The translations under genes were made by a program, and so were the position numbers. 64,000 nucleotides of DNA from Anaerolineae bacterium (GTDB lineage Bacteria > Chloroflexota > Anaerolineae > DRVO01), in assembly GCA_013178015.1 (NCBI GenBank), contig JABLXR010000006.1, positions 1 to 64,000 of the forward strand, written 5' to 3'. Positions 1 through 64,000 of the stretch are shown in pieces. How positions within the stretch are numbered: position 1 is the first letter of the stretch; every line of letters starts with the position of its first letter. The notes beneath the pieces were generated by a model, which was given only the letters and a program-made list of their open reading frames with translations, did no database searches and was not told the origin of the DNA.

Positions 1-39
1 TCTTCCAGCAGCGATTGTGCCAGTTCGTGGAGAGGGCCG

Positions 40-170
40 CTACAGAGGCACAGAGGCACGGAGAAGGGTCTAGGAAGTAGATTCTGCCTCCTTGGAGTCA
101 GCTTGGCATACGTCCTGATTCCCTGTAACCTGTGGCCTGTTTCCTATCTCTGGGTCCCGTGCCTCTGTGG
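40..170. repeat. REP-like intergenic inverted repeat (copy A)
   Basis: Left arm CAGAGGCACGG (51-61) is the exact reverse complement of CCGTGCCTCTG (157-167). The interior (about 112-150) holds a CCCTGTAACCTGTGG / TTTCCTATCTC block, the reverse-complement form of the GATAGGGAACAGGTTACAG motif at 57430-57446. No coding sequence is apparent in bases 1-187. It lies upstream of the Wzz-like gene. Arms of this type recur near 41551, suggesting a dispersed family. Confidence 0.6.
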
Positions 171-187
171 CGTCTTTGCTTGAGTAG

Positions 188-886
188 GTGACGATGGAAC
201 TACGCGAATACTGGCGCATATTGCGGCGCTATGCTTGGCTCATCCTAATGATGGTGGGCGCCACGGCCGCCATCACTCTGGCACTCCGGGCTTTGCGCCC
301 GCCGCAGACGGTCTACTCTGCCTCGGTGCGCCTCACGGTGGGCGTGGTCCCCGAGGACGGCAACGGCGAGTACTACACGTACGACCGCTACTACACCTGG
401 CTTGCCTCCGAGTACCTGGTGGACGATCTTTCCGAGGTGGTACGCAGCGCTGATTTCGCCGCCGCCGTGTCCGAGCAGCTCGCTGCTAGGGGCATCGCTG
501 TCGGCCCGGGCGAGATCTCCGGCGCCACCGTGCCCGTCAAGCAGCACCGCATTCTCACCTTGGGTGTGAGCGGTACAGACCCGGCGCGGGTGCAGGCGGT
601 GGCCGAGGCGGCAGCGGAGGTCCTCCGCCAGCGCAATCGCGAGTTCCTGGCTCAGTTAGGCAGTGATAATGCAGCCGTCCACGTCATTGACCCGCCTTCA
701 GTGGGACCCGTACCGCCCTCGCTGCGAGAGCGGCTGGACCTGCCCTTGCGCCTGGCCCTGGCTTTGGCGGCGGCGGTTGCCCTCGCCTTCGTCCTGGACT
801 ACGCCGACGACTCCGTGCGCGATGTCCGCGATTTCAGCGAACTTGGCGTCCCCCTGCTTGCCTCACTGCCCAAACGCCGGAGGTAG
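188..886 (+). CDS. Wzz/YveK-like polysaccharide chain-length protein
   Basis: A 232-residue inner-membrane protein of the Wzz / capsular polysaccharide co-polymerase type. One hydrophobic segment lies at about residues 16-34 (after a basic RRYAW) and another at about 184-202, separated by an extracytoplasmic alpha/beta domain. The C-terminal tail (about 203-232, DYADDSVRDVRDFSELGVPLLASLPKRRR-like end) matches the short cytoplasmic extension of Wzz proteins that lack a fused tyrosine kinase. The family sets polysaccharide chain length or partners a BY-kinase. No kinase or glycosyltransferase is adjacent here, so the role is inferred from topology. Start is GTG 188 or ATG 194. It ends 6 nt before comM and probably shares its transcript. 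Confidence 0.75.
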   Translation: MTMELREYWRILRRYAWLILMMVGATAAITLALRALRPPQTVYSASVRLTVGVVPEDGNGEYYTYDRYYTWLASEYLVDDLSEVVRSADFAAAVSEQLAARGIAVGPGEISGATVPVKQHRILTLGVSGTDPARVQAVAEAAAEVLRQRNREFLAQLGSDNAAVHVIDPPSVGPVPPSLRERLDLPLRLALALAAAVALAFVLDYADDSVRDVRDFSELGVPLLASLPKRRR

Positions 887-892
887 CGTTCC

Positions 893-2410
893 ATGCTGGC
901 CAAGGTGGCTTCCTGCGCTCTCGTCGGTCTCGAAGGCGAAGTCATCGAAGTGGAAATAGACGCTTCCCTGAGGGGTCTGCCCAGCCTCAACATCGTGGGC
1001 CTGCCCGACGCCGCCGTGCAGGAGGCGCGGGAGCGGGTCCGCTCCGCCCTCCTCAACAGCGGCCTGCGCATGCCCCGAGGGCGGGTGCTTCTCAACCTGG
1101 CCCCGGCGGACCTACGCAAGGAGGGCCCTTCGTACGATCTGCCCATCGCCGTGGCCCTGCTGCTGGGCTCTCAGCAACTGCTGGCCGATATCTCGGATGC
1201 TATGTTCATCGGCGAGTTGTCTCTGGACGGTAGCCTGCGGCACGTGAACGGCATTCTGCCCATGGCTACCGTCGCCCGCGCCCGGGGCTACAAGCGCCTG
1301 TTCGTGCCCGAGGTGGACGCGCCCGAGGCTGCCCTGGCGGACGGGCTCGAGGTCTACGGACTTCCCGACCTGATGAGCTTGCTCGGGCACCTACAGGGAG
1401 AGTTACGCCTAAAGCCTACTGTGGCCAGGCCGGACCTGGACGTAGAGCAGCCCGGCCTGACTGACATGGCCGAGATTGCCGGCCAGGAGCACGCCAAGCG
1501 TGCTCTAGAGGTAGCCGCCGCCGGAGGTCACAATGTGTTAATGAGCGGGCCTCCCGGAGCCGGCAAGACCTTGCTGGCCCGCTCCGTTCCCGGCATCCTG
1601 CCGCGATTGACGCTGGATGAGGCCCTGGACGTCACCCGCATCTACAGCGTGGCCGGCCTGCTCCCCGAGGGAGAGCCCCTGGTGCGGCAGCGCCCGTTCC
1701 GCTCCCCTCACCACACCATCAGCCACGCCGGGCTGGTGGGAGGTGGGAGCGTACCCCGGCCCGGGGAGATCAGCCTGGCTCATCGAGGTGTGCTCTTCCT
1801 GGACGAGCTGCCCGAGTACGACCACCGCAGCCTCGAGACCCTGCGTCAGCCCTTGGAAGATCACCACGTCACCATTTCCCGCGCCCGTGGGGCCATCACC
1901 TTCCCCTGCAACTTCATCCTCATCGGGGCCATGAACCCGTGCCCCTGTGGCTACCGGGGCGACCCCTATCACGAGTGCACCTGCTCCTCCGGCGCCATCG
2001 CCCGCTACCAGCAGCGTCTCTCCGGCCCTCTCCTGGACCGCTTCGACCTCCACGTGGAGGTCCCTCACGTCGAATACGACAAGCTCTCCGGCCACCAGAG
2101 AGGAGAGCCCTCCAGCGCCATCCGGGAGCGGGTGGAGGCGGCCCGAGCCCGACAGCGGGAGCGTTTCGCCGGCACCCCCCTCATCACCAACTCCGAGATG
2201 GGCCCGGCCGAGGTGCGCCAGTTCTGCCCCTTGGACCGGGAGTGCTCTTCGCTCATGCGGGCGGCCATGCAGCAATTGCGCCTGAGCGCCAGGGCGTACC
2301 ATCGGGTGCTCAAGCTCGCCCGCACCATCGCCGACCTGGCCGGCAGCCAGGCGATCGCCACCGTCCACCTGGCCGAGGCGCTGCAGTACCGACAGAGAGG
2401 CGGAGCCTGA
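893..2410 (+). CDS. comM: YifB/ComM family AAA+ ATPase (Mg-chelatase-like)
   Basis: Full-length (505 residues) YifB/ComM protein. In naturally transformable bacteria ComM is a hexameric helicase that extends branch migration of incoming DNA. An N-terminal Lon-like S5 fold (about 1-180, LVGLEGEVIEVEID; SYDLPIAVA) is followed by the AAA+ core with Walker A GPPGAGKT (about 219-226), Walker B VLFLDELPEY, the family's cysteine cluster NPCPCGYRGDPYHECTCS, and the C-terminal Mg_chelatase_C helical domain. A Shine-Dalgarno GGAGGT overlaps the stop of the preceding gene, so the two are probably co-transcribed. The last ~106 bp (2286-2391) are present in identical form at 13211-13316. Confidence 0.95.
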   Translation: MLAKVASCALVGLEGEVIEVEIDASLRGLPSLNIVGLPDAAVQEARERVRSALLNSGLRMPRGRVLLNLAPADLRKEGPSYDLPIAVALLLGSQQLLADISDAMFIGELSLDGSLRHVNGILPMATVARARGYKRLFVPEVDAPEAALADGLEVYGLPDLMSLLGHLQGELRLKPTVARPDLDVEQPGLTDMAEIAGQEHAKRALEVAAAGGHNVLMSGPPGAGKTLLARSVPGILPRLTLDEALDVTRIYSVAGLLPEGEPLVRQRPFRSPHHTISHAGLVGGGSVPRPGEISLAHRGVLFLDELPEYDHRSLETLRQPLEDHHVTISRARGAITFPCNFILIGAMNPCPCGYRGDPYHECTCSSGAIARYQQRLSGPLLDRFDLHVEVPHVEYDKLSGHQRGEPSSAIRERVEAARARQRERFAGTPLITNSEMGPAEVRQFCPLDRECSSLMRAAMQQLRLSARAYHRVLKLARTIADLAGSQAIATVHLAEALQYRQRGGA

Positions 2411-2699
2411 GAGCTGCAGCAGTATGCAAGCTGAAGACGGATGAGGCACCGTGGTTCACCCTCCGCCACTCCCCGGCTTCACGGGGCAGAGCCGGCATCA
2501 TATCCATTGGAGCCCGCTTGGCGGTGCTCAACGCGGCGTCGCGCCACAGCTGCTCCGGGGGCCCGACACTGCTCTGCAGCAAGTGTGATTCGCCACACGC
2601 CTGCAGTCTACCAGGAGTCCAATCAGAGGCCGAGCGGTCTATGCAGCGCTCTGCGGGGTGCCCTCACAAGGAAGCAGGCCTAACCATTTGCGGCGGCCT
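2411..2699. other. Intergenic region between convergent genes
   Basis: No convincing gene. A small hairpin CCGGCT (2473-2478) / AGCCGG (2490-2495) could end comM transcription but lacks a U-tract. The rest shows no structure I can support. Confidence 0.4.
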
Positions 2700-3677
2700 T
2701 CATGAGTCTGTCCCCTCCAACGTGGGATCGCGCCACTCCTCTTGGTACTGCCCGATCTGCCAGACCAGCTCCATCGTGCCGACCACGCGCTGCAGACTGG
2801 AATCCGGCTGCTGTCCACTCTCTATGCAGCGAAGGAAATGCTCTGTCTCCGCCTGAAAGCCGTAGGTGACACGCGTGTCGGTGCCTCCAGTCAGGTCCCG
2901 ATCGGTGTAGACCATCGGCTGTCGTGCGTCATCCAGCCAAATCTCGACCACCTCAGGTGCCCGCACGTAAGCTGAGATCCGGCGACCATGGAGCTCGAAA
3001 CGCTCATAGCGGGCACCGGAGGAGCGGTTGGCGGTCAGGATGCCCACTCCTGCGTTCTCAAACTCGATGAGGGCGTGGAAGCTATTCTGCCATGTGGAGT
3101 CGAACGACCGAACCACGCTGGACACTCTACTGAAGCTGCCACCGGACCAGTGCAGCCAGTCCACAGAGTGAATCACGTCGGAGACGAGCGTGCTCATGCC
3201 ATAGTGCGGCGTGCGAAGGTTCTTGTGAAACTCAGCCAGACAGACATTTGTAGGGCCGCGCTCCTCTACTAGATCCCTTGCCCTGACGAGCACTGGGCAG
3301 TGCCGCCGGTTGAAGCCCACCATTGAGAGGCAGCCCGCCCTTTCGGCCGCCGCTGCCAGCGCTCGGGTCTCGGCAAGATTGGCCCCAGGCGGCTTCTCCA
3401 GGAACACATGCTTCCCTGCAGCTAGACAGTCCAGCACTATCGAGGCTACCTCCAGAGGCGAGACAACCACGTATACGGCCTCGACCCCAGATCGCTCAAG
3501 AAGATCGTGGTAGTTCGTGTACATCTGCCGGATGCCAAAGCGGTCCGCTGCCGCCTGTGCTCGGGCTCGGTCCAGGTCACATACGGCTTCCAGCGACGCC
3601 CTGCCTGAAGCTACCAGGCTGGGACAGTGAACGTCGTTGGCCATCCGGCCGGAGCCTATGATCCCCACTTTGACCAT
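2700..3677 (-). CDS. Gfo/Idh/MocA family NAD(P)-dependent oxidoreductase
   Basis: About 325 residues. N-terminal Rossmann fold (VGIIGSGRMA) and the family's EKP motif (HVFLEKPPGAN, about residues 90-100), followed by the C-terminal alpha/beta domain. These enzymes oxidise or reduce sugars, inositols or sugar acids. Start ATG 3677 (MVKVGIIG) is chosen because GAGG precedes it by about 7 nt; an upstream in-frame start at 3692 adds five residues without a site. It is the last gene of minus-strand sugar operon 1 (binding protein, two permeases, esterase, this gene), so it probably processes the imported sugar. Substrate not determinable. Confidence 0.9.
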   Translation of the reverse strand: MVKVGIIGSGRMANDVHCPSLVASGRASLEAVCDLDRARAQAAADRFGIRQMYTNYHDLLERSGVEAVYVVVSPLEVASIVLDCLAAGKHVFLEKPPGANLAETRALAAAAERAGCLSMVGFNRRHCPVLVRARDLVEERGPTNVCLAEFHKNLRTPHYGMSTLVSDVIHSVDWLHWSGGSFSRVSSVVRSFDSTWQNSFHALIEFENAGVGILTANRSSGARYERFELHGRRISAYVRAPEVVEIWLDDARQPMVYTDRDLTGGTDTRVTYGFQAETEHFLRCIESGQQPDSSLQRVVGTMELVWQIGQYQEEWRDPTLEGTDS

Positions 3678-3983
3678 GAGAAACCTCGCCAATGATCGTG
3701 ATTGCCCACCTGGCCCAACTGCCGCGCGGTAGGACCTGGGCGTGGTGCGCCAACGTCACTGCTGGAGCCCCATGCCCGAGGGCAGGATCTAGCCAACCGG
3801 ATCTTCCGAGAGAGGCTCTCAGCATGGGCCCCTCGGCGATGGCCGCCGCCCATCTTAGCAGGCTACGCCCGGAAGCACCGAACCACACATGGCAGCGAAC
3901 ACGGCCCTGGCAACCCACCACATAGCGCCGGCAAGCATCATGAACAGCCACGGACAGAGACGTCCCGTGTGCATCGACGGCAT
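3678..3983. other. Spacer between operon-1 genes
   Basis: 306 bp between the esterase stop and the dehydrogenase start on the minus strand. Open frames exist on both strands, but none has a ribosome-binding site, a recognisable domain or a plausible protein composition. No strong hairpin seen. An internal promoter for the dehydrogenase is possible but not visible. Confidence 0.35.
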
Positions 3984-6065
3984 CTAGATGCGCAGCGCTG
4001 ACCATTCCTGGATGTGGCTGACCGCCCCCGGGGGGCCAAGCCGTGCGTACAGATCCTCGGTCCACAGATACGACGTTGGCCTAGCGGTGTTGACCCTGTG
4101 GAATTCATAGGGCTCCAGGAAGACGATCCTCGTTGGCCACAGAAGGCCCGCCACGTAGGGCAGGTCCGTGTACCGCAACACGCTCAGCATCTCGGTGCAG
4201 TCACCAATACCATTGGGATGGCCAGGTGCGTCTTGGGTGGCGGGAGGATCGGCCAGAACCACGGCGCTAAGGGTTCCATCCAGCAATGCCGTGTAGAGGG
4301 CCACCACGGACATGTCCCCAGCCCCGGAGATCGCGATGCGATCCGCGCGGACGCTGTCAAGCGAACGCGCCATTTCCAGGGCCCTGAGCGCGTCATAGAC
4401 ACGCATCGACGCGACAGTGCGCCCAATGGCAGCGCTTGCGCGCCTCACGTGCCACGCCAGGCCATCGCCCCATGACGTCTCGTCCACCCCGCGGACCGCT
4501 ACCGCGAGCCAACTCCAGTCAGCTCCGAGATCCGACAGGCCAGCCGGTACCAGATGGCGCAAGTAGGGCCGGGTATCCCTGGAGATCGAATCCCGAGATC
4601 CCACGAGATGCACTAGGAGCCTATGCTCCCCAGCAGCCCCCTCCTTCGGAGCAGCCAGTATCGCGGGCAGCCGCCAGCCCTCCTCCGGGGTGAAGCCTAA
4701 CCTGGCGAAGCGGTGTGAAGCGGTTTCCCACTCGAAATCCGTCGTTACCTCAAGGTGGCAAGGCGGATCAGGGAAATGGCCAAACGTCCTGGGTCTGAGG
4801 TTTTGTAGAAGCGCTTCCCGATGCGCGACCAGATCGGAGGGTGACTCTATAGCAGGAGCTGACGCGCGAGGGACGAAGATGTCATGAGCCGTAGTCGTGC
4901 GTTCATTGGGCGGCAGTACCCTATCCGGGAAGACAAGCAGGTCCTCGTGCTTCTCGAGCAACAGCGGATCCTCCACGAGATCGGGCACCAGGTGAGGGTC
5001 TACGTCTTCTCCCCGCAAGTGCCTCATGAACCACGCGTAGGTGGCCTTACGCGATACCTCATGGTAGCCATGCGGTCCTGGTGTCTCGATGAGCGCCACC
5101 CGGTCTTCTCTGCCGAGCAACTCATACACCGCCCTGATCCGCTGGAAGCACTCCTTCATGGAGTCGGTCGAGTACAGGTAGTCTCCCTCAGCCACCGAGA
5201 TGAGTAAGGCTCTAGGAGCAATCAGAGCACCGATGTCGGGCAGATCCCACCGATACGTGTTGATCCATAACATGCAGTCGCAGTGATCATCAACGGTGCG
5301 GTCGATAATCTGCGTGGAGAGTGTGGCCGTCCCGCAGTTGGGAGCGACGGCCCCAACTCGCTCATCTGCGGCCCCCAGGAACCAGGTGATAGCTCCCCCT
5401 CCTGAGTTCCCCATGGCACCGATGCGGTCGGGGTCCACTTCAGAGCGGCTCTGAAGGAGATCAACCCCCCGCACCGCATTCCACATCTCTACGCCAGCCG
5501 GCGTATAGCCGCGGCTAAGCCACTGGTACTGCCCATGGCTGTAGGGCCCGTGGTGGGTGCCAAACATCTCCCAGTACTCGATTGTATCGAGGACTAATGT
5601 GACGAAACCCAGCTTGGCTAGATGCTGGCAGTGGTATTGGCTGGCGGTCTTTTGCGTGTACGAGTGGCCGTTCAGGTAGATCACTGCCGGATAAGGACTC
5701 TTGCCCGAGACAGGGAGATAGAGATTCGCCGTCACGTACAGCCCGGGAATCGACTCAAAGCACAGAACCTCGATGCGGTAGCCGGCCGAAGAGCGGTCCA
5801 GAAGCCGGACAGTCCGCACATTAAGCGGAGGGCGCTCTTCCTTCGAGGGAACAGATGGCATTCCCATCATCTCCATGTACTGCTGCCAACGACGCGGACG
5901 CTGGGCGTACCATTCCTCGGCCGTTTCCGGCATTTCCCTAACCGAGGCGTCCGAAATGCGCCTTGCCTCTCGACACAGGCATTCGCGAATGTTGTTCACC
6001 ACTGCCTCCTCAATTGCAGCGACGAGAGACCTGGCAGACGCTCGAGCCGGCACGAAACCACCCAT
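3984..6065 (-). CDS. Two-domain alpha/beta-hydrolase, acetyl xylan esterase-like
   Basis: Up to 693 residues with two alpha/beta-hydrolase-like halves. The first half (about 60-340) has the nucleophile elbow GNSGGG after VDPDRIGAMG, an upstream oxyanion-type segment (PAVIYLNGHS) and a late His (GPHGYHE), so it looks catalytic. The second half (about 420-690) keeps the fold (VRADRIAISGAG, then VVALYTALL), but the elbow position reads GAGD with no Ser, so it is probably non-catalytic. Related two-domain proteins deacetylate plant polysaccharides. ATG 6065 has no ribosome-binding site; GTG 5999 (VNNIRECLC), preceded by GAGGAGG, is a better-supported start. No signal peptide seen. In sugar operon 1, so it may deacylate imported oligosaccharides. 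Confidence 0.8.
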   Translation of the reverse strand: MGGFVPARASARSLVAAIEEAVVNNIRECLCREARRISDASVREMPETAEEWYAQRPRRWQQYMEMMGMPSVPSKEERPPLNVRTVRLLDRSSAGYRIEVLCFESIPGLYVTANLYLPVSGKSPYPAVIYLNGHSYTQKTASQYHCQHLAKLGFVTLVLDTIEYWEMFGTHHGPYSHGQYQWLSRGYTPAGVEMWNAVRGVDLLQSRSEVDPDRIGAMGNSGGGAITWFLGAADERVGAVAPNCGTATLSTQIIDRTVDDHCDCMLWINTYRWDLPDIGALIAPRALLISVAEGDYLYSTDSMKECFQRIRAVYELLGREDRVALIETPGPHGYHEVSRKATYAWFMRHLRGEDVDPHLVPDLVEDPLLLEKHEDLLVFPDRVLPPNERTTTAHDIFVPRASAPAIESPSDLVAHREALLQNLRPRTFGHFPDPPCHLEVTTDFEWETASHRFARLGFTPEEGWRLPAILAAPKEGAAGEHRLLVHLVGSRDSISRDTRPYLRHLVPAGLSDLGADWSWLAVAVRGVDETSWGDGLAWHVRRASAAIGRTVASMRVYDALRALEMARSLDSVRADRIAISGAGDMSVVALYTALLDGTLSAVVLADPPATQDAPGHPNGIGDCTEMLSVLRYTDLPYVAGLLWPTRIVFLEPYEFHRVNTARPTSYLWTEDLYARLGPPGAVSHIQEWSALRI

Positions 6066-6148
6066 CTAGCTTCAGTGACAGGTCGGGAGGACGCACAACG
6101 GTTAGCAGGGCTGGCCCTGGTTGGGGGGCCGCCGTCAGCAACACGCCA

Positions 6149-7045
6149 TCAGCCCTTGAGTCCTGAGAGAGTGATGCCCTGGATGAAATAGCGCTGGGAG
6201 AAGAAGAACACGATGAGGCAAGGCAACATGACAATGACCGAGTACGCCATGAGATGCTGCCACTGTGTATAGTACTCATCGCGGAAGGCGACCAGACCCA
6301 GAGCCAGGGGCCACTTCTTCGCGGTCCGCAAGTAGATGAGCGGCTCCATGAAGGAGTTCCAGTTGCCGACAAAGGAGAACACAGCGACGGCGGCCAGAGC
6401 CGGCCCCGCCAGTGGCATTATGATCCGCCACCAGATCAGGGGCGGAGTCGCCCCATCCATTGTAGCCGCTTCGTCGAACTCCTTGGGGATTCCCATGAAG
6501 AACTGCCGTAGCAGGAAGACATAGAAGGCGCTTGCGAAGAACGAAGGTACAACCAGGGGCTTGAAGGTGTTGGTCCATCCCATCCTGTGGAACAGCACGA
6601 ACAGCGGGATCATGGTCACCTGCCCGGGCAGCATCATGGTGGATAGCAGAACCGCGAACAGGACGTTTCTGCCCGGCCATTCGAGTCTGGCGAAAGCAAA
6701 GGCCACGATCGCCGAAGAGATAACCACGGCGCACATCGGCACAACGGTGATGATAAGCGTGTTCACGAAATACCTGGCAGTGGGCACCATCACGAGCGCG
6801 TCTACGTAGTTCCCAAACTCCACCGGGTTGGGTATCCAAATAGGCGGGTTGGTGAAGACCTGGGCGTCTGTCTTGAGTGATGTTGACAGCATCCACAGGA
6901 AAGGAAAGAGGAAAGTCACGCCTACAGCGACCATCAGGGCATACAGGATCAGCGCCCGACCCACCACCAACGTGCGCCTAATCACAACGCGCCGTCGCCA
7001 GACCGTCGAGCTCTGCACATGGACGGGCTGAATCTCGACCGTCAT
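6149..7045 (-). CDS. Carbohydrate ABC transporter permease, MalG type
   Basis: 298 residues with about six transmembrane segments and the ATPase-contacting EAA loop (EFDEAATMDGA ... IIMPLAGPALA, about 190-225), typical of CUT1 MalG-like subunits. A ribosome-binding site GAGGTAGGG precedes ATG 7045. It lies 45 nt after the MalF-type gene. The operon has no ATP-binding subunit, which is usual for CUT1 systems sharing an MsmX/UgpC-type ATPase encoded elsewhere. Confidence 0.93.
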   Translation of the reverse strand: MTVEIQPVHVQSSTVWRRRVVIRRTLVVGRALILYALMVAVGVTFLFPFLWMLSTSLKTDAQVFTNPPIWIPNPVEFGNYVDALVMVPTARYFVNTLIITVVPMCAVVISSAIVAFAFARLEWPGRNVLFAVLLSTMMLPGQVTMIPLFVLFHRMGWTNTFKPLVVPSFFASAFYVFLLRQFFMGIPKEFDEAATMDGATPPLIWWRIIMPLAGPALAAVAVFSFVGNWNSFMEPLIYLRTAKKWPLALGLVAFRDEYYTQWQHLMAYSVIVMLPCLIVFFFSQRYFIQGITLSGLKG

Positions 7046-7090
7046 TTCCCTACCTCGGATGACCAGCAGCAGTGCCGCGATCGTTGCCCA

Positions 7091-7984
7091 TCAGGCCCGA
7101 CCCGTGAGAGGAGCGGGAGACTCGTAGTACACCCACCGGCCGGAAGACCGGAAGACCACAAACGTGAAGAAGAGCACGACCAGGAACAGAACCCAAGCCA
7201 TGGCCGAGGCATAGCCCATCCGCAGGTATTGGAAAGCATTGTAGTAGAGGTAGAGCACGTAGAAGAGGGTCGAGTTTGCCGGTCCACCCCTAGTCATGAT
7301 GTAAGCATTGGTGAAGACTTGAAAGCTGCCGATGATACCCATTACCAGGTTGAAGAAGATTGTCGGCGTGATCAACGGCAAGGTGACATGACGAATCTTC
7401 TGCAGCCAGGCTGCCCCATCCACCATTGATGCATCGTATAGCTCGGCGGGGACACCCTGGAGTGCCGCCAAGAATATGACCATCGCCCTCCCGATCCCCC
7501 AGAAGCTCATCAGGATGAGGGCCGGTTTGGACCAATTCGGGTGCTGAAGCCAGAGAGGGCCCCTGATCCCCACTCGTTCGAGGAAGAGGTTGACTAGACC
7601 CAGGCTGGGATCGAACAGCCAAAGCCACAGCATCGAAAGAGCTACGCCAGACACCACCGAAGGCAAGTAGTAGACAGTGCGGAAGAGATTCTCGCCCGGC
7701 ATTCCCTGATTGAGCAGCACCGCCACCGCCAGCGCAAGGGCGAGGGAGAGAGGGACCTGAAAGACCGAATAATACACCGTATTATAGATCGCGATAGTGT
7801 GACGATAGTCGTCCGTGAACAGCTCCACGAAGTTCCGCAGCCCGACAAACGAGGGCGGTTTGAGCACATTATAGTCCGTGAAACTGAAGTAGATAGACGC
7901 AACCATGGGACCAAGCGTGAATGCAAGAAAGCCAATAACCCACGGGGAGACCATAAGGAATCCCCAGAGACGCTGTTGGCGCAT
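7091..7984 (-). CDS. Carbohydrate ABC transporter permease, MalF type
   Basis: 297 residues, six predicted membrane segments beginning GFLMVSPWVIGFLAF, and an EAA loop (AELYDASMVDGAAW ... VTLPLITPTIF). It lacks the extra N-terminal helices and large P2 loop of enterobacterial MalF, as normal for Gram-positive-style CUT1 systems. AAGGA lies about 6 nt before ATG 7984. It forms the channel with the MalG-type subunit downstream. A strong stem-loop (8011-8049) separates it from the upstream binding-protein gene. Confidence 0.93.
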   Translation of the reverse strand: MRQQRLWGFLMVSPWVIGFLAFTLGPMVASIYFSFTDYNVLKPPSFVGLRNFVELFTDDYRHTIAIYNTVYYSVFQVPLSLALALAVAVLLNQGMPGENLFRTVYYLPSVVSGVALSMLWLWLFDPSLGLVNLFLERVGIRGPLWLQHPNWSKPALILMSFWGIGRAMVIFLAALQGVPAELYDASMVDGAAWLQKIRHVTLPLITPTIFFNLVMGIIGSFQVFTNAYIMTRGGPANSTLFYVLYLYYNAFQYLRMGYASAMAWVLFLVVLFFTFVVFRSSGRWVYYESPAPLTGRA

Positions 7985-8010
7985 GTCAAGTCCTTCTACA
8001 GGCGGTCAGC

Positions 8011-8049
8011 GGTCCGACAGTGGATCCTCAGAGGATCCCCTGTCGGACC
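8011..8049 (-). promoter_or_regulatory. Intercistronic stem-loop, binding protein to MalF (operon 1)
   Basis: Arms GGTCCGACAG (8011-8020) and CTGTCGGACC (8040-8049) enclose a second perfect palindrome GGATCCTC-A-GAGGATCC (8022-8038), interrupted by one T/C mismatch. The structure approaches a 19-bp stem with a 1-nt loop. It lies 27 nt after the binding-protein stop codon on the transcribed minus strand. By analogy with malE-malF, such a hairpin would protect the upstream mRNA or partially terminate, raising the binding-protein to permease ratio. Confidence 0.8.
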
Positions 8050-8075
8050 AGAGTGGACCAGTTGGAGTGAGTCTG

Positions 8076-9449
8076 CTATGTCCCTTCGATGTCGAGCCCG
8101 GTATCAGGCCAATCGGGATAGGGTTCCATCGCTTTGTTGACCTCGGCCTCGGCATCGGCCAGCGCCTGCTCAGGCGACTTCACACCGAGGCTGACGGATT
8201 CAAGCATGGTGGCGATGGTATCTCCCATCTGTGAGTGTATGGGCCACTTACCCTGAGGGGCACCGTAGGTCGCGATGCCTTTGAAGGTCGCGGCGGTGCC
8301 ACGGAGGCGCATGTAGTCACTTTGGTCCACGGCTGACTTGCGTGGTGGTAGCTGGCCCCTGCTCTCGGCATATGCCACCAGACTATCTAGGGAAAGGTGT
8401 AGCTTCAGGAAGTCCCAAGCCGCTTCGGGATACTTGGAGTTGGGGGCAAGGGCCACCTGGTTGATGTAGGCTGTAACCACACGCCGCTCCTTCAGCGGCG
8501 GTAGAGGCAGCACCCAGTACTCCTCTTTCTCCGGCGCGTACTTGACCAACTCGCGCCAGTAGTACGAGGACACGTACCAGGCAATCACCACTTGCCCGGT
8601 GGCAAAGTAGTTGATGGGCGACTCTGCCAGTGGTGCTGCGCCTGTGGGCGCGGCAGCCCAGTTACGCTCTTTGATAAAGTTGAGGGCCCAAAGCCCGGCC
8701 TCGCTGTTGAAGGCGGCCTTGCCCCCTTTGAGTAGCGCGCCCTTGGCGCTATAGAGCACAAGGTAGTACTCAAGAGCGTAGTTGTCTGCAGTAGATCCCA
8801 TCCGAACTAGCTTGCCGTCCTCAACAATGGTGAGCTCCGGCACAGCAGCCAGATAGTCATCGAAAGTCCAGTCGTCCGGAATCGTGACACCCGCTTCTTC
8901 AGTCAGGTCCCGCCGATAGCAGTAGTCACGAGGGGCAAGCACGTTGGGCAGGCCCCACATCTCGCCCTGCCATTCGCAGTAGTAGGTGCAGAAATCGAAG
9001 AAGTCCTCCGCTTCCTCCCACTCCGCAAGTCTCTCGTTGAGGGGCAGGGAAAGCTGATTCTCAGCAGCGATTGGGCTCATCTGCGCCCACATAGTGAAGA
9101 TGTCCGGAAGGGCGTTGGCTGCCTTCGAGGTCAGCAGCACCTCCTGAAGGCTTCCGGAAGGCAACGGGGTGATCTCTATGTTTCCGTTAGGATACTTCTC
9201 CTTCCAGGCCGGTATTAGCACCTCGTCAATGTACGGCTGATAGTCCGGGTTGACAGCGATCTGGCCCAGTAGGTCGAACTTCTCGTCCGACGGCGCCGGG
9301 GCCGCCACTTCCGTGGCGGCAACAGCCTCCGGCGCGACCGGAGCGGCTGAGGGCGTCGGCGCACATGCTGCCAGTACGCCACTTGAGGCGATGGCCACGC
9401 CAAGTAGCCCGGAGTCCTTTAGCAGAGCTCTACGAGTGATCCTGCCCAT
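8076..9449 (-). CDS. Sugar ABC transporter substrate-binding lipoprotein (operon 1)
   Basis: 457 residues. The N-terminus has a twin-arginine-like TRRALLKD, a hydrophobic stretch and lipobox LAAC (Cys about 29), then an Ala/Pro-rich linker, so it is an exported lipoprotein. The body is a family 1 extracellular solute-binding protein (IPAWKEKYPNGNIEITPLP, ALPDIFTMWAQMS, and a C-terminal repeat region with PDWPDTGLD). It captures a sugar outside the membrane for the MalF/MalG pair downstream. AGGAGG precedes ATG 9449. It is divergent from histidine kinase 1 across a 238-bp spacer, suggesting coordinated regulation. Confidence 0.93.
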   Translation of the reverse strand: MGRITRRALLKDSGLLGVAIASSGVLAACAPTPSAAPVAPEAVAATEVAAPAPSDEKFDLLGQIAVNPDYQPYIDEVLIPAWKEKYPNGNIEITPLPSGSLQEVLLTSKAANALPDIFTMWAQMSPIAAENQLSLPLNERLAEWEEAEDFFDFCTYYCEWQGEMWGLPNVLAPRDYCYRRDLTEEAGVTIPDDWTFDDYLAAVPELTIVEDGKLVRMGSTADNYALEYYLVLYSAKGALLKGGKAAFNSEAGLWALNFIKERNWAAAPTGAAPLAESPINYFATGQVVIAWYVSSYYWRELVKYAPEKEEYWVLPLPPLKERRVVTAYINQVALAPNSKYPEAAWDFLKLHLSLDSLVAYAESRGQLPPRKSAVDQSDYMRLRGTAATFKGIATYGAPQGKWPIHSQMGDTIATMLESVSLGVKSPEQALADAEAEVNKAMEPYPDWPDTGLDIEGT

Positions 9450-9687
9450 CTCTTCAGCCTCCTGTAGGCGAATGGAGAGCGATACCCGTCCACTAGCTTG
9501 TCAGCTTCCACCTCCAGGTCGCGTGTGGTACCATACTCGTACTGTGTACTGCACTCCGTAGCCCGCTTCAACCCTTCTCCGCCGATCGGCTGCCAGGCTC
9601 GCTGCCAAGACGCTGCCATGCGCTCGCTGGAGGCGTGGAACAACCTGAGAGATACTGGGCAGGGGCAACCTACCCATCGGAGGCTCG

Positions 9688-11895
9688 ATGCTCAAGTCCG
9701 TCTCCACTGTACTGCTTGAGGGTTACGAGGGCGACGAACACGTCCAGGAGCTTCGCTGGCGATCCCTGCTGCTCGTGGCACTGGCCTGTGCTATCTTGGC
9801 CTACGTATGGCTGTTCCAGGCCGCCACTTTCCCGGCCGGATTGTCAGGGTCAGTCCTGCCGCCTCTGGGCATGGTGGCTCCACCTCTGGTGCTGACCGCT
9901 GCCACCGCTATGGTACTGGCTCTGAGGAGGTACCACGCCATTGCCCCGGCAGTGATGGCGAGCGGACTCGTGGCGTGTCTCTTCATCTGGCAAGACCCTA
10001 TGCGCTACTACCTGGCTCCCGGGGCCGTCTGCGTCATCGGCCTTCTGGGCAGCCGCCGCCTGGGGGTGCTGGCCACCCTGGCTGTCTCGTCTCTGCCTGA
10101 TGCTCCCGGTCCAATGCTCACGTCCGTCTGGCTGGTCCTCTTTGCAGTGTACCTGTCAAGCGACTCCTTCTATGCTCTCATTCATGATGCCCTGATCAGA
10201 GAAGAGGCTGCCGCTGACCTTTCTCGCGAGCTACTGGAGCGCCGTGGTGAGCTTCGGCGCCTCAACGACTCGCTTCGCAACGCTTACCTTCTCCTTGAGC
10301 GCACCAATCATGAGCTTGCTGAAGCCAGGGACGAGGCCGAAGAGGCTCGGCGGCTCAAAGCGCGGTTCGCTGCTGTGGTCAGCCATGAGTTGCGAACTCC
10401 GCTCAACCTGATTCTCGGGTTCACTGAGGCCATGCACAAGATGCCGGAGCTCTACCGAGGGGCCGTGTTCACGCCAGAGCTGCGCGGCGACATCCGCGAG
10501 GTCTACCGTAGCGCCAGATACCTGCTCTCGCTGGTAGATGACGTGCTGGACCTGTCCCGTGTAGAGCAGACCGATCTGGCTTTGATGCCGCAGGAGACTG
10601 ATATCACGACCCTCATCCGCGAAGCTACCTCCGCTGTGGCAGGGCTCTTCCGCGGGCGGCCCGTCCGCCTGAGGGAGGAGTTCTCCGACCCCATCCCCCC
10701 CTGCATCGTGGACCCCACGCGCATTCGACAGGTGCTCACCAACCTGCTGACCAATGCTGCGCGGTTCACCGCCGAAGGTGAAGTGTGTGTCAGCGCATGG
10801 TTCGACGGGAACTACCAGGAGATAGTGGTGTGCGTAAGCGACACCGGTCCTGGCCTGCCCGCGGAAGACAGAACGCGCGTGTTTGACGCTTTCTTCCAGG
10901 TGACTGGCTCCCTGGGACGGGAGTATGGTGGCTCCGGGCTCGGTCTCGCCATCTGCAAGACATTTGTGCAGCTTCATGGCGGCCGCATCTGGGTGGAGAG
11001 CGAAGTCGGTCAGGGCAGCCGGTTCTACTTCAGCCTTCCGCTTCGCCCGTACTGGCGCAGCCTTGAGAAGTGGAAGCTCCAAGGTTCCGCAGATCCCTTC
11101 GGGGACAGCTTGTTGGTGCTCGGCGATGCGGGAGGTCTATCAGAGACTCTCCAGCGATCTCTATCCGACCTGAACATCCACCACGTTGCCGACCCGCTTG
11201 ATCTGAAGGAGGCAATTGCCCAGTGGCACCCCCGATGCGTCGTCGCTTTCGGGCAACACAGTGGACGACCGGCAGCTGAGTCCCTCGAGGGCTTGGCAGC
11301 TTGGCCGGGGCTGCCGCTTCTGCTCTGCGAGTTGCCGGATGGCAAGCCCCTTTCATCCTACCCACAGATCAGGGGAGTCCTGCGCAAACCAATCGCACAA
11401 CGGGCCTTGGTGCAAGCCGTGGACGAGCTGGGCCCGGTGCGCACCCTACTGGCGGTGGATGATGAAGAGGGCATGACGAGGCTCATACAGCGGATGCTCT
11501 CGCAGGCCCGGCCACATGTCTCAGTCCTAGCCGCTCACGATGGCGATGAAGCTCTCTCTGCTCTGCGCCAGTTCCGACCTGACGCTCTGGTTCTAGATCT
11601 GGCGATGCCGGGCAGGGATGGTCTATCACTATTGGAGGCTATGGCAAGCGAGAGCCTGGCCAACATACCCGTGGTTGTCCTCACTGGCCTGGGCGAACAT
11701 GGAGACGAGATAGCAGTCAGGCGTGTCGCTATCCAGTCCTTGCCTGGCCTTCGCGAGACGGAATTCATAGGCATCCTGCAGAGCCTGGCGCAGACGGCTC
11801 GGCCTTCGTATTTGGGACAAGCCGCGGCAGCTGACTTCTGCGACCCCGAGCCAGCCCAGCGCTCGCTGGCGCTTGACCCTCGTGATGGGAGGTGA
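9688..11895 (+). CDS. Hybrid histidine kinase 1 with two half-degenerate receivers
   Basis: 735 residues. About six membrane helices (25-160) without a large sensor domain, a coiled coil (172-228), HisKA with H233 (SHELRTPLN), HATPase with N356, D385TG and GSGLGLAI (about 415-422). Then two receiver-like domains. The first (about 472-582) keeps the beta5 Lys (LRKP, K567) but has Phe where the phosphorylated Asp belongs (VVAFGQ). The second (about 586-700) has the acidic pair DD 591-592 and D637 (LDLAMPG) but no Lys. ATG 9688 follows GGAGGCTCG. It probably signals to the adjacent response regulator; the signal is unknown. It is divergent from sugar operon 1 and paralogous to the kinase at 24367. 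Confidence 0.9.
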   Translation: MLKSVSTVLLEGYEGDEHVQELRWRSLLLVALACAILAYVWLFQAATFPAGLSGSVLPPLGMVAPPLVLTAATAMVLALRRYHAIAPAVMASGLVACLFIWQDPMRYYLAPGAVCVIGLLGSRRLGVLATLAVSSLPDAPGPMLTSVWLVLFAVYLSSDSFYALIHDALIREEAAADLSRELLERRGELRRLNDSLRNAYLLLERTNHELAEARDEAEEARRLKARFAAVVSHELRTPLNLILGFTEAMHKMPELYRGAVFTPELRGDIREVYRSARYLLSLVDDVLDLSRVEQTDLALMPQETDITTLIREATSAVAGLFRGRPVRLREEFSDPIPPCIVDPTRIRQVLTNLLTNAARFTAEGEVCVSAWFDGNYQEIVVCVSDTGPGLPAEDRTRVFDAFFQVTGSLGREYGGSGLGLAICKTFVQLHGGRIWVESEVGQGSRFYFSLPLRPYWRSLEKWKLQGSADPFGDSLLVLGDAGGLSETLQRSLSDLNIHHVADPLDLKEAIAQWHPRCVVAFGQHSGRPAAESLEGLAAWPGLPLLLCELPDGKPLSSYPQIRGVLRKPIAQRALVQAVDELGPVRTLLAVDDEEGMTRLIQRMLSQARPHVSVLAAHDGDEALSALRQFRPDALVLDLAMPGRDGLSLLEAMASESLANIPVVVLTGLGEHGDEIAVRRVAIQSLPGLRETEFIGILQSLAQTARPSYLGQAAAADFCDPEPAQRSLALDPRDGR

Positions 11896-11931
11896 ACTCT
11901 GCAGGAGCAGTCGAAGATTACTGAGGAAGAT

Positions 11932-13074
11932 GTGCGGGAGCTCCTCGGCGGGCTCTACGACAACGCCTACTTGAGCCAGCACCGCCTGTTGCCCATGCTG
12001 GTCGAGTCGCCCTCGCCCGACCCTGGATTCAGAGCTCAGCAGCTGCGCAGTCTGGTCATCGACACCGTCAACTCCCTCTGGCCGGCGGGAAGGCCATCCA
12101 CAGGCGATAGAAAGCAGCGGGCCTGCCGCGCACTGGCCTATCGCTACCTCGACGGCCTGGCAAACGCTGACATTCGAAAGCGACTGGCCATCTCCGAGAG
12201 GCAGCTGTTCCGAGACCTTAGCCTTGGAGTGCACCTTCTGGCTGTGGCTCTGTCCGCCCGCGCGGGCCGGCGGCCCGAGCCCAGTGAAGAGGCGCTAGCT
12301 GCCAGCTTGAGCAGAGTTGGCCTGAGACTGGAGCGGCTGTCCCTGCAAGAGGTGTGTTCCCAGGCGCTTCCGGTGGCGGAGAAGCTGGCGACCAAGCTGG
12401 ACAAGAAGCTGGTCGTCGAGGATGGTAGCAGCGGCGATTCCTTAGCTGTTGCCGATATGGCCCTGTCCCGTCAGGCTCTTATCGTGGTGCTAGCCTACGC
12501 TCTCCGCGCCGCAAGGTCAGAAGTGCTGCTCGAGCAGACCACCGGTACACAGACTGAGATCATCACCGTCCGGTTCGAAACGGATCCACAGCGCCTTGAG
12601 GACAGTGATCCAGAGGCACTGCACCTGGCCCGGCAGTTGCTCGAGCAGCAGGGCGGTTCTCTGCAAGTCTCTACCGCTGGCGAGCAGGTCATATGTCTTC
12701 ACTGGCCCAAGTTCCAGTCTCCCGCCATCCTCGTGGTGGAGGACGACCCCGGCATGCTGCGCCTCTTTGGCCGTTACCTTGGCGGGCACGGGTATCGGGT
12801 GATCGGGCTCTCAGACGGCTCGAGAGCCGTCGAACTCGCCCGCGAGAACCGGGTGCGTCTGGTGATACTGGACGTAATGATGCGCGGCATGGATGGGTGG
12901 GCAGTGCTGCAGCGGCTGAAGGCCAGCCCCGACACGCAGAGTGTCCCCGTTCTAGTCTGTTCAGTGATCAACGAGCCGCACCTAGCCAGCGTGTTGGGGG
13001 CAGAGATGCTCCTGAGGAAGCCGGTAACGGGAGAGCAGCTGCTGGAGGCTGTGGCCACCATCGTGGGCATATGA
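11932..13074 (+). CDS. Response regulator 1: HTH, degenerate HATPase, receiver
   Basis: About 380 residues. A sigma-70 region 4-like helix-turn-helix lies at about 62-105 (RYLDGLANADIRKRLAISER). The middle region (about 125-260) resembles a decayed HATPase: LSRQALIVVLAYALRAA in the N-box position, LHLARQLLEQQGG in the G-box position. The C-terminal receiver (about 263-380) has acidic EDD, phospho-Asp in LDVMMRG and Lys in LRKPV, so it looks functional. The start is uncertain: GTG 11932, or non-standard CTG 11899, which is 6 nt after GGAGG (11888-11892) and restores the N-terminal length of the paralogue at 26462-27676. The CTG start would lie 4 nt past the kinase stop, implying tight coupling. 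Confidence 0.85.
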   Translation: MRELLGGLYDNAYLSQHRLLPMLVESPSPDPGFRAQQLRSLVIDTVNSLWPAGRPSTGDRKQRACRALAYRYLDGLANADIRKRLAISERQLFRDLSLGVHLLAVALSARAGRRPEPSEEALAASLSRVGLRLERLSLQEVCSQALPVAEKLATKLDKKLVVEDGSSGDSLAVADMALSRQALIVVLAYALRAARSEVLLEQTTGTQTEIITVRFETDPQRLEDSDPEALHLARQLLEQQGGSLQVSTAGEQVICLHWPKFQSPAILVVEDDPGMLRLFGRYLGGHGYRVIGLSDGSRAVELARENRVRLVILDVMMRGMDGWAVLQRLKASPDTQSVPVLVCSVINEPHLASVLGAEMLLRKPVTGEQLLEAVATIVGI

Positions 13075-13194
13075 GCGGAACCGTAGACTCGCAGGCTGCA
13101 CATCGGCAGTTGCAGCCCAAAGGGCCGACTCGTCTTTGGCAGTATCCTGGCCCATGGTTGGGTCTCCCGAATCGCTCGACTCGCGGTCGGAGAC

Positions 13195-13335
13195 ATGGCG
13201 CCTCCTCCTGGCGCCAGGGCGTACCATCGGGTGCTCAAGCTCGCCCGCACCATCGCCGACCTGGCCGGCAGCCAGGCGATCGCCACCGTCCACCTGGCCG
13301 AGGCGCTGCAGTACCGGCAACGGGCGGTGGGGTAG
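13195..13335 (+). pseudogene. Duplicated 3' fragment of comM
   Basis: Bases 13211-13316 are identical to 2286-2391 of comM (106/106 by eye) and encode the C-terminal helical part ([19 protein letters not shown]...). The copy is in frame behind an ATG at 13195 and ends at TAG 13333, giving a 45-codon frame; GGAG upstream is too close to be a convincing ribosome-binding site. The rest of the 13075-13606 interval contains no other supportable gene. It is read as a non-functional remnant of a duplication or recombination. Confidence 0.85.
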
Positions 13336-13606
13336 GTCTGTCGCGCTATCGCTCAGCGCCCGCCCGTGGGCCGAGGACAGTCACATATGGCCGCCCCCAA
13401 CCGCATCGAGCGCGATTGCATCGGCGCCTGCCGTCCCGCCGCATGCTGCACTGGGCGTGATCCCTCTGCCACTCCCCTTCTCGAGAGAGACACATGCCAT
13501 TCCGTTGCGTGCGATGTCCAGGTGCGGTCTCTGTACGCGTAGCTTGCTCCTGTGATATGCTTCCTTCGAGGTCGCGTCACCTACAGATTCGGCCTGAGGC
13601 AGCCGC

Positions 13607-16363
13607 ATGAATGAGGCTGACCCACTTATCCGCACTAAGCTCCGCCTGCCCTTCACCCGCTCGGGGCTCGTCGCCCGACCGCGGCTCCAGCGACAGATCG
13701 CTCAAGGGCTGCAAGGCCCCGTCACTCTCATCACCGCCCCTGCCGGCTTCGGCAAGACTACCCTGGTGGCATCGTGTGTTGTCGGCTCCGGAATGCCTGT
13801 AGCCTGGCTGTCTCTCGACAAGGACGACAACCGGCCGGGGCGATTCCTCAGCTACCTGGTTGCTGCTCTGCAGGAGGCCGACAGCCGAATCGGGCGGCAG
13901 GCTGCGCCGCTCTTGGCATCACGACAAGCACCGCCTGAAGCGGTGCTCACCAGTCTCATCAATGACTTGGATGCCTGCGATGGGCAGATCGCTCTCGTAC
14001 TGGACGATTACCAGGCGATCAGCAGCGAGGCCGTGCACGAGCAAGTAGCTTTCCTCCTCGAGCACTGCCCTACTGCCCTGCATCTGGTGATCGCTACCCG
14101 CTCGGACCCGTTGCTTCCGCTGGCGCGTTGGCGGGTGCGCGGCCACACCCTCGAACTTCGGGCGGCCGATCTACGCTTTACCCAGTCCGAGGCAACCCTC
14201 CACCTGAACGACGTCATGGGCCTCCGCCTGGACGCGGAATCGGTGGCAGTACTGGAAGAACGCACGGAAGGGTGGATCGCTGGCCTGCAGATGGCAGCAC
14301 TGTCCATGCGCGATCGCGAGGACGTCTCTGGGTTCATTCAGGGCTTCTCAGGCACCAACCGCTACATCATGGACTACTTGCTGGAAGAGGTGCTGGCCAG
14401 CCAGCCGCCCGAGGTCCAGCGCTTTCTGCTACACACCTCGATTCTGGAGCAGCTGTCCGCGCCACTTTGTGCAGCAGTCCTAATAGCTGAAGAGCAGGAC
14501 GATGCGGTCGCTGACGGGCTATCAGCATTCGCCGGGCTTCCCACCTCCTCGGCCTGCCAGCAGGTCCTCGAGTACGCGGAGCGGGCGCAGCTGTTCCTGG
14601 TACCCCTGGATGATGAACGGATCTGGTATCGCTACCATCATCTGTTCGCCGACCTGCTGCGTACACAACTGCAGAAGTCTCTCGGCGCCCAGGGCATCGC
14701 CCGGCTGCACGTCCGCGCCGCCGACTGGCACGGACAGCATGGCTCGGTACTGGAAGCGATCAGTCATGCCTCCAAGGCCTGGGACGACGAGAGGGTCGAG
14801 CGCTTCATAGCGCAGCACTACATGGAACTGGTAAGCCAGGGCGAGCAGTCCTGGTTGCGTACCTGGACGGGGAAGCTGGACCGGGAACTGGTGCACAGCC
14901 GCCCCCTGCTATGCATCTATGAAGCATACAGCCACTCCTGGTTCGGCGAACTGGACGAAGCTGATCTGCTGCTGGAAGAGGCTGAGAGGCGCATTCGCTC
15001 TGAGATCTCGGCACCCGACGCGCACTCGATGGAGGTGCTCCTCGCCTATGTAAGAAGCCGCGTCACCGCCATGCGCGGAGATATCCAACGAGCCATCCAG
15101 TATTGCCTTGCGGCCCGCGCCGGCGTCCCTGCTGGCCATCTGGCCCTGCAACTGGACACCGGCATCACACTCGGATACGAATACTTCTTGGCTGGTGACT
15201 ACGATAACGCCGCCCCGGTGCTAAAGGACACGGTCCGATTGGGGGTTGCGGCCGGTGCCGTCATCAACACCGTGGCCGCGGCTTGCCTTCTGGCCAGGCT
15301 GCACGCCGTCCAGGGCAGGTTGCACGAGTCGCTTGGCACCTACCAGATGGCTGCGCAAGCAATCCCTGAGGCGGGGGGCCAGCATCTCGGCGCCAGGGCC
15401 CTGATCGAGGTCGGCCTGGCAGATGTGCTTTGCGAGTGGAATGACCTGGTGGCTGCTCTGGCTCACGTGAAGCAAGGCCTGGCCCTGCTTCCCTTCTGGG
15501 ACAAGGCAGACGATTGGGTCCTGGCCTACATCACTCTGGCTCGGATCAGTCTGGCCCTGGCGCGCAGGGGCGACGCGATAGAAGCCGTAGAAAGAGCAGC
15601 CCAGCTCGCGCAGGCGAGGGGCATCTTCTCCGAAGCTCGAGGCGCGGTCGAGGCCGCCCAGGCCAGGCTGTGGCTGGCCCGAGGCGAGCTGCGGCAAGCC
15701 TACCGTTGGGCAGCATCGTGGGAGGAGCGCTCCGCCACGGAGGGTGCGTTTCGGTTCGAGCACGAGGTGGCCCACATTGCCCGGGCCAGGGTGCTCATGG
15801 CGCAGAGCAGGCCCAACGCAGCCATCGGTCTGCTGCTGGATCTTGAGGAGACGGCCCGGTCAGCAGGACGGATGGGCCGAGTCATCGAGATCCTTCTCCT
15901 CAAGACACGGGCGATGTGGCACATGGGCGATTCCGAGTCTGCCCTTCAGGAATTGACCGGTTGTCTCGCTCTGGCCGAGCCCGCCGGTTACGTACGGGTC
16001 TTCCTGGACGAGGACCGACCCATGCGGACGCTGCTGTCTCAGTGGCTAGCCCGTGCCAGCCCCGGCTCGCTTCGAGACTACGCTGTCCGTCTGCTTTGCC
16101 AGTTCGACGCCGAACCACAGGCAGTGACGGCAACGCCGGCGAAGGACGCCCCAGTCGGCGACCTGGCCGAGCCACTGAGCCAGCGCGAGCTGGAGGTTCT
16201 CCGCCTGCTAGCCCTGGGCAGAACCAACAAGGAGATCGCCCGCCAGCTCGTCGTGGCGCCCGGCACAGTAAAAGCCCACACGGCCAGCATCTACCGCAAG
16301 CTGGACGTTGCCAACCGGTCCCAGGCGGTGGCCCGCGCCAGAGAGCTCGACATCCTCCCCTGA
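13607..16363 (+). CDS. MalT-like LuxR family transcriptional regulator
   Basis: 918 residues of the large ATP-binding LuxR (LAL/MalT, STAND ATPase) class. Walker A APAGFGKTT (K50), Walker B IALVLDDY (about 125-133), a winged-helix/arm region, a long TPR-like helical region (about 400-830), and a C-terminal LuxR HTH (about 855-915, LSQRELEVLRLLALGRTNKEIA). MalT itself is activated by ATP plus maltotriose; homologues sense diverse inducers. Start ATG 13607 gives the usual DPLIRTKLRLP N-terminus. It stands alone between two-component module 1 and the DUF4097-like genes, so the regulon cannot be assigned from position. Confidence 0.93.
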   Translation: MNEADPLIRTKLRLPFTRSGLVARPRLQRQIAQGLQGPVTLITAPAGFGKTTLVASCVVGSGMPVAWLSLDKDDNRPGRFLSYLVAALQEADSRIGRQAAPLLASRQAPPEAVLTSLINDLDACDGQIALVLDDYQAISSEAVHEQVAFLLEHCPTALHLVIATRSDPLLPLARWRVRGHTLELRAADLRFTQSEATLHLNDVMGLRLDAESVAVLEERTEGWIAGLQMAALSMRDREDVSGFIQGFSGTNRYIMDYLLEEVLASQPPEVQRFLLHTSILEQLSAPLCAAVLIAEEQDDAVADGLSAFAGLPTSSACQQVLEYAERAQLFLVPLDDERIWYRYHHLFADLLRTQLQKSLGAQGIARLHVRAADWHGQHGSVLEAISHASKAWDDERVERFIAQHYMELVSQGEQSWLRTWTGKLDRELVHSRPLLCIYEAYSHSWFGELDEADLLLEEAERRIRSEISAPDAHSMEVLLAYVRSRVTAMRGDIQRAIQYCLAARAGVPAGHLALQLDTGITLGYEYFLAGDYDNAAPVLKDTVRLGVAAGAVINTVAAACLLARLHAVQGRLHESLGTYQMAAQAIPEAGGQHLGARALIEVGLADVLCEWNDLVAALAHVKQGLALLPFWDKADDWVLAYITLARISLALARRGDAIEAVERAAQLAQARGIFSEARGAVEAAQARLWLARGELRQAYRWAASWEERSATEGAFRFEHEVAHIARARVLMAQSRPNAAIGLLLDLEETARSAGRMGRVIEILLLKTRAMWHMGDSESALQELTGCLALAEPAGYVRVFLDEDRPMRTLLSQWLARASPGSLRDYAVRLLCQFDAEPQAVTATPAKDAPVGDLAEPLSQRELEVLRLLALGRTNKEIARQLVVAPGTVKAHTASIYRKLDVANRSQAVARARELDILP

Positions 16364-16506
16364 GATCCCCACACACGCCGCAGTGGCCAGACGCCACGCG
16401 CCAGCGCCCTAAACCCTCCGGGTAAACCACAGATATCCCCTTTGGCAGATGCGGGCTTCCTCGCTGCGCGCGAGACTAGGGCCGTACATCGGCAAGGAGG
16501 GCCACG

Positions 16507-16731
16507 GTGCCGCAATGGTATGAGATCACAGTCAGGGGCCATCTCGATCCGCGCTGGTCGGTGAGGTTCGCCGACCTGCAAGTGACGCACCTGGAGGGGA
16601 ATGCAACCCGGCTGTCCGGCCTACTCCCGGATCAGGCGGCGCTCCACGGGCTACTGGAGCGCATACGCGACCTCAACCTGACCCTGATCTCCGTTACCTG
16701 CGGCGGTCCTTCTACCGAGTGGCGCGAATGA
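16507..16731 (+). CDS. Small conserved protein of unknown function
   Basis: 74 residues with GTG start preceded by AAGGAGG. The pattern YEITVRGHLDPRWSVRF ... THLEGNATRLSGLLPDQAALHGLLERIRDLNLTLISV resembles a widespread family of 65-80 residue soluble proteins in actinobacteria and Chloroflexota with no known function, often near regulators or ATP-binding LuxR genes. No signal peptide or metal site is visible. It overlaps the upstream extension of the next frame, so the two are probably co-translated. Confidence 0.75.
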   Translation: MPQWYEITVRGHLDPRWSVRFADLQVTHLEGNATRLSGLLPDQAALHGLLERIRDLNLTLISVTCGGPSTEWRE

Positions 16732-16748
16732 TAGGCATGGAGGGAGAC

Positions 16749-17513
16749 ATGACTAGTCTAGCCGCCGGTTCCCGCACTATGGCCGTGATGATCTGCCTTA
16801 TCCTACTGCTTGCCGCCACAATTGGCCTGGCCTCTTGCGCAAGCGCAACCGGAGACGTTCTCACCTACGATCTGGTGGAGCCTCTCAATGGCGTGACGTC
16901 TGCCAGGTTCAACATCGACGCAGGCAACGGCAACCTCACCATTGACTGGCTCACCGGAGGCGAGCCGCTGCTGGCAGGGGGCACCCTGCAGTACCTGGAA
17001 AGGCAAGGGCAGCCCATGCGGACTCTGGTCTCGTTTCTCGGCGAGGCTACGCTAACACTGGAGGGAGGGGATCAGGGACAGTCCTGGTTCCGCCTGCCTT
17101 GGGCAGCCTGCAACGGGGCCACCGAGTGGAACATCCACCTCAATCCCACAGTCTCGTCCGATATCACCGCCCACAGCAACGGCGGCAACGTCAGGCTGAA
17201 CCTGGCCAGCATGGCTGTCACCAGAGTCACGGCCGATACCGGCGGAGGCAACATGGAAGTGATCCTGCCCGACAACGCCACCAACCTCACCGTCTCTGCC
17301 AAGACGGGCGCGGGAAACGTACTGGTCAGCCTCCCAAGCGGCCTCGCAGCACGCATCCACGCTACCACCGGACTGGGTAAGGTGATCGTGGACCCGAGCT
17401 TCAGCCAGACCGACAAACACACCTACCAATCATCCGACTACGATACCGCCGCCAACAGGGTCGAGCTCACCCTCAGCAGCGGCGCGGGCAACGTGAACGT
17501 CACCACCAACTAA
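16749..17513 (+). CDS. DUF4097-like lipoprotein, tandem copy 1
   Basis: About 254 residues. ATG 16749 is chosen because GGAGGGA lies just upstream and it begins a signal sequence (MAVMICLILLLAATIGLASC, split) with lipobox LASC. The mature part is a series of short beta-strand repeats rich in G-N-L/V-x-V (GNGNLTIDW, GGNVRLNLAS, GGGNMEVILPD, GAGNVLVSLPS, GAGNVNVTT), typical of DUF4097 / 'toast rack' beta-helical adhesin-like folds. Such proteins are often attached outside the cell and encoded near envelope-stress regulators; the biochemical role is unknown. The region 16855-17508 is duplicated almost perfectly 712 bp downstream. Confidence 0.8.
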   Translation: MTSLAAGSRTMAVMICLILLLAATIGLASCASATGDVLTYDLVEPLNGVTSARFNIDAGNGNLTIDWLTGGEPLLAGGTLQYLERQGQPMRTLVSFLGEATLTLEGGDQGQSWFRLPWAACNGATEWNIHLNPTVSSDITAHSNGGNVRLNLASMAVTRVTADTGGGNMEVILPDNATNLTVSAKTGAGNVLVSLPSGLAARIHATTGLGKVIVDPSFSQTDKHTYQSSDYDTAANRVELTLSSGAGNVNVTTN

Positions 17514-18220
17514 GGCCTGGATCCCGATCGGTCCGGCATGACAAGGAGATGCCACCATGGCGAAAAACGTTCTCACCTACGATCTGGTGGAGCCTCTCAA
17601 TGGCGCCACGTCTGCCAGGTTCAACATCGACGCAGGCGACGGCAACCTCACCATTGACTGGCTCACCGGAGGCGAGCCGCTGCTGGCAGGGGGCACCCTG
17701 CAGTACCTGGAAAGGCAAGGGCAGCCCATGCGGACTCTGGTCTCGTTTCTCGGCGAGGCTACGCTAACACTGGAGGGAGGGGATCAGGGACAGTCCTGGT
17801 TCCGCCTGCCTTGGGCAGCCTGCAACGGGGCCACCGAGTGGAACATCCACCTCAATCCCACAGTCTCGTCCGATATCACCGCCCACAGCAACGGCGGCAA
17901 CGTCAGGCTGAACCTGGCCAGCATGGCTGTCACCAGAGTCACGGCCGATACCGGCGGAGGCAACATGGAAGTGATCCTGCCCGACAACGCCACCAACCTC
18001 ACCGTCTCTGCCAAGACGGGCGCGGGAAACGTACTGGTCAGCCTCCCAAGCGGCCTCGCAGCACGCATCCACGCTACCACCGGACTGGGTAAGGTGATCG
18101 TGGACCCGAGCTTCAGCCAGACCGACAAACACACCTACCAATCATCCGACTACGATACCGCCGCCAACAGGGTCGAGCTCACCCTCAGCAGCGGCGCGGG
18201 CAACGTGAACGTCACCACCA
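16855..18220 (+). repeat. 654-bp near-identical tandem duplication, 712-bp period
   Basis: 16855-17508 and 17567-18220 match with about three substitutions seen by eye: GTG to GCC at the NGV codon (two bases) and AAC to GAC at the GNG codon. The duplication covers the mature domain but not the lipoprotein signal. The unit boundaries fall at ACGTTCTC on the left and CACCACCA on the right. The near-lack of synonymous change indicates a very recent event, gene conversion, or an assembly artefact. Confidence 0.9.
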
Positions 18221-18225
18221 GGTAG
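17557..18225 (+). CDS. DUF4097-like protein, tandem copy 2, no signal peptide
   Basis: 222 residues, starting ATGGCGAAAAAC with its own good ribosome-binding site AAGGAGA 7-8 nt upstream. From residue 4 it repeats the mature part of the preceding lipoprotein with two amino-acid changes (V to A, N to D) and a C-terminal Asn to Arg change. The lipoprotein signal is replaced by MAKN, so this copy should stay in the cytoplasm. An exported fold made without its signal is odd; it may be a non-functional duplicate, a moonlighting form, or recent and still expressed by accident. Confidence 0.75.
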   Translation: MAKNVLTYDLVEPLNGATSARFNIDAGDGNLTIDWLTGGEPLLAGGTLQYLERQGQPMRTLVSFLGEATLTLEGGDQGQSWFRLPWAACNGATEWNIHLNPTVSSDITAHSNGGNVRLNLASMAVTRVTADTGGGNMEVILPDNATNLTVSAKTGAGNVLVSLPSGLAARIHATTGLGKVIVDPSFSQTDKHTYQSSDYDTAANRVELTLSSGAGNVNVTTR

Positions 18226-18417
18226 AGCGCGACCCCGCCCTGGCCGCTCGGCTGTCTGGGCCGGCCGGTGCGGGGTAGTACGCTCCTGGCCGCGGGTTGG
18301 TGCAGCCAGCCCTCGCGGGATGCCGTGCGCCGGGGCGGCGAGGTGACACTGCAGAAAGTCACATGCAGTCCGGTGGCGAGAACTCTCTCGGCAAACCCAC
18401 TAGCAAGGAGATAGGTC
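18226..18417. other. GC-rich spacer with possible terminator
   Basis: ACCCCGC near 18231 can pair with GCGGGGT near 18270, with an inner GGCC/GGCC-type pairing. This could act as a weak terminator after the DUF4097 pair. No U-tract and no gene seen. AAGGAG at 18405-18410 serves the next gene. Confidence 0.3.
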
Positions 18418-18906
18418 ATGGTGAATCTACTCAGAAGCCGGAACGGGATGAACATCGTCGGGCAGGGCGGCAAGATCATCCTCTTTGTTCTGCCGTCGTT
18501 GGCTATGGCCATGCTGGCTCACAGGTACCTGCCCCACATCGCGGCACTGCCCGAGAGCATCTCCTTCACCAGACCCCTCGGGTACGTGCTGCTTGTTCCT
18601 GGGCTGCTCCTCTGGGGGGCCGCAGTGGGCCAGTTGCTGGTGGGCTTCTCCGGAGGCAGGCTGGTGACCACCGGGGCTTACGGGATCGTTCGCAACCCCA
18701 TCTACTCCAGCGCCACCTTCTTCATCCTCCCGGCCGTGGCGCTGTTGACGTCCACGTGGGTGTACTTCGTCGTCTCAATCTTCCTGTACGTCGGTGTCAC
18801 CGTTTTCATCGGCGCCGAGGAGAAGAAACTGGAGAAGGCCTTCGGCAACGAGTACCGGCAGTACACTGCCAGGGTCGGCCGGCTGGTCCCGTTCAGGCGA
18901 CCTTGA
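18418..18906 (+). CDS. Isoprenylcysteine carboxylmethyltransferase-like membrane protein
   Basis: 162 residues with four to five membrane segments and the ICMT/PEMT C-terminal signature: TTGAYGIVRNPIYSS (about 82-96), then GAEEKKLEKAFGNEYRQYTARVGRLVPF. In the family these motifs bind SAM and methylate lipids or small lipophilic thiols; most bacterial members are uncharacterised. AAGGAG precedes ATG 18418. A second, divergent member lies at 36571-37038. Confidence 0.85.
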   Translation: MVNLLRSRNGMNIVGQGGKIILFVLPSLAMAMLAHRYLPHIAALPESISFTRPLGYVLLVPGLLLWGAAVGQLLVGFSGGRLVTTGAYGIVRNPIYSSATFFILPAVALLTSTWVYFVVSIFLYVGVTVFIGAEEKKLEKAFGNEYRQYTARVGRLVPFRRP

Positions 18907-19142
18907 CGGCGCCTATGCGCTGCCGCCTCCCCGCACAGAACACTGACAGCGAGGCCTCACACTACGCCCGGCGGCGCTACCTCGGCCTACGTCACCGTGG
19001 CGCCTACCACCCAGAGCACCTCGAGGTCGCCAGAAGGCAGGGCACCTCGCCCCGATCTGCCTGACTGAACCGGAGCGGGCGATGGCAGTCCGATCGCGTC
19101 GCCTTGGGCCGCGCGGCCCTCACGGCTCTAGGGGAAGGCCAC

Positions 19143-20330
19143 CTACCGTGCGTAGGGGTCCGCCGCGTCCCGCAAGCCGTCACCCAGGATGTTCATGCTC
19201 AACACGGTTATGATCACCGCCAGGCCCGGGATCAGCAGCCATGGCGCCAGCACGATGGACTGGAGGTTCTGGGCCTCCTGCAGGAGGACTCCCCAACTGA
19301 TGGCTGGGGGCCGCAGGCCTAGTCCCAAGAAGCTCAGAAAAGTCTCGTTGATGATCATCACTGGCACGGCTAGGGTGCTGGCCGCGATGATGTGGCTGGC
19401 GATGGCGGGCATGATGTGGCGCATGATGATGCGCGCCGAGCTGCACCCCGAAAGCCGCGCCGCCATGACGAAGTCCTCTTCTCGCAGAGCGAGGAACCGC
19501 CCCCGCACCTCGCGCCCTAACGTGGTCCACCCGATCAGACTGAGGATGATGGTGATGGCAAAGTACACCTGCTCTACCGACCACGTGCGCGGCATGGCGG
19601 CAGTCAGAGCCATCCAGATGGGAACCGGCGGCAGCGACTGCAGCATCTCGATCACGCGCTGCACAATCAGGTCGGTCAGGCCTCCAAAGTACCCGGAGAC
19701 GCCACCCAAGACCATGCCCAACACGATGCTCAGGAAGACAGAGACCAATCCAATGGAGAGCGAAACCTGAGTAGCGTACATCAGGCGGGACCACTGATCC
19801 CGTCCTAGCCGATCCGTCCCCAAGAAGTGGATGCGCACGTCCGCGTGATCGCTCGCGGGGCCCACGAGATGCACATCCCAAGCGAACAGGCCCAGCACCT
19901 CGTAGGGATGACCGCGCACGAGGAAGGCGAGGGGTATCCTACGCTCTCTGTCGATCTGCCATTCCATCCGCAGCGTCTTGGGGTTGCGCTGGCCCTGCAC
20001 CCCGTAGACAAAGGGACGCAGGCGACCCTGCTCGAAGAAGTGGATCGTCTGAACGGGGATGAAGAGCTCGGTAGTGATGGCCTGGTTGGGGTCCTGGGTA
20101 GCGAAAAACCCCGGCGCAGCAGCCACGACCACCACTGCCAGCAGGACCAGACCACTGAGGAGCGCCAGGCGGTGGCGCCTGAAGCGCCACCAGATTAGCT
20201 TCCAACTGGGCGCTACATAGAAGGCTTCCGCCTCTTCCGCCAGGGCCGGGGGCGCTATGACACCTGCCTCCTCCGCCCCCGCTTCGTCCGAACGGGGTAC
20301 TGCCTCTCCGCGCCCCGTTCCCGTGTCCAC
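19143..20330 (-). CDS. Peptide ABC transporter permease, DppC/OppC type
   Basis: About 395 residues. The start is set at GTG 20330, which overlaps the last base of the dppB-type stop codon and has GGAGAG 5 nt upstream; the frame continues upstream only as nonsense in dppB. An N-terminal helix (about 50-72, LALLSGLVLLAVVVV) is followed by an unusually large extracytoplasmic insert (about 75-185, with FFATQDPNQAITTE ... DRLGRDQWSRL) and the BPD_transp_1 domain with five helices and an EAA loop (REEDFVMAARLSGCSSARIIMRH). It forms the channel with the DppB-type subunit. No ATPase genes follow. Confidence 0.9.
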   Translation of the reverse strand: MDTGTGRGEAVPRSDEAGAEEAGVIAPPALAEEAEAFYVAPSWKLIWWRFRRHRLALLSGLVLLAVVVVAAAPGFFATQDPNQAITTELFIPVQTIHFFEQGRLRPFVYGVQGQRNPKTLRMEWQIDRERRIPLAFLVRGHPYEVLGLFAWDVHLVGPASDHADVRIHFLGTDRLGRDQWSRLMYATQVSLSIGLVSVFLSIVLGMVLGGVSGYFGGLTDLIVQRVIEMLQSLPPVPIWMALTAAMPRTWSVEQVYFAITIILSLIGWTTLGREVRGRFLALREEDFVMAARLSGCSSARIIMRHIMPAIASHIIAASTLAVPVMIINETFLSFLGLGLRPPAISWGVLLQEAQNLQSIVLAPWLLIPGLAVIITVLSMNILGDGLRDAADPYAR

Positions 20331-21316
20331 TATCTCTCCACCCGGATACGCGGATCCGCCCAAGCCAGCAGGAGGTCGGAGATCAGAGTGCCGAGGATGG
20401 CCAGGAGACAGTAGATGAGGACTATGGCCCCTGCCAGGAACATATCCTGGTTGATGAGCGAGCGGAGCATGAGCGGCCCAATAGTGGGCAGATTCAGGAC
20501 GGTGGCCACGATCAGGCTGCCGGAGAAGATCTGGGGCAGGTACCAGCCGATGCTGCTGATCAGAGGGTTGATGGCCAGCCGAACCGGATAGCGCAGCACC
20601 ACCTTCCACTCGGGCAGGCCCTTGGCCCGTGCCATGGCCACGTAGGGCTTATGCAGCTCATCCAGCAGGTTGGCACGCATGATCCGCGCCAGTCGGGCCG
20701 TACCGCTGAGGCCGAGGATGATCACTGGCACCCAGATGTGCCGAAGCAGGTCTATCACCCTCTCAAGGCTCCACGGCGCGTTCACGTACTCGGGCGAGAA
20801 AAGCCCGGTCACACTGATGCCAAGATACCTGAAGGCCAGCCACATCAGTACCAGAGCGACCAGAAAGGAGGGCGTGGCCACTCCGACGTAGTTGAGGACC
20901 GCGAACAGGTAGTCACCCCAAGAGTACTGATGCGTAGCGGAGTAAATGCCGACCGGAACCGCCACTGCCCAGGTGAGCAGCAGGGTCAGCAGGGCGATGA
21001 CCACCGTCAGCACCAGGCGCTCCTGAATGAGCTGCAGGTTGGAGCGCTGCCAGTCCAGGGAGACCCCCAGATCCCCGTGCATCACCCTGGTAACCCACTT
21101 CAGGTACTGCACCGCAACGGGCTGGTCCAGGCCGTAGAGTTGGCGCAAGGCGTCGATCTGCGCCCGGTCCATCGAGGTCCCAGAGGCCGCCAGCTGAGCG
21201 ATGTAGCTGGTCAGGAAGTCCCCTGGCGGTGCCTGGATCACGAAGAAGGCGAACACAGAGAACAGGAAGAGCAACAACGGCAAGAGCAGCAACCGCTTGA
21301 TGACATATGCAATCAT
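20330..21316 (-). CDS. Peptide ABC transporter permease, DppB/OppB type
   Basis: About 328 residues from ATG 21316 (MIAYVIKRLLLLPLL), the canonical DppB start; GGAG lies about 11 nt upstream. Family marks: PPGDFLTSYI after the first helix, GLDQPVAVQYLKW, GDLGVSLDWQ, and an EAA loop (LLDELHKPYVAMARAKGLPEWKVVLRYPVRLAINP). It overlaps the next permease gene by one base, so the pair is translationally coupled. It is separated from the binding-protein gene by 195 nt of heavily structured sequence. Confidence 0.92.
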   Translation of the reverse strand: MIAYVIKRLLLLPLLLFLFSVFAFFVIQAPPGDFLTSYIAQLAASGTSMDRAQIDALRQLYGLDQPVAVQYLKWVTRVMHGDLGVSLDWQRSNLQLIQERLVLTVVIALLTLLLTWAVAVPVGIYSATHQYSWGDYLFAVLNYVGVATPSFLVALVLMWLAFRYLGISVTGLFSPEYVNAPWSLERVIDLLRHIWVPVIILGLSGTARLARIMRANLLDELHKPYVAMARAKGLPEWKVVLRYPVRLAINPLISSIGWYLPQIFSGSLIVATVLNLPTIGPLMLRSLINQDMFLAGAIVLIYCLLAILGTLISDLLLAWADPRIRVER

Positions 21317-21354
21317 ACGGGCATGACTCCGAAGGGCCGGTCCACTGAGGTGGT

Positions 21355-21445
21355 GGCTGGGGGGCTTGCAGCCGAGCATCCGCCTGCGCGGATGCAGCAG
21401 CCCGTCGGCCTGTGCCGACGGCCGGCGCGCATGCGCCCCCCAGCC
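21355..21445 (-). promoter_or_regulatory. Branched intercistronic RNA structure in the peptide operon
   Basis: An outer perfect 11-bp stem (GGCTGGGGGGC 21355-21365 with GCCCCCCAGCC 21435-21445) encloses two perfect 8-bp tetraloop hairpins: GCATCCGC/GCGGATGC (21376-21383, 21388-21395) and CCGTCGGC/GCCGACGG (21402-21409, 21414-21421). A further palindrome GCGCATGCGC lies at 21427-21436. It lies between the binding-protein and dppB-type genes on the transcribed strand and could be a stability element, an attenuator or an uncharacterised structured RNA. Confidence 0.75.
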
Positions 21446-21466
21446 CCGCCTTCAGAGGGCCCCGCT

Positions 21467-21500
21467 GGGCGAAGACACGCCCTCACGCGTGCCTTCGCCC
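21467..21500 (-). promoter_or_regulatory. Stem-loop just after the peptide-binding-protein stop codon
   Basis: GGGCGAAG and CTTCGCCC arms continue through one A/C position (a G-U wobble in the minus-strand RNA) into CACGC/GCGTG, giving a 14-bp stem with a 6-nt loop. It begins 11 nt after the stop at 21512. Expected to protect the upstream message or terminate partially. Confidence 0.75.
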
Positions 21501-21511
21501 GGGCACTAAGG

Positions 21512-23569
21512 TCACCGCTTGAAGAAGTACTGCTCGGGACGGGTGTTGCCCGGCGTGCGGAGCGGCCAGTCGTTGCCTGCCGTCTCAGGGACGTTACGCA
21601 TGTCCTTGTTGACGACCACCACCCCCTGAACCATCGGCGTTAGGCCCACCGTCCCCAGTTCCCACACGTTGTCGGCCCAGATACGGAAGAGCTCCTGAGC
21701 CAGCTCGATCTGGCGTTCGCGGCTCGACACCTTGGCCTCGTCTATGATCTCCACCAGCCGCTTGATCTCGGGCGGCGGCTCCATGCCCTCCGCACCGCCG
21801 GTCTCGTACCACTTGCGGAACAGCGGCCCGAAGGTCAAGGCGATGGTGCTGCGGGGATCCTGCTTGGGCTGCCCGGTGAAGGGGAAGCCAGTGGTGTCAT
21901 CGTTCCAGATCTCGATCATTAGGTCGTTGGTGTCTCGCATCTGGAAGCCGAGGGCACGCTCGCGGATCTCCACGTGGGCGCGCACCCCCACGTCGGCCCA
22001 GTTCTGCACCACGATCTGGCCCACATCCGGCCAGTTGGCGAACGCCGGTATGACCTGGATCTCCAGGTCCAGACGCTCCCCGTTCGGCAGGAGCCGGAAG
22101 CCATCGCCATCGCGCTGGTCCAGGCCGATGCTGTCCAGGAGCTCGTTGGCTTTGTCGAGGTCTCGCTCGATGTACTTGTAGGCCCATTCATCACCCGGGT
22201 AGTAGGGGTGCCACGGTGCCGGCACGGGCTGCCGCGGCTCGCCCAGCCCCAGGAACGCCGTCTCTCTGATCTGCTCCCGGTCCATAGCGTGTGAGAGGGC
22301 GATGCGGAAGTCCTTTACCCGCAGCAACTCCCCGATGGCCGGGTTGTTGACGAAGGTCTGGTTGCACATCAGCACCGCGTCGCAGCCACCGAAGGTCGGC
22401 CAGGTGAGTACGCGGTAGCCACCCTTCTCGGCGTTCTCCACCAAGACCGGGTAGTTGGTCATGTTGATGTGCCGGCCCTGCATGTCAATCTCGCCGGCCA
22501 CAGCAGCCAGGTTCAGGCCCTCTACATCGGCGAAGAAGGTGAACCGGAGATGGTCAATGTAGGGCAGCTGGTTGCCCTCCGGGTCGACCGCGAAGTAGTA
22601 GGGGTTGCGCTTCAGGGCGAAGATCTGATCCGAAACGGTGGAACCGTCCGGGACCCACGCAGCGGTGCTGGGGCGCTTGCCCCCTACGTGCGGCATGGCC
22701 TCTACCGCAAACAGCTCCACCCAGGTCTCGAAGCCGGCCGCCTTGACCTTAGCGTCCAGCTCTTCCTTTTCCACGAAATCCGGATGGAACTGCTTCAGGT
22801 AGTGGGCCGGCACGAAGGATAGGTTCATGATGGCCTTGTCGGCCCCATCCTTGTTGGCCAGTTCCAGGAGGAAGACGGTGTTGGGCCCCTGATAGACCCA
22901 CTGCACCGTGTAATCGTCCAGCTTCTCCACCTTGGCCACCGAGCCATCCGCGTTTCGCATCCAGCCGGGCACGCTCGGGCTCAGCTCCTCGTTGAGTACG
23001 ATGTGCTCGTACCAGAACATGATGTCGTCGGCGGTGAAGGGCTCGCCGTCGGACCATTTCATCCCCGGCCGCAGGTGCAGCTTCCAGGTGGTGAAGTCCT
23101 CGCTGGACTCCCACCCCTTGATGATGTGAGGCACGACGTCACCGCCGTCAGGGGTGAACCGCACCAGAGCATCGTAGGCCACGCGGGTATAGTTGTTGTG
23201 ATCGGACGGACCCAGGAAACCACGCCTCCAGGTGCCACCGTACTGGCCGATCTCCTCCACCACTGGTTGCACTAGGGGCTCCTCTGGCAGGCGCTCGTCA
23301 ACGGGAGGAAGAGCGCCCTGGTCCACCAACTCCTTGAGCATGGGAGCTTCCCGGTACCGGGCAGGCACGGCAGTGGCTGCCGTCACCGGTGCGACAGTAG
23401 GCCCCTCGGTCGCAGCCGGCGTGGCAGTTGGCGCCTCAGGTGGAGGCGCGGCCGGAGTACCCGTGGGTGCCGCGGTGGCAGCGGGACGACAGGCGGAAGC
23501 CACTGTAGCGGATGCGACCAAGCCAGCGTACCCCATGAACTGACGTCTGGTAAGCTTCCTCTCGCTCAT
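21512..23569 (-). CDS. Peptide/oligosaccharide ABC transporter binding lipoprotein (SBP family 5)
   Basis: 685 residues. Twin-arginine-like LTRRQFMGYAG, lipobox ASAC (Cys about 27), then a roughly 45-residue Pro/Thr/Ala linker. The mature domain is a family 5 (DppA/OppA-like) binding protein: WKLHLRPGMKWSDGEPFTADDIMFWYEHI near residues 155-185 is the diagnostic family signature. It is longer than DppA of E. coli (about 535), resembling the extended group in Chloroflexota and thermophiles that bind peptides or cello-/manno-oligosaccharides, so the ligand is open. GGAGGGATAGG precedes ATG 23569. First gene of a three-gene transporter operon. Confidence 0.92.
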   Translation of the reverse strand: MSERKLTRRQFMGYAGLVASATVASACRPAATAAPTGTPAAPPPEAPTATPAATEGPTVAPVTAATAVPARYREAPMLKELVDQGALPPVDERLPEEPLVQPVVEEIGQYGGTWRRGFLGPSDHNNYTRVAYDALVRFTPDGGDVVPHIIKGWESSEDFTTWKLHLRPGMKWSDGEPFTADDIMFWYEHIVLNEELSPSVPGWMRNADGSVAKVEKLDDYTVQWVYQGPNTVFLLELANKDGADKAIMNLSFVPAHYLKQFHPDFVEKEELDAKVKAAGFETWVELFAVEAMPHVGGKRPSTAAWVPDGSTVSDQIFALKRNPYYFAVDPEGNQLPYIDHLRFTFFADVEGLNLAAVAGEIDMQGRHINMTNYPVLVENAEKGGYRVLTWPTFGGCDAVLMCNQTFVNNPAIGELLRVKDFRIALSHAMDREQIRETAFLGLGEPRQPVPAPWHPYYPGDEWAYKYIERDLDKANELLDSIGLDQRDGDGFRLLPNGERLDLEIQVIPAFANWPDVGQIVVQNWADVGVRAHVEIRERALGFQMRDTNDLMIEIWNDDTTGFPFTGQPKQDPRSTIALTFGPLFRKWYETGGAEGMEPPPEIKRLVEIIDEAKVSSRERQIELAQELFRIWADNVWELGTVGLTPMVQGVVVVNKDMRNVPETAGNDWPLRTPGNTRPEQYFFKR

Positions 23570-23735
23570 CCTATCCCTCCGCTGTAACCCCTGGCGAGAG
23601 ACCTCGCCGCAGTGTGGACGCGATGCTGGTTCCTCGAAGGTCGGCCAACGCCGCTAGATTGGTTCGTTTCCCTGTCTCACCTCCTTACCGTGCTCAGTGA
23701 AAGGGCGGCTGAAGCAACTCACCTGTCTCAGTCAT

Positions 23736-23764
23736 ATTGTACTTTGTGCGCGGGCAGTGTTCAA
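23736..23764 (-). promoter_or_regulatory. Candidate sigma-70-type promoter for the peptide transporter operon
   Basis: On the minus strand TTGAAC (23764-23759) and TACAAT (23741-23736) are separated by exactly 17 bp, matching 5/6 of the consensus in each hexamer. Transcription would start near 23729, leaving a leader of about 160 nt before ATG 23569. Confidence 0.65.
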
Positions 23765-24366
23765 TGGGTTTGTATTGGTGTGATGCGCCCAAATGCGAGC
23801 GCCAGGGACTGCAGGGGAGTGTGACGCCTGCCAGAGGGGATGCAGACCATGAGCCCATCGGTTCGCATTGCCCCGTCCACAAAGGAGCCAAACGTGAGGA
23901 ACGCACACACTGCGCGTTTGACGGCCGCACAGCCAACGACGAGCTCGTAAGGAACGCGCCGGACAGTGGGGACCTGGCCGGCGATGACTATGGCCTCTCC
24001 CCCGACGAGCAGGGGAACCGCCTCCAGGTTTCGCCACAGCTTCCGAACCGCTGCCCGGCGGGCGAACCTACACGAGTGGATCAGAGCAGGCCCGGAACCG
24101 GTGGAATGGCCGCTCGACCCCTAACGGTGTAACCGCGACAGACTCAGTGCCGTGGCTGCGCGGCTCAGTGCACGCGGCGAGGCTGGACCGATGGACCCAG
24201 TTAGAGTCGCGTGACGTGGCGGAAGAGTGGGTTGACGAAAGGGCCACCGTGTGCTTCTTGAGCTTGTCCGGTAAGACAGCAGCAAGGAGGACACAGTGGC
24301 CGAGGAAAGGATGGGGGCAGTTGAGCGGTTGTGCAAAGGGCAGGGAGGGGAACTGGAGAGGTGAGC
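23765..24366. other. Divergent intergenic region, no gene supported
   Basis: About 600 bp between the peptide-operon promoter and histidine kinase 2. A plus-strand open frame at 23737-24132 and several minus-strand frames lack ribosome-binding sites and domains and have unusual composition (many Cys/His/Arg). It probably holds the kinase-2 promoter, though no clear hexamer pair was found. GGAGAGGTGA at 24354-24363 is the kinase ribosome-binding site. Confidence 0.4.
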
Positions 24367-26559
24367 ATGGACACACAACCACGTCTAGCTCAGTCAGCGG
24401 GCGAATCCATGAGGCTCAATCAGGAGGAGATCTCCCTCTACGTGGTGAGACGCATCGCCGCGCTCGGAATCGGTGCGGCCCTCCTTGCCTGGTGGACTCT
24501 GCTGCCCTCGGCTGCACCTGAATCGGCTGTGTTCGTCTGGGTGCCCCTGATCGCTGTCATCTGGCTCTGTGCCTACCTGGCCTCCACTCAGCGGCCACGG
24601 CTCTCGGCTCACCTTACCGTCTTGGGCGCTGTGGCCGCGGTCATCATACCGGCTGTTGTCTATGGCATTGGTGAGGCCACGTGTGGCTTCGTCATTGCCG
24701 TCCTGGTGGCCGGCTCCCTCTACGGACCGTGGGTCGGCGTCGGGGTGGCCCTGGCACTCGCAGCCATCACTCCCTCACTTAGCGCTGCCCATCCCTGGCG
24801 TCTGCCGGTCATCCTCATCCTGAGCACCGGTGCCTGCCAGTGGGTGATCCTGAGGCCCCTTGCTTCGCTTCTAGAGCGGTCGTGGCAGCGAAGCGCGAGA
24901 GCCACTGAGCTGGCAGAAGCACTAAGGGACCACCAAGGCGAGCTGAACCGCGCCCTCACCGCGCTTGACCTCACTAACCGCCTGCTTCAGCGTACCAACC
25001 ACGAACTAGCAGCTGCCCGGCGGGAGGCGGAGGAGGCCCGACAACAGAGAGAGGATTTCGCCGTCAACATCAGCCACGAACTGCGCACACCCCTCAACAT
25101 CATCCTCGGCTTCACCGAGATCATGCATCAGTCCCCCGAGGTGTATGGCCAGGTACACTGGCCGCCCACCCTGCGCCGGGACCTGACCGAGATCTATCGT
25201 AGCGCCCGCTACCTCTCCGACATGGTTGACGACGTGCTCGAGCTAGCCCGGATGGAGGCATCCCTGCTGCCTATCCGGCGGGAACCAACCGACCTGGCCA
25301 CCCTCATCCGCGAAGCCGCCGACATCGCGGCCGCCCTATGGCGCGGACGGCCCATCGAGTTCATCGCCGACCTCGCCCCCGACTTGCCTTCTCTTTTCCT
25401 GGACCGCACACGAATCCGCCAGGTGCTCCTCAACCTCCTCGCCAACGCCAGCCGCTACACCGAGCAGGGGGCCATCAAGGTCTCTGCACACGTCCAGGAC
25501 ACTGACGTTCTGGTGTCGGTGGCCGACACGGGGGTGGGCATCCCGGCAGATCAGTTGGACGTCATCTTCAACGAGTTTCGCCAGGTGGACGCCTGGCGTC
25601 AGGGGGAGGCACAGGGAAAGGGCCTGGGGCTGGCGATAGCCAAGCGCTTCGTGCAGCTACACGGCGGCAGCATCTGGGCCGAGAGCGAGGTGGGCCGAGG
25701 AAGCACCTTCCACTTTACCCTGCCCCTGGAGCGCAAGGACTTCTCCCGCCTGCGTGCAGCGAACAAGGCCCCCTTGCCCACCAATCCATTCGCTAGGACG
25801 GTCATAGTCCTCGATGAGGACGAGCTATCCACGTGGCATCTGCAGCGCCACCTGGAGGGCTATCGAGTGGTGCACGCCGCCAACCCGGAGCAGCTGCCCG
25901 CCATGTGCCAGGAGATTCACCCTGACGCGGTGGTGGTCAACTCCAGGAACGCCGACAGCCGCTTGCTGGATGGCTGCAGTGCCGCGGTAGTGCGCATCGA
26001 GTGCGCCCTGCCTACCGCCGCTACCCTCCTGCAGCGGGGGCGCTTCCGCACCATTCTCAACAAGCCGGTCAGTCAGGCCGAGTTGGTCGCAGCCCTGCAG
26101 CAGGTAGTCCCGACGGGGGATGTGCTGATCGTCGACGACGATCGGGCTTTCGTACAGCTGGTGGTCCGCATCCTGGCCGCCAGCGGCGCCTCCTACCACG
26201 CTTCCTGGGCGTACTCGGCGGACGAAGGGTTGGCCAAAGCGCGCCGATCGTCCCCAGACGTTATCCTGGTAGACTTGGTCATGCCGGGCAAGAGCGGCAT
26301 GGCCATGGCCGAAGCCCTGGCCGCGGACGCCGAGCTTAGCCGCATACCCCTCATCGGCGTCACAGGGGCGGCCATGATGTTGGCCGGGAAACCCGGAGAC
26401 AGCAACCGCTTCGTCCTCGAGCGCCCCCGCGGCCTGCGGGATCAGGCGGTGATCGGCTTGATCAAGCAGTCGCTGGAGCTGGTGAGATCGGACTACTCGG
26501 CTGAGCTTGACAGCGCTCCAGGGCCGTCAGCAACTCCATCCGCGACACCGGCTTCTTGA
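24367..26559 (+). CDS. Hybrid histidine kinase 2 with two half-degenerate receivers
   Basis: 730 residues from ATG 24367 (GGAGAGGTGA upstream). Same plan as the kinase at 9688: about six membrane helices (30-165), coiled coil (172-232), HisKA H237 (SHELRTPLN), HATPase N360, D387TG, GKGLGLAI (about 417-424). First receiver (about 476-580) keeps Lys (LNKP, K566) but has Asn/Ser in place of the phospho-Asp (VVVNSR). Second (about 585-700) has DDD 590-592 and D636 (VDLVMPG) but Arg at the Lys position (LERPRG). Its 3' end overlaps the convergent response-regulator gene by 98 bp. It is flanked by transporter operons on both sides, which it may control. Confidence 0.9.
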   Translation: MDTQPRLAQSAGESMRLNQEEISLYVVRRIAALGIGAALLAWWTLLPSAAPESAVFVWVPLIAVIWLCAYLASTQRPRLSAHLTVLGAVAAVIIPAVVYGIGEATCGFVIAVLVAGSLYGPWVGVGVALALAAITPSLSAAHPWRLPVILILSTGACQWVILRPLASLLERSWQRSARATELAEALRDHQGELNRALTALDLTNRLLQRTNHELAAARREAEEARQQREDFAVNISHELRTPLNIILGFTEIMHQSPEVYGQVHWPPTLRRDLTEIYRSARYLSDMVDDVLELARMEASLLPIRREPTDLATLIREAADIAAALWRGRPIEFIADLAPDLPSLFLDRTRIRQVLLNLLANASRYTEQGAIKVSAHVQDTDVLVSVADTGVGIPADQLDVIFNEFRQVDAWRQGEAQGKGLGLAIAKRFVQLHGGSIWAESEVGRGSTFHFTLPLERKDFSRLRAANKAPLPTNPFARTVIVLDEDELSTWHLQRHLEGYRVVHAANPEQLPAMCQEIHPDAVVVNSRNADSRLLDGCSAAVVRIECALPTAATLLQRGRFRTILNKPVSQAELVAALQQVVPTGDVLIVDDDRAFVQLVVRILAASGASYHASWAYSADEGLAKARRSSPDVILVDLVMPGKSGMAMAEALAADAELSRIPLIGVTGAAMMLAGKPGDSNRFVLERPRGLRDQAVIGLIKQSLELVRSDYSAELDSAPGPSATPSATPAS

Positions 26560-27676
26560 GGCAAGCTGCCGCCCCCAGAGCCTGAGCCAAGCCGGGGTCG
26601 TGAAACACCGAGCAGACCACCACCGGCATGTCCCTCGTCTCCGGCTGAGTGTGCAGTGTCTGCAGGATGGTCCAGCCGTCCTGCTGCGGCATCATCAGGT
26701 CGAGAACGATCACCGCCGGCTTCATCCGCCGCGCCATCTCCACCGTCAGCCTGGGATCGGGGACGTTGACCATCCGCCAGCCCGGGCTATCCGCCAGGTA
26801 GCGCCGGTAGAGCTCAGCCGCCGCCTGGTTGTCCTCCACCACGAGCACCAGCCGCGGCTCCTCCACCTTCACCCGCAACCCCAAGGTAATGTCCTCGCCA
26901 GCTGTCTCCAGGTGCCAACCCAGGTGCTGAGACTCGGCCAGGCCGTGCAGAGGGCGAAGCAGATCATCCGGCAGGGAGGCAGCGGAACGGAATCGTACCT
27001 GGATGCAGACCTCGCCCCCATCCTCTCCGGCGCGAAGTTCCACCCCGGCACAGTCGCACACCTGCAAGGCCATGCTCAGGGCCTGTACCAGCACCTGCCG
27101 CAGTAGACCCTCGTCGGCGCTGATGGCCGGAAGGGCGGCCAGCTTCGTCCTCAGTGAAACACTGCGCCGCCTGGCCAGGATGGTGACGGCCTGCAGCACT
27201 TGGCGCAGGACCGCGCCCAGGTCCAGCCGGCGCGGGTGAGAGACAACCTGCCGCAGTTCGGCCTCCCAGGCTTCTTCTTCGCTGCGCTCGGGAGCTCGGC
27301 CGGAGCTGTAGGTGGTCAGCACCTTGGCCAGCTCCGCCTCGGCCCGGCGGAGCTCGCGATACGCCTGGCGCTCCCCAACTCCGAGCTCATCGGCCACCTG
27401 CTTGACGGTCATCTCCTCGAGGTACCGGAGCGAAAGAACGTGGTAGCTACGGGCACTGTGGTCCGTAAACGACGTGGACCTGACGGGGCGCAGGCGTTCG
27501 ATGGCGCTCAGCAGGGTGCGGCGTAGGAGCTGGGCGCGCAACTCCAGGTCGGTCTGAACGGCGATGTCGGGCAGCGCGCCGGCCAGGGCCCCCTGGGCGA
27601 GAACGACGTTTTCGTAGAGGTGCTCGAGCGCATCGCGCACCTCCTGCGGTCGCACTGCCGATGGGCTTGATTCCAC
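26462..27676 (-). CDS. Response regulator 2: HTH, degenerate HATPase, receiver
   Basis: 404 residues from GTG 27676. Paralogue of the regulator at 11932. The helix-turn-helix region (about 105-150, RYLEEMTVKQVADELGVGERQAYREL) is sigma-70 region 4-like. The middle domain has SADEGLLRQVLVQALSMALQV, an HATPase N-box relic lacking the Asn, and no clean ATP lid. The receiver (about 278-395) has ED, LDLMMPQQDG and LKKPVS, so it should be phosphorylatable. A short Pro/Ser/Ala tail (CQAQPSSPISPAPATA) lies in the 98 bp shared with kinase 2 on the other strand. It is divergent from sugar operon 2 (gap 283 bp) and is therefore a candidate regulator of it. Confidence 0.87.
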   Translation of the reverse strand: MESSPSAVRPQEVRDALEHLYENVVLAQGALAGALPDIAVQTDLELRAQLLRRTLLSAIERLRPVRSTSFTDHSARSYHVLSLRYLEEMTVKQVADELGVGERQAYRELRRAEAELAKVLTTYSSGRAPERSEEEAWEAELRQVVSHPRRLDLGAVLRQVLQAVTILARRRSVSLRTKLAALPAISADEGLLRQVLVQALSMALQVCDCAGVELRAGEDGGEVCIQVRFRSAASLPDDLLRPLHGLAESQHLGWHLETAGEDITLGLRVKVEEPRLVLVVEDNQAAAELYRRYLADSPGWRMVNVPDPRLTVEMARRMKPAVIVLDLMMPQQDGWTILQTLHTQPETRDMPVVVCSVFHDPGLAQALGAAACLKKPVSRMELLTALERCQAQPSSPISPAPATA

Positions 27677-27708
27677 CGACTACCTCTGCCGGGAGCTCAC
27701 CTGCACCG

Positions 27709-27737
27709 CTCAGTATGTCAAAACATGTCAGACTGAG
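27709..27737. promoter_or_regulatory. Dyad in the divergent region, possible operator
   Basis: CTCAGT (27709-27714) and ACTGAG (27732-27737) form an inverted repeat, with an inner ATGT-caaa-ACAT palindrome. It lies between the divergent response regulator 2 and sugar operon 2, 33 nt from the regulator start. A TATAAG at 27774-27779 could be a -10 for operon 2, but no good -35 is visible. Operator function is an inference. Confidence 0.4.
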
Positions 27738-27959
27738 GCCAACACGGCCAACGACGGCCGATGTAGAATGCAGTATAAGGTTCCCAGCCCAGTAGCAGCA
27801 ACCGGCCTGCTCGAGGTGCCATCCTCATACCTGCCCGCAACGGGCGACGACGCGGCCGGTGAGAAAGGAGGGGTGCGCAACAGCCAGCATGATCCATACG
27901 GTACAGGGGTGCTTTGGTCAGATTGGGGACAGGCAGGTCCCAGACCGAGGAGGCGAACC

Positions 27960-29357
27960 GTGAGGGAGAACAGGCTTACGAGACGGTCGTTGTTGGCAAT
28001 GTCGCTGAAGGTGGGCGCCGGCCTGGGCGCCATGGCCGCACTTGCCGCTTGCGGGGCTGCCACGCCACCTGCCCCGTCAGAGGGCGCCACCTCGGCCCCG
28101 GCGGCTGAAGCCGCCACCCAGCCGCCAGCCGCGCCCGCGGAAAGGATTGTCCTGCGCTACACTTACGATGAGACCCCCGGAGAGACAACCTGGAACGCCA
28201 AGATCAAGGCGGACTACGAGGCGGCCAACCCCGGCATCGAGGTCCGTCCGGAGCCCTCAGTCGAAGGCTGGGTGGAGAAGACCATAGCCGCTATGGTCGC
28301 CGGTACCGCTCCAGACATTCTCATCGCTTGGGGTTCCATATTCGCGAGCTTCGCCTCGCGCGGCGGCTACGAGGATATCACCGACACGGTGAAAGCGTGG
28401 CCCGACTACGATGACTTCTGGCCCAACGCCATCAACGAGCTGGGCGTCATGGACGGGAAGATCTACGCCGTCCCTTACTGCTTCGACCCCGTGACCATCT
28501 TCTACTATCACGAGAAGCTGCTGGACGAGGCCGGAGTGCCTTACCCCAACGACACCTGGACGTACGATGACTTCATGCAAAGCTGCATCGCGCTGACCAA
28601 GAAGGATGAATCGGGGAAGGTCGTGCAGTGGGGGTTCAACGGCTCCGAGACCACCTCCAGCGGAGGCCTGGGCCGCGCAATGGCAGCCGTCTGGGCCTAC
28701 GGCGGCGACAAGTACAACGAGGACATGACCCGCTGCTTGCTGGCGGAGCCCGAGGCCCTGGAGGCGATCAACCTCTTTTGGAGGCTGAAATCGGAGTACC
28801 AGGCGTCGCCAACGCCCGAACAGATGGGTGGGATGTCCTACTACCAGATGTTCGCCAGCGGCCAATGCGCCATGCAGACCACCGGCCCCTGGGCGATCAC
28901 CACGTACCTCGAGATGATCCAGGATCCGGAGCTCGCCAATCAGTGGGAGGTGGGACCGCCCCCGAGCGGCCCGAAGGGCAGGTTCGCTGTCGGTTCTGGC
29001 AACCTCTGGGGTCTGTGGAGTGGCGGCCAGCATAAGCCCGAGGCCCTGGCGCTGCTGCGGTTCATGACCGACCCCGACCGGGCAAAGGAAGTGGGTAGCA
29101 TCGCCAACCGAGTGCCTGCACGCAAGTCGGCGGCAGACTCGTTCGGCGATCCCGACAAGAGGCCCGAGAATGAGTCCGTGTTCCCGGCTGCCTTGGAGTA
29201 TGCCCTCCCCATCAAGTACCATCCCACGAAGGATGCTGAAGTGAGCGACATCATCGCCACGGCCTGGGAGGAGTTCATGATCCTAGAGAAGCGCACGCCT
29301 GAGGAAGCTTTGACCGAGGCATGCGCCAAGGTGGACAAGCTGCTTCAGGAGGGTTAG
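27960..29357 (+). CDS. Sugar ABC transporter substrate-binding lipoprotein (operon 2)
   Basis: 465 residues from GTG 27960, chosen because GAGGAGG lies 6 nt upstream and it starts directly at a Tat-like signal (RENRLTRRSLLAMS) with lipobox LAAC. The open frame extends upstream to 27768 without sense. The mature domain is a family 1 sugar-binding protein (LRYTYDETPGETTWN, GTAPDILIAWGSIF, FASGQCAMQTTGPWAI). First gene of an operon with two permeases, two GH4 glycosidases, an MttB-like protein and a methyltransferase. Confidence 0.92.
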   Translation: MRENRLTRRSLLAMSLKVGAGLGAMAALAACGAATPPAPSEGATSAPAAEAATQPPAAPAERIVLRYTYDETPGETTWNAKIKADYEAANPGIEVRPEPSVEGWVEKTIAAMVAGTAPDILIAWGSIFASFASRGGYEDITDTVKAWPDYDDFWPNAINELGVMDGKIYAVPYCFDPVTIFYYHEKLLDEAGVPYPNDTWTYDDFMQSCIALTKKDESGKVVQWGFNGSETTSSGGLGRAMAAVWAYGGDKYNEDMTRCLLAEPEALEAINLFWRLKSEYQASPTPEQMGGMSYYQMFASGQCAMQTTGPWAITTYLEMIQDPELANQWEVGPPPSGPKGRFAVGSGNLWGLWSGGQHKPEALALLRFMTDPDRAKEVGSIANRVPARKSAADSFGDPDKRPENESVFPAALEYALPIKYHPTKDAEVSDIIATAWEEFMILEKRTPEEALTEACAKVDKLLQEG

Positions 29358-29372
29358 CCCCGTAGGGTAACA

Positions 29373-29408
29373 GCCATGCACTCCACTGCCGGTCGTGGAG
29401 TGCATGGC
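29373..29408 (+). promoter_or_regulatory. Intercistronic stem-loop, binding protein to MalF (operon 2)
   Basis: A perfect 14-bp stem, GCCATGCACTCCAC (29373-29386) with GTGGAGTGCATGGC (29395-29408), and an 8-nt loop. It starts 15 nt after the binding-protein stop and ends 40 nt before the permease start. Expected to stabilise the upstream mRNA or reduce read-through. Confidence 0.85.
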
Positions 29409-29448
29409 CGTCGTTCAGCAGAAGCACAAGACCACACGAGGAGCGGCA

Positions 29449-30381
29449 ATGGCGACTGGAGTGCCACAGGCCCGCGCCCGCCTGGGAGTCCGGCGGCTGA
29501 AGCAGGCGCAGCAGGAGAACGCCGCTGGCTATCTGTTCATCTCCCCCTGGCTGGTCGGGTTCTTCGTGTTCACGGCCGGGCCCATGGCCATATCGCTGGG
29601 TCTCAGCCTGCTGAAGACAGACCTGCTGCGACCGTCCACTTTCGTCGGGCTCGACAACTTCGTGGCGTTGGTGGACGACGAGCTCTTCTGGAAGAGTCTG
29701 CGGAACACTGCCTACTACTCGCTCTTCAGCGTGGCCCTGGGGATGCTAGCCTCTCTGGCCCTGGCTTTCGTCATGAACGTGCGCCTCAGCGGTATCCGCC
29801 TCTTTCGGACCATCTACTACTTGCCCGCCGTGCTCCCCAGCGCTCCCGTCGCCATCCTCTGGCGCCAGATATTCAACCCGGAACGGGGGCTGGCCAACTA
29901 CCTGCTCGACCTGCTGAACCTTCCGCCGCAAAAGTGGATATACAGCGAGCGGCTGGCCCTGCCCTGCCTTATCGCCATGAGCCTGTGGGGGATCGGCTCC
30001 AGCCTGATGATCTACCTGGCCGGCCTGCAGGGCATTCCCACCGACCTCTACGAGGCAGCCCAGATAGACGGCGCAGGCTGGTGGCCCAAGCTCCGACGGG
30101 TCACCCTCCCCATGCTCTCGCCCACAATCTTCTTCAACTTGATCATGAGCATCATCGGCTCCTTCATGGTCTTCACCGCCTCTTACGTCATGACTCAGGG
30201 TGGCCCGAACAACGCGACTCTCACCTACGTGCTCTACCTCTACAACAGCGCTTTCCGCTACTTCAAGTTCGGCTATGCATCGGCGCTGGCCTGGGTGCTC
30301 TTCTTTGTCGTCCTGGGCCTGACGGCACTGGTCTTCCGGTCTTCTCCCATGTGGGTCTACTACGAGAGCGAGCTGCGCTAA
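29449..30381 (+). CDS. Carbohydrate ABC transporter permease, MalF type (operon 2)
   Basis: 310 residues from ATG 29449 (GAGGAGCGGCA upstream). An alternative upstream start at 29395 lies inside the stem-loop and is unlikely. Six membrane segments beginning AGYLFISPWLVGFFVFTAGP, and an EAA loop (TDLYEAAQIDGAGWWPKLRRVTLPMLSPT). Pairs with the MalG-type gene 19 nt downstream. Confidence 0.93.
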   Translation: MATGVPQARARLGVRRLKQAQQENAAGYLFISPWLVGFFVFTAGPMAISLGLSLLKTDLLRPSTFVGLDNFVALVDDELFWKSLRNTAYYSLFSVALGMLASLALAFVMNVRLSGIRLFRTIYYLPAVLPSAPVAILWRQIFNPERGLANYLLDLLNLPPQKWIYSERLALPCLIAMSLWGIGSSLMIYLAGLQGIPTDLYEAAQIDGAGWWPKLRRVTLPMLSPTIFFNLIMSIIGSFMVFTASYVMTQGGPNNATLTYVLYLYNSAFRYFKFGYASALAWVLFFVVLGLTALVFRSSPMWVYYESELR

Positions 30382-30400
30382 GGGCGGTACCGACATCGAG

Positions 30401-31321
30401 ATGAACAGAGCGACGGAAGCAACGGTGCAGGCACCAGCATCAGTCAGACGGGCCCCGCTCATCGCTGCCTGGGGCAGCCGCCGGGTCCGCCGGGCTGCGG
30501 GCCGACTAGCGCTCTACTTGGTGCTGGCGGCCGGATCGGTAGTGTTCCTCCTGCCCTTCTACTACATGCTCAACATGGCCGTATCTACTCCCGCTAGCAT
30601 TGGCAAGTACCCGCCCGACTGGATCCCGAGACCAATCATGCTATCCAACTTTCCCGAAGGTTGGGTGGCTTACTACAATTTCACCAAGTACCTCCGCAAC
30701 ACCCTTCTCATTACCAGCGCGACACTGGTGGGCCAATTGGTGTCCTGCACGCTGGTAGGCTACGGCTTCGCCCGCCTGCGTTTCTATGGAAGAGGGGTGT
30801 GGTTCGTCATTCTCCTCAGCACCATGATGCTACCCAGCCAGGTCACCCTCGTCCCCCAGTACGTCATCTTCGCCAAGCTGAAGTGGGTCAACACCTACAA
30901 GCCGCTCATCGTCCCGGCCTACTTCGGCAGTGCTTTCTACATCTTCCTCCTGCGGCAGTTCTTCATGACTCTGCCACGCGACCTCGATGACGCCGCTCGG
31001 ATAGATGGGTGCGGCTACTTGAGCATCCTGCTCCGAGTGCTGCTGCCCCTATGCAAACCCCCGCTCATCGCTGTGGGCGTCTTCTCCTTCGTCAGCCACT
31101 GGAGCGACTTCTTCGGCCCCCTCATCTACCTCAACGACCCGGAGAAATGGACCCTCGTCCTGGGCACCACGGCTCTGGTAACCTCCTGGGGCCACACCTT
31201 CATCCACATGGGCTACGTGATGGCGGTGACCACTCTCGTGGTTGTCCCCGTCCTGGTCATATACTTCTGGGCCCAGCGGTATTTTATCGAGGGGATCACG
31301 CTTACAGGTGTGCGCGGCTAG
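30401..31321 (+). CDS. Carbohydrate ABC transporter permease, MalG type (operon 2)
   Basis: 306 residues. A basic N-terminus (RRVRRAAGR) precedes six membrane segments, with an EAA loop at about 198-230 (RDLDDAARIDGCGYLSILLRVLLPLCKPPL). It ends in the MalG-typical QRYFIEGITLTGVRG. No ATPase subunit is encoded in the operon. Confidence 0.93.
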   Translation: MNRATEATVQAPASVRRAPLIAAWGSRRVRRAAGRLALYLVLAAGSVVFLLPFYYMLNMAVSTPASIGKYPPDWIPRPIMLSNFPEGWVAYYNFTKYLRNTLLITSATLVGQLVSCTLVGYGFARLRFYGRGVWFVILLSTMMLPSQVTLVPQYVIFAKLKWVNTYKPLIVPAYFGSAFYIFLLRQFFMTLPRDLDDAARIDGCGYLSILLRVLLPLCKPPLIAVGVFSFVSHWSDFFGPLIYLNDPEKWTLVLGTTALVTSWGHTFIHMGYVMAVTTLVVVPVLVIYFWAQRYFIEGITLTGVRG

Positions 31322-31422
31322 CGCGCCACGACCAACGCTACCCACGCTTCGATCCGTGCGCCGGGTAGGAGTTCATGGATCACCAGTGCGCGCTCATCAA
31401 CACTTTCTAGGAGGCAAGCGTT

Positions 31423-32709
31423 ATGGGGGCTAGGACGGTGAAGATCGTGCTCATCGGCGCCGGCAGCGCCAGCTTCGGCCTGGGCACCCTGCGCGATATC
31501 GTGCAGAGCCCCGAGCTCACCGGGTCGCAGGTGGCCCTCGTTGATCTGAACCAGCAGGCGGTGCAGGACATCGCCCGGCTGGCCCAGATGATGAGCGACG
31601 CCGTCGGGGCCGAGCTGAGCATCATGGCGACCACCGAGCGACAGGAGGCGCTGCCCGGCGCCGATTTTGTGATTGTCTCCATCGAGCGCGACCGAGAGCG
31701 GCTCTGGCAGCTGGACTTCCAGGTGCCTGTGAGACACGGCATCAAGCAGGTATTGGGCGAGAACGGCGGCCCTGGCGGGCTCTTCCACTCGCTGCGGAAC
31801 ATCCCGCCGCTGCTCGCGATCGCCCGCGACATGGAACGCCTGTGCCCCCAAGCCCTGATGGTCAACTTCAGCAATCCGATGAGCCGCCTGTGCCTAGCGC
31901 TGGCACGCTACACTCACGTTTCCTTCGTTGGCCTGTGCCATGGCGTGCATAACCACCGCACCCGTCTGGGCCAGATCATGGACTACGATGCTGCCGACAT
32001 GGTGCCGCTCGCCGCCGGTATCAACCACTTCACCTGGATCCTGGAGCTACACAGCGGGAGCACGGGCGAGGATCTCTACCCGCTGCTCCGTGAGCGCAGT
32101 GCTACTTACGATCCCAGCTTCCTTCCCCTCAGCCGCTACCTCTTCGAGAAGGTGGGACTGTTCCCCTCGCCCGGGTGTGACCACGCCGGGGAGTACCTGG
32201 GCTGGGCCTGGCAGTTTGTCGGCCTCAAGGGGCCAGACCTGGAAGGGAGCGAGCGCTACCGCAACCAGCTCTGGGAGCGGATCGGGCGCCTCCTCGGGGG
32301 CAAGGAAGAACTGGGCGACCTGGTGACCAGGCGTTCCGGTGAGCGAGCGGTCGACATCATCAGCGCCATGGCCTCAGGGAAGGGGGGCTATGAGTGGGCC
32401 GTCAACCTCCCCAATCGTGGCCACATCGAGAACCTCCCCGACGGCGTCATCGTGGAGGTGCCGGCCACGGTCAGCGCTGGCGGCATCCACGGAGTGCACG
32501 TGGGCGCGCTTCCAGAAGGGGCCGCGGTGCCCCTGCGCCAGCAGGCGGCAGTCCAGGATCTCGTGGTCGAGGCCGGTGTGACCGGTAGCCGGCAGGTAGC
32601 ACTGCAGGCGCTGCTAGCGGACCCGGTGGTGCAGGATGCGCGCGCGGCCGAGGTTGTGCTCGACGAGCTCCTCGCCGCCCAGGCGGACTACCTGCCTCAG
32701 TTCGCCTAG
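31423..32709 (+). CDS. Glycoside hydrolase family 4 enzyme (operon 2, first copy)
   Basis: 428 residues. GH4 enzymes hydrolyse glycosides by an NAD+- and Mn2+-dependent oxidation/elimination at C3, in the cytoplasm. Seen: the NAD-binding GAGSASFGLGTLRDI at residues 12-27, NFSNPMSR (metal/substrate Asn), GLCHGVHN with the Cys and His of the metal site, and INHFTWI. The NHFTW pattern is nearest to the alpha-galacturonidase/alpha-glucosidase branch rather than the 6-phospho-beta-glucosidases, but substrate cannot be fixed. AGGAGG precedes ATG 31423. Follows the permeases, so it probably cleaves the imported sugar. Confidence 0.88.
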   Translation: MGARTVKIVLIGAGSASFGLGTLRDIVQSPELTGSQVALVDLNQQAVQDIARLAQMMSDAVGAELSIMATTERQEALPGADFVIVSIERDRERLWQLDFQVPVRHGIKQVLGENGGPGGLFHSLRNIPPLLAIARDMERLCPQALMVNFSNPMSRLCLALARYTHVSFVGLCHGVHNHRTRLGQIMDYDAADMVPLAAGINHFTWILELHSGSTGEDLYPLLRERSATYDPSFLPLSRYLFEKVGLFPSPGCDHAGEYLGWAWQFVGLKGPDLEGSERYRNQLWERIGRLLGGKEELGDLVTRRSGERAVDIISAMASGKGGYEWAVNLPNRGHIENLPDGVIVEVPATVSAGGIHGVHVGALPEGAAVPLRQQAAVQDLVVEAGVTGSRQVALQALLADPVVQDARAAEVVLDELLAAQADYLPQFA

Positions 32710-32819
32710 GCTCCGCCGCCGGGCCTACCGATCAGCCGAGGACTGGTCCTCACCATGACCACAGGGATGATGCGCACGCCTGTGACGCCCTGGCCGCCTC
32801 AACTGCGTTGGAGGATCCG

Positions 32820-34223
32820 ATGGTATCGCTGACCGGCTCACTGCCGAAAGTACTGACCGACCACCAAATCGCCAGCATGCACCAGGCCGCACTGGACGTG
32901 ATCGAGCACGTCGGCCTGGCAGTATCCCATCCCCACTTGTTGGCCGCGCTTGCCGGCCAGAGTGGCGTAGACATCCGCGAAGGCCGCGTGTACGTGTGCG
33001 CCCCATTGGTGGACGACATCGTCACCGAGACATGCCGGCGAGCCCGGGCGAATGCCCCGTCGGACGGGCAGGGCGTTCGCATCTTCACCACCGGCCACGC
33101 CAGCCACATCTTGGATCCATACAGCAGGACGATGCGAGAGATCACCACCGCCGATCTGGAAGAGGCCGCCCGGTTGGCAGAAGCGCTCTGCGGCAGAGGA
33201 GTGCTGGGCGGGGCCCCCGGGTTCCCCTCCGACACCCCACCTCATCTCAGGCAGATTAAGCAGTTCAAGATCACCCTGGAGAACTGCCGCTCCCGCGGCC
33301 ATCCCGGGCCGGACCTGATCCCCGAGGCAGAGCTTATCCGCGAGATGTGCCGCGTCGTCGGTGCCGACTTCCACACCGGCGTTCACGTCATCAGCCCCCT
33401 GAGGCTCGAGGGCAACGAACTCGACATCGCCATGCACTTCGCGGCCGACGGCCTCTCCGTGCCGGTCGGCACCATGCCCACTGCGGGCGTCACTGCGCCG
33501 ATACGGCTGCCAGCGCTGTTCGTGCAGGCCATGGCAGAAGCCATTGGCGGCTGCGCCATCCTCCGGCTCGCGGGCCTGGAGCACGCCAGCTTCTGGGTGA
33601 ACGCCTACCCGGCCGACATGCGCTCCCTCAATCTGGTCTACGGCAGCCCCGAGCACATCCTCTGCGACCTGATGCAGTTAGCCATCAATGGCTGGTACGG
33701 GCTCGCCACAGCCGCCAAGGGCCTGATAACCATGGCAAAGGAGCCCGACATGCAGGCCGCCACCGACGGAGCCATGCATACTGCAGCCCTCATGCTCGCC
33801 GGGGCCACCACCATCTCGGGCGCTGGCGCCCTGTCTCACGACGAGGCCTACAGCCCAGAGAAGCTGATGATTGACTGCGAGATCGTCGAGTACGTCCAGC
33901 GACTGCTGCGAGGGTTCCCGTTCGAGCTCAGCCCCGCCCTGGAGGAGGAGATCGCTCAGGGCATTGCAGCGGGCGGCTTCGCCGGACTAGAATCCACCGT
34001 CAGGTCTTACAGGGATGTCTACTGGCTGCCCAGGCTCTTCACTCACGATCTGCTTGGGCAGTGGCAGCGCGAGGGCGCCCCATCCCTCCGGGATCGGGCG
34101 CGCGCCGCCATGGAAGAGGCCGTCAGGGGGTATGACTACGCCCTGCCGGCCGAGCAACAGAGCGAGTTGGACCGCATCTACACCTGGGCCGAGGCCCATC
34201 TCATGTCTCGAGTGCAGCAGTAG
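32820..34223 (+). CDS. MttB superfamily methyltransferase, non-pyrrolysine type
   Basis: 467 residues from ATG 32820 (GGAGG 5 nt upstream; an in-frame TTG at 32808 overlaps that site). It matches the trimethylamine:corrinoid methyltransferase TIM-barrel family: LTDHQIASMHQAALDVIEHVG near the N-terminus, SRTMREITTADLEEAARLAEAL, and a C-terminal AEEAHLMSRVQQ-like helix. The frame reads through with no in-frame amber codon, so it is the pyrrolysine-free branch, whose known members demethylate glycine betaine, proline betaine or carnitine onto a corrinoid protein. No corrinoid protein or methyl acceptor enzyme is adjacent. It sits between two GH4 genes in a sugar operon, an unusual setting. Confidence 0.85.
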   Translation: MVSLTGSLPKVLTDHQIASMHQAALDVIEHVGLAVSHPHLLAALAGQSGVDIREGRVYVCAPLVDDIVTETCRRARANAPSDGQGVRIFTTGHASHILDPYSRTMREITTADLEEAARLAEALCGRGVLGGAPGFPSDTPPHLRQIKQFKITLENCRSRGHPGPDLIPEAELIREMCRVVGADFHTGVHVISPLRLEGNELDIAMHFAADGLSVPVGTMPTAGVTAPIRLPALFVQAMAEAIGGCAILRLAGLEHASFWVNAYPADMRSLNLVYGSPEHILCDLMQLAINGWYGLATAAKGLITMAKEPDMQAATDGAMHTAALMLAGATTISGAGALSHDEAYSPEKLMIDCEIVEYVQRLLRGFPFELSPALEEEIAQGIAAGGFAGLESTVRSYRDVYWLPRLFTHDLLGQWQREGAPSLRDRARAAMEEAVRGYDYALPAEQQSELDRIYTWAEAHLMSRVQQ

Positions 34224-34241
34224 CATCACAGGAGCGCGATA

Positions 34242-35615
34242 GTGCCAGCGAAGAAGATCGTGTGCTTAGGAGCAGGAAGCCGCTACTTCCTCGGGGCTCT
34301 GCCCGACATCCTGGTGTGCGAGCCCCTGGCGGAGAGCGAGATCACCCTCTATGACATTGATCAGGACAAGGTGCGGCTGCTACAGGCCCAAGCTACCTTG
34401 TGGGCCGATGCTGCCGGCACCGGCATGCAAGTGCGCGCCTGTGACGACCTGGCCGATGCCGTAGACGGAGCCGACTTCGCCGTCTCTTCCATCGGCGGCT
34501 CCGGCGTCTCCGGTAGGGGCATCGCCAGCACGAGCTTCCACATGCATGATATCGTCATTCCGGCTCAGTATGGCATCTACCAAATCGTGGGCGACACCGC
34601 CGGCCCGGCCGGCATGATGATGGCGCTGCGGAGCATACCGGCGTACATCACCATCTGCCGGGAGATGGAGCGTCGCTGCCCCGAAGTCATCTTCCTCCAG
34701 CACTCGAACCCGATGGCCGCCGTCTGCCGGGCCGTGAGCAAGTACACCTCCATCACTATCGTCGGCATCTGCCACGGGGTGCAGAACGGGATCAGGAGCC
34801 TGGCGCAGCTTCTGGCCACCGAGCCTGAGGAGCTTGAGGTGGTGTGGATCGGGACCAACCACTACCACTGGTTCACCAGCATCCGACACCAGGGGCGTGA
34901 TGTCTACGACGCGGTGCGCCGACTCCTGGCCGAGCGAGGCGCTCCTTCCGGTGGCATCATGACTCAGAAGCTCTCTGACATCTACGGGTACCAGATCGTG
35001 TATCCCCACGATGATCACATCATCGAGTTCTACCCCTTCCTGGCCCAGGTGCGTTCCGAGGCCGAGATGCCCTACGGTCTCAGCCTGCGGCTCGGGGGTT
35101 TCACGCTGGAGGAGGCGAGGCGGGCTTTATCAGTTCAGATGAGTGATGAAGAGCATCGGTCGCAGCGCCAGGCCGATCTGGGCGACTATGCCCATGACCT
35201 GGCCGGGGTCACCCTGCCACCGGCCCCCACTAGTCCCTTACGGGGCGAGGGGCTAGGGCAGCTCATAAGCAGCATCGCCGCCGGCTCTCGCAATGTCTTC
35301 ATCGTGAACGTGCCCAATCAGGGCGCAGTGATCAACCTCCCGGCCTACGCCATTCTCGAGCTCGAGGGCGTCACCGACTCCACCGGCGTGCGCCCCATCG
35401 TCGTGGGAGAGGCGCCCATGCCCCTGATGGGCCTACTGCAGAAGCGCATCGCGTGGCAGGAGATGGTGGTGGATGCGGCGGTGAAGGGGGATCGAGGCCT
35501 CGCTCTGCAGGCGCTGCTGCTCGACGAGATGGCCATTCCGCCGGAGAAGGCCGAGGCTATGCTGGACCAGTTGCTCCAGGCCTCCAGACCCATGTTGCCC
35601 GCCTTCTTCGCCTGA
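34242..35615 (+). CDS. Glycoside hydrolase family 4 enzyme (operon 2, second copy)
   Basis: 457 residues from GTG 34242 (AGGAG upstream). GH4 marks: CLGAGSRYFLGALPDI (NAD site), QHSNPMAAVC, GICHGVQNG (metal-site Cys/His), and TNHYHWF. It is only distantly similar to the GH4 protein two genes upstream, so the two probably act on different linkages or sugars of one substrate. The stretch around residues 320-335 (TLPPAPTSPLRGEG) is a Pro-rich insert of uncertain meaning. Spaced 18 nt from the MttB-like gene. Confidence 0.85.
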   Translation: MPAKKIVCLGAGSRYFLGALPDILVCEPLAESEITLYDIDQDKVRLLQAQATLWADAAGTGMQVRACDDLADAVDGADFAVSSIGGSGVSGRGIASTSFHMHDIVIPAQYGIYQIVGDTAGPAGMMMALRSIPAYITICREMERRCPEVIFLQHSNPMAAVCRAVSKYTSITIVGICHGVQNGIRSLAQLLATEPEELEVVWIGTNHYHWFTSIRHQGRDVYDAVRRLLAERGAPSGGIMTQKLSDIYGYQIVYPHDDHIIEFYPFLAQVRSEAEMPYGLSLRLGGFTLEEARRALSVQMSDEEHRSQRQADLGDYAHDLAGVTLPPAPTSPLRGEGLGQLISSIAAGSRNVFIVNVPNQGAVINLPAYAILELEGVTDSTGVRPIVVGEAPMPLMGLLQKRIAWQEMVVDAAVKGDRGLALQALLLDEMAIPPEKAEAMLDQLLQASRPMLPAFFA

Positions 35616-35662
35616 CCGCTGGGCAGTAACACGGAGCAGAAGACGAGGTCAACAGCACCAAC

Positions 35663-36472
35663 ATGCAGACGGGCTACTACGTCCATGGATACGCCCCGGC
35701 CGAAGGCGAAAGGCTCCACGACCAGGCCGCGACCCTGGCCCAACTCCTCCACCACGACACCCTGTTCCGGCCTCCGGGGCTGGTGCTGGAGGCCGGCTGC
35801 GGCACCGGCGAGCAGACCGTGATAGTGGCGCCGCAGAACCCGGAGTGCTCCTTTGTGTCCATTGACATCAGCGGAGACTCGCTGGCGGCGGCCGAGAGGA
35901 GCGCCCGCCGGCATGGCCTCTCCAACGTGCGCTTCCAGCGCGCCGATGTGTTCCACCTCCCCTTCACCCCTGACTCATTCGACCACGTCTTCGTCTGCTT
36001 CCTCCTAGAGCACCTCGCCGACCCCACCGCGGCCCTCTACTCACTGAAGCGCGTCCTCAAGCCGGCCGGGACAATGACCGTCATCGAGGGGGATCACGGC
36101 TCCGCCTACTACTACCCCCGCAGCTCGGCAGCCCAGGCGACCATACAGTGCCTCGTTGACGTTCAGGCATCGCTGGGCGGCAATGCGCTCATCGGTCGGG
36201 AGCTATACCCTCTGCTCACGTCGGTCGGCTTTCGGGACTGCCGGGTCACTCCCAGAGTGGTGTACGCCGACGGGAGCCGACCGGAGATGGCCGAGGGGTT
36301 CACCAAGAGGACATTCACGGCGATGGTGGAAGGGATCAGGGATCAGGCCCTCAGCCGCGGCCTTATCGGCGAGGCCGAATGGGACACGGGCATCGCCGAC
36401 CTCTACCGGACTGCCGAGCCGGACGGCACCTTCAGCTATACCTTCTTCAAGGCAGTGGCGCGCAAACCGTAA
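35663..36472 (+). CDS. Class I SAM-dependent methyltransferase
   Basis: 269 residues. Rossmann methyltransferase with motif I VLEAGCGTGEQT (about 47-58), the acidic end of beta2 SIDIS, motif II FDHVFVCFLLEHL and LKPAGTMTVIE. Ubiquinone/menaquinone-type (UbiE-like) small-molecule methyltransferases share this layout; substrate unknown. Last gene of sugar operon 2, 47 nt after the second GH4 gene. It coexists with an MttB-type demethylase candidate, so methyl metabolism of the transported compound is conceivable but speculative. Confidence 0.85.
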   Translation: MQTGYYVHGYAPAEGERLHDQAATLAQLLHHDTLFRPPGLVLEAGCGTGEQTVIVAPQNPECSFVSIDISGDSLAAAERSARRHGLSNVRFQRADVFHLPFTPDSFDHVFVCFLLEHLADPTAALYSLKRVLKPAGTMTVIEGDHGSAYYYPRSSAAQATIQCLVDVQASLGGNALIGRELYPLLTSVGFRDCRVTPRVVYADGSRPEMAEGFTKRTFTAMVEGIRDQALSRGLIGEAEWDTGIADLYRTAEPDGTFSYTFFKAVARKP

Positions 36473-36492
36473 CGCCCGCCCGGGGCCTCGTC

Positions 36493-36522
36493 CGGGGCAT
36501 TGCCACCACGTCTGTGGCCCCG
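36493..36522. terminator. Possible bidirectional terminator hairpin
   Basis: CGGGGC ... CAC pairs with GTG ... GCCCCG across 36493-36522 with a small bulge. It lies in the 98-bp gap between two convergent genes. No U-tract on either side, so only a weak call. Confidence 0.4.
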
Positions 36523-36570
36523 AACTCTTCGACATGGCTTGGCACCAGCAGGAAGGTGACCGCCGCTTCT

Positions 36571-37038
36571 TCACCCGAAGAGGTACCGCGGGACCCGCTC
36601 CAGATACTCCTCGTACCTGGCGCCGTAGGCCAACCGGCACACTTCTTCCTCCAGAAGGATCTGGTAGTGATAGGAGCCCACCAGCAGCGCCACCAGGACC
36701 AGCGGTGGCACCGCGGCCGTGGCGAGCGCCCTGCCTGTGAAGACGCCCACCAGCCCCAGCCACTGCGGATTCCTGGAACAACGGTAGAGACCCTCGGTGG
36801 CGATGCCGTCCGTGCGGGCGCGCCTGAAGTTGGCCAGCGCCAGCACCACCACGCCGTAGCCGACCACGTAGAGGGCCGCGCCCAGGTAGAAGAGGGCCGT
36901 ACCCGGGCGAAGCGGCATCACCAGAGATAGCAGCACGAAGGCGATCGTCGCCGCCATGAAGCGGGCGAAAGGCCTCGCAGTCGTGTCTAGCACCGGTGTC
37001 ATGCGTTGCTTGACGCCGCTCGACTGCCACTGCATCAT
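36571..37038 (-). CDS. Isoprenylcysteine carboxylmethyltransferase-like membrane protein
   Basis: 155 residues, four membrane segments, and the ICMT/PEMT signature TEGLYRCSRNPQWLGL (about 82-97), followed by LEEEVCRLAYGARYEEYLERVPRYLF. Expected SAM-dependent methylation of a lipophilic substrate; the real one is unknown. Start ATG 37038 lacks a clear ribosome-binding site; ATG 37002 (MTPVLDTT) is an alternative. It faces the next gene divergently. Confidence 0.8.
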   Translation of the reverse strand: MMQWQSSGVKQRMTPVLDTTARPFARFMAATIAFVLLSLVMPLRPGTALFYLGAALYVVGYGVVVLALANFRRARTDGIATEGLYRCSRNPQWLGLVGVFTGRALATAAVPPLVLVALLVGSYHYQILLEEEVCRLAYGARYEEYLERVPRYLFG

Positions 37039-37127
37039 GCCGGCATCGTGCCCACACGCAGAGCTCCCTGCCTGCGCTGCGGATGGCTGTTGGAGTCAAG
37101 TTGGACACAGGGATGACAAGAGGTACC

Positions 37128-38924
37128 ATGAAGTGTTCGTTTGGACGGGGCCGCGCGCTGTCGCTTCTGCTGGCGTTCCTGGTCGGCGCGTTGCTCCTGC
37201 CAGCATGCAGCCCGTCAGTAGCGGCCTCGATCCAGGGGGCTCCGTGGCTCGATCCTCATCGAGGGGCGCAAGGGTTCGAGAAGCACGGCTGTGATCTCTG
37301 TCATACCGTCGTCGAGGATGACTCCACTGCCGCCATCTCGCTTGCCGACCTGCCCGAACGGCGGTTTCTCGCCGTCGGCGCGCCCAACACCCCGGAGAAC
37401 GTGATCCGCTTCATCCAGGATCCCAAGAGCGTCCATCCCTCGGCCACCATGCCTAAGCTCAACGTTCCCGAGGCAGAGGCCTTGGACATCGCCGTCTACC
37501 TGTACAACCTGTCTCGCGCGGAGATCGCCCCGGCCGCGCCCACCGTCACCATCTCTCCCCAGAGCGGCCCCCCGGGCACGCAGGTATCGGTCCAGGCCAC
37601 TGGCCTTCCACCCGAGACGGCCACCAGAGTGGGCGTGGCCAGGGCTGGCGGCAGCTTTGAGGCCAGCGTCATGGCGCTGACGGACGCCCGAGGTATGGCC
37701 ATCGCCTCGGTAGCCGTTCCGGTGGGCGCCTTGGCAGGCGAGAAGTGGGTGGTGCAGGTGCGGAGCATGGCGGACGAGGCAGTGGAAGTCCAGTCCGCTG
37801 TATTCAGGGTCACTAGCGACCTGCCAGCCCGGCCTGTCGTTCGCCTCTCGCCCGGCTTTGGACCTCCCGGCACGGAGGTACGGGTAGAGGGCAAGGGCCT
37901 CCCGCCCGATGCCACAGTCGAGGTGGGATTCGGCAACCTCGACTCGCCGCCCACCATCGTCCGCTCGGTGCGGTCTGATGCCGAAGGTGGTTTCTCTCTC
38001 ACCCTCCAGGTGCCCCAATCGGCTCGACCGGGGCAGGCGTGGGTGGCCATCGTCACCGCCACCGGCGACGTGGAGGCCGCTTCGCCCGACTTCCTGGTCA
38101 CCCAGCCAGCGGGCGACACCACCATATACGTGGTCCAGGCAGGCGATACCCTGGGCAGCATTGCCCGTCGCTTCGGCATCACCGTGGCCAACATCCTGGA
38201 GGCTAACCCCGAGATCGGCGATCCCGACCGGATCAGCGTCGGACAGGCTCTGCGCCTGCCCCGAGCAGAAGCGGCCGGCGACGAACTGCTCCTGCCCGAC
38301 CTGCAGCCCCTGCCGGCCGGCGAGCTGACCGTCGCGTCGGACCCCCAGAGCGGTACTCGCCAGATTCGCTACAGCACCACCATCGTCAATATCGGCCACG
38401 GCCCGCTGGCCCTCTTGGGCCAGTACAACCCCGCTGTGGGCCAGACGCAAGTGAGCCAGATCATCGAAACCGCAGACGGAGCTGCCGTCAGCAGGACGGC
38501 GGGGTACTTCGTCCATCATCCCGAGCATGGCCACTGGCACTACGAAGACTTCAACGTGGTGGAGCTCTGGTCCTACCGGGCCGACGGGTCGCTGCAGGAT
38601 CTGGTGACCACGACGGGCAAGACCACCTTCTGCATATCCGACATGACTCGCATGGCGTCTCCGCCACCCGGCGCCTCGGCGGAGCCTCAGTTCACCGAAT
38701 GCGGCCAGAGCCTGCAGGGAATCTCCGTCGGCTGGGAGGACACGTACGGGCCCGAGTTGCCCGGGCAGCACCTGGATATCACCGGCGTCCCTGACGGCCG
38801 ATACGCCATCCGCATCGTCGTCAATCCCGACGGCCTTATCAGCGAGACCAATACAGCCAACAATGTCTCCGTCCGCCACATCGAAATCCAGGGGGACAGC
38901 ATACGGCCAATCCCTGCCCCCTGA
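37128..38924 (+). CDS. Lipoprotein fusing cytochrome c, Ig-like repeats, LysM and lysyl oxidase
   Basis: 598 residues from ATG 37128 (AGAGGT upstream; starts at 37083 and 37113 are possible). Signal with lipobox LLPAC (C27). Domain order: a small class I cytochrome c (about 44-125, heme motif CDLCH 55-59, probable axial Met 108 in TMPKL); two IPT/Ig-like domains each opening SP-x-GPPGT (about 135-215 and 228-315); LysM (about 322-368, YVVQAGDTLGSIARRF); and a lysyl oxidase domain (about 380-592) with the copper-binding HHPEHGHWHYEDF and the end motif RIVVNPDGLISETNTANNV. Lysyl oxidases make aldehydes from lysines with O2. The heme domain might exchange electrons with the copper centre; LysM would hold it on peptidoglycan or another glycan. 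Confidence 0.85.
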   Translation: MKCSFGRGRALSLLLAFLVGALLLPACSPSVAASIQGAPWLDPHRGAQGFEKHGCDLCHTVVEDDSTAAISLADLPERRFLAVGAPNTPENVIRFIQDPKSVHPSATMPKLNVPEAEALDIAVYLYNLSRAEIAPAAPTVTISPQSGPPGTQVSVQATGLPPETATRVGVARAGGSFEASVMALTDARGMAIASVAVPVGALAGEKWVVQVRSMADEAVEVQSAVFRVTSDLPARPVVRLSPGFGPPGTEVRVEGKGLPPDATVEVGFGNLDSPPTIVRSVRSDAEGGFSLTLQVPQSARPGQAWVAIVTATGDVEAASPDFLVTQPAGDTTIYVVQAGDTLGSIARRFGITVANILEANPEIGDPDRISVGQALRLPRAEAAGDELLLPDLQPLPAGELTVASDPQSGTRQIRYSTTIVNIGHGPLALLGQYNPAVGQTQVSQIIETADGAAVSRTAGYFVHHPEHGHWHYEDFNVVELWSYRADGSLQDLVTTTGKTTFCISDMTRMASPPPGASAEPQFTECGQSLQGISVGWEDTYGPELPGQHLDITGVPDGRYAIRIVVNPDGLISETNTANNVSVRHIEIQGDSIRPIPAP

Positions 38925-39169
38925 GCCCTTGCCGCGCGGGCTGCTTCGGGGCATATTTCCTCACGCCGCACCGCTCCCGGGGGCAGTGCCTCCTCCAGCG
39001 ACAGTGCCGAGGGTGCCCAGCTGCGACCTTCAGCCGCCGGCCCTGGGGACGTCTCCCGGGCGATGGAGGCTGCGGCCCCTCCCGAGCGGCACAGCGGAGC
39101 GCGGCCCTGGGGCCAGCCGAACCGCGACACTGAGGCCAGTGCGCATGCAAATCTGCCAAGGGGGAGAGC

Positions 39170-39961
39170 ATGAAGGCGTACATAATGACGGACATGGAAG
39201 GGGTGGCAGGGGTGATCAGCAGCCCGGAGTATGGCAGCCCTGAAGGGCGCTACTACCAGATCGGTCGGGAGTTGACCACTCTCGAGGTGAACGCCGCCAT
39301 CGAGGGCTGTCTGGAGGCGGGCGCGACTGACATCCTGGTAGTGGACGGCCACGGGCCCGGTGCCATAGACATCCGGCTGCTTCATCCGGCCGCCCGCCTC
39401 CTCGCGGGAAGGCCTGTAGGGTACCCCTTTGGCTGCTCCGAGGAGTTCGACGTCGCCCTCAACATAGGCCAGCATGCTAAGTCCAACACCGACGGCGGCC
39501 ACTTGAGCCATACCGGCTCCTTCGCGGTGGAGGAGCTGACCATCAACGGGGTGAGCCTGGGCGAGCTAGGCAAGAACATGCTCTTCGCCGCTTACTTCGG
39601 TGTGCCCACCGTCACAGTGACCGGCGACCGGGCAGTGTGTGAAGAGGCCCGAGCTCTGGTGCCCGGCATCGAAACAGCCGCGGTGAAGGAGGGGTTGAAG
39701 CGCGGTCCGGCCGCCGGCCTTACGGCGGAGGAGAACCAGCTTCACAACGGGGCCGCCATCCACCTGAGCCTGGAGGCTGCCCGCTCCAGGGTGAAGGAGG
39801 CAGCCCGACGGGGCCTGGAGCGACGGGGGGAGATAGGCCGGTTCTGGCTGGAGCCCCCTTACGAAATGGTGACCACTACCCGGCCGGCCAACGGGCGGTC
39901 GGGGCGGACCGTCGTGGTGCGTGCGAACGACCTGCTGGAGCTGCTGACCAAACCTAGTTGA
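39170..39961 (+). CDS. M55 family D-aminopeptidase (DppA-like)
   Basis: 263 residues. Zinc-dependent D-amino-peptidase fold as in Bacillus DppA, a decameric cytoplasmic enzyme releasing D-Ala from D-peptides. Zinc ligands in the expected order: D8 and E10 (MTDMEG), H61 (VVDGHG), H102 (NIGQHAK), and a later Glu (about 128-131, FAVEE). GGGGGAGAGC precedes ATG 39170. Together with the peptide transporter and other peptidases it suggests recycling of cell-wall peptides. Confidence 0.92.
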   Translation: MKAYIMTDMEGVAGVISSPEYGSPEGRYYQIGRELTTLEVNAAIEGCLEAGATDILVVDGHGPGAIDIRLLHPAARLLAGRPVGYPFGCSEEFDVALNIGQHAKSNTDGGHLSHTGSFAVEELTINGVSLGELGKNMLFAAYFGVPTVTVTGDRAVCEEARALVPGIETAAVKEGLKRGPAAGLTAEENQLHNGAAIHLSLEAARSRVKEAARRGLERRGEIGRFWLEPPYEMVTTTRPANGRSGRTVVVRANDLLELLTKPS

Positions 39962-40288
39962 CCGCTCCGGCGGGCCAGGGCTTGACAGGGACGCAGGGAG
40001 AGCGAGGCCCGATCCCGGGTGCCGGCGGCGGCGTTGCCCATGGCCACAGTGCGCGTAGGTGCGGCGTTGCCCGCGACCTGCAGGAAATGCCCAATGCCGG
40101 CGATCCACCGCCGCCGCCGCAGCAGATCGGGCTTCGGATTGCGGAGTTGGTCCGGAAGGACTTCGGCCGCCTTAGCACCCCGAGCGCGCGGCCACGTGCA
40201 CTGACCGTGGCCGCGCGCAGCCTGCCATTGACGCTCCTGTCGCCTCGCAGCAGAATCTCCCCATCCCCATCACCAAGGGAGAGCAGCC
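39962..40288. other. Intergenic region, nothing supported
   Basis: 327 bp between two same-strand genes. No gene, strong hairpin or clear promoter seen. AGGGAGAGC at 40276-40284 is the ribosome-binding site of the next gene. Confidence 0.4.
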
Positions 40289-41545
40289 ATGTCCAACCTG
40301 CATGCCGGCTTCGGCCGGGCTGACATTACCCCGCGACTGGGCTGTCGCCTCATGGGCTACAGCAACCGCCAGGGCGTTGCCACCGGGGTGCACGACCCTC
40401 TCCTCGCTCGTGCCCTGGTCCTGGAGCACGATGGCCAGCGCCATGCCCTCATCGCGTGTGAGCTACTCTACACCAGCGAGCCCACTACCCAGGCCGTGCG
40501 CCAGGCCGTCGAGCGCCGTCTGGGCATCCCCCCCGACAACGTCTTCATCGCCGCCATCCACACCCACTCCGGCCCCGACGACCGCGAGGCTGATAACTGG
40601 GAGCGTCCCCTGGCCGAGATCATCACCGATGCCGTGGAGGAGGCCGCTGGTCGCCTGCAGCCAGCCCGCGTAGGCGGTGGTTTCGGGGTGCTCTACAGCT
40701 ACTCCATCAACCGCCGTTGGATCGACCGCCCCGTGGACCCGGCAGTCGGCGTCATCCGGGTGGACGATGCCGAGGGCCGGCCTCTCGGCTTGGTCTGCAA
40801 TTTCGCTTGCCACGGCGTGGTACTGGGCTCGGACAACCTGCTCATCAGCGCCGACTGGCCAGGCCAGGCTTGCCGCTACCTCCAGGTGGGGGGCTTCGGC
40901 GAGGTCATGTACTTCCAGAGCGGCTGCGGTGAGGTGAACCCGCTGGTGGCAGGCGTCCGTGCCCGCCTGGAGAGCGGCCATCCCGTGGTCGCCATCGGCA
41001 ACATCGCCTCCTGGTATGGTAACCGAGATGACCCGGAGGCCTGGAACATTGGCGACCGCAGGGGCGGGACCTTCGGGGAGGTGGACGAGCTGGCCGCCGC
41101 CTTCGCCCGCGAGGCCGCCCACGTGGCGCGTACCATCCAGACCCATGACGTGGAGAGGGTGTGGTCGCGGCGCCTCATCGTGGACGCGGCCCGCTCGCCC
41201 GATGAGCCGGTGATGCCGGTGGAGACGACCAGGCAGATGCCCTCTCTGCTGGACGACCAAGGACGCATCCTCTCCGAGGTCATGCTCTTCCGGATGGACG
41301 GCACCCTGCTGGTGGGCCAGCCGGGAGAGGTATTCTCCGAGACGGCGGCGCGGCTGCGCACTCGACTGCGCCTGATGGGCTACCATACGCCTCTGCTGGT
41401 GAGCTACGCCAATGGCTCCATCGGCTACCTACCCGAGCCGGAGGCCTTCGACGAGGGCGGTTACGAGCCCACCTCGCCTACCCTGCGGGGCGTGAGTCGC
41501 TACTACCAGCAACGCGTCTGGGAGGCAGTCCGGGCAGCGTTGTGA
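40289..41545 (+). CDS. Neutral/alkaline ceramidase-family hydrolase
   Basis: 418 residues. Resembles the N-terminal catalytic domain of neutral/alkaline non-lysosomal ceramidases: start GFGRADITPRLGCRLMGY, zinc motif AIHTHSGPDD (about 90-99), a CNFACHGVVLG segment with a further His, and FQSGCGEVNPL, equivalent to the GDVNP motif. There is no signal peptide and no C-terminal Ig-like ceramidase domain, so it is one of the many short bacterial members whose substrate is unknown (amide or ester hydrolysis likely). AGGGAGAGC precedes ATG 40289. Confidence 0.85.
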   Translation: MSNLHAGFGRADITPRLGCRLMGYSNRQGVATGVHDPLLARALVLEHDGQRHALIACELLYTSEPTTQAVRQAVERRLGIPPDNVFIAAIHTHSGPDDREADNWERPLAEIITDAVEEAAGRLQPARVGGGFGVLYSYSINRRWIDRPVDPAVGVIRVDDAEGRPLGLVCNFACHGVVLGSDNLLISADWPGQACRYLQVGGFGEVMYFQSGCGEVNPLVAGVRARLESGHPVVAIGNIASWYGNRDDPEAWNIGDRRGGTFGEVDELAAAFAREAAHVARTIQTHDVERVWSRRLIVDAARSPDEPVMPVETTRQMPSLLDDQGRILSEVMLFRMDGTLLVGQPGEVFSETAARLRTRLRLMGYHTPLLVSYANGSIGYLPEPEAFDEGGYEPTSPTLRGVSRYYQQRVWEAVRAAL

Positions 41546-41550
41546 AGATA

Positions 41551-41599
41551 GGCCACGGAGGCACGGAGAGGGAGCGGGATTCGACGCCCATTGGCGTCG
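41551..41599. repeat. REP-like arm (copy C) and a terminator-like hairpin
   Basis: GCCACGGAGGCACGGAGAGGG (in part; 41550-41570) resembles the left arm of the repeat at 40-68. It is followed by a perfect hairpin CGACGCC-catt-GGCGTCG (41582-41599). The element fills the gap between the convergent ceramidase and permease genes, where it could end both transcripts. Confidence 0.5.
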
Positions 41600-41654
41600 T
41601 CGCCCATTCCCGTAACCCTGCTGCAGTGCTCGGCGTCCTCTGCGGTTGTACCTC

Positions 41655-42548
41655 TCAGCCTTTGAGGCCGGTCAGGGTGATGCCCTGGACGATGTACTTC
41701 TGGCCTAGGAGGAAGATGAGGAACGTGGGCAGGAAGCCGGTGACGGCGCCGGCCATGTCCAGCCCCGCGTCTCCGCCCGAGCGGGCCACCGTGCCCAGGC
41801 CCACAGTGAGGGTCCGCATGTCGGCCTTGGAAGTGACCAGCAGCGGATACAGGAAGTCGTTCCAGTTGCCCATGAAGCGCAACACCGCCAGAGTAGCCAT
41901 AGCCGGCTTGAGCTGGGGCAGCAGCACCTTGTAGTACGTCTGCCAGAGGCCAGCCCCGTCCACCGTGGCCGCATCGTCGTAGTCCCTGGGGATGCTGAGG
42001 TACTGCTGGCGCATCAGGAAGGTACCGAAGATGGAGGCGAACCAGGGCCCGATCAGGGCGGTGTAGGTGTTTACCAGCTTCAGACGGGAGAGCACCACGA
42101 ACTGGGGAACGATCAGGGCGGTAGACGGCATCATCAGGATGCCAAGGAACAAGGTGAAGAGGACAGTCTTGCCCAAGAAGGTGCCTCGGGCGAAGGCGTA
42201 GCCCGCCATGGTGGAAGTGATGACTCCGCCCAGGGTGGACACCGTGGCCACGAACATACTGTTCCCCAGCCAGCGGAGGGCCATGGTCTTGCTGTACAGC
42301 GTCTGGAAGTTCTCTAGCGTAATTGGGTCCGGTATGAGGTCTATGGGGAAGGTAATGAAGCGGATGTTCTGGGTGAGCGATACGGAGAGCATGACCACGA
42401 ACGGGCCCACCGTAGTAACCGCCACCAGTATCATGAAGACGTACGTGACCAGCACCGATGGTAGCCCTCGCACCGTCCTCGGGCTCAGCATGCCGGCTAT
42501 CCGGTGATCTCCCCCATAGCGTGGGGAAGGGAAAGCGTCGCCTGCCAA
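41655..42548 (-). CDS. Carbohydrate ABC transporter permease, MalG type (operon 3)
   Basis: 297 residues from TTG 42548; AGGAGG lies 6 nt upstream and overlaps the end of the preceding gene, so the TTG is well supported. Six membrane segments and an EAA loop (RDYDDAATVDGAGLWQTYYKVLLPQLKPA). Ends QKYIVQGITLTGLKG as is usual for MalG types. Spaced 9 nt from the MalF-type gene. Confidence 0.92.
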   Translation of the reverse strand: MAGDAFPSPRYGGDHRIAGMLSPRTVRGLPSVLVTYVFMILVAVTTVGPFVVMLSVSLTQNIRFITFPIDLIPDPITLENFQTLYSKTMALRWLGNSMFVATVSTLGGVITSTMAGYAFARGTFLGKTVLFTLFLGILMMPSTALIVPQFVVLSRLKLVNTYTALIGPWFASIFGTFLMRQQYLSIPRDYDDAATVDGAGLWQTYYKVLLPQLKPAMATLAVLRFMGNWNDFLYPLLVTSKADMRTLTVGLGTVARSGGDAGLDMAGAVTGFLPTFLIFLLGQKYIVQGITLTGLKG

Positions 42549-42557
42549 CCCGGCCTC

Positions 42558-43490
42558 CTAGTAGACTTCCTCGCCGAACCGCAGGTACCGGCCCTGGATG
42601 AAAGTGATGACCAGAATCATCAGGAAGAGGACTATGGATATGGTGGAGCTGTAGCCGAACCTGCCGAAGTTGAACGCCTGCTGATAGATGTGGTAGACGA
42701 CCGTAGTGGTGGCGTAGACGGGCCCGCCGCCGGTCATTATGTAGATGGAGCCGAACACCTGCAGGGCGCCGATGGTGGAGATGACCACGATGAAGGCTGC
42801 TGTGGGCCTCAGCATGGGGATGGTGACGTGCCGGTGCAGCTTCCAGCCGGAGGCTCCGTCCACGTAGGCGGCGTCGTAAAGCTCGGACGGGATGCCCTGC
42901 AAGCCGGCTAACCAGATGACCATGAAGTAGCCGAAGGTCTCCCAGAGGGCGATGCCAGCCAGGCTAGGCAGGGCCTGGGTGACGCTGAGCAGAAAGGGCT
43001 GGGGCGCGATGCCCAGCAAGCCCAGCAAGTAGTTGACGGGCCCGTCCGCCCGGGGAGATAGGAACCGGCGGAAGATCAGGCTAAGCACAGCAATCGAGGT
43101 CACGTTAGGCAGGAAGTACGCTGCTCGAAAGAGCTTGACTCCGACCAACTTGCGGTTGACCAAGATAGCCACGAATAGCGAGACGGCCAGCACGGCTGGC
43201 ACGTACATGAGCAGATAGGCGAAGGTGTTCGTCAGCGCTCGCCGCAGTAGCTGGTCCTGCACCAGCGTGACATAGTTGGACAATCCGACGAACTCGTTCC
43301 TGCTCAGAAGGTCGGTGTCGCGCAGGCTGATCTCGATCATCGAGATCCAAGGCACCAGGTTGAACACGGCGAACACGACCGCGTTCACCAGTATGAATGG
43401 GTACCAGGCAACGGAGTGCCTTAGGTACCTGAGCGTCCGATGCCCCTGCGTCGTCCGAGCTCCGACCGCCGGCGTTGTCCCTGCCCTCAT
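42558..43490 (-). CDS. Carbohydrate ABC transporter permease, MalF type (operon 3)
   Basis: 310 residues from ATG 43490 (GAGG about 11 nt upstream); GTG 43502 is an alternative with four more residues. Six membrane segments, starting at YPFILVNAVVFAVFNLVPW, and an EAA loop (SELYDAAYVDGASGWKLHRHVTIPMLRPT). Its mRNA is separated from that of the binding protein by a stem-loop at 43596-43636. Confidence 0.92.
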   Translation of the reverse strand: MRAGTTPAVGARTTQGHRTLRYLRHSVAWYPFILVNAVVFAVFNLVPWISMIEISLRDTDLLSRNEFVGLSNYVTLVQDQLLRRALTNTFAYLLMYVPAVLAVSLFVAILVNRKLVGVKLFRAAYFLPNVTSIAVLSLIFRRFLSPRADGPVNYLLGLLGIAPQPFLLSVTQALPSLAGIALWETFGYFMVIWLAGLQGIPSELYDAAYVDGASGWKLHRHVTIPMLRPTAAFIVVISTIGALQVFGSIYIMTGGGPVYATTTVVYHIYQQAFNFGRFGYSSTISIVLFLMILVITFIQGRYLRFGEEVY

Positions 43491-43595
43491 GAATCGCGCC
43501 ACCTCACGCGGGTACAGACTTGGCTGTCTGCACCTGCCTGTCTATGACCTGAGCCTCGCCCAGGTGCCCCCATCCGGTCCCGCCGCCGGACGCCG

Positions 43596-43636
43596 GGACG
43601 TGCCGCCATCCGAAGCAGATCCTGAGCGGCACGTCC
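43596..43636 (-). promoter_or_regulatory. Intercistronic stem-loop, binding protein to MalF (operon 3)
   Basis: A perfect 11-bp stem, GGACGTGCCGC (43596-43606) with GCGGCACGTCC (43626-43636), and a 19-nt loop, starting 21 nt after the binding-protein stop. Same position and presumed role as the hairpins at 8011, 21467 and 29373. Confidence 0.8.
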
Positions 43637-43657
43637 TAGACGGCTCTTAGGGCTGAC

Positions 43658-45016
43658 CTAACCCATCTTCTCCCGCAGAGTCTGGTTCAGTTCCGCCTCG
43701 CAGGCAGCAAGTGCCTCCTCTACCGTCGCCTGTCCTAGAACGGCAGCCTGGAAGTGAGGGGCGCAGATCACCTTGCTTTCCTGCCACAGGGTGACGGTGT
43801 CGCGGTCGCTGAACAGATAGGGGGAGAAGCGGGCTACGTGCTCCAGCACGCACGGGTCAGCCTGCCAGGCTTCCTTGGCCTTATTGCCCACCGGGGTGGT
43901 TCCGGCCAGGCTGCAGTACCACCCGATGTTCTCCGGCCGAATCATCCACTTGACCCAGATCAGAGCGGCCTCCTGGTTCTTGGAAGCCTTAGTGATGGCC
44001 CAGCCCTGCCCAGACACCAGCCCGGAAATGAGGTCGTGATCCTTGTTCATCCGCCGCGGGTGCCCGATCACGTACTGCAACTCCGGGTTCGAGTTGGTGT
44101 CCCGCCAGCAGGCAGCGTCCTCCCTCCGTGCGGTGACCTGCTCCAGGGAGAGCCAGTAGTCCGGCAAGCCCTCGGAAGCCTCCACGTTGCCGACGGCATA
44201 CTCCAGGGGCACCCACCCGTTCTGGTACTCGGTCACCCACCGGGTGAGAGCATCCACTCCGGGCTGCTCGGCGATGGTGGACCGGGTACCATCCTCGGAG
44301 AAGACCGTCCCGCCGGCCTCATGGATTGTGCAGAGCCACTCTGCCCAGTCCATGGTGCTCAGGTGCTCGACGTACCAGTTCTTGGCTTTCGCCTTCTCCG
44401 CCAGGGCGTAGACGTCGTCCCATGTCTCGATGACGGTGGTCTCGGGATCGTAGCCTAACTCGGCCAGCAGGGCCCCGTTGTAGCCAAAGCCGTTGACCTC
44501 AGCATCGGTGAGGGGCATGTAGAGCTTGCCCTCGAAGGAGGCCGCGGCGATCTCCGCCTCGGTGTAGTCGGCGATGTCCTCAGGGGTGAGCAGGTCGGAC
44601 AGCGGCAGAATTACGTCCTTCTCGATGTAGGCCGGCACGGTGTCGGTCGTGGCAAACCAGATATCCGGCGGTTCCCCGGCGGCAGCAGCGGCGTAGAGCT
44701 TCTCTCGGCGCGCTCCCCAGGGCTGCACATCAATGTGGGGCGTTATCCCCGGGTACTCCTCCACGAACTTCTCCATCATGGGCTTGTAGACCATGTCGGC
44801 GTCGTTCTCGGTTCGGGGGTAGGTCCAGATCTCCAAGGTGGCCTGGATCTCGGCAGCACCCCCTACCGAGGTGGCCTCGACAGTCTCAGCCCCCGGGGCG
44901 GGCCCTGCAGGCGCGGGGGTAGCCCCGGCACACGCCGCGAGGCCCGAAGAACCCGCGGCCCCCAAGCCGGCGACCAGTAATCCTCTCAGGACTTCTCGGC
45001 GACTCAGGCGCTTCAT
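43658..45016 (-). CDS. Sugar ABC transporter substrate-binding lipoprotein (operon 3)
   Basis: 452 residues. Tat-like LSRREVLRG, lipobox LAAC (Cys about 29) and an Ala/Pro linker, then a family 1 sugar-binding domain (LEIWTYPRTENDADMVYKPMMEKF, GEPPDIWFATTDTV, and the C-terminal helical lobe). GAGGAGGGCATACCG precedes ATG 45016. First gene of a three-gene minus-strand operon with no enzyme attached, so the sugar cannot be guessed. Confidence 0.92.
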   Translation of the reverse strand: MKRLSRREVLRGLLVAGLGAAGSSGLAACAGATPAPAGPAPGAETVEATSVGGAAEIQATLEIWTYPRTENDADMVYKPMMEKFVEEYPGITPHIDVQPWGARREKLYAAAAAGEPPDIWFATTDTVPAYIEKDVILPLSDLLTPEDIADYTEAEIAAASFEGKLYMPLTDAEVNGFGYNGALLAELGYDPETTVIETWDDVYALAEKAKAKNWYVEHLSTMDWAEWLCTIHEAGGTVFSEDGTRSTIAEQPGVDALTRWVTEYQNGWVPLEYAVGNVEASEGLPDYWLSLEQVTARREDAACWRDTNSNPELQYVIGHPRRMNKDHDLISGLVSGQGWAITKASKNQEAALIWVKWMIRPENIGWYCSLAGTTPVGNKAKEAWQADPCVLEHVARFSPYLFSDRDTVTLWQESKVICAPHFQAAVLGQATVEEALAACEAELNQTLREKMG

Positions 45017-45256
45017 CGGTATGCCCTCCTCTCACTAGGTCACGGTGTAAGACGATAGGAAGCCGATGCCATGCAGAGACCCATGGGCAGGTTCATTGTA
45101 CCGAGCCGGCCGCCGCCCATCAAGGCACGCCGGGAATCAGCTACAGATACAGGGAGACACACTGAAGCAAATGGTGGCAAGCGCCGAGGGCATGGGCGTA
45201 TGAGCCGTACCCGGCGTCCACCCTAGACAAGCCACTCTGCGTCTTCCCTTGCCTCC

Positions 45257-45286
45257 GTGACTGCGTGCCTAGTGCCCTGCTACAAT
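45257..45286 (+). promoter_or_regulatory. Candidate promoter of the M20 dipeptidase gene
   Basis: GTGACT (45257-45262), 18-bp spacer, TACAAT (45281-45286) with an extended -10 TGC directly before it. Predicted transcription start near 45293, about 22 nt before ATG 45315, leaving room for GAGGAGG. The upstream in-frame ATG at 45285 lies inside the -10 box, arguing against it as the start. Confidence 0.55.
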
Positions 45287-45314
45287 GACCCACCCGCTCG
45301 AGGAGGACGTCACC

Positions 45315-46682
45315 ATGCCCGACTGGGCACGCTATCTGGAAGCCAACCGTCCGCGGTTCTTGCAGGACCTCTCTGAACTCCTGCGCATCCCCAGCATCTC
45401 CGCTCTGCCCGAGTACGCGCCCGACGTCCAGCGCGCCGCCGAGTGGGTGGCCGGCCACTTGCGCTCCATCGGCATAGAGGATGCTCAGGTCATGCCCACC
45501 GGTGGCCACCCCATCGTCTTCGGCTCCTGGCTAGGCGCCCCCGGCAAGCCCACTGCCCTCATCTACGGCCACTTCGACGTCCAGCCGGTGGACCCCCTGG
45601 ACCAATGGACCAGTCCGCCCTTCGAGCCCACCGTCCGCGACGGCCGCCTCTACGCCCGCGGCGCCTCCGACAACAAGGGCAACTTCATGGCCGCCCTGGT
45701 GGGAGTAGAAGCGCTGCTGCAGGCCGAGGGAAGACTGCCCATCAACGTCAAGTTCCTGCTGGAAGGCCAAGAGGAGGTGGGCAGCCCGCAACTGCATGGG
45801 TTCATTCCGGCGCACCGTGACCTGCTAGCCTGCGACTTCGCCCTCAACGCCGACAGCGGCCAGTGGAGCGAGACCGAACCCTCGCTAGCCATGGGGGTGC
45901 GGGGCATCTGTCTGCTGGAGATGACGGTGCGCGGGCCCAAGAGCGACCTGCACTCGGGCGGCTTCGGCGGCGCCGTACAGAACCCGCTGCACGCCCTAGC
46001 CGAGATCATCGCCGGACTGCACGCACCGGACGGTAGCATCGCTGTGGAGGGCTTCTACGACGATGTGGCCGTGCTGACGCCCGAAGAGCGGAACGCCATC
46101 TCCTCCGTGCCCTACGACGAAGAGGAATTCAAGGCCCAGGCCGGGGTGGAGGAGCTCTGGGGCGAGGCGGGCTATACTACCCTCGAGCGCCTCTGGGTAC
46201 GGCCGACCCTGGAGGTCAACGGCATGTGGGGCGGGTTCCAAGGCCAGGGCTTCAAGACCGTCCTGCCCGCCGAGGCCCACGCCAAGGTCAGCTGCCGCCT
46301 AGTACCCGACCAGGATCCGCAGCGGGCTCTGGCGGCGCTGGTGAGACACCTCCAGGCCCATGTGCCCCCCGGCGTGCAACTGGAGCTTCGTCCTCGGCCG
46401 GCCAACACTCGGCCCTACTCCGTGCCCGCCGACCACCCCGCCAACCAGGCGGTGCGCGACGTGCTGGTGGCGCTGTACGGCCGGGAGCCCTACCGCACCC
46501 GGGCGGGCGGCTCCGTGCCCGTGCTCGGGATCATGCTGGAGCACCTGGGCATCTACTCCATAGGGTTCGGGTTCGCTTTGCACGACGAGCGGGCCCACGC
46601 GCCCAATGAGTTCTTCCGGCTGTCCAGCTTCGAGCGGGGCCAGGAGGGATGGTGCCGGCTGCTGGAGCGGCTGGCGCAGTAG
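45315..46682 (+). CDS. M20 family dipeptidase/peptidase
   Basis: 455 residues from ATG 45315 (GAGGAGG 8 nt upstream). Di-zinc M20 peptidase: YGHFDVQPVDP (His/Asp zinc ligands, about 79-89), ASDNKGNF (bridging Asp), EGQEEVGSP (catalytic Glu pair), the dimerisation domain with SDLHSGGFGGAV, and a late His in FALHDERAH. It hydrolyses di- or short peptides in the cytoplasm and may serve the peptide transporter at 19.1-23.6 kb. Confidence 0.93.
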   Translation: MPDWARYLEANRPRFLQDLSELLRIPSISALPEYAPDVQRAAEWVAGHLRSIGIEDAQVMPTGGHPIVFGSWLGAPGKPTALIYGHFDVQPVDPLDQWTSPPFEPTVRDGRLYARGASDNKGNFMAALVGVEALLQAEGRLPINVKFLLEGQEEVGSPQLHGFIPAHRDLLACDFALNADSGQWSETEPSLAMGVRGICLLEMTVRGPKSDLHSGGFGGAVQNPLHALAEIIAGLHAPDGSIAVEGFYDDVAVLTPEERNAISSVPYDEEEFKAQAGVEELWGEAGYTTLERLWVRPTLEVNGMWGGFQGQGFKTVLPAEAHAKVSCRLVPDQDPQRALAALVRHLQAHVPPGVQLELRPRPANTRPYSVPADHPANQAVRDVLVALYGREPYRTRAGGSVPVLGIMLEHLGIYSIGFGFALHDERAHAPNEFFRLSSFERGQEGWCRLLERLAQ

Positions 46683-46778
46683 CACATCGAAGGCGATGCG
46701 CCGGACGGAATCGCTTGCTCAGTGGGTGGTGTGGAGCCTCCGCCCGACCCTCGCGCGCGCAAGGAGAACCCACGCTCA

Positions 46779-47169
46779 TGGAGACGGAGAGGCTTCTGAC
46801 CCGAAGCTTCGTCCCGGATGGCTGGCATGCCCCGCGGGAGTTGAGCATGCAGAAGGAAGCCTCCGAGTACCCCCTCCACGACCACCAGTGGCCCACTTCT
46901 GACGAGGCGATCCGAGGAACCACCCGGTGGTTCGCCCGTATGGATGCAGGAGGGAAGGTGTCCAGAGAAGAGATGTTCCTGCCGTTCGACGACGAGAAGA
47001 TGGACGCGTACCGCAAGGAAGCCCGGGCCCGCTGGGGCACAACGTGGAAGAAGGCTGTGCTCAGGACGCCCGCTTCACCGGCTTCTAGAAGAACGTTCGG
47101 CCGGGCCTGGCCGTGTTCATGCCCGACGCCCTGAGCGTCTACCGCAAGCGCAAAACCGCCGAATCCTGA
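46779..47169 (+). pseudogene. Wrecked TipA-type MerR regulator (TipAS remnant)
   Basis: 46957-47039 matches 51614-51696 of the intact MerR gene at about 80 of 83 bases (KVSREEMFLPFDDEKMDAYR...). The middle of the TipAS domain is deleted. About 47066-47169, in another frame, encodes DARFTGF-stop-KNVRPGLAVFMPDALSVYRK, matching the C-terminus of the intact protein (DGRFSQFYDRVKPGLAQFMRD) with Tyr replaced by TAG. The leading part (46779-46950, METERLLTRSF...) has no MerR helix-turn-helix and is of unknown origin. Confidence 0.85.
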
Positions 47170-47179
47170 CCCGAGGGAT

Positions 47180-47206
47180 GGCCCCTCCACAAGCGCAGGA
47201 GGGGCC
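47180..47206. terminator. Strong terminator-like hairpin
   Basis: A perfect 9-bp stem GGCCCCTCC (47180-47188) with GGAGGGGCC (47198-47206), 9-nt loop. It lies between the MerR pseudogene and a convergent gene ending at 47214, so it could serve both. Confidence 0.65.
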
Positions 47207-47213
47207 GTCCCCC

Positions 47214-47948
47214 CTAGCCCAAGCTACGGAAGGCGCAAGGCACAAAGATCCGCGCCATTCCGATGTAGATGTGGAACGTCTGGTGCTCCGTCTCCGCGGT
47301 GTCGGGGTAGCCGTAGGCCATCCACACCTCCACGGTAGCGGTGCCCCGCGCCCCGGCGGCGGGCGTGAACGTGAGCGTGCCGTTGTTATCCACGTCGGGC
47401 CAGGCGCTGAACAGACTCTTCTGACCCGTCGTCACCATGAAAGCCCAGTCTACGCCCGGCGGGGTCGAGATCTCCGTGGCCCAACCGGGGATCGTCTGGG
47501 GCCCCGCGTCCACCGGCACGTACTGATCCGGCCCGGCGGTGAAGGCCATCACCTTGGTGCCGTCCCAGCCCTGCCAGTCTCCGGTAGAACCATAGCGCCA
47601 CCGGCCGCTGAAAGACCCACAGTCAGCGGCCATGGTGAACTCGATGTCGCCGGCGCTGTCCGGGGGCAGGTAGTCCGGCGCCTCTGACCAGGTGCCGGAA
47701 AGCAAGGTGCCGGTGACGGTGCCATCGATTCGGCCGCCATTGTACGTGTATGTGCCGGTGACGTGGTCGCCGGCCTGGGCGAGTACCATGGTGCCGTAGG
47801 TGGTGTCCCAGGTGCCGCTCCAGGTGCAGGTAGCATTGGCAACGATGGTTGGCTGCGACTGAGCCGTGACCGAAGGCCCCACGACGGCAAGAGCTGACGC
47901 AATTGCCACAAGAACTGCGAATCCGAGCCAGCGAGGTCGCATCTTCAC
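47214..47948 (-). CDS. Secreted protein of unknown function
   Basis: 244 residues with a Sec signal (MKMRPRWLGFAVLVAIASALAVV..., cleavage near VTAQS, about residue 29). The mature part is beta-rich. It has CTWSGTWDTTYGTMVLAQAGDHVTGTYTYNGGRIDGTVTG, the pattern of small lipocalin-like or 'sequence-similar to phage tail' beta-barrel domains seen in many secreted proteins of this kind. A second C-terminal beta domain ends IFVPCAFRS, reminiscent of the Y-x-P-x-x-R/K tails on Chloroflexota exoproteins. Function unknown. No clear operon partner. Confidence 0.65.
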   Translation of the reverse strand: MKMRPRWLGFAVLVAIASALAVVGPSVTAQSQPTIVANATCTWSGTWDTTYGTMVLAQAGDHVTGTYTYNGGRIDGTVTGTLLSGTWSEAPDYLPPDSAGDIEFTMAADCGSFSGRWRYGSTGDWQGWDGTKVMAFTAGPDQYVPVDAGPQTIPGWATEISTPPGVDWAFMVTTGQKSLFSAWPDVDNNGTLTFTPAAGARGTATVEVWMAYGYPDTAETEHQTFHIYIGMARIFVPCAFRSLG

Positions 47949-48006
47949 CCTCCGAATGTCAGACTGGTTACCGAGGAGCCCGCCCCTCGTCAGATCCTCG
48001 ACGAGT

Positions 48007-48297
48007 TCACGGGCTGTCCTGCTCCACCTGCCAGACTTCGCTGGCGCCGGGCGGCGCCAGCAGGTCGTTGAGCTTCAGCTTGGACTCGTCGACGCTTGCT
48101 TCATGAACCTCGTCCTGAGATGACGCCTCCTGGGCGCTCAGGCTTTCGAATTCCATCTCCATGACCGCCACGTCGAACGGGCCGACGTTGACGCCGGGAC
48201 TGAGGATGCGCACTAGTGGTTGTACCGTCTTCATGAGCGCAATCGCCTCGGCTGGGCCGCCCTTCCTCAGCATGAACCCTCTTCGGTTGATGATCAA
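48007..48297 (-). CDS. Small NIPSNAP/Dabb-like protein, unknown function
   Basis: 96 residues from TTG 48297 (GAGG 6 nt upstream). MIINRRGFMLRKGGPAEAIALMKTV, GPFDVAVMEMEFESL and a tail APPGASEVWQVEQ fit a family of short ferredoxin-like fold proteins common in Chloroflexota. The middle (AQEASSQDEVHEASVDESKLKLN) is charged and shorter than usual, so it may be slightly degenerate. Confidence 0.5.
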   Translation of the reverse strand: MIINRRGFMLRKGGPAEAIALMKTVQPLVRILSPGVNVGPFDVAVMEMEFESLSAQEASSQDEVHEASVDESKLKLNDLLAPPGASEVWQVEQDSP

Positions 48298-48382
48298 GGT
48301 CGGCCTCGTCGAGACGCTCCGCCCACCGGCGCCGAACCCGAACAGCCGGCTAAACGGCCATGGCGAGCAGCGCTTCTAGCCT

Positions 48383-49783
48383 CTAGGTGCCCGGGCACCA
48401 GCTCCCGCCTCGTCGCATGTCACCTCCAAGAGCTCCAGGGTCGTGCGGATGCCAGTAACCTACCCGCAGCCGTGCACGTCCACCGTTCAGCAGACCGTCT
48501 GCGGGCCGCTCTTGACGCTGTGGCCCTTGATGCGGACGGTCCAGATTCTGGCCGCCAGGGTCCCGCCCATGGCCGTCCGCTCGAACACGCTCACCGAGGA
48601 GATGCTGTTGGTTGCCGTGCCGCCGGACGGGTTGATCAGGTACAGGTCGATGTCCCCGTGCTCCTCGGCCTGCCCCCTCCGGCCACCACAACGCTGCCTG
48701 CAGGTCGCGCCGGCCGCCGCCTACGTTGATCTTGATGTCCACCACCGCGTTCTGTGTCAGGCTGACCTTCCCCCACCAGGCGTGGCCGCAGGCGGGCATC
48801 TGAAACTGCCCCACCCCGGCATCGTTGTTGAATAGAGCGTAGACGACGGGGCCCGAAAGGATCAGGGTGACAGGCGCGGCATCGGTGAAGTCCGTCGAAA
48901 GGACCATCGAGGGCTGCAGCGGCTCGCCGTTGGGACCGACGAAGTAGCCGCGGACCGCGAAGGCATACGGGGGCGAGGGACCGATCACATCCAGGTACGT
49001 CAGGAGAAACGGGCGGCTAGGGTCGGCGAAATCGCCGGCCACCGATACCCTTTCGCCCTCCCCGAAGTCCTGCACCGATCCCAGCAGCGCCCCGGCGGTG
49101 CTCACCAACTGCAGTTTCACTTCCTGCCGCGTATGGTAGGGCACGGCGTAGGCGAGAGCGGCCGGGCTATAGGCCACGTCGGCTAGCCACTGGTACGTGG
49201 TCAGAGGTCCGATACCGAATGTGCCCTCCAACAGGTCGCCGCCAACTCCGTCCGCGCTCACCCTCTGCCCCAGGATCTGGTTCAGGGTGGCGGAGCGCTC
49301 GAAGACCACCAGGAAGCCCTGCGCGCCTGCGGCGTCCACGCGGGGCGAGAGATCCTGGTCGTACGTGCCGGTGATCTTGAACACCCGGGGGGAGCCGGCG
49401 CCGTCGCCGTTGACGCGCGCCGCTATGATGTCGGTATCGGTGGGGGTGTACTCGTAGGCCCAGACAACCAGGAACTGGTCGCTGGCGGCGTTGTAGGCGA
49501 TGTCAGGCCCATATCCCATCGACAAGCCCTCGCTGCCGCTCCCCAGCATCCGGCCATCCTCGCTCAAGAAGCGGTAGCGCAGGGAGTTGTCGCTATCGCT
49601 CCAGACTACCAGGCACACCCGACGGCCCGGGTTGCAGGCAGCCGCCACCTCTCCGCCCCATATCGTGTCGTCGATGCGGAAGGGCAGCCCGATGAAGGGC
49701 GCAGCGGCAGCGCTTTTCGGGAAGAGCAGCACGGCTAGCAGGACGAGGAGAAGACCCCATCTGGCGCTACGCATGGCACCCAC
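48383..49783 (-). CDS. Secreted protein with PPC-type C-terminus, broken by a 1-nt frameshift
   Basis: 466 residues as read, with a Sec signal (LLLVLLAVLLFPKSAAAAP, split) and a beta-propeller-like body of repeating segments (LVVWSDSDNSLRYRFLS, FLVVWAYEYTPTDTDIIAARV, FLVVFERSATLNQILGQRV). Near the end, after DLQAALWWPEG, the read frame becomes Arg/Gly/Pro-rich nonsense. Skipping one base in the five-C run at 48673-48677 restores GQAEEHGDIDLYLINPSG and ends at TGA 48487. That ending matches a prepeptidase C-terminal (PPC) domain. The intact gene would span 48487-49783. The frameshift may be real or a homopolymer error. Confidence 0.75.
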   Translation of the reverse strand: MGAMRSARWGLLLVLLAVLLFPKSAAAAPFIGLPFRIDDTIWGGEVAAACNPGRRVCLVVWSDSDNSLRYRFLSEDGRMLGSGSEGLSMGYGPDIAYNAASDQFLVVWAYEYTPTDTDIIAARVNGDGAGSPRVFKITGTYDQDLSPRVDAAGAQGFLVVFERSATLNQILGQRVSADGVGGDLLEGTFGIGPLTTYQWLADVAYSPAALAYAVPYHTRQEVKLQLVSTAGALLGSVQDFGEGERVSVAGDFADPSRPFLLTYLDVIGPSPPYAFAVRGYFVGPNGEPLQPSMVLSTDFTDAAPVTLILSGPVVYALFNNDAGVGQFQMPACGHAWWGKVSLTQNAVVDIKINVGGGRRDLQAALWWPEGAGRGARGHRPVPDQPVRRHGNQQHLLGERVRADGHGRDPGGQNLDRPHQGPQRQERPADGLLNGGRARLRVGYWHPHDPGALGGDMRRGGSWCPGT

Positions 49784-50029
49784 CTCCGGGCACGACGACC
49801 CGCGTCAGTGGTGCGGGCTGGGGCCCGCTGGGCGGCCAGGGCGCGGCGTGGCGGCAAGGGCACAAGCACTGTGGAAGGAGACTGCCCTCCGTGCGGGCCG
49901 GCGTCGCGCCATAGCCGGCCGCCACGGGTCAACGCCCTTCCATGGTAGAGAGGGCATAGAAACTGGTCAAGTGACGGCATAGACTCAGCCAGAATGTTAC
50001 CGAGGGGTCATCCAGAACAGGAGCGGATG

Positions 50030-51140
50030 ACGATCGAGGAGCGCCCCAACTACCTACGGACTCAGCTCCGCCGCCACCAGCAACCCGACCGGAGGGGCAA
50101 GGGGAGGCTTCTGGGCCAGATGGAGGCGGTGACCGGGCGGCACCGAAAGAGCCCGCTGCAGCTGCTGCGAGAGAAGCCGTGTCGAAAGCAGCGGGCCAGA
50201 CAGCGAGGTCCCAGCTGCAATGAGGAGGTGTGTCGGGCATTGCTGGTGGCGGCGGACAGCCTAGACTGGCCGTGTCCCGAGCGGCTCACCCCTGGACTGC
50301 AATGGCTCCCTCGCCAGCTTACCGAGTAGGGGGAGCTGGACTGCGGCCGGATGGTCCTGGACCAGCTGGAACAGATGAGTGTCTCCACAGTCAGGCGCAT
50401 CCTGAGCCAGCTCCCCTGGGATTCCTGGAAGCTGCCTCGAAGGCGCCCCCGGCCCAACCCGGTGGCTGGCCAAAGGCCGGTGCACCGCATCCCCTGGGGC
50501 ATGGGTCGGGCCGGCCATGTGGAGGTAGATCTGGTCCGCCACGGGGGGAGAAGCGCCCAGTGACACTACTTCCACACCGTGCAGATGGTGGATGTGGCCT
50601 CGGGATGGAGTGAGCGCCAGGTGGTGGCGTGAAGGAGCCATGCTGTCGTGGAAGTCACTTTCTAGCGCATCCTGGGACGTCTCCCTTGCGAGCTGGCCCA
50701 GGTCCACTGCGACAATGGGCCCGGGTTTCCCATCCACGACCTGCTGCGCTTCTGCAGCCAAGTTCGCCATCCCCCCAGCCTCGGCCGCAGTCGGCCCTAC
50801 CGCAAGGACGACAACCCTTTCGTGGAGCAAAGCACCTTCACCCCCGTGCGGGCCCGGGTGCGGTATGCCTGCCTGGGCTGTGCTGGGCCAGGCCCTGACT
50901 CTGGCCCGGGCCTACCGGCTCTTGGGTCCCTGCCACGACCTCTTCCAGCCGGCCATGCGTCTGGGAGAGAGGACCTGCATCCGAGAGCCGGGTCAGCGCC
51001 CTCGGGTCAGACGACGCTACGACCGCGCCGCCACCCCCTTTGACCGGCTCAATGGGCTGGGGCCGCTCACACCCGAGCGCCAGGCCGAAGAGGAATCCAT
51101 ACGGTTCCGAGGCGCGAGATGGCAGGCTGGCGCTCGGCAT
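50030..51140 (+). pseudogene. Dead DDE transposase (integrase-core type)
   Basis: Reading one frame from about 50030 gives a continuous integrase-core transposase interrupted by four stops: TAG 50327, TGA 50561, TGA 50630, TAG 50663. Recognisable parts: GKGRLLGQMEAVTGRHRKS (helix-turn-helix), SVSTVRRILSQL, HVEVDLV (first Asp), VHCDNG (second Asp), NPFVEQ (Glu). After about 50890 the frame shifts and continues as LLGPCHDLFQPAMRL ... RRRYDRAATPFDRL, the family's C-terminus. No terminal inverted repeats or target duplication were found. Resembles IS481/ISNCY-like 'integrase catalytic domain' transposases. Confidence 0.88.
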
Positions 51141-51229
51141 GACCGAGTAGGCCAAAGCAGTCGCCAGCTGCGGCTCCATCATTATTCTGCCCAGGCGCGC
51201 CGGGGCGTCCATCTTCCGCGTACTGGGAC

Positions 51230-51260
51230 TTGACCCTGACGTTACGTCATAGTGTACCCT
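51230..51260 (+). promoter_or_regulatory. MerR-type promoter with 19-bp spacer and operator dyad
   Basis: TTGACC (51230-51235), 19-bp spacer, TACCCT (51255-51260). The spacer contains the palindrome GACGTTACGTC (51238-51248). Over-long spacers with a central dyad are the hallmark of MerR-family-activated promoters, where the regulator twists the DNA. It lies 15 nt before the MerR start, implying autoregulation. Confidence 0.75.
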
Positions 51261-51275
51261 GTGAGATGGAGGTGG

Positions 51276-52031
51276 ATGGTGTACACCGTCAAGACAGTGG
51301 CAGACCTGGCGGGCGTGACCGTCCGCGCCCTGCATCACTATGACCGCATCGGCCTGCTTCAGCCGGAGTCGGTGAGTCCAGCCGGCTATCGGCTCTACTC
51401 CGACGCCGACCTGGAGCAACTACAGCAGATACTGTTCTTCCGGGAGTTGGGCTTCGGCCTCAAAGACATCCAGGCCATCCTGCACAGCCCTCGCTTCGAT
51501 CGGCGGGAGGCTCTCCTGGAGCACCGCAAGCTGCTGCTGGAGAAGAAGGCCCGGCTGGAGCGGCTGATCCACTCCGTGGAGCAGACCATTGCCGCGATGG
51601 ATGGAGCAGGAGCGGTGTCCAGAGAAGAGATGTTCCTGCCGTTTGACGACGAGAAGATGGACGAGTACCGCAAGGAAGCCCGGGCCCGGTGGGGCAGCGT
51701 GGTAGATGAATCCTACGAGGGGCTGGCCAAGCTCACCAGGGAGGAGCAGTCCGCCCTCTGGGCCGAGGCCCAGGCTATCACCCTGGGAATGGCAGACCTC
51801 GTGGGCCGTGACCCGGCTGACACCGAGGTACAGGCCCTGGTGGATCGCTGGTACCGGCTGATGAACCAGAACTTCTGGTCCTGCTCGGTAGAAGCCTTCC
51901 GCAACCTGGGGGAGATGTACGTCCAGGATGGCCGCTTCTCCCAGTTCTATGACCGGGTGAAGCCCGGCCTGGCGCAATTCATGAGAGACGCCATGCGGGC
52001 ATACTGCGACGATACGGCCTCCCGGGCCTAG
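51276..52031 (+). CDS. TipA-type MerR family transcriptional regulator
   Basis: 251 residues from ATG 51276 (GGAGGTGG adjacent; GTG 51279 equally possible). N-terminal MerR winged helix-turn-helix (VKTVADLAGVTVRALHHYDRIGLLQPE ..., about 3-72), a dimerising coiled coil (about 80-115), and a C-terminal TipAS antibiotic-recognition domain (about 120-250, DEKMDEYRKEARARWG, MADLVGRDPADTEVQ, FYDRVKPGLAQFMRDAM). TipA homologues such as Mta and SkgA activate efflux genes and themselves on binding drugs. No transporter gene adjoins, so targets may be only itself or elsewhere. Confidence 0.93.
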   Translation: MVYTVKTVADLAGVTVRALHHYDRIGLLQPESVSPAGYRLYSDADLEQLQQILFFRELGFGLKDIQAILHSPRFDRREALLEHRKLLLEKKARLERLIHSVEQTIAAMDGAGAVSREEMFLPFDDEKMDEYRKEARARWGSVVDESYEGLAKLTREEQSALWAEAQAITLGMADLVGRDPADTEVQALVDRWYRLMNQNFWSCSVEAFRNLGEMYVQDGRFSQFYDRVKPGLAQFMRDAMRAYCDDTASRA

Positions 52032-52068
52032 GCAGCGGCTGGGGCTGCGAACGCACCAGCCTGCGGCC

Positions 52069-52101
52069 GCGGGCGGGGCAACCATCGGGTGCCCCGCCCG
52101 C
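52069..52101. terminator. Bidirectional terminator-like hairpin
   Basis: A perfect 12-bp stem GCGGGCGGGGCA (52069-52080) with TGCCCCGCCCGC (52090-52101), 9-nt loop. It lies between the convergent MerR and RIO genes. There is no long U-tract, but the position and strength support termination. Confidence 0.65.
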
Positions 52102-52157
52102 ATGTGTGCGGCACCGCTGCTGGAGTCGGAGTAGCCCGCAGGGCCCCCCGGCGCCGG

Positions 52158-53189
52158 TCAGTCGGCGACTACGTCTCCCCAATCGTCCCACCGCTCGGCT
52201 GCCATCTGCGCTTCCAGCGCTTCCTGCGCGGACCGGTCGCCCACGTAGCGCTGCCACAGCTCCTCGGCCAGGGCATTGGCATCGCAACGCACTCCCTGAG
52301 CGGCGAAGTACTGGCACACCCGGGTTACGTCGCGGTCAAAGATGAAACGGGCCCTGCGGTTGCCGGTGCTGCTGGTCACCTGGGGCCAGTCAATGACAGC
52401 GATAGCGCCCTCCCAATAGAGCAGGTTGTAGGCGGAAAGGTCGCCGTGGATCACGCCGTGGTTCAGCATGATCTCCAGGTTGCGCTGTACTTCGGTGAAG
52501 AGGGGCCCGGCCTCGCCCGGCCCCAGGTCCACCTCGTTCAGCGTCGGAGCGGCTACGTCCTCGTCACCCACATAGGCCATGAGCACGGCGTTTTCGCCGG
52601 CGGCGAACGGCCGAGGAACAGCGGCCCCAGCCCGGTACAGCCGGCTCATGACGTTGTGTTCATGCATGAGCCAGGAGGTGTGGGCCACCTGCACGCCGAA
52701 GGCTGTCTTCTTGCCTAGAGCGCGCATGATGCGGTGGTCGGTCTTCTTCACCGGCCGACCGTCGGCGGTCAGGATCTCCCGACCCTCGCGGTACATCTTG
52801 TCGTTACGCAGGTTGCGGAACCTGCGAGGCCGGTAGACCTTGGCCGCCAAGAGCTCTTCGCCCGTGGAAGGATGGGCCCGGCAGCGATAGACGCTGGCCT
52901 CTTTGCCTCCCTTCACCATGGCCAGCACGTCGGTTATGTAGTCCTGTTCGAAGAAGGCCCGAAGCGAGTCCAACAGCCAGCCGGCCTCGTAGCGGGACGG
53001 CTGGTAGGTTATGTTGAACCCGCCCTCGAGGGCGCCGGGCTCCGCGATCTCCGCCAGGAGCTCCCGATCGGTCTTCCTGGGCCGGTGGCCGCCCCTCAGC
53101 TTGAGGTGCCGCCTCTCAACCTGGGCCGCGGGATCGTATAGGGCTTCGTAGTACTCGAGTTCGTCCTCATACTCGAAATGGTTCTGCAA
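52158..53189 (-). CDS. RIO-type serine/threonine protein kinase
   Basis: About 343 residues from TTG 53189 (GAGGGAG 6 nt upstream, QNHFEYEDEL next); ATG 53276 is an alternative with no site. RIO1-like core: ATP-binding VKGGKEASVYRC, catalytic Lys in LAAKVYRPRRFRNLR, catalytic loop HGDLSAYNLLYW (Asp, Asn), metal Asp in VIDWPQ. There is no archaeal-style N-terminal winged helix; the acidic N-terminus is variable. In archaea and eukaryotes RIO kinases mature the small ribosomal subunit; the bacterial role is unknown. No clear partner nearby. Confidence 0.85.
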   Translation of the reverse strand: MQNHFEYEDELEYYEALYDPAAQVERRHLKLRGGHRPRKTDRELLAEIAEPGALEGGFNITYQPSRYEAGWLLDSLRAFFEQDYITDVLAMVKGGKEASVYRCRAHPSTGEELLAAKVYRPRRFRNLRNDKMYREGREILTADGRPVKKTDHRIMRALGKKTAFGVQVAHTSWLMHEHNVMSRLYRAGAAVPRPFAAGENAVLMAYVGDEDVAAPTLNEVDLGPGEAGPLFTEVQRNLEIMLNHGVIHGDLSAYNLLYWEGAIAVIDWPQVTSSTGNRRARFIFDRDVTRVCQYFAAQGVRCDANALAEELWQRYVGDRSAQEALEAQMAAERWDDWGDVVAD

Positions 53190-53819
53190 CGGGATCTCCC
53201 TCAGTAGTAGTGCGGCAGGCAGCAGTCTAGACGTGGGCCGCCCGCAAAGGGCACGGACGTCGGGAGACGGGGGCATGGCGGGGAGGCGCCGAGCGCACGC
53301 GGCCCACAGGCGAATGCCTCCGCTCCCACTCTGAAGTATGGGCGGGGTACGCCTGAGGCCGTGCTGCTTGGATGGGAAAGGCTAGAAGACGGGGCCTATC
53401 GCTCCGCGCCGCAGGCAGGCGTACCCGAAGCCACCGAGGCTGCGTGGTTTATCTGTGTCATAGCTGTACGCCTCCCTATGTGCTGCGATTGCGAGGTAGA
53501 GTGTAGCCGGACTGCCCTGGCCAGGCAAGTGTAGCCTCTCACGATCAGGAGGACGAGCCTTCTAGGGAATCCGCGCCCCCAGCATCTGGACGGAGACGTC
53601 TGGTGCCGGGGTCCCTTCGCGCATGGGCGCGCGAACTCCTCGGGGGCTTGCCCAGTTCCGGCCCCGGGAAGGAGGCGAAGCCGCGCCTTCGGCACACTGA
53701 GAGACTCCGCCAGCCTGCTAAGCCGGGACTGGCTTGCCGCGGCCCATCGCTCCACGAACGGGTGGGCACGCTGCCGTGGCCAGCTCTCCCCATCCTGTAC
53801 TCGTTCAGGCAAGTGCCAT
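53190..53819. other. Intergenic region, no gene supported
   Basis: About 600 bp between the RIO gene start and the GH4 stop on the minus strand. Overlapping open frames on both strands (for example around 53545-53880) lack sites or domains. It probably contains the RIO promoter. No strong hairpin or repeat was recognised. Confidence 0.4.
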
Positions 53820-55082
53820 TCACGCCCAGGGAATCCATTCCCGGTTGGCTTCCATCAGGTCCTCCAGCAGGGCCTTAGCCACCTCCCAGGAAGGCACCAT
53901 GGGGTGTGCCAGGAGCGCCTGCAGCGCCACCCGGCGGCTTCCCTCCACGGCCGCCTGTACCGTCAGGCTCTCGTAAGCCTTCACCGCCTGAATGAGCCCT
54001 CGGATGGGCAGAGGTATCACCCCCATCCTCAACGGCCGCGGCCCGCGCGAATCCACTAGGCAGGGCACTTCCACGGAAGCGTCATCAGGCAGGCCGTCCA
54101 GCGACCCCTGGTTGAGCACCTGAACGATCTGCCGCGTGCTCCGGTTGTGGTGGATGGCCAGCATGGCGGTGTAAGCCATGTCCGAGTACCCGCCGCCGCC
54201 CCGTTGCCGCAGCAGATCGGGCTTCTCCGCCAGGCGCGGGTCGGCGTACTGGCGCAGCAGCTCGCCCTCGATCTCCCTCACCACCTCCCCGCGGGTGCGG
54301 TGCCCGGGCTCTCTGGCCTGCTCCACCAGCCGCGGCTGATGGTAGTAGTAGGCCAGGTAGCTGCAAGGTATCGCGCCCAGGGTGCGGATCAGCTCCGGGT
54401 CCAGCCGCCAGTGGTCAGCCACTGCCTCCACGGCTCGCTCGGTGACGTCCCGCCCGTCCACCCACACCCGGGTGACGTAGCCCAGGTGGTTGAGCCCCAG
54501 CCAGTCCACCGCTGCCCGCTCCGGCTCCACCCCCATCAGTTGCAGCACCGCCGCGATCCAGCCGTCGGGGCCGGAGCACAAGCCCACGAACCGCACTCGG
54601 CTGTGCTTGCCCAGCGCCTCGGCCATGATGCCGCTGGGGTTGGTGTAGTTGATGAGCCAGGCGTCGGGGCAGTACCGCTCCATGTCCTGGGCCAGGCTCA
54701 GCACCACCGGGATGGTCCGCAGCGCCTTCATCATCCCGCCGGGCCCGGTGGTCTCCTGACCCAACACCCCGTGCCTGAGGGGCACGCGCTCGTCCCGGAT
54801 GCGCGCCTCCATGCCGCCCACCCGGATCACGCTGTTGACGTAGGCTGCCCCCTCCAGAGCTTCCCCCCGGTCGGCAGTAGTAGTGGTGACCTGCACCGGA
54901 AGCCCCGCCCTGGCCAGCATGCGCCGGCTCAGACCGGCCACAATCTCCAGGCGCTGCTCGTTTATGTCGAGCAGAGACAGCTCCGTCACCGGGAACTGCT
55001 CGTACTGCGCGATCAGCCCGTCCACCAGCTCGGGCGTATAGGAGCTACCGCCCCCGAATACCACCATCTTCACCGGTGTCAT
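53820..55082 (-). CDS. GH4 6-phospho-beta-glucosidase-like enzyme
   Basis: 420 residues from ATG 55082, which overlaps the stop of the upstream kinase gene in an ATGA and so is translationally coupled. GH4 marks: MVVFGGGSSYTPELVDGL (NAD site), QETTGPGGMMKALR, NYTNPSG, GLCSGPDGW (metal-site Cys), LNHLGYV and CSYLAYYYH. The QETTGPGG and TNPSG forms fit the 6-phospho-beta-glucosidase branch (BglT, CelF). These act on phosphorylated beta-glucosides, here perhaps phosphorylated by the adjacent kinase after non-PTS uptake. Confidence 0.9.
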   Translation of the reverse strand: MTPVKMVVFGGGSSYTPELVDGLIAQYEQFPVTELSLLDINEQRLEIVAGLSRRMLARAGLPVQVTTTTADRGEALEGAAYVNSVIRVGGMEARIRDERVPLRHGVLGQETTGPGGMMKALRTIPVVLSLAQDMERYCPDAWLINYTNPSGIMAEALGKHSRVRFVGLCSGPDGWIAAVLQLMGVEPERAAVDWLGLNHLGYVTRVWVDGRDVTERAVEAVADHWRLDPELIRTLGAIPCSYLAYYYHQPRLVEQAREPGHRTRGEVVREIEGELLRQYADPRLAEKPDLLRQRGGGGYSDMAYTAMLAIHHNRSTRQIVQVLNQGSLDGLPDDASVEVPCLVDSRGPRPLRMGVIPLPIRGLIQAVKAYESLTVQAAVEGSRRVALQALLAHPMVPSWEVAKALLEDLMEANREWIPWA

Positions 55083-56164
55083 CTCCTCTGCTTGAGGGTG
55101 CCCGATCGGGCAGCGTCGTCGAGAGTAGGCCAGGCACCCGAGGTATCGAACAGCTCCGGCCCCGGACAAGTCTGGGCCAAATGGGCATACATCGCCTCGG
55201 TCACACTGATGCCCAGGGCGTCATAGGCCAGCAGCACCGCGCCTACCGCCGGTTCCACCGTCAGGACCACCAGGCGGGCTCGCGGCGCCACCCGGTGCAC
55301 CACTTGAGCCACGGTGTCCACGAGCAGGGGGCCGCGCCCCTTGAACACCCCGCCCGAGAGCACTAGGTCGAACTCCAGGTCCTGCATGCCGAACCGGCGG
55401 ATTATGGCGACGGCATACTCGGCCAGAGCTCGACCTTGCTTCTCGATGATGTCCGCGGCCACAGCGTCGCCGGCGTAGGCCGCCTCGAAGACCAGCGGGC
55501 AAAGCGAATTGATCCGGCCCCGGTCCACCTCGTGCGCGACCAAGGCCCGCAACATGGCCTCCACACTGGAGTAGCCCAGCTTCTCCAGCGCCGGAGCGGT
55601 GATGGCCGTCTCCGGCCCCCGGCCATCGTCCTGGCGCAGCATGGCCTCGATGGCCTCCCGCCCCACGTCCGACCCCCCGCCGTAGGTAGCGTAGTAGCCG
55701 AAGGCCCACTCGCGGCCATCGGGGGCAATGGCGGCGGTGTTGGTGCCGGTGCCCGCCGCGATCACCACCCCATACGGGCGCCGGGTGCCTGCCCGCAGCC
55801 CGGCGAAGGCGTCGTTCTTCACCACCAGGTCGCGGGCGATGCCGGTGGTGCGGAGGTAGTCCTCCCGGCGAGTGTGATCCTCCGGCCAGTCGGCACCGGC
55901 GAGGCATAGGGCCGCCATGGCGATGCGATCGCCGGTGACGCCGGCCTGCTGGAGCGCCTCCCTCACGGCAGCCACCACCACCGACATAGGCTTTTCTACA
56001 TCGGGGCCGCTCCAGTTGCTGTTGCCCGACCGGCCTGCTCCCAAGATGCGGCCGGCGCCGTCCGCCACCAAGGCGATGGTCTTGCTGGTCCCCCCGTCCA
56101 CTCCCACCACGTACACGGGGCTGCGCCTGGCGCTCAAGCCACTGTGCCTCCTCCGTTCGCTCAC
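55079..56164 (-). CDS. BadF/BadG/NagK-type sugar kinase
   Basis: About 361 residues. ASKHA ATPase fold: DGGTSKTIALVAD (phosphate-1 loop, about 23-35), the central GVVIAAGTGTNTAAI with phosphate-2, GGGSDVGREAI, and LSGGVFKGRGPLL in the adenosine site. The family includes N-acetylglucosamine and glucosamine kinases and benzoyl-CoA reductase subunits; the coupled GH4 gene argues for a sugar kinase. Start uncertain: GTG 56164 (GGAAGGG 6 nt upstream) or TTG 56137 (GGAGGAGG 9 nt upstream, giving LSARRSPVYVVGVDGG). ATG 56191 is least likely. Confidence 0.85.
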   Translation of the reverse strand: MSERRRHSGLSARRSPVYVVGVDGGTSKTIALVADGAGRILGAGRSGNSNWSGPDVEKPMSVVVAAVREALQQAGVTGDRIAMAALCLAGADWPEDHTRREDYLRTTGIARDLVVKNDAFAGLRAGTRRPYGVVIAAGTGTNTAAIAPDGREWAFGYYATYGGGSDVGREAIEAMLRQDDGRGPETAITAPALEKLGYSSVEAMLRALVAHEVDRGRINSLCPLVFEAAYAGDAVAADIIEKQGRALAEYAVAIIRRFGMQDLEFDLVLSGGVFKGRGPLLVDTVAQVVHRVAPRARLVVLTVEPAVGAVLLAYDALGISVTEAMYAHLAQTCPGPELFDTSGAWPTLDDAARSGTLKQRR

Positions 56165-56660
56165 GCCGGTCCCTTCCAGAGCCGATCCCACAGCGGGCCG
56201 GGCGGCGTCGTTACGGCCAGGCCGGGACCACGACGCCCAGCACGGGAAAGGCCAGGCGACCGCCCTGCGACAGGCTTCGATCCGGCGTGTTGCTTCATTA
56301 TAGGCGGGCGACGACCGCCCCTCAACCGGTCTTCCCGCCAGACTCCTTGGAGTGCGTCACAAGTTGGGGGCCGATGGCAGGAAGCACAGAGGGTCTCCTG
56401 CGCTATGCCCGGCGGAGCATCTTTCTGCGGAGTGAACCATCTCGGCTCGCGAACGGGCAGGCCCTCCGCTGGCGCCCTGAACGACGTACCCACCGCCTAT
56501 CCTCGTGGGGGCAGGCCACCGTGCGCCCTGGACGGACGCGGCGGTCCGTCCCAACACCACGCCGTCCCGGCAGGGGCAGGCCACCGTGGGCCCAGACCCT
56601 TGGACTTGCCTCCGGCTCGGGGTACACCGGACCCTTCGTTGTCCTGTCGCCTATCTCGAT
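56165..56660. repeat. Divergent intergenic region with short direct repeats
   Basis: GGGGCAGGCCACCGTG occurs at 56508-56523 and again at 56573-56588, and GGGCAGGCC at 56455-56463. The copies are imperfect and 54-65 bp apart. No gene supported. The repeats resemble degenerate intergenic repeats rather than operators; function unknown. Confidence 0.45.
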
Positions 56661-56668
56661 CATGACGG

Positions 56669-56674
56669 TATAAT
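56669..56674 (+). promoter_or_regulatory. Perfect -10 box upstream of the B12-activation-domain gene
   Basis: TATAAT exactly matches the -10 consensus in otherwise GC-rich sequence. The position 17 bp upstream is weak (no TTGACA-like hexamer). Transcription would begin near 56681, about 42 nt before ATG 56724. An in-frame GTG at 56682 would be leaderless if used. Confidence 0.5.
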
Positions 56675-56723
56675 GTCCTGTGTGGTTGAGAGAATCACGG
56701 GAAGCGCCGACGGCTGGGAGGAC

Positions 56724-57404
56724 ATGGATACCATCCTGCTGGAAGACATCGGGTTCGAGGTGGACCTGGAGGCTCTGTATAGCCGGCTGCGGCTGAAGCC
56801 GGGCAGCGGCTACGTCGATGCCGTGCGCCAACTAGCGCTCGAGGGACAGGCACTGGCCCGCCCCAAGGCGGTCTATGGCATGGCCAGCGTGGGGGCTAGA
56901 GGCGACGACTGGGTGGAGATCGAAGGCATCGGCTTCGCCAGCCGGGTGCTCCGCGTCAATCTGGACCGGGCCTATCGGGTGTTCCCTTACGTGGCCACCT
57001 GCGGCACCGAGCTGGAGGAGTGGGCCAACTCCAAGGACGACCTGCTGGAGCGCTTTTGGGCCGAGGCCCTGCAAGAGCAGGCCCTCTCCCTAGCACGCCG
57101 AGCCCTGAGTGAGGACGTCCAGGAGCGATTCCATCCCGGATCGGTCTCCCGGATGAGCCCGGGATCGCTGGACGATTGGCCCCTGGAGCAGCAGGCGCCT
57201 CTCTTCGCCCTCCTCGGCGACGTCCAGTCCGCGGTGGGGGTACGGCTGACGGAGAGCTTTCTCATGCTGCCCGCCAAGTCCGTGTCAGGCATCCTCTTTC
57301 CCACCGAGGAGAGCTTCGAGAACTGCATGCTGTGCCCGCGAGAGGGGTGTCCCGGTCGGCGGGCACCTTACACCCAGGAGTTGTACGATCGGTACAGGTT
57401 ATAG
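56724..57404 (+). CDS. Vitamin B12-dependent methionine synthase activation-domain protein
   Basis: 226 residues from ATG 56724 (GGGAGG just upstream). The frame is open back to 56505, but homologues of this type start at a sequence like MDTILLEDIGFEVD. Signature parts: GDDWVEIEGIGFASRVLRVNL, FPYVATCGTELEEW, SPGSLDDWPLEQQAPLFALLGDV, GVRLTESFLM and the Cys-rich end CMLCPREGCPGRRAPY. Standalone versions occur with corrinoid methyltransferase systems and are thought to help reactivate the corrinoid with SAM or bind the cofactor protein. It may serve the MttB-like enzyme at 32.8 kb, but they are 23 kb apart. Confidence 0.88.
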   Translation: MDTILLEDIGFEVDLEALYSRLRLKPGSGYVDAVRQLALEGQALARPKAVYGMASVGARGDDWVEIEGIGFASRVLRVNLDRAYRVFPYVATCGTELEEWANSKDDLLERFWAEALQEQALSLARRALSEDVQERFHPGSVSRMSPGSLDDWPLEQQAPLFALLGDVQSAVGVRLTESFLMLPAKSVSGILFPTEESFENCMLCPREGCPGRRAPYTQELYDRYRL

Positions 57405-57550
57405 GGAGTAGGTTGCAGGGAACAGGGGATAGGGAACAGGTTACAGCCAGGGGAAGTAGTGGCGAGAGTACGGCTCGTGCACGCCACGTCCCCCCGGTGC
57501 AAGTGACTTACACCCTGTGCCCTGTCACCTGTAACCTATCCCCTGCAGTT
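57404..57550. repeat. REP-like intergenic repeat (copy B)
   Basis: Left block (57400-57446) is built of units like GGGAACAGG, GGGGATAGG and GGTTACAG. The right block (57513-57547) carries the reverse complements CCTGTAACC and CCTATCCCC. They would form an imperfect long hairpin about 145 nt across. The same motif set occurs in reverse orientation at 112-150, so it is a dispersed element. Confidence 0.6.
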
Positions 57551-57563
57551 GAGGGAGTTGGAC

Positions 57564-58163
57564 ATGGCCGAGCGCGAGGAACCGCCCCTGTCGTCCCACG
57601 AGTTGCTGCAATGCCCGGTGTGTGGCGAGTTGCTGCGCGCCGAGGGCGAGCACCTCTACACCTTCTGCCACTACTGCGAGACGGCCCTCAAGCTCGCCCG
57701 AGGTCGTTCGGGGCGACCGATGGCCTCACCGGCGGCAGTCCGGCTCCCGACTGAGGAAGAAGAACTGCGGCGGGCCTACGAGCAGAGCTGGAACGAGCTG
57801 GCTTCGCTCCTGAGAGAGCGCGAGGAGCTGCGGCACCGAGCGGAGCGCGCCAAGTCGGTTCACGAGACGAGGTGGGACCGCTGGCTGGCAGGCGCCGGCA
57901 CCATAGCGGCCGTCCTGTTCCTGATAGTGGCCGCGTACCGGGGCGATGAGGCCTTCATCCTGGCGGCAGTGGCGGCATACCTGCTCGGCAGGGGAGCCTT
58001 CTACGTCATACGAGGGATTGCCGAGACCCGTAAGGAGACCGTGGCGCGGCAGTATCGGCCCCAGCTGGAGGAGCTGGCCAGACGCACTCGGGAGTTGGAG
58101 GTCCACATGGAGGAACTGGAAGAGCGGCTGGCCATGGCGGCAGGATACCAGGACGAAGGCTAG
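57564..58163 (+). CDS. Zinc-ribbon, coiled-coil membrane protein of unknown function
   Basis: 199 residues from ATG 57564 (GAGGGAG 6 nt upstream). An N-terminal CPVCGELL ... CHYCET four-Cys/His ribbon (about 16-41), a charged coiled coil (about 65-105, EEEELRRAYEQSWNELASLLRERE), two membrane segments (about 118-135 and 140-156), and a second coiled coil (about 160-195). Resembles uncharacterised cytoplasmic-ribbon membrane proteins. Convergent with the RDD gene 16 nt downstream. Confidence 0.7.
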   Translation: MAEREEPPLSSHELLQCPVCGELLRAEGEHLYTFCHYCETALKLARGRSGRPMASPAAVRLPTEEEELRRAYEQSWNELASLLREREELRHRAERAKSVHETRWDRWLAGAGTIAAVLFLIVAAYRGDEAFILAAVAAYLLGRGAFYVIRGIAETRKETVARQYRPQLEELARRTRELEVHMEELEERLAMAAGYQDEG

Positions 58164-58179
58164 CGCCGCGCCTTTCCTG

Positions 58180-58674
58180 CTAACCGGGGCCGATCAGGGG
58201 TGACTGCAGATGGATTATCACCACCGTCCTTGCCACCCGATCGTGCAGAGTCTGCCGACGGGGGTGGCGTAGCATCACTAGGAAACCCGTCCCCAAGAGC
58301 AGCAGCGATAGTAGCTTGGCCAAGTAGCGCAGGGTGGCGCGGCCGAATCCGATCCTCTGGCCCTGCATGTCCGTCACCAGAATGCCCACGGCAGTCTTGC
58401 CGATGGTGCCCTGGCTCTCCGAGCTCTCGAAGCCGGCGAAGTACAACCAGCTCATGGTCAGGTAGACGATCGGCAGGATCACGCTCAGGTACTCACTGGC
58501 GAAGTAGCGTTCCAGGGAGGCGGGCGCCGCCAGGAGAAAGGGCGACAGCAAGAGAGCTAGCACGAAACTGGCGAAGACGATGAGCACTACGTCTATCACC
58601 GCCGCGATCGCTCGGCGCCAGAAGCCGGCATAGATAAGGCCGAGATACGGCGACAGATAAGGGCAATACTCCAA
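58180..58674 (-). CDS. RDD family membrane protein
   Basis: 164 residues from TTG 58674 with GGGAGG upstream. Three to four membrane segments, the first RDD helix with AGFWRRAIAAVIDVV (Arg and Asp in membrane), GTIGKTAVGILVTDMQG, and RQTLHDRVARTVVI. The family is of unknown general function, with some members acting in sodium/proton exchange or membrane-stress tolerance. No partner gene suggests a role. Confidence 0.85.
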   Translation of the reverse strand: MEYCPYLSPYLGLIYAGFWRRAIAAVIDVVLIVFASFVLALLLSPFLLAAPASLERYFASEYLSVILPIVYLTMSWLYFAGFESSESQGTIGKTAVGILVTDMQGQRIGFGRATLRYLAKLLSLLLLGTGFLVMLRHPRRQTLHDRVARTVVIIHLQSPLIGPG

Positions 58675-58850
58675 CGCACCTCCCGTCGGCTCGCAGCGAT
58701 GCTCAACACCCTCAGCTCGATTGTCGGTGCCGGAGGCGCTGCAGGCAACCCTCGGCGTAACAGCTCAGAATCCGGGGGGACGGATTCCCACCAGCAGCAC
58801 CGCCCAGGTCCTTCCCCGCGCTTATGCCTTCCCTCGAGGGCTGCGCGCGC

Positions 58851-58966
58851 CCACGGGCACCCTGCCTCCACGCGTCCACGCGAGCCCTGCCTCTATGCGC
58901 CCACCGCGCCGGGTGCACCCTCCGCTCGAGGAGTGCCCGCGCCCACGCGGGCCCTGTCCCCATGTG
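58851..58966. repeat. Three degenerate 24-bp direct repeats
   Basis: Copies at 58851, 58876 and 58943 follow CCACGsGnrCCCTGyCyCyAyGyG. They fill the end of the 293-bp gap (58675-58967) and abut the stop of the SDR gene. No gene is supported in the gap. They look like a decayed intergenic repeat rather than a regulatory array. Confidence 0.5.
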
Positions 58967-58967
58967 C

Positions 58968-59708
58968 CTACCGCGCCAACCAGCCCCCGTCTACTGGGAT
59001 AACCGCCCCGTGCACGTAGTCCGAGGCGGAGGAGGCTAGAAAGACCACCGCCCCCTTGAGGTCATCGGGGGCACCCCAGCGACCGGCAGGCAGCCGTTCC
59101 AGGATCTGGCGGCTTCGCTCGGGATCCTCCGCCAGGGCTCGAGTCAGGTCCGTGACCATATAGCCCGGAGCGATGGCGTTGACGTTCACGCCTCGGCCAG
59201 CCCACTCGTTGGCGAGGGCCTTGGTCAGCTGTCCCACACCCCCCTTGCTGGCAGCGTAGGCCGGCGCCTGGAGGCCGCCGCTGAAGGTGAGCATGGAGGC
59301 AATGTTGATGATCTTCCCCCGGCCCTGCGGCAGCATCACCGCGGCCGCCAACTGGCACAGACGGAACACCGATGTCAGGTTGACCTCCAGCACCCTATCC
59401 CACCACTCGACGGGGAAGCTGGCGGCATCTTCCCGGTGGGTGACCCCATGGCTGTTGACCAGGATGTCTAGACCCCCCAGGTCCCTCACAGCCTGAGCGA
59501 ATCCGCACTCCAGCTGCTGCCGGTCGGCAAGGTCGGCGCGGACGGCGATGAACCCTTCCTCCCGGGCCGTCTCCTCGACCCGCTCCGACCGGGAGAGGAT
59601 GGCTACCGTGGCTCCCGCGTCCCGAAGCCCCTGGGCCATGCCGCGACCCAACCCACGCGCTCCTCCGGTGACCAGCGCCTTCTTTCCCGTGAGATCGAAC
59701 GGGTTCAC
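58968..59708 (-). CDS. SDR family oxidoreductase, KduD-like
   Basis: 246 residues from GTG 59708 (GGGGAGG upstream). Classical SDR: TGGARGLGRGMAQ (cofactor Gly motif), NSHG, catalytic Ser in NIASMLTFSGG, YAASK (Tyr, Lys) and PGYMVTDLTRAL. The MLTFSGGLQAPAYAASKGGV pattern is like 2-deoxy-D-gluconate 3-dehydrogenase (KduD) and gluconate 5-dehydrogenase, fitting sugar-acid catabolism, but SDR substrate prediction is weak. Confidence 0.88.
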   Translation of the reverse strand: MNPFDLTGKKALVTGGARGLGRGMAQGLRDAGATVAILSRSERVEETAREEGFIAVRADLADRQQLECGFAQAVRDLGGLDILVNSHGVTHREDAASFPVEWWDRVLEVNLTSVFRLCQLAAAVMLPQGRGKIINIASMLTFSGGLQAPAYAASKGGVGQLTKALANEWAGRGVNVNAIAPGYMVTDLTRALAEDPERSRQILERLPAGRWGAPDDLKGAVVFLASSASDYVHGAVIPVDGGWLAR

Positions 59709-59887
59709 CTACCTCCCCCTGCTGTGTGCTGTCGTGACATATCCAGATAGAACCCTGATGATACACCGATTCACCACTGACGCCTTTCTGTCTTTCCCCC
59801 TCTGATCAGAGTTGGCCGACGCAGCATAAGCAGCATCGGCGTTCCATTCTCTCCGTCTGGTTGGCCCCTGTCTACCCTGTCAGCACC

Positions 59888-60622
59888 TCAGGAGCCGAGC
59901 AGCTCCAGCAGCTCGGTCGCATCGCGAACGGCATGGCCTTGCCAGTCGTTATTGAAGTAGGCGTATACGTCCCTCCCCTGCTTCGCCCAACCCCGGAAGG
60001 TGGCAGCCCTCTCCGCTAGTTCCTCGGTCCGGTAGTGCCCTTGGTACCGACCATCGGGCCCATGGAAGCGGACGTAGACGAAGTCCGCCGTCACTACCTC
60101 AGGCGACCAGTGCCCGCCCAGGTCATACACGCACAGAGCAGCACCGTGGTTCGACAGCTCTCGATAGACCCTCTCGTCGAGCCAACTGGGATCGCGGAAC
60201 TCGAAGGCGTACCTCTGCCCTGGGGGCAACACCGCCAGGAAGCGGCGCAACCGCTCCAAGTCAAGGCGCCAGCGGGGTGGCAACTGGAAGAGGATGGGGC
60301 CGAGCCGGTCCCCCAGCAACCCGACCCGACCGATGACGTTGGCTAAGGGCTCCTCAGGATCCTTGAGCTTCTTGAAATGGGTGATGTAACGGCTGGCCTT
60401 GACGGCAAAGATGAACCCAGGAGGGACTGACCGGCGCCACTGGAGCACGGCAGCCTGGCTGGGAAGCTGGTAGAAGGTGTTGTTGATCTCTACCGTGTCG
60501 AACCGGCCGGCGTAGAAGGCGAGGTAATCCTCTGGAAGCATTCCCTCCGGGTACAGGCGGCCTACCCAGTGGGCGTAGTGCCACCCCGACGTCCCTATCC
60601 AGATCTGTCCTGATCCCGCCAT
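59888..60622 (-). CDS. DUF72 (YecE) family protein
   Basis: 244 residues covering the whole family: WIGTSGWHYAHWVGRLYPEG at the start, YLAFYAGRFDTVEINNTFYQLP, FAVKASRYITHFKKLKDPEEPL, the Pro/Arg-rich ILFQLPPRW, YAFEFRDPSWL, and YFNNDWQGHAVRDA near the end. TIM-barrel-like fold of unknown function, widely conserved and often a single-copy housekeeping gene. Stands alone. Confidence 0.93.
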   Translation of the reverse strand: MAGSGQIWIGTSGWHYAHWVGRLYPEGMLPEDYLAFYAGRFDTVEINNTFYQLPSQAAVLQWRRSVPPGFIFAVKASRYITHFKKLKDPEEPLANVIGRVGLLGDRLGPILFQLPPRWRLDLERLRRFLAVLPPGQRYAFEFRDPSWLDERVYRELSNHGAALCVYDLGGHWSPEVVTADFVYVRFHGPDGRYQGHYRTEELAERAATFRGWAKQGRDVYAYFNNDWQGHAVRDATELLELLGS

Positions 60623-60825
60623 GCCGTCATGCTCTCAACAACCTTTCCCGGTTGGGCTGCGCTGCACTCATCTTAGCAGGGTGAGTGGAGGATGCCAGGA
60701 GCGCCATACAGGGCACGATGGAGTACCAGCCAGGCGGCGTTACCGTTTTACACTGAGGTCGATCCATGGCACACTGCCGGTCGCGGTTGTTGTCAGATCT
60801 GTCGCCTTGCAGTCAGGAGGCTAGG

Positions 60826-62256
60826 ATGAAGTACCGTCGGCTACTCTTGTGCGCGTTACTGCTGTTCGTCGCCCTGGTACCTTTAGCGGCCGTGGCCCAA
60901 TCTCAGGAGCAGCGCCTGCCTCTCATCATGCGGAACCACGACTCGGGCGCTCCCACTCCCATCCCGCCCCCACCCACCGCTCTCGCCCCAACGGCCACCG
61001 TAACCACCATGCCGACAACGACCGAAACCGTAGCCGCCACTGCCACCACCCAGCCTACGGCGACGGTCACCGTCGCTCCCAGCATCACCGGTACTGCCTC
61101 TGCCACGGTCACGGGCACCACATCGCCCACCGCGACCGTCACCGGAACTGCCGCCGCCACGGTCACGGGTACTACATCGCCCACTGCCACGGGGACGATC
61201 ACCGTGACGTCCATCCCGACTGGGACGGTCACAGCGACACCGGGCGCCTCGCCCAGCCCGACTGTCAGCCCCACCACCACGCCCGCCCCCGACGAGAACG
61301 CTCTTGCTTACTACAGCGTCAATACCATGCCTACCCCTCCTACCCCCATGGTGGTCAATCTCTACGTAGCTGACGTTCGCACCGGGATAATGAAGCGCTA
61401 CACCCGCGTGACTGACTACGTGGAGCCCGACATGTGGCGGCTTGGACGTTCGTCCTGGTCCCCGGAGAGCTCTCTGGTTGCCTTTGCCTCCGACCTCGAC
61501 CTGAAGGTGGACCCCGATTACGGAGGGGACTGGACCGCCTATGCCCTGGTGCCGGTGACCGGCTCAGACACGGGTAAGCTGCAGGTGTTGGTCAAGGACA
61601 CCGTCACCGGCACCGATTTCATTCATCCCGCCTGGTCCCCCGACGGATCTACGGTGGCGTTCGTCTCCAACAGGGACGGCCCAGCCGACGACTTCGACAT
61701 CTTCATCAAGCGGGTCGGCGAGACAGCGCTGGTCAACCTGACCAGCGACCAGGACGGAGACCAGCTCTACCCTATCTGGTCACCCGATGGGGCGCACATA
61801 CTCTATCAGAACGTTCTGGGGACGACGCGCCAGGTCTATGTGATGGACGCTGATGGCAGCAACCGGCATCCGCTCCTGCCCGCAGGGGACTATCGCGACT
61901 TCGCCTGGTCATCTGATGGCTCAACCATCGCTTTCGCCACCGATCGCGACGGTGATTGGGACGTCTACACCATCGCTGCCAGCGCCTTGGACCTTTCCAG
62001 CAGCACGAACGATCTTAACGGCGCCAAGAACCTCACTGATGACAACCCCGGAGAGGACCGCTGTCCTTCCTGGTCGCCGCCGTCAGCACTGTACAGCCCC
62101 CTGCCGCGCATCGCCTTCGCGTCGCAGCGGGAGTTTGAGAATGTGACTGACATCCATCCCCAGATCTACACCGTGGACTCAGACGGGAGTCACCTCGCCC
62201 GGTTCACCTGGGACGCGAACTTCATCCACTACTGCCCGTCTTGGTCGCCCAAGTAG
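60826..62256 (+). CDS. Secreted TolB-like beta-propeller protein with Thr/Pro linker
   Basis: 476 residues from ATG 60826 (AGGAGGCTAGG upstream). Sec signal (LLLCALLLFVALVPLAAVAQ) followed by LPLIMRNH, a motif seen at the boundary of many Chloroflexota exported proteins. Then about 120 residues of Thr/Ala/Pro-rich low-complexity linker (residues about 40-155, T-A-T-V repeats), and a WD40-like/PD40 propeller with repeated W-SPDGS/A (HPAWSPDGSTVAFVSNRDG, YPIWSPDGAHILYQN, DFAWSSDGSTIAFATDRDGDWDVY). Probably a cell-surface or secreted binding protein; ligand unknown. Confidence 0.85.
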   Translation: MKYRRLLLCALLLFVALVPLAAVAQSQEQRLPLIMRNHDSGAPTPIPPPPTALAPTATVTTMPTTTETVAATATTQPTATVTVAPSITGTASATVTGTTSPTATVTGTAAATVTGTTSPTATGTITVTSIPTGTVTATPGASPSPTVSPTTTPAPDENALAYYSVNTMPTPPTPMVVNLYVADVRTGIMKRYTRVTDYVEPDMWRLGRSSWSPESSLVAFASDLDLKVDPDYGGDWTAYALVPVTGSDTGKLQVLVKDTVTGTDFIHPAWSPDGSTVAFVSNRDGPADDFDIFIKRVGETALVNLTSDQDGDQLYPIWSPDGAHILYQNVLGTTRQVYVMDADGSNRHPLLPAGDYRDFAWSSDGSTIAFATDRDGDWDVYTIAASALDLSSSTNDLNGAKNLTDDNPGEDRCPSWSPPSALYSPLPRIAFASQREFENVTDIHPQIYTVDSDGSHLARFTWDANFIHYCPSWSPK

Positions 62257-62266
62257 GGAGCAGTAT

Positions 62267-62402
62267 CTCACCGCCGAGACCGCAGAGAGCGCTGGGGCGA
62301 AAGAGAGAGCCAAGATGGAAGGAGGAGGTTCCGGCTCTGAAGCCTTCCCTTCCCTTCTCTACCTCTGCTTTCCTCTGCGGTCTCTGCGATCTCGGCGGTG
62401 AG
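62267..62402. repeat. REP-like inverted repeat between convergent genes (copy D)
   Basis: CTCACCGCCGAGAcCGCAGAGA (62267-62288) pairs with its complement at 62381-62402 (21 of 22 bases), enclosing about 92 bp. It sits exactly between the stops of the propeller gene and the S9 peptidase. It may be a terminator/stability element; arms of this type are common in intergenic repeats of this group. Confidence 0.75.
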
Positions 62403-62410
62403 CCCCGCCT

Positions 62411-64000
62411 CTAGAGGTTCTCGATGGGGACAGGTTCGACCGGCTCCGGCAGATCGAACCCGAAGACTCGGGAGTAGAAGTAGAGCTCGGCCTCCAAGGA
62501 ACGCTTGACGTTCTCCGCCCGGCGGAAGCCGTGCTGCTCTCCCTCGAAAGCGACGTAGGCGACCGGCTGTCCCTTGCTGCGTATGGCCTCCACCATCGTC
62601 TCCGCCTGGTTGGGCGGGACGACGGCGTCCTCCAGCCCCTGGAAGAAGATGGCGGGGCAGGCCAGTCGCTCCAGCGAGTAGATGGGCGAGCGCTCAAGGT
62701 ACAAGTCTCGCCGCTCGGGATAGGGGCCAATGAGGCCGTCCAGATACCGGGACTCGAACTTGTGCGTTTCCTTCGCCAGCAACTCCAGGTCCGAGATACC
62801 GTAGTAGCTGGCCCCAGCGCTGAAGACATCGCAAGAGGTGAGCGCACGCAGGGTGGTGTAGCCGCCAGCGCTGCCCCCGCGGATGGCCACTCGCCCCCGG
62901 TCCACCTTCCCCTGGCCAGCCAGGTGCTCCACCGCCTTGATGCAGTCCTCGATGTCGGCCACGCCCCACTGGCCCCGCAGCGCGTCCCGATAGGCGCGGC
63001 CATAGCCGGTGCTGCCCCGGTAGTTCACGTCCACTACGGCGAAGCCGCGGCTGGTCCAGAACTGTATCAAGAGATTGAGCGTCGCTGTGGTCGTTGACGT
63101 AGGCCCGCCGTGGGTGATCACGATGAGGGGTGGTTTCTCGCCCTCCGGCCCCTGGAACTGCCGGTTCTGCGGGGCGTAGAAGAAAGCATGCGCCGTCATG
63201 CCCCCGCCGGTGGGGTAGTCTATGGCGCGAGGAGTGGAGAGGTACCCGGGGTCAACCCTAACTTCGCACGAGACGCGCACCAGATCAAACTCGCGCTCCG
63301 CAAGGCTCAACTGAACTACGGCCGGGGGATCGGCCGGCGTCCCACCCACGAAGTACACCTTGCCATCACGGGCGCGCACGTAGCTCATGGAGGTGTAGTT
63401 GCTCTCGATCTCCACCGCCCGTCCGGTCTGAGTGTCCAGGAGCGCCAGATGACAGATGCCATTCTCGACATAGGTGCAGATCACACGGGCGCCGGAGTCG
63501 AAGGCATAGGTGGAAAGGCCGAAGGCCCACTGGGCGGCGCCAAACTCGGCTTCCTTCTCCCACACCGGGCGCACCAGTCGGTCCTGCAAGCGATAGAGGT
63601 TCCACCATCCGGTGCGGTCCGAGATGAAGTACAGGGTGCCATCCGGGGACCACTCCGGCTGGAAGAACGACTCCAGTCCGGGGTGACCGGGCACGTGCTC
63701 CGGCTGCCCTAGCGACCCATCCGGCTTCACCGGAGCCACATAGAGACGGTTGTGGTCCCAGGGCATGTTGGGGTGATCCCACGCGAGCCAGGCCAGCCAA
63801 GCCCCATCTGGGCTCAGTCGAGGCGAGGAGTAGAAGTCGTGGCCCGAGGCCAGCACCTCGATCTGGCCCTCGCCATCCAGCGGCACGGCCACCAGGGTGT
63901 TGGCGGCCTCCTGGTGAGGGCCGGTGTGGTCCTCGCGCACGCAGATCAAGCGGTTGCGGCCGGCATCCACCACTCCGTCGGCGTAGCGATAGGCCCCGGC
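62411..64000 (-). CDS. S9 family peptidase (prolyl oligopeptidase-like), 5' end off window
   Basis: At least 529 residues; the frame is open to the right edge and starts outside it (an in-window GTG at 63973 is internal). Prolyl-oligopeptidase fold: an N-terminal propeller with W-SPDG repeats (FFQPEWSPDGTLYFISDRTG) and a C-terminal alpha/beta-hydrolase with GPTSTTTATLN, RGSTGYGRAYRD, nucleophile GGSAGGY, Asp in FQGLEDAVVPP and His in GEQHGF. It cleaves peptides, often dipeptidyl or acyl-peptide. No signal peptide visible in the part present. Confidence 0.92.
   Translation of the reverse strand, partial: AGAYRYADGVVDAGRNRLICVREDHTGPHQEAANTLVAVPLDGEGQIEVLASGHDFYSSPRLSPDGAWLAWLAWDHPNMPWDHNRLYVAPVKPDGSLGQPEHVPGHPGLESFFQPEWSPDGTLYFISDRTGWWNLYRLQDRLVRPVWEKEAEFGAAQWAFGLSTYAFDSGARVICTYVENGICHLALLDTQTGRAVEIESNYTSMSYVRARDGKVYFVGGTPADPPAVVQLSLAEREFDLVRVSCEVRVDPGYLSTPRAIDYPTGGGMTAHAFFYAPQNRQFQGPEGEKPPLIVITHGGPTSTTTATLNLLIQFWTSRGFAVVDVNYRGSTGYGRAYRDALRGQWGVADIEDCIKAVEHLAGQGKVDRGRVAIRGGSAGGYTTLRALTSCDVFSAGASYYGISDLELLAKETHKFESRYLDGLIGPYPERRDLYLERSPIYSLERLACPAIFFQGLEDAVVPPNQAETMVEAIRSKGQPVAYVAFEGEQHGFRRAENVKRSLEAELYFYSRVFGFDLPEPVEPVPIENL

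Follow-up and report, generated by a model that had tools for sequence, protein, structure and literature searches.

Two complementary pseudo-receivers in tandem in a family of hybrid histidine kinases paired with a receiver-bearing regulator beside ABC importers in Anaerolineae

A hybrid histidine kinase and the regulator encoded next to it together make up a signalling unit that occurs in Chloroflexota, chiefly in the class Anaerolineae, and in which the kinase carries two complementary, half-dead receivers (REC1 and REC2) and the partner a canonical one. Two of these units, modules 1 and 2, lie in the window (the whole stretch of 64,000 nucleotides that was analysed); the genome to which it belongs encodes 35 full-length kinases and ~37 partners (~36 modules). 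We establish here the architecture of both proteins, the residue pattern and kinship of their receivers, the pairing of the genes and their synteny. On balance it is probable that the unit arose by duplication of a CA-REC segment and reciprocal decay of the two copies, was amplified to ~36 copies, most of them importer-side, and signals directly from the kinase DHp to the partner. Literature searches returned nothing on this kinase/partner family.

Active sites of the tandem receivers

The module 1 kinase has the following features.

9688..11895, + strand: hybrid histidine kinase, 735 aa, with five predicted TM helices, DHp, CA, REC1 and REC2
9745..10197, + strand: membrane domain, aa 20-170, five hydrophobic segments with short loops
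10351..10572, + strand: DHp with H233 (SHELRTP)
10711..11046, + strand: CA (HATPase_c), ATP motifs kept
11101..11436, + strand: REC1 pseudo-receiver, K567-P568 present, phospho-Asp absent, acidic pair degraded
11440..11787, + strand: REC2, D591/D592, D637 and T666 present, Ser at the Lys position

Pfam assigns HisKA (224-294), HATPase_c (342-453) and a single Response_reg (588-676) to this protein and has no match for REC1, even at E<1. Profile-profile comparison identifies REC1 as receiver-like, aligning it with the partner receiver (prob 99.4, E 1.4e-21) and with REC2 (prob 97.1, E 6.5e-11), and AlphaFold2 gives it the strand/helix order of a receiver, with helix 4 unclear; in the AlphaFold2 model of the kinase core (pTM 0.40) the domain arrangement is unreliable. 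At the end of REC1 strand 3 there is no Asp (..RCVVAFGQ..), Asp and Ser/Thr both being missing from the domain, and the end of REC2 strand 5 has no Lys (..VAIQSLPGL..). A sequence-only reading of the window had described K567 without a phospho-Asp in REC1, and an acidic pocket and D637 without a Lys in REC2; both ORFs and all these residues hold up, and the pattern is family-wide.

The full active-site quintet is found in 0/142 REC1s, 15/142 REC2s and 139/142 partner receivers. REC1 has kept its Lys in 141/142 but has no Asp at the phosphorylation site in 101/142, modules 1 and 2 included; Asp stands there in 41/142, but only 5 retain the acidic pair. The opposite applies to REC2: all 145 kinases have D637 and ~97% retain the acidic pair, but the Lys is lost in 127/142; the commonest residue at its position is Arg (69/145), with Lys in 15. 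A pseudo-receiver (PsR) is defined as lacking at least one of DD, D, T and K, and such domains make up ~6% of bacterial receivers generally (PMC12632262). REC1, with no complete example, is a pseudo-receiver by this definition, as the earlier reading had it, and so is REC2 wherever the Lys is absent. Set against the general ~6%, the quintet counts show that the half-dead pattern is not due to chance. Misreading or misalignment of the receivers is ruled out by the 35 paralogues of the same genome, by the 142-145 kinases overall and by the profile comparison, and chance decay of one gene by the family-wide occurrence of the pattern. K567, P568 and R490 of REC1 are conserved despite the loss of most of the phosphorylation site, and simple decay does not explain the near-invariant Lys-Pro. 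With aspartate-less and other pseudo-receivers (PMC12632262; PMC4395418) the family has in common a REC1 without Asp and acidic pair and a REC2 without Lys; the difference is that here two complementary ones stand in tandem in each kinase, conserved throughout the family.

The partner regulator and the kinship of its receiver

The module 1 partner follows the kinase gene.

11932..13074, + strand: partner regulator, 380 aa, GTG start, with HTH, degenerate CA and canonical receiver
11932..12261, + strand: helical DNA-binding-like domain, sigma-70 region 4-like HTH
12319..12711, + strand: degenerate CA, HATPase fold, ATP lid and N/G1/G2 motifs gone
12721..13065, + strand: canonical receiver, quintet E270, D271, D314, S344, K363

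Only the C-terminal receiver (residues 266-374 by Pfam) exceeds a Pfam cutoff in module 1. The N-terminal HTH matches PF07638 weakly in module 1 (E 0.076) and Sigma70_r4_2 in module 2 at 25.9 bits, against a Pfam cutoff of 25.7; this domain also occurs in other Chloroflexota proteins. In profile-profile comparison the middle domain (~130-260) matches the HATPase of the kinase (prob 98.7, E 3.5e-16), and its modelled fold is HATPase-like, but the N, G1 and G2 boxes and the ATP lid are gone; at 24% mean identity this dead CA is the least conserved domain of the partner. Profile alignment and predicted fold agree with the order read earlier from the sequence (sigma-4-like HTH, degenerate HATPase, canonical receiver), the HTH being weak in module 1. 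The module 1 partner fits no known response regulator output class, the usual order with a named output domain not being found.

Judged by sequence, the kinase REC1 and the partner receiver are of one class, the one that stands next to CA in ordinary tandem-receiver hybrid kinases, a relationship that is new here. In a receiver tree, in which the long REC1 branches could bias placement, a branch with SH-aLRT 96.6 sets apart REC1, the partner receiver and the CA-adjacent receivers of ordinary tandem kinases. Tree tests reject a clade of REC1 with REC2 (p-AU 0.026) and of partner receiver with REC2 (0.0008) and allow REC1 with the partner receiver (0.64). Strand 4 has a terminal Cys in 139/142 partner receivers and 107/142 REC1s, a residue that is not common there in REC2 or among 11 other receivers. 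Furthermore, the dead CA and receiver of the partner are colinear with CA and REC1 of the kinase over 245 columns (E 2.6e-43), and the alignment remains on CA-REC1 even when REC2 is offered. Ordinary tandem kinases of the same class share the DHp-CA-REC-REC order; their first receiver, of the REC1/partner class, looks complete by eye in 8/9 outside the family, and their second keeps a Lys near the end of strand 5. That the dead receiver of the kinase and the live receiver of the partner are of one class was not mentioned in the earlier reading.

The ancestor was probably such an ordinary tandem-receiver hybrid kinase, DHp-CA-REC1-REC2. The partner would derive from a second copy of its CA-REC segment, fused C-terminally to an HTH domain of Chloroflexota. 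Reciprocal decay would have followed, the kinase retaining CA and losing REC1 function, the partner retaining its receiver and losing CA function. A CA tree, with long branches, does not place the dead CA of the partner; its source kinase is therefore unproven. The unit would then have been amplified to the ~36 copies of this genome and set beside many ABC importers.

Pairing and neighbouring importers

In 148 pairs the kinase gene lies next to the partner gene, the two converging in 137 and pointing the same way in 11. A search of genome contigs found relatives, receiver-only matches aside, only in Anaerolineae RSWS13 and in a single further Chloroflexi MAG. Sequence distances of kinase and partner track each other in 34 pairs of the window's own genome (Mantel r 0.5-0.75, p 0.00, 199 permutations), those of the partner receiver correlating best, among kinase domains, with REC2 (r 0.75). 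In a DHp-receiver covariation analysis of 144 pairs, helix 1 of no receiver stood out, and over all pairs the cognate similarity of REC1 and partner receiver is weak (z 1.8).

Both modules of the window adjoin importer genes.

9450..9687, no strand: divergent intergenic region (238 bp) that separates the kinase from the importer operon, a candidate for control
8076..9449, - strand: solute-binding protein (SBP_bac_1) of an ABC importer
7091..7984, - strand: ABC permease (BPD_transp_1)
6149..7045, - strand: ABC permease (BPD_transp_1)
24331..26559, + strand: module 2 kinase, architecture and REC1/REC2 pattern as in module 1, Arg at the Lys position
26462..27676, - strand: module 2 partner regulator, convergent with its own kinase (the commonest arrangement)
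27768..31321, + strand: ABC importer of module 2 with SBP_bac_1 plus two permeases, transcribed away from the partner gene; GH4 genes come next

An ABC permease lies within 7 kb of 33/37 modules of this genome (expected 0.32). The architecture recurs beside importers in other genomes, with an importer gene near 52/56 pairs that have sufficient flank, and the nearest importer gene is divergent from the module in 107/118 pairs. The first reading mentioned neither the ~36 modules of one genome nor the recurrence of ABC importers beside them in other genomes. A comparison of 48 divergent intergenic regions gave no operator common to them, only 8-mers resembling ribosome-binding sites.

No extracytoplasmic sensor domain is seen in the module 1 membrane domain with its five hydrophobic segments; across the family there are 4-5 TM segments, with a median loop of 8 aa and >60 aa in 4/468 loops. 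Sequence variation in the kinase membrane domain is uncorrelated with that in the importers (r ~0), which weakens direct sensing of the transporter by specific contact.

Phosphate route and the roles of the dead domains

How the unit senses, passes phosphate and finds its DNA target, and what REC1, REC2 and the dead CA do, is inferred from these data. The membrane domain would need no extracytoplasmic sensor to detect substrate or the state of the importer, H233 would be phosphorylated by CA, and the phosphate would go from DHp straight to D314 of the partner, whose HTH would switch the divergent importer operon. REC2, able to hold phosphate but without the switching Lys, may serve as a sink or an occupancy brake on DHp, and REC1, which is not phosphorylatable, as a structural gate. 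We consider this combination of direct partner phosphorylation, REC2 sink and REC1 gate more likely than transfer from REC2 to the partner receiver, the route suggested in the sequence-only reading. That route is disfavoured because it requires a His intermediate, no Hpt in this genome passes the Pfam cutoff, and the REC2 Lys is mostly lost. Asp-to-Asp phosphate transfer is not known to occur without a His intermediate.

A role of REC1 as gate or ligand site, also raised earlier, is plausible. The comparison with ShkA of Caulobacter crescentus was well chosen: 6qrj is the best PDB match of the modelled kinase (E 1.4e-24, 500 aligned columns), and the order DHp-CA-pseudo-receiver REC1-REC2 is identical (PMC7010744). 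REC1 might, as in ShkA, be a ligand-binding gate, a small anionic molecule at the strand 5-helix 5 side with the invariant Lys-Pro freeing the kinase from inhibition. The pseudo-receivers of ShkA and CikA do bind ligands, that of ShkA c-di-GMP (PMC7010744; PMC12632262), and the conservation of K567, P568 and R490 in a domain that has lost most of its phosphorylation site would suit a binding surface, although part of this conservation could be structural. The DDR linker motif of ShkA, however, occurs in just 1 of ~144 REC1-REC2 linkers, and we consider a ligand gate possible but unlikely. The family further differs from ShkA in its 4-5 TM helices and in REC2, which mostly lacks the Lys that ShkA has (K480, mutated by its authors; PMC7010744).

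ShkA signals to TacA via a separate phosphotransferase, ShpA (PMC7010744), whereas no Hpt passes the Pfam cutoff in the window's genome. A multi-step phosphorelay would run here from H233 to D637 of REC2, then to a His carrier (either DHp again or an unrecognised protein resembling ChpT or Spo0B) and on to D314 of the partner. The invariant D637 and largely intact acidic pair mean that REC2 is probably still phosphorylated, and REC2 is the kinase domain whose distances best match those of the partner receiver. But the Lys is lost from most REC2s, in the gene layouts no further small gene recurs next to the pair or between its members, and a search to which ChpT-like carriers are invisible gave no Hpt (PF01627) above the Pfam cutoff and one sub-threshold match. 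We regard such a relay as unlikely.

Nor is it likely that the dead CA of the partner is a docking module for the kinase DHp, in the manner of the RetS- and DivL-type pseudo-kinases, with the dead REC1 competing with the partner receiver for one site. The domain is CA-like, REC1 belongs to the partner-receiver class, and DivL exemplifies a repurposed catalytic domain that reads a regulator (PMC4211667); yet cognate similarity of REC1 and partner receiver is weak and the dead CA is the partner's least conserved domain. Still less probable, in our judgement, is a cross-protein mimicry in which dead REC1 would sit in the partner receiver's DHp docking site and dead CA in the site of the kinase CA, as non-catalytic built-in competitors setting specificity across the ~36 copies. 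A split active site, in which the REC1 Lys serves the REC2 Asp site so that two half-dead receivers make one working receiver, would match their complementary residues but is very improbable, given that 15 REC2s have their own Lys though the REC1 Lys persists, that Arg most often replaces the Lys in REC2, and that the kinase model has no usable inter-domain confidence.

Among Bacteroidetes, hybrid two-component regulators of polysaccharide loci likewise comprise many paralogous sensor systems, each adjoining one nutrient-uptake locus; there, however, a single protein combines a periplasmic sensor with kinase, receiver and AraC HTH, and the systems served are SusCD. The likeness to the present family, one paralogue per uptake locus, is drawn from general description. 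Kinase and partner change together and the adjoining importers do not, so that the pair resembles a plug-in controller that can be reused, and the ~36 related but separate copies in one cell are a natural test of two-component insulation. What dead receivers do was called a mystery in a 2025 review (PMC12632262); complementary pseudo-receivers in >100 kinases provide a clean system for their role. The family also provides a starting point for predicting how importers are controlled in uncultured Anaerolineae.

The two receivers of the kinase and the receiver of its partner

The open reading frames of the module 1 kinase and regulator are borne out at the positions assigned to them by the sequence-only reading:

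9688-11895, + strand, module 1 kinase
11932-13074, + strand, module 1 partner regulator

The DHp and CA motifs of the kinase are intact, and its Pfam matches are HisKA, HATPase_c and a single receiver, the second (REC2). The first (REC1) has no Pfam match. REC1, though missed by Pfam, is receiver-like by profile-profile comparison, in which it matches the partner receiver (probability 99.4, E 1.4e-21) and REC2 (probability 97.1, E 6.5e-11). The middle domain of the partner matches the kinase HATPase in the same way (probability 98.7, E 3.5e-16). It has neither ATP lid nor ATP motifs (hence 'dead CA'), and the AlphaFold model of this domain (mean pLDDT 85) shows the strand and helix order of a HATPase. 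The partner receiver is intact, with the canonical quintet (acidic pair, Asp, Ser/Thr, Lys).

From fetched regions we put together 148 kinase-partner pairs, 142 of them with all three receivers. The quintet is complete in none of the 142 REC1 domains, in 15 of REC2 and in 139 of the partner receivers. The Lys is retained by 141 REC1 domains and the acidic pair by 5. For REC2 the counts are 138 with the acidic pair, 141 with Asp, 139 with Ser/Thr and 15 with Lys. Over 145 kinases, Lys567 of REC1 occurs in 144 and Pro568 in all; at the Asp position of REC1, 62 have Asn and 42 Asp, and at the Lys position of REC2, 69 have Arg and 15 Lys. The half-dead receivers beside an HTH, dead CA and receiver partner are thus confirmed and generalised to the family; the description (REC1 with Lys and no Asp, REC2 the reverse) fits module 1 exactly and is typical of the family, though not of every member.

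Distribution, pairing and genomic surroundings

Searches of the module 1 genome (4.57 Mb, 97 contigs) with the kinase and with the partner each returned about 36 matches, and 35 full-length kinases entered the alignment. By our count the family supplies some 36 of the genome's about 60 kinase-like matches; the window itself contains another copy of the pair, module 2. Strong matches (best E below 1e-25) to a profile of the partner HTH and dead CA occur in roughly 110 of 396 sampled genomes of the class, counted by eye, and in about ten more among some 345 Chloroflexota genomes outside it. A narrow pattern search of 84,980 species genomes, which may omit the window's own, returned two Chloroflexota MAGs as the only genomes with full relatives, receiver-only matches aside.

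The partner's HTH domain is also the C-terminal end of a conserved multi-pass membrane protein (roughly 650 aa) of distant Chloroflexota, which has matches in nearly every sampled genome. Two examples lie in fetched regions L298 and L299:

L298 1411-3345, - strand, membrane protein with terminal partner-type HTH
L299 1-1896, + strand, membrane protein with terminal partner-type HTH, followed by a DNA-translocase-like ORF

An ABC importer permease lies within 7 kb of 33 of the 37 own-genome modules, against an expected fraction of 0.32 for random points on the same contigs. Of 56 pairs from other genomes whose flanks were long enough, 52 have an importer gene nearby. Counting all pairs, 107 of 118 have their closest importer gene divergent from the adjoining module gene. 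Typically the importer is followed by the partner gene, divergent from it, and then by the kinase, convergent with the partner; module 1, with kinase and partner codirectional, is one of 11 such exceptions among the 148 pairs. Across 34 own-genome pairs the distance matrices of kinase domains correlate with those of partner domains (r 0.5-0.75, p 0.00, 199 permutations); importer distances correlate with neither (r about 0). Judged by these sequence distances, kinase and partner belong together and the pair duplicates as a unit, sitting beside unrelated importers. The membrane domain is the least conserved part of the kinase (mean identity 20%, compared with 56% for DHp, 51% for CA, 28% for REC1 and 36% for REC2) and in most kinases is predicted to have 4-5 TM segments, joined by short loops (4 of 468 exceed 60 aa).

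The importers by modules 1 and 2 have SBP_bac_1 proteins, and close to them are GH4 glycosidases, an acetyl-xylan-esterase-like protein and a GFO/IDH oxidoreductase. A sugar is the likely substrate at these two modules; since the neighbours of other modules are more varied, this is unproven for the family as a whole. Other genes in the window are:

13607-16363, directly after module 1, 918-aa protein, MalT-like by eye, that starts with a P-loop and finishes in a LuxR-type end
16719-18225, two adjoining near-identical ORFs (264 and 222 aa; 300-nt repeat at 99%, spacing 712 nt)
18297-19064, the next ORF, of similar length to that pair
32808-34223, MTTB (trimethylamine methyltransferase) family gene flanked by two GH4 genes on the downstream side of the module 2 importer
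37083-38924, one protein joining a lysyl-oxidase-like domain and LysM

Origin of the pair

A branch with SH-aLRT 96.6 places REC1 and the partner receiver on the same side as the CA-adjacent receivers of ordinary tandem-receiver hybrid kinases. A clade of partner receiver with REC2 is rejected (p-AU 0.0008), as is one of REC1 with REC2 (p-AU 0.026); REC1 with the partner receiver is allowed (p-AU 0.64). Compared region by region with the partner receiver, REC1 resembles it in strands 4 and 5 (identity 0.40 and 0.49) and REC2 in strands 1 and 3 (0.50 and 0.46). Strand 4 ends with a Cys in 107 of 142 REC1 domains and 139 of 142 partner receivers, a residue that is not common at that place in REC2. 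The profile of partner dead CA plus receiver aligns with kinase CA plus REC1 over 245 columns (E 2.6e-43), and keeps to them even with REC2 offered; the CA tree did not confirm the origin of the dead CA. In tandem kinases outside the family, read by eye, the first receiver is apparently complete in 8 of 9 and the second has Lys. The simplest account is that a CA-REC segment was duplicated onto an HTH, after which the kinase and partner copies would have decayed reciprocally. A dead first receiver with a Lys-Pro motif also occurs in a tandem-receiver hybrid kinase of another family in the same class (fetched region L109, 1054-4437, - strand, residues 771-890).

Roles of the receivers and route of the phosphate

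The domains are known and their order in the kinase resembles that of Caulobacter ShkA; the HTH-dead CA-receiver regulator and the conserved pair of complementary pseudo-receivers are apparently new, as we found no description of either in the literature searched. The sequence-only reading had suggested that REC1 gates the kinase or binds a ligand, and that REC2 passes phosphate to the partner. In favour of the first part, no solved structure is nearer to the modelled kinase than that of ShkA, whose pseudo-receiver gates the kinase upon c-di-GMP binding (PMC7010744); the DDR linker motif of ShkA, however, is essentially absent from this family. REC1 of module 1 is not phosphorylatable at the usual site, and across the family its Lys-Pro is almost invariant while the remainder of the active site is lost.

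The second part fares less well. No Hpt was found over the Pfam cutoff in the module 1 genome. Substitution of the receiver Lys does not always abolish phosphorylation (PMC12632262), and REC2 is probably phosphorylatable. Lacking the Lys it should switch poorly, and a sink or a brake on DHp is therefore a likelier role for it than a relay step. Phosphate would instead go straight from the DHp His of the kinase, H233, to D314 of the partner receiver.

Follow-up and report, generated by a model that had tools for sequence, protein, structure and literature searches.

The window analysed here is a stretch of 64,000 nucleotides from a draft assembly (97 contigs) of an Anaerolineae bacterium. Part of it is occupied by a cluster of five genes on the forward strand, two of which are adjacent and nearly identical over most of their length (copy 1 and copy 2). 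The features are as follows.

13607-16363, + strand: MalT-type (large ATP-binding LuxR) regulator, first gene of the cluster (Pfam TPR_MalT, 6.1e-58; GerE, 2.8e-19)
16507-16731, + strand: conserved small protein of 74 amino acids, GTG start (relatives by tblastn)
16749-17513, + strand: copy 1, Toastrack protein with a lipoprotein-type leader, predicted exported (sequence, LiaF-like_C match, hydropathy)
16927-17508, + strand: perfect run of 582 bp in copy 1, identical to 17639-18220 in copy 2 (register alignment, offset 712)
17514-17556, + strand: spacer of 43 bp with AAGGAG (17543-17548), copying neither flank
17557-18225, + strand: copy 2, signal-less Toastrack protein starting MAKNVL, predicted cytosolic (sequence, hydropathy, AlphaFold2, Foldseek)
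18418-18906, + strand: PEMT/ICMT-like membrane methyltransferase, at the end of the cluster (Pfam PEMT, 6.2e-8, above the gathering score)

A search of NCBIfam at E values up to 0.1 assigned no family to the 74-aa protein. Elsewhere in the window, the ORFs 9688-13074 and 24331-27676 look by eye like hybrid histidine kinases; each adjoins an ORF with a receiver-like C-terminus (on the same strand in the first case, convergent in the second), and the two kinase/receiver modules look paralogous, again by eye.

In both copies the matches to LiaF-like_C and DUF4097 fall a little short of the Pfam gathering scores (copy 2, 28.2 bits with a cutoff of 29 and 19 with a cutoff of 22.9, respectively; copy 1, scanned from the upstream GTG at 16719, matches LiaF-like_C with an E value of 2.5e-6, slightly below the gathering score). 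The AlphaFold2 model of copy 2 (mean pLDDT 90.7) aligns in Foldseek with 4qrk (TM 0.88, E 6.8e-18), and a profile of 17 sequences, which takes in both window copies, matches 4qrk_A across nearly the whole domain (E 4.5e-36). Among the 17 aligned members, LiaF-like_C is matched in 14 and Toast_rack_N in nine. By model and profile, both copies are assigned to the Toastrack fold, LiaF-C/DUF4097-like, with a right-handed single-stranded beta-helix and a Toastrack N-terminal region. In a published report on Toastrack proteins (PMC11237479), 4QRK is named as an example of the fold and a scaffold role in envelope-stress signalling is proposed. The window proteins resemble the known Toastrack proteins (DUF4097 / DUF2154 / DUF2807; LiaG, the C-terminal part of LiaF, the solved 4QRK) in fold and profile. 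Unlike LiaI-LiaF, they are without the transmembrane part of those proteins, and the adjoining regulator is of the MalT type. No LiaI-LiaF-TM, PspC, PspA or LiaRS partner was found in the immediate cluster, by Pfam for the regulator, both Toastrack proteins and the PEMT/ICMT-like protein and by NCBIfam for the 74-aa protein.

The repeated body and its two N-termini

Alignment in register shows that 16855-17508 recurs at 17567-18220 as a direct tandem repeat of 654 bp, with an offset of 712 bp and 3 mismatches (16894, 16895 and 16926 in copy 1). Two further base differences lie in the last codon (17509-17510), which brings the coding base differences between the copies to 5 in all, and the stop codons are TAA and TAG. 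The repeat is bounded by the beginning of the mature domain on one side and the last codon on the other, and identity over the shared domain is 98.6%. Out of 218 shared sense codons, 215 are identical; the three that differ (V/A, N/D and N/R) all alter the residue, in two cases through a change of two bases, and silent changes number zero. The coding differences sit near both ends of the repeat and flank the perfect 582-bp run with its 193 consecutive identical codons. Random placement of three changed codons gives such a run in 0.26% of trials, a post hoc figure from a test picked after the data had been seen.

The 654-bp repeat is far beyond chance. A scan of the whole window for direct repeats of at least 60 nt (20-nt seed) yielded just two other families, of 109 and 100 nt. 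The 109-bp repeat (2286-2394 and 13211-13319, 99% identical, flanks unrelated) has its first copy inside the 3' end of ORF 893-2410, which looks comM/Mg-chelatase-like, and its second between the ORF ending at 13074 and the LuxR gene starting at 13607; it reflects either another recent copying of a short segment or a seam in the assembly. The 100-nt repeat (46940-47039 and 51597-51696, 92% identical) begins with ATG, and each of its copies apparently opens one of two paralogous genes.

The N-termini of the two copies are dissimilar. Copy 1 has a hydrophobic leader (maximal 17-residue Kyte-Doolittle mean 2.78) ending in LASC, a motif judged lipobox-like by eye, and thus combines the hydrophobic leader and the lipobox Cys by which a lipoprotein is recognised. 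No hydrophobic leader is found in copy 2, where the Kyte-Doolittle value is 0.49 near the N-terminus and 1.02 over the whole protein; this copy opens with ATG GCG AAA AAC right where the shared domain begins, and AAGGAG lies 8 nt before its ATG (17557). As read from the sequence, one domain occurs here in two forms, one predicted to be exported through its leader and the other probably cytosolic. An earlier note had described a 654-bp copy with about three differences, a lipoprotein signal on copy 1 and, on copy 2, a MAKN start with its own ribosome-binding site, and the present analysis agrees with it on each of these. The two forms share a very recent common sequence, and the near-identity of their bodies is the clearly new part of the locus.

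The spacer has no counterpart on either side. The segment 17512-17566 gave a local alignment score of 21 with 18224-18420 (shuffled mean 18.8, 95th percentile 25) and of 18 with 16600-16860 (shuffled mean 18.7, 95th percentile 24). Since the spacer copies neither flank, a single simple tandem duplication is unable to give this layout. A mobile-element origin was rejected as well: copy 2 is without a match in plasmids or viral contigs, and 16500-18420 is without a near DNA match in phages.

Related genes and pairs in other genomes

Close relatives occur in seven distinct genomes, that of the window included: three hold a pair, three the exported form only and one the cytosolic form only. The six further genomes are G396 (locus L034), G397 (L035; G090 gave the same match and is counted with it), G398 (L036), G399 (L037), G1155 (L064/L068) and G1189 (L067). 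At L036, an exported gene with a hydrophobic leader is followed after 42 bp by a signal-less MAKKVL gene (53.2% identity over the shared domain); at L067, an exported gene, lipobox-like by eye, is followed after 29 bp by a signal-less MSKKVL gene (48.3% identity). In draft assemblies, the exported form stands alone in G397, G399 and G1155, and the cytosolic form in G396. The spacers of the three pairs show no alignment with one another above shuffles (p 0.38, 0.75 and 0.12).

In the alignment, window copies included, a Lys two residues before the conserved V/I/L-L is present in 4/4 cytosolic and 0/6 exported forms. Early lysines are common at the starts of bacterial proteins, which lessens the weight of this likeness among the cytosolic forms. 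An extra beta-helix turn is common to both L067 copies, L037 and L064 and is missing from both forms elsewhere; tracking genomes and not types, it is as compatible with independent duplication as with conversion.

The search for further pairs comprised 1,947 genome searches, counting repeats, at cut-offs between 1e-3 and 1e-45; many of these sampled larger groups at random. Weaker matches in G049, G209 and G922 (33-35% identity) were left out of the close relatives, as were the distant ones of L069, L070 and L071 (about 30% identity), whose N-termini are hydrophobic and, by eye, apparently multi-pass. In a genome of the same genus (G001) the sole match is partial, at 25% identity. Distant Toastrack genes, with N-termini that look LiaF-like by eye, also lie side by side in L069 (5085-7323) and L070 (5620-7595), so tandem Toastrack genes are not limited to the window's family.

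Conservation of the cluster was checked by tblastn against nine fetched loci. Relatives of the 74-aa protein lie directly upstream of the Toastrack gene in five (L034, L035, L036, L037 and L068; 51-71% identity), and the same five contain relatives of the regulator, located downstream of the pair in L036. Methyltransferase relatives follow the Toastrack gene in three (61% identity in L034, 71% in L035, 29% in L068). The regulator, the 74-aa protein and the methyltransferase are all missing from the 10.1 kb of L067 examined, and L069-L071 hold just the distant Toastrack genes with none of these three partners. As the partner genes are found in some loci only, the cluster is partly conserved.

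For the phylogeny of the shared domain, a set of distinct topologies was compared using 100,000 resamplings. When the window copies are left out, the best tree groups the cytosolic form of L036 with that of L034 (support only 74), apart from its own neighbour. Forcing the L036 pair to be sisters costs 15.6 log units and is not rejected, while the same constraint on the L067 pair costs only 0.5 log units (p-AU 0.63 for that pair alone). With both pairs as within-genome sisters p-AU is 0.13, and with a clean exported/cytosolic split it is 0.08; none of the tested topologies is rejected, and the tree with a single old split is slightly worse by p-AU than the one with two independent duplications. 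An earlier p-AU of 0.024 against within-genome pairs is withdrawn, one topology having been entered twice and scored 0.024 and 0.118. Core trees that include the window copies are poorly supported.

A mosaic test of the window core against exported and cytosolic profiles, apparently significant, is void: leave-one-out controls with exported forms show the same dip, and in the control 9 of 56 splits, among them the true one, are equally extreme. The test having failed its control, we make no claim on the direction of conversion. A tally of residues in the window core relative to L036 (40 exported-like, 30 cytosolic-like) is set aside likewise.

Origin of the near-identity

We propose that the two genes are probably an older exported/cytosolic Toastrack pair that was very recently homogenised by gene conversion. 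The ancestral state would be a tandem pair, one protein exported or anchored and the other cytosolic, within a cluster headed by a MalT-type regulator. Gene conversion, by ordinary homologous recombination between genes 712 bp apart, would recently have made the bodies nearly identical and, homology being confined to the mature domain, would have left each gene its own leader and start site. The same confinement would explain why the shared tract stops at the domain limits and why the residual differences lie near its edges. Since even the edges are nearly identical, more than one conversion event, or a long history of conversion, would be required. Conversion between copies as diverged as those of L036 would be rare, so the window's pair must, on this account, have been kept similar by repeated events. 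In reading the locus as a converted pair, we infer that the three pairs have a common origin, that conversion was at work, where the products are located and that they function as matched scaffolds.

The recent tandem duplication put forward in the earlier note stands as regards the exported and cytosolic forms and their very recent shared sequence, but the newness of the pair itself becomes less likely given the diverged pairs elsewhere (53% and 48%). Its suggestion that duplication and relocation took place in one step is probably wrong: the spacer copies neither flank, and the same gene order is present, diverged, in two other genomes.

It is possible, if rather unlikely, that the pair arose by an independent recent duplication, in which tandem copying or template switching placed a second version of the exported gene's mature part downstream of a new ribosome-binding site and start codon. 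The product would then be a cytosolic by-product or a new isoform, and the pairs in other genomes would have arisen separately. The absence of synonymous differences in 218 sense codons is in line with such an origin, as are the three other genomes with the exported gene alone, the insertion that both L067 copies share with exported-only relatives, the failure of the three spacers to align, and the low cost of L067 sisters (0.5 log units) together with a p-AU of 0.13 for both pairs as sisters. However, a second event would be needed to place a spacer, an AAGGAG and an ATG exactly at the domain edge, the layout with its M[AS]K[KN]VL start would need three separate origins, and the clustering of the differences near the repeat edges also tells against this origin. 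An assembly or binning artefact, in which the contig repeats a single real body, is very unlikely. The assembly is a 97-contig draft whose window also holds the near-identical 109-bp repeat, and an identical run of 582 bp exceeds the length of common short reads; yet the leaders, the ends and 5 coding bases differ, and the unique spacer carries a plausible ribosome-binding site and start, features not easily produced by an assembler that duplicates a single body. Two other assemblies, moreover, have the same layout.

For the homogenised pair, both genes may be co-transcribed and respond to the MalT-type regulator. Copy 1 would carry a lipid and be turned to the outside and copy 2 would stay inside, and matched beta-helix scaffolds on both faces of the membrane could assemble signalling complexes for envelope state. 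That selection and recurrent conversion keep such inside/outside scaffolds matched, reporting envelope state to the MalT-type regulator, is a doubtful extension of the proposal, to which we give little weight.

Parallels and implications

A close parallel is mtrA-1/mtrA-2 of Methanococcales and Methanomicrobiales, described as adjacent paralogues that are unlike in their membrane parts while gene conversion has homogenised their soluble domains (PMC4632066). The likeness lies in the neighbouring position in one operon, the differing membrane part and the homogenised soluble domain. There, the protein is an archaeal enzyme subunit and conversion is reported over very long times; the window offers a different protein family, a single genome with a single visible homogenisation, and a cleavable-type leader in one copy with none in the other. 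In long-lasting concerted evolution in prokaryotes (PMC6053082), within-genome paralogues are likewise far closer to each other than to their counterparts elsewhere; here, in contrast, the homogenised pair is found in one genome and the other two pairs are diverged. Relocalisation after duplication, for instance in Arabidopsis (PMC4202327), is similar in that duplicates differ mainly in their targeting sequence, but the targeting difference in the window is probably older than the shared body sequence. The window pair is probably a case of concerted evolution and not a newborn relocated duplicate.

The locus provides a compact natural example of a shared body with different targeting, most simply reached through conversion that stops at the leader. 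It also warns that near-identical neighbouring genes need not be new duplicates. For the Toastrack family, the lipoprotein-type copy 1, predicted to be exported, is relevant to the published claim of an intracellular location for Toastrack domains.
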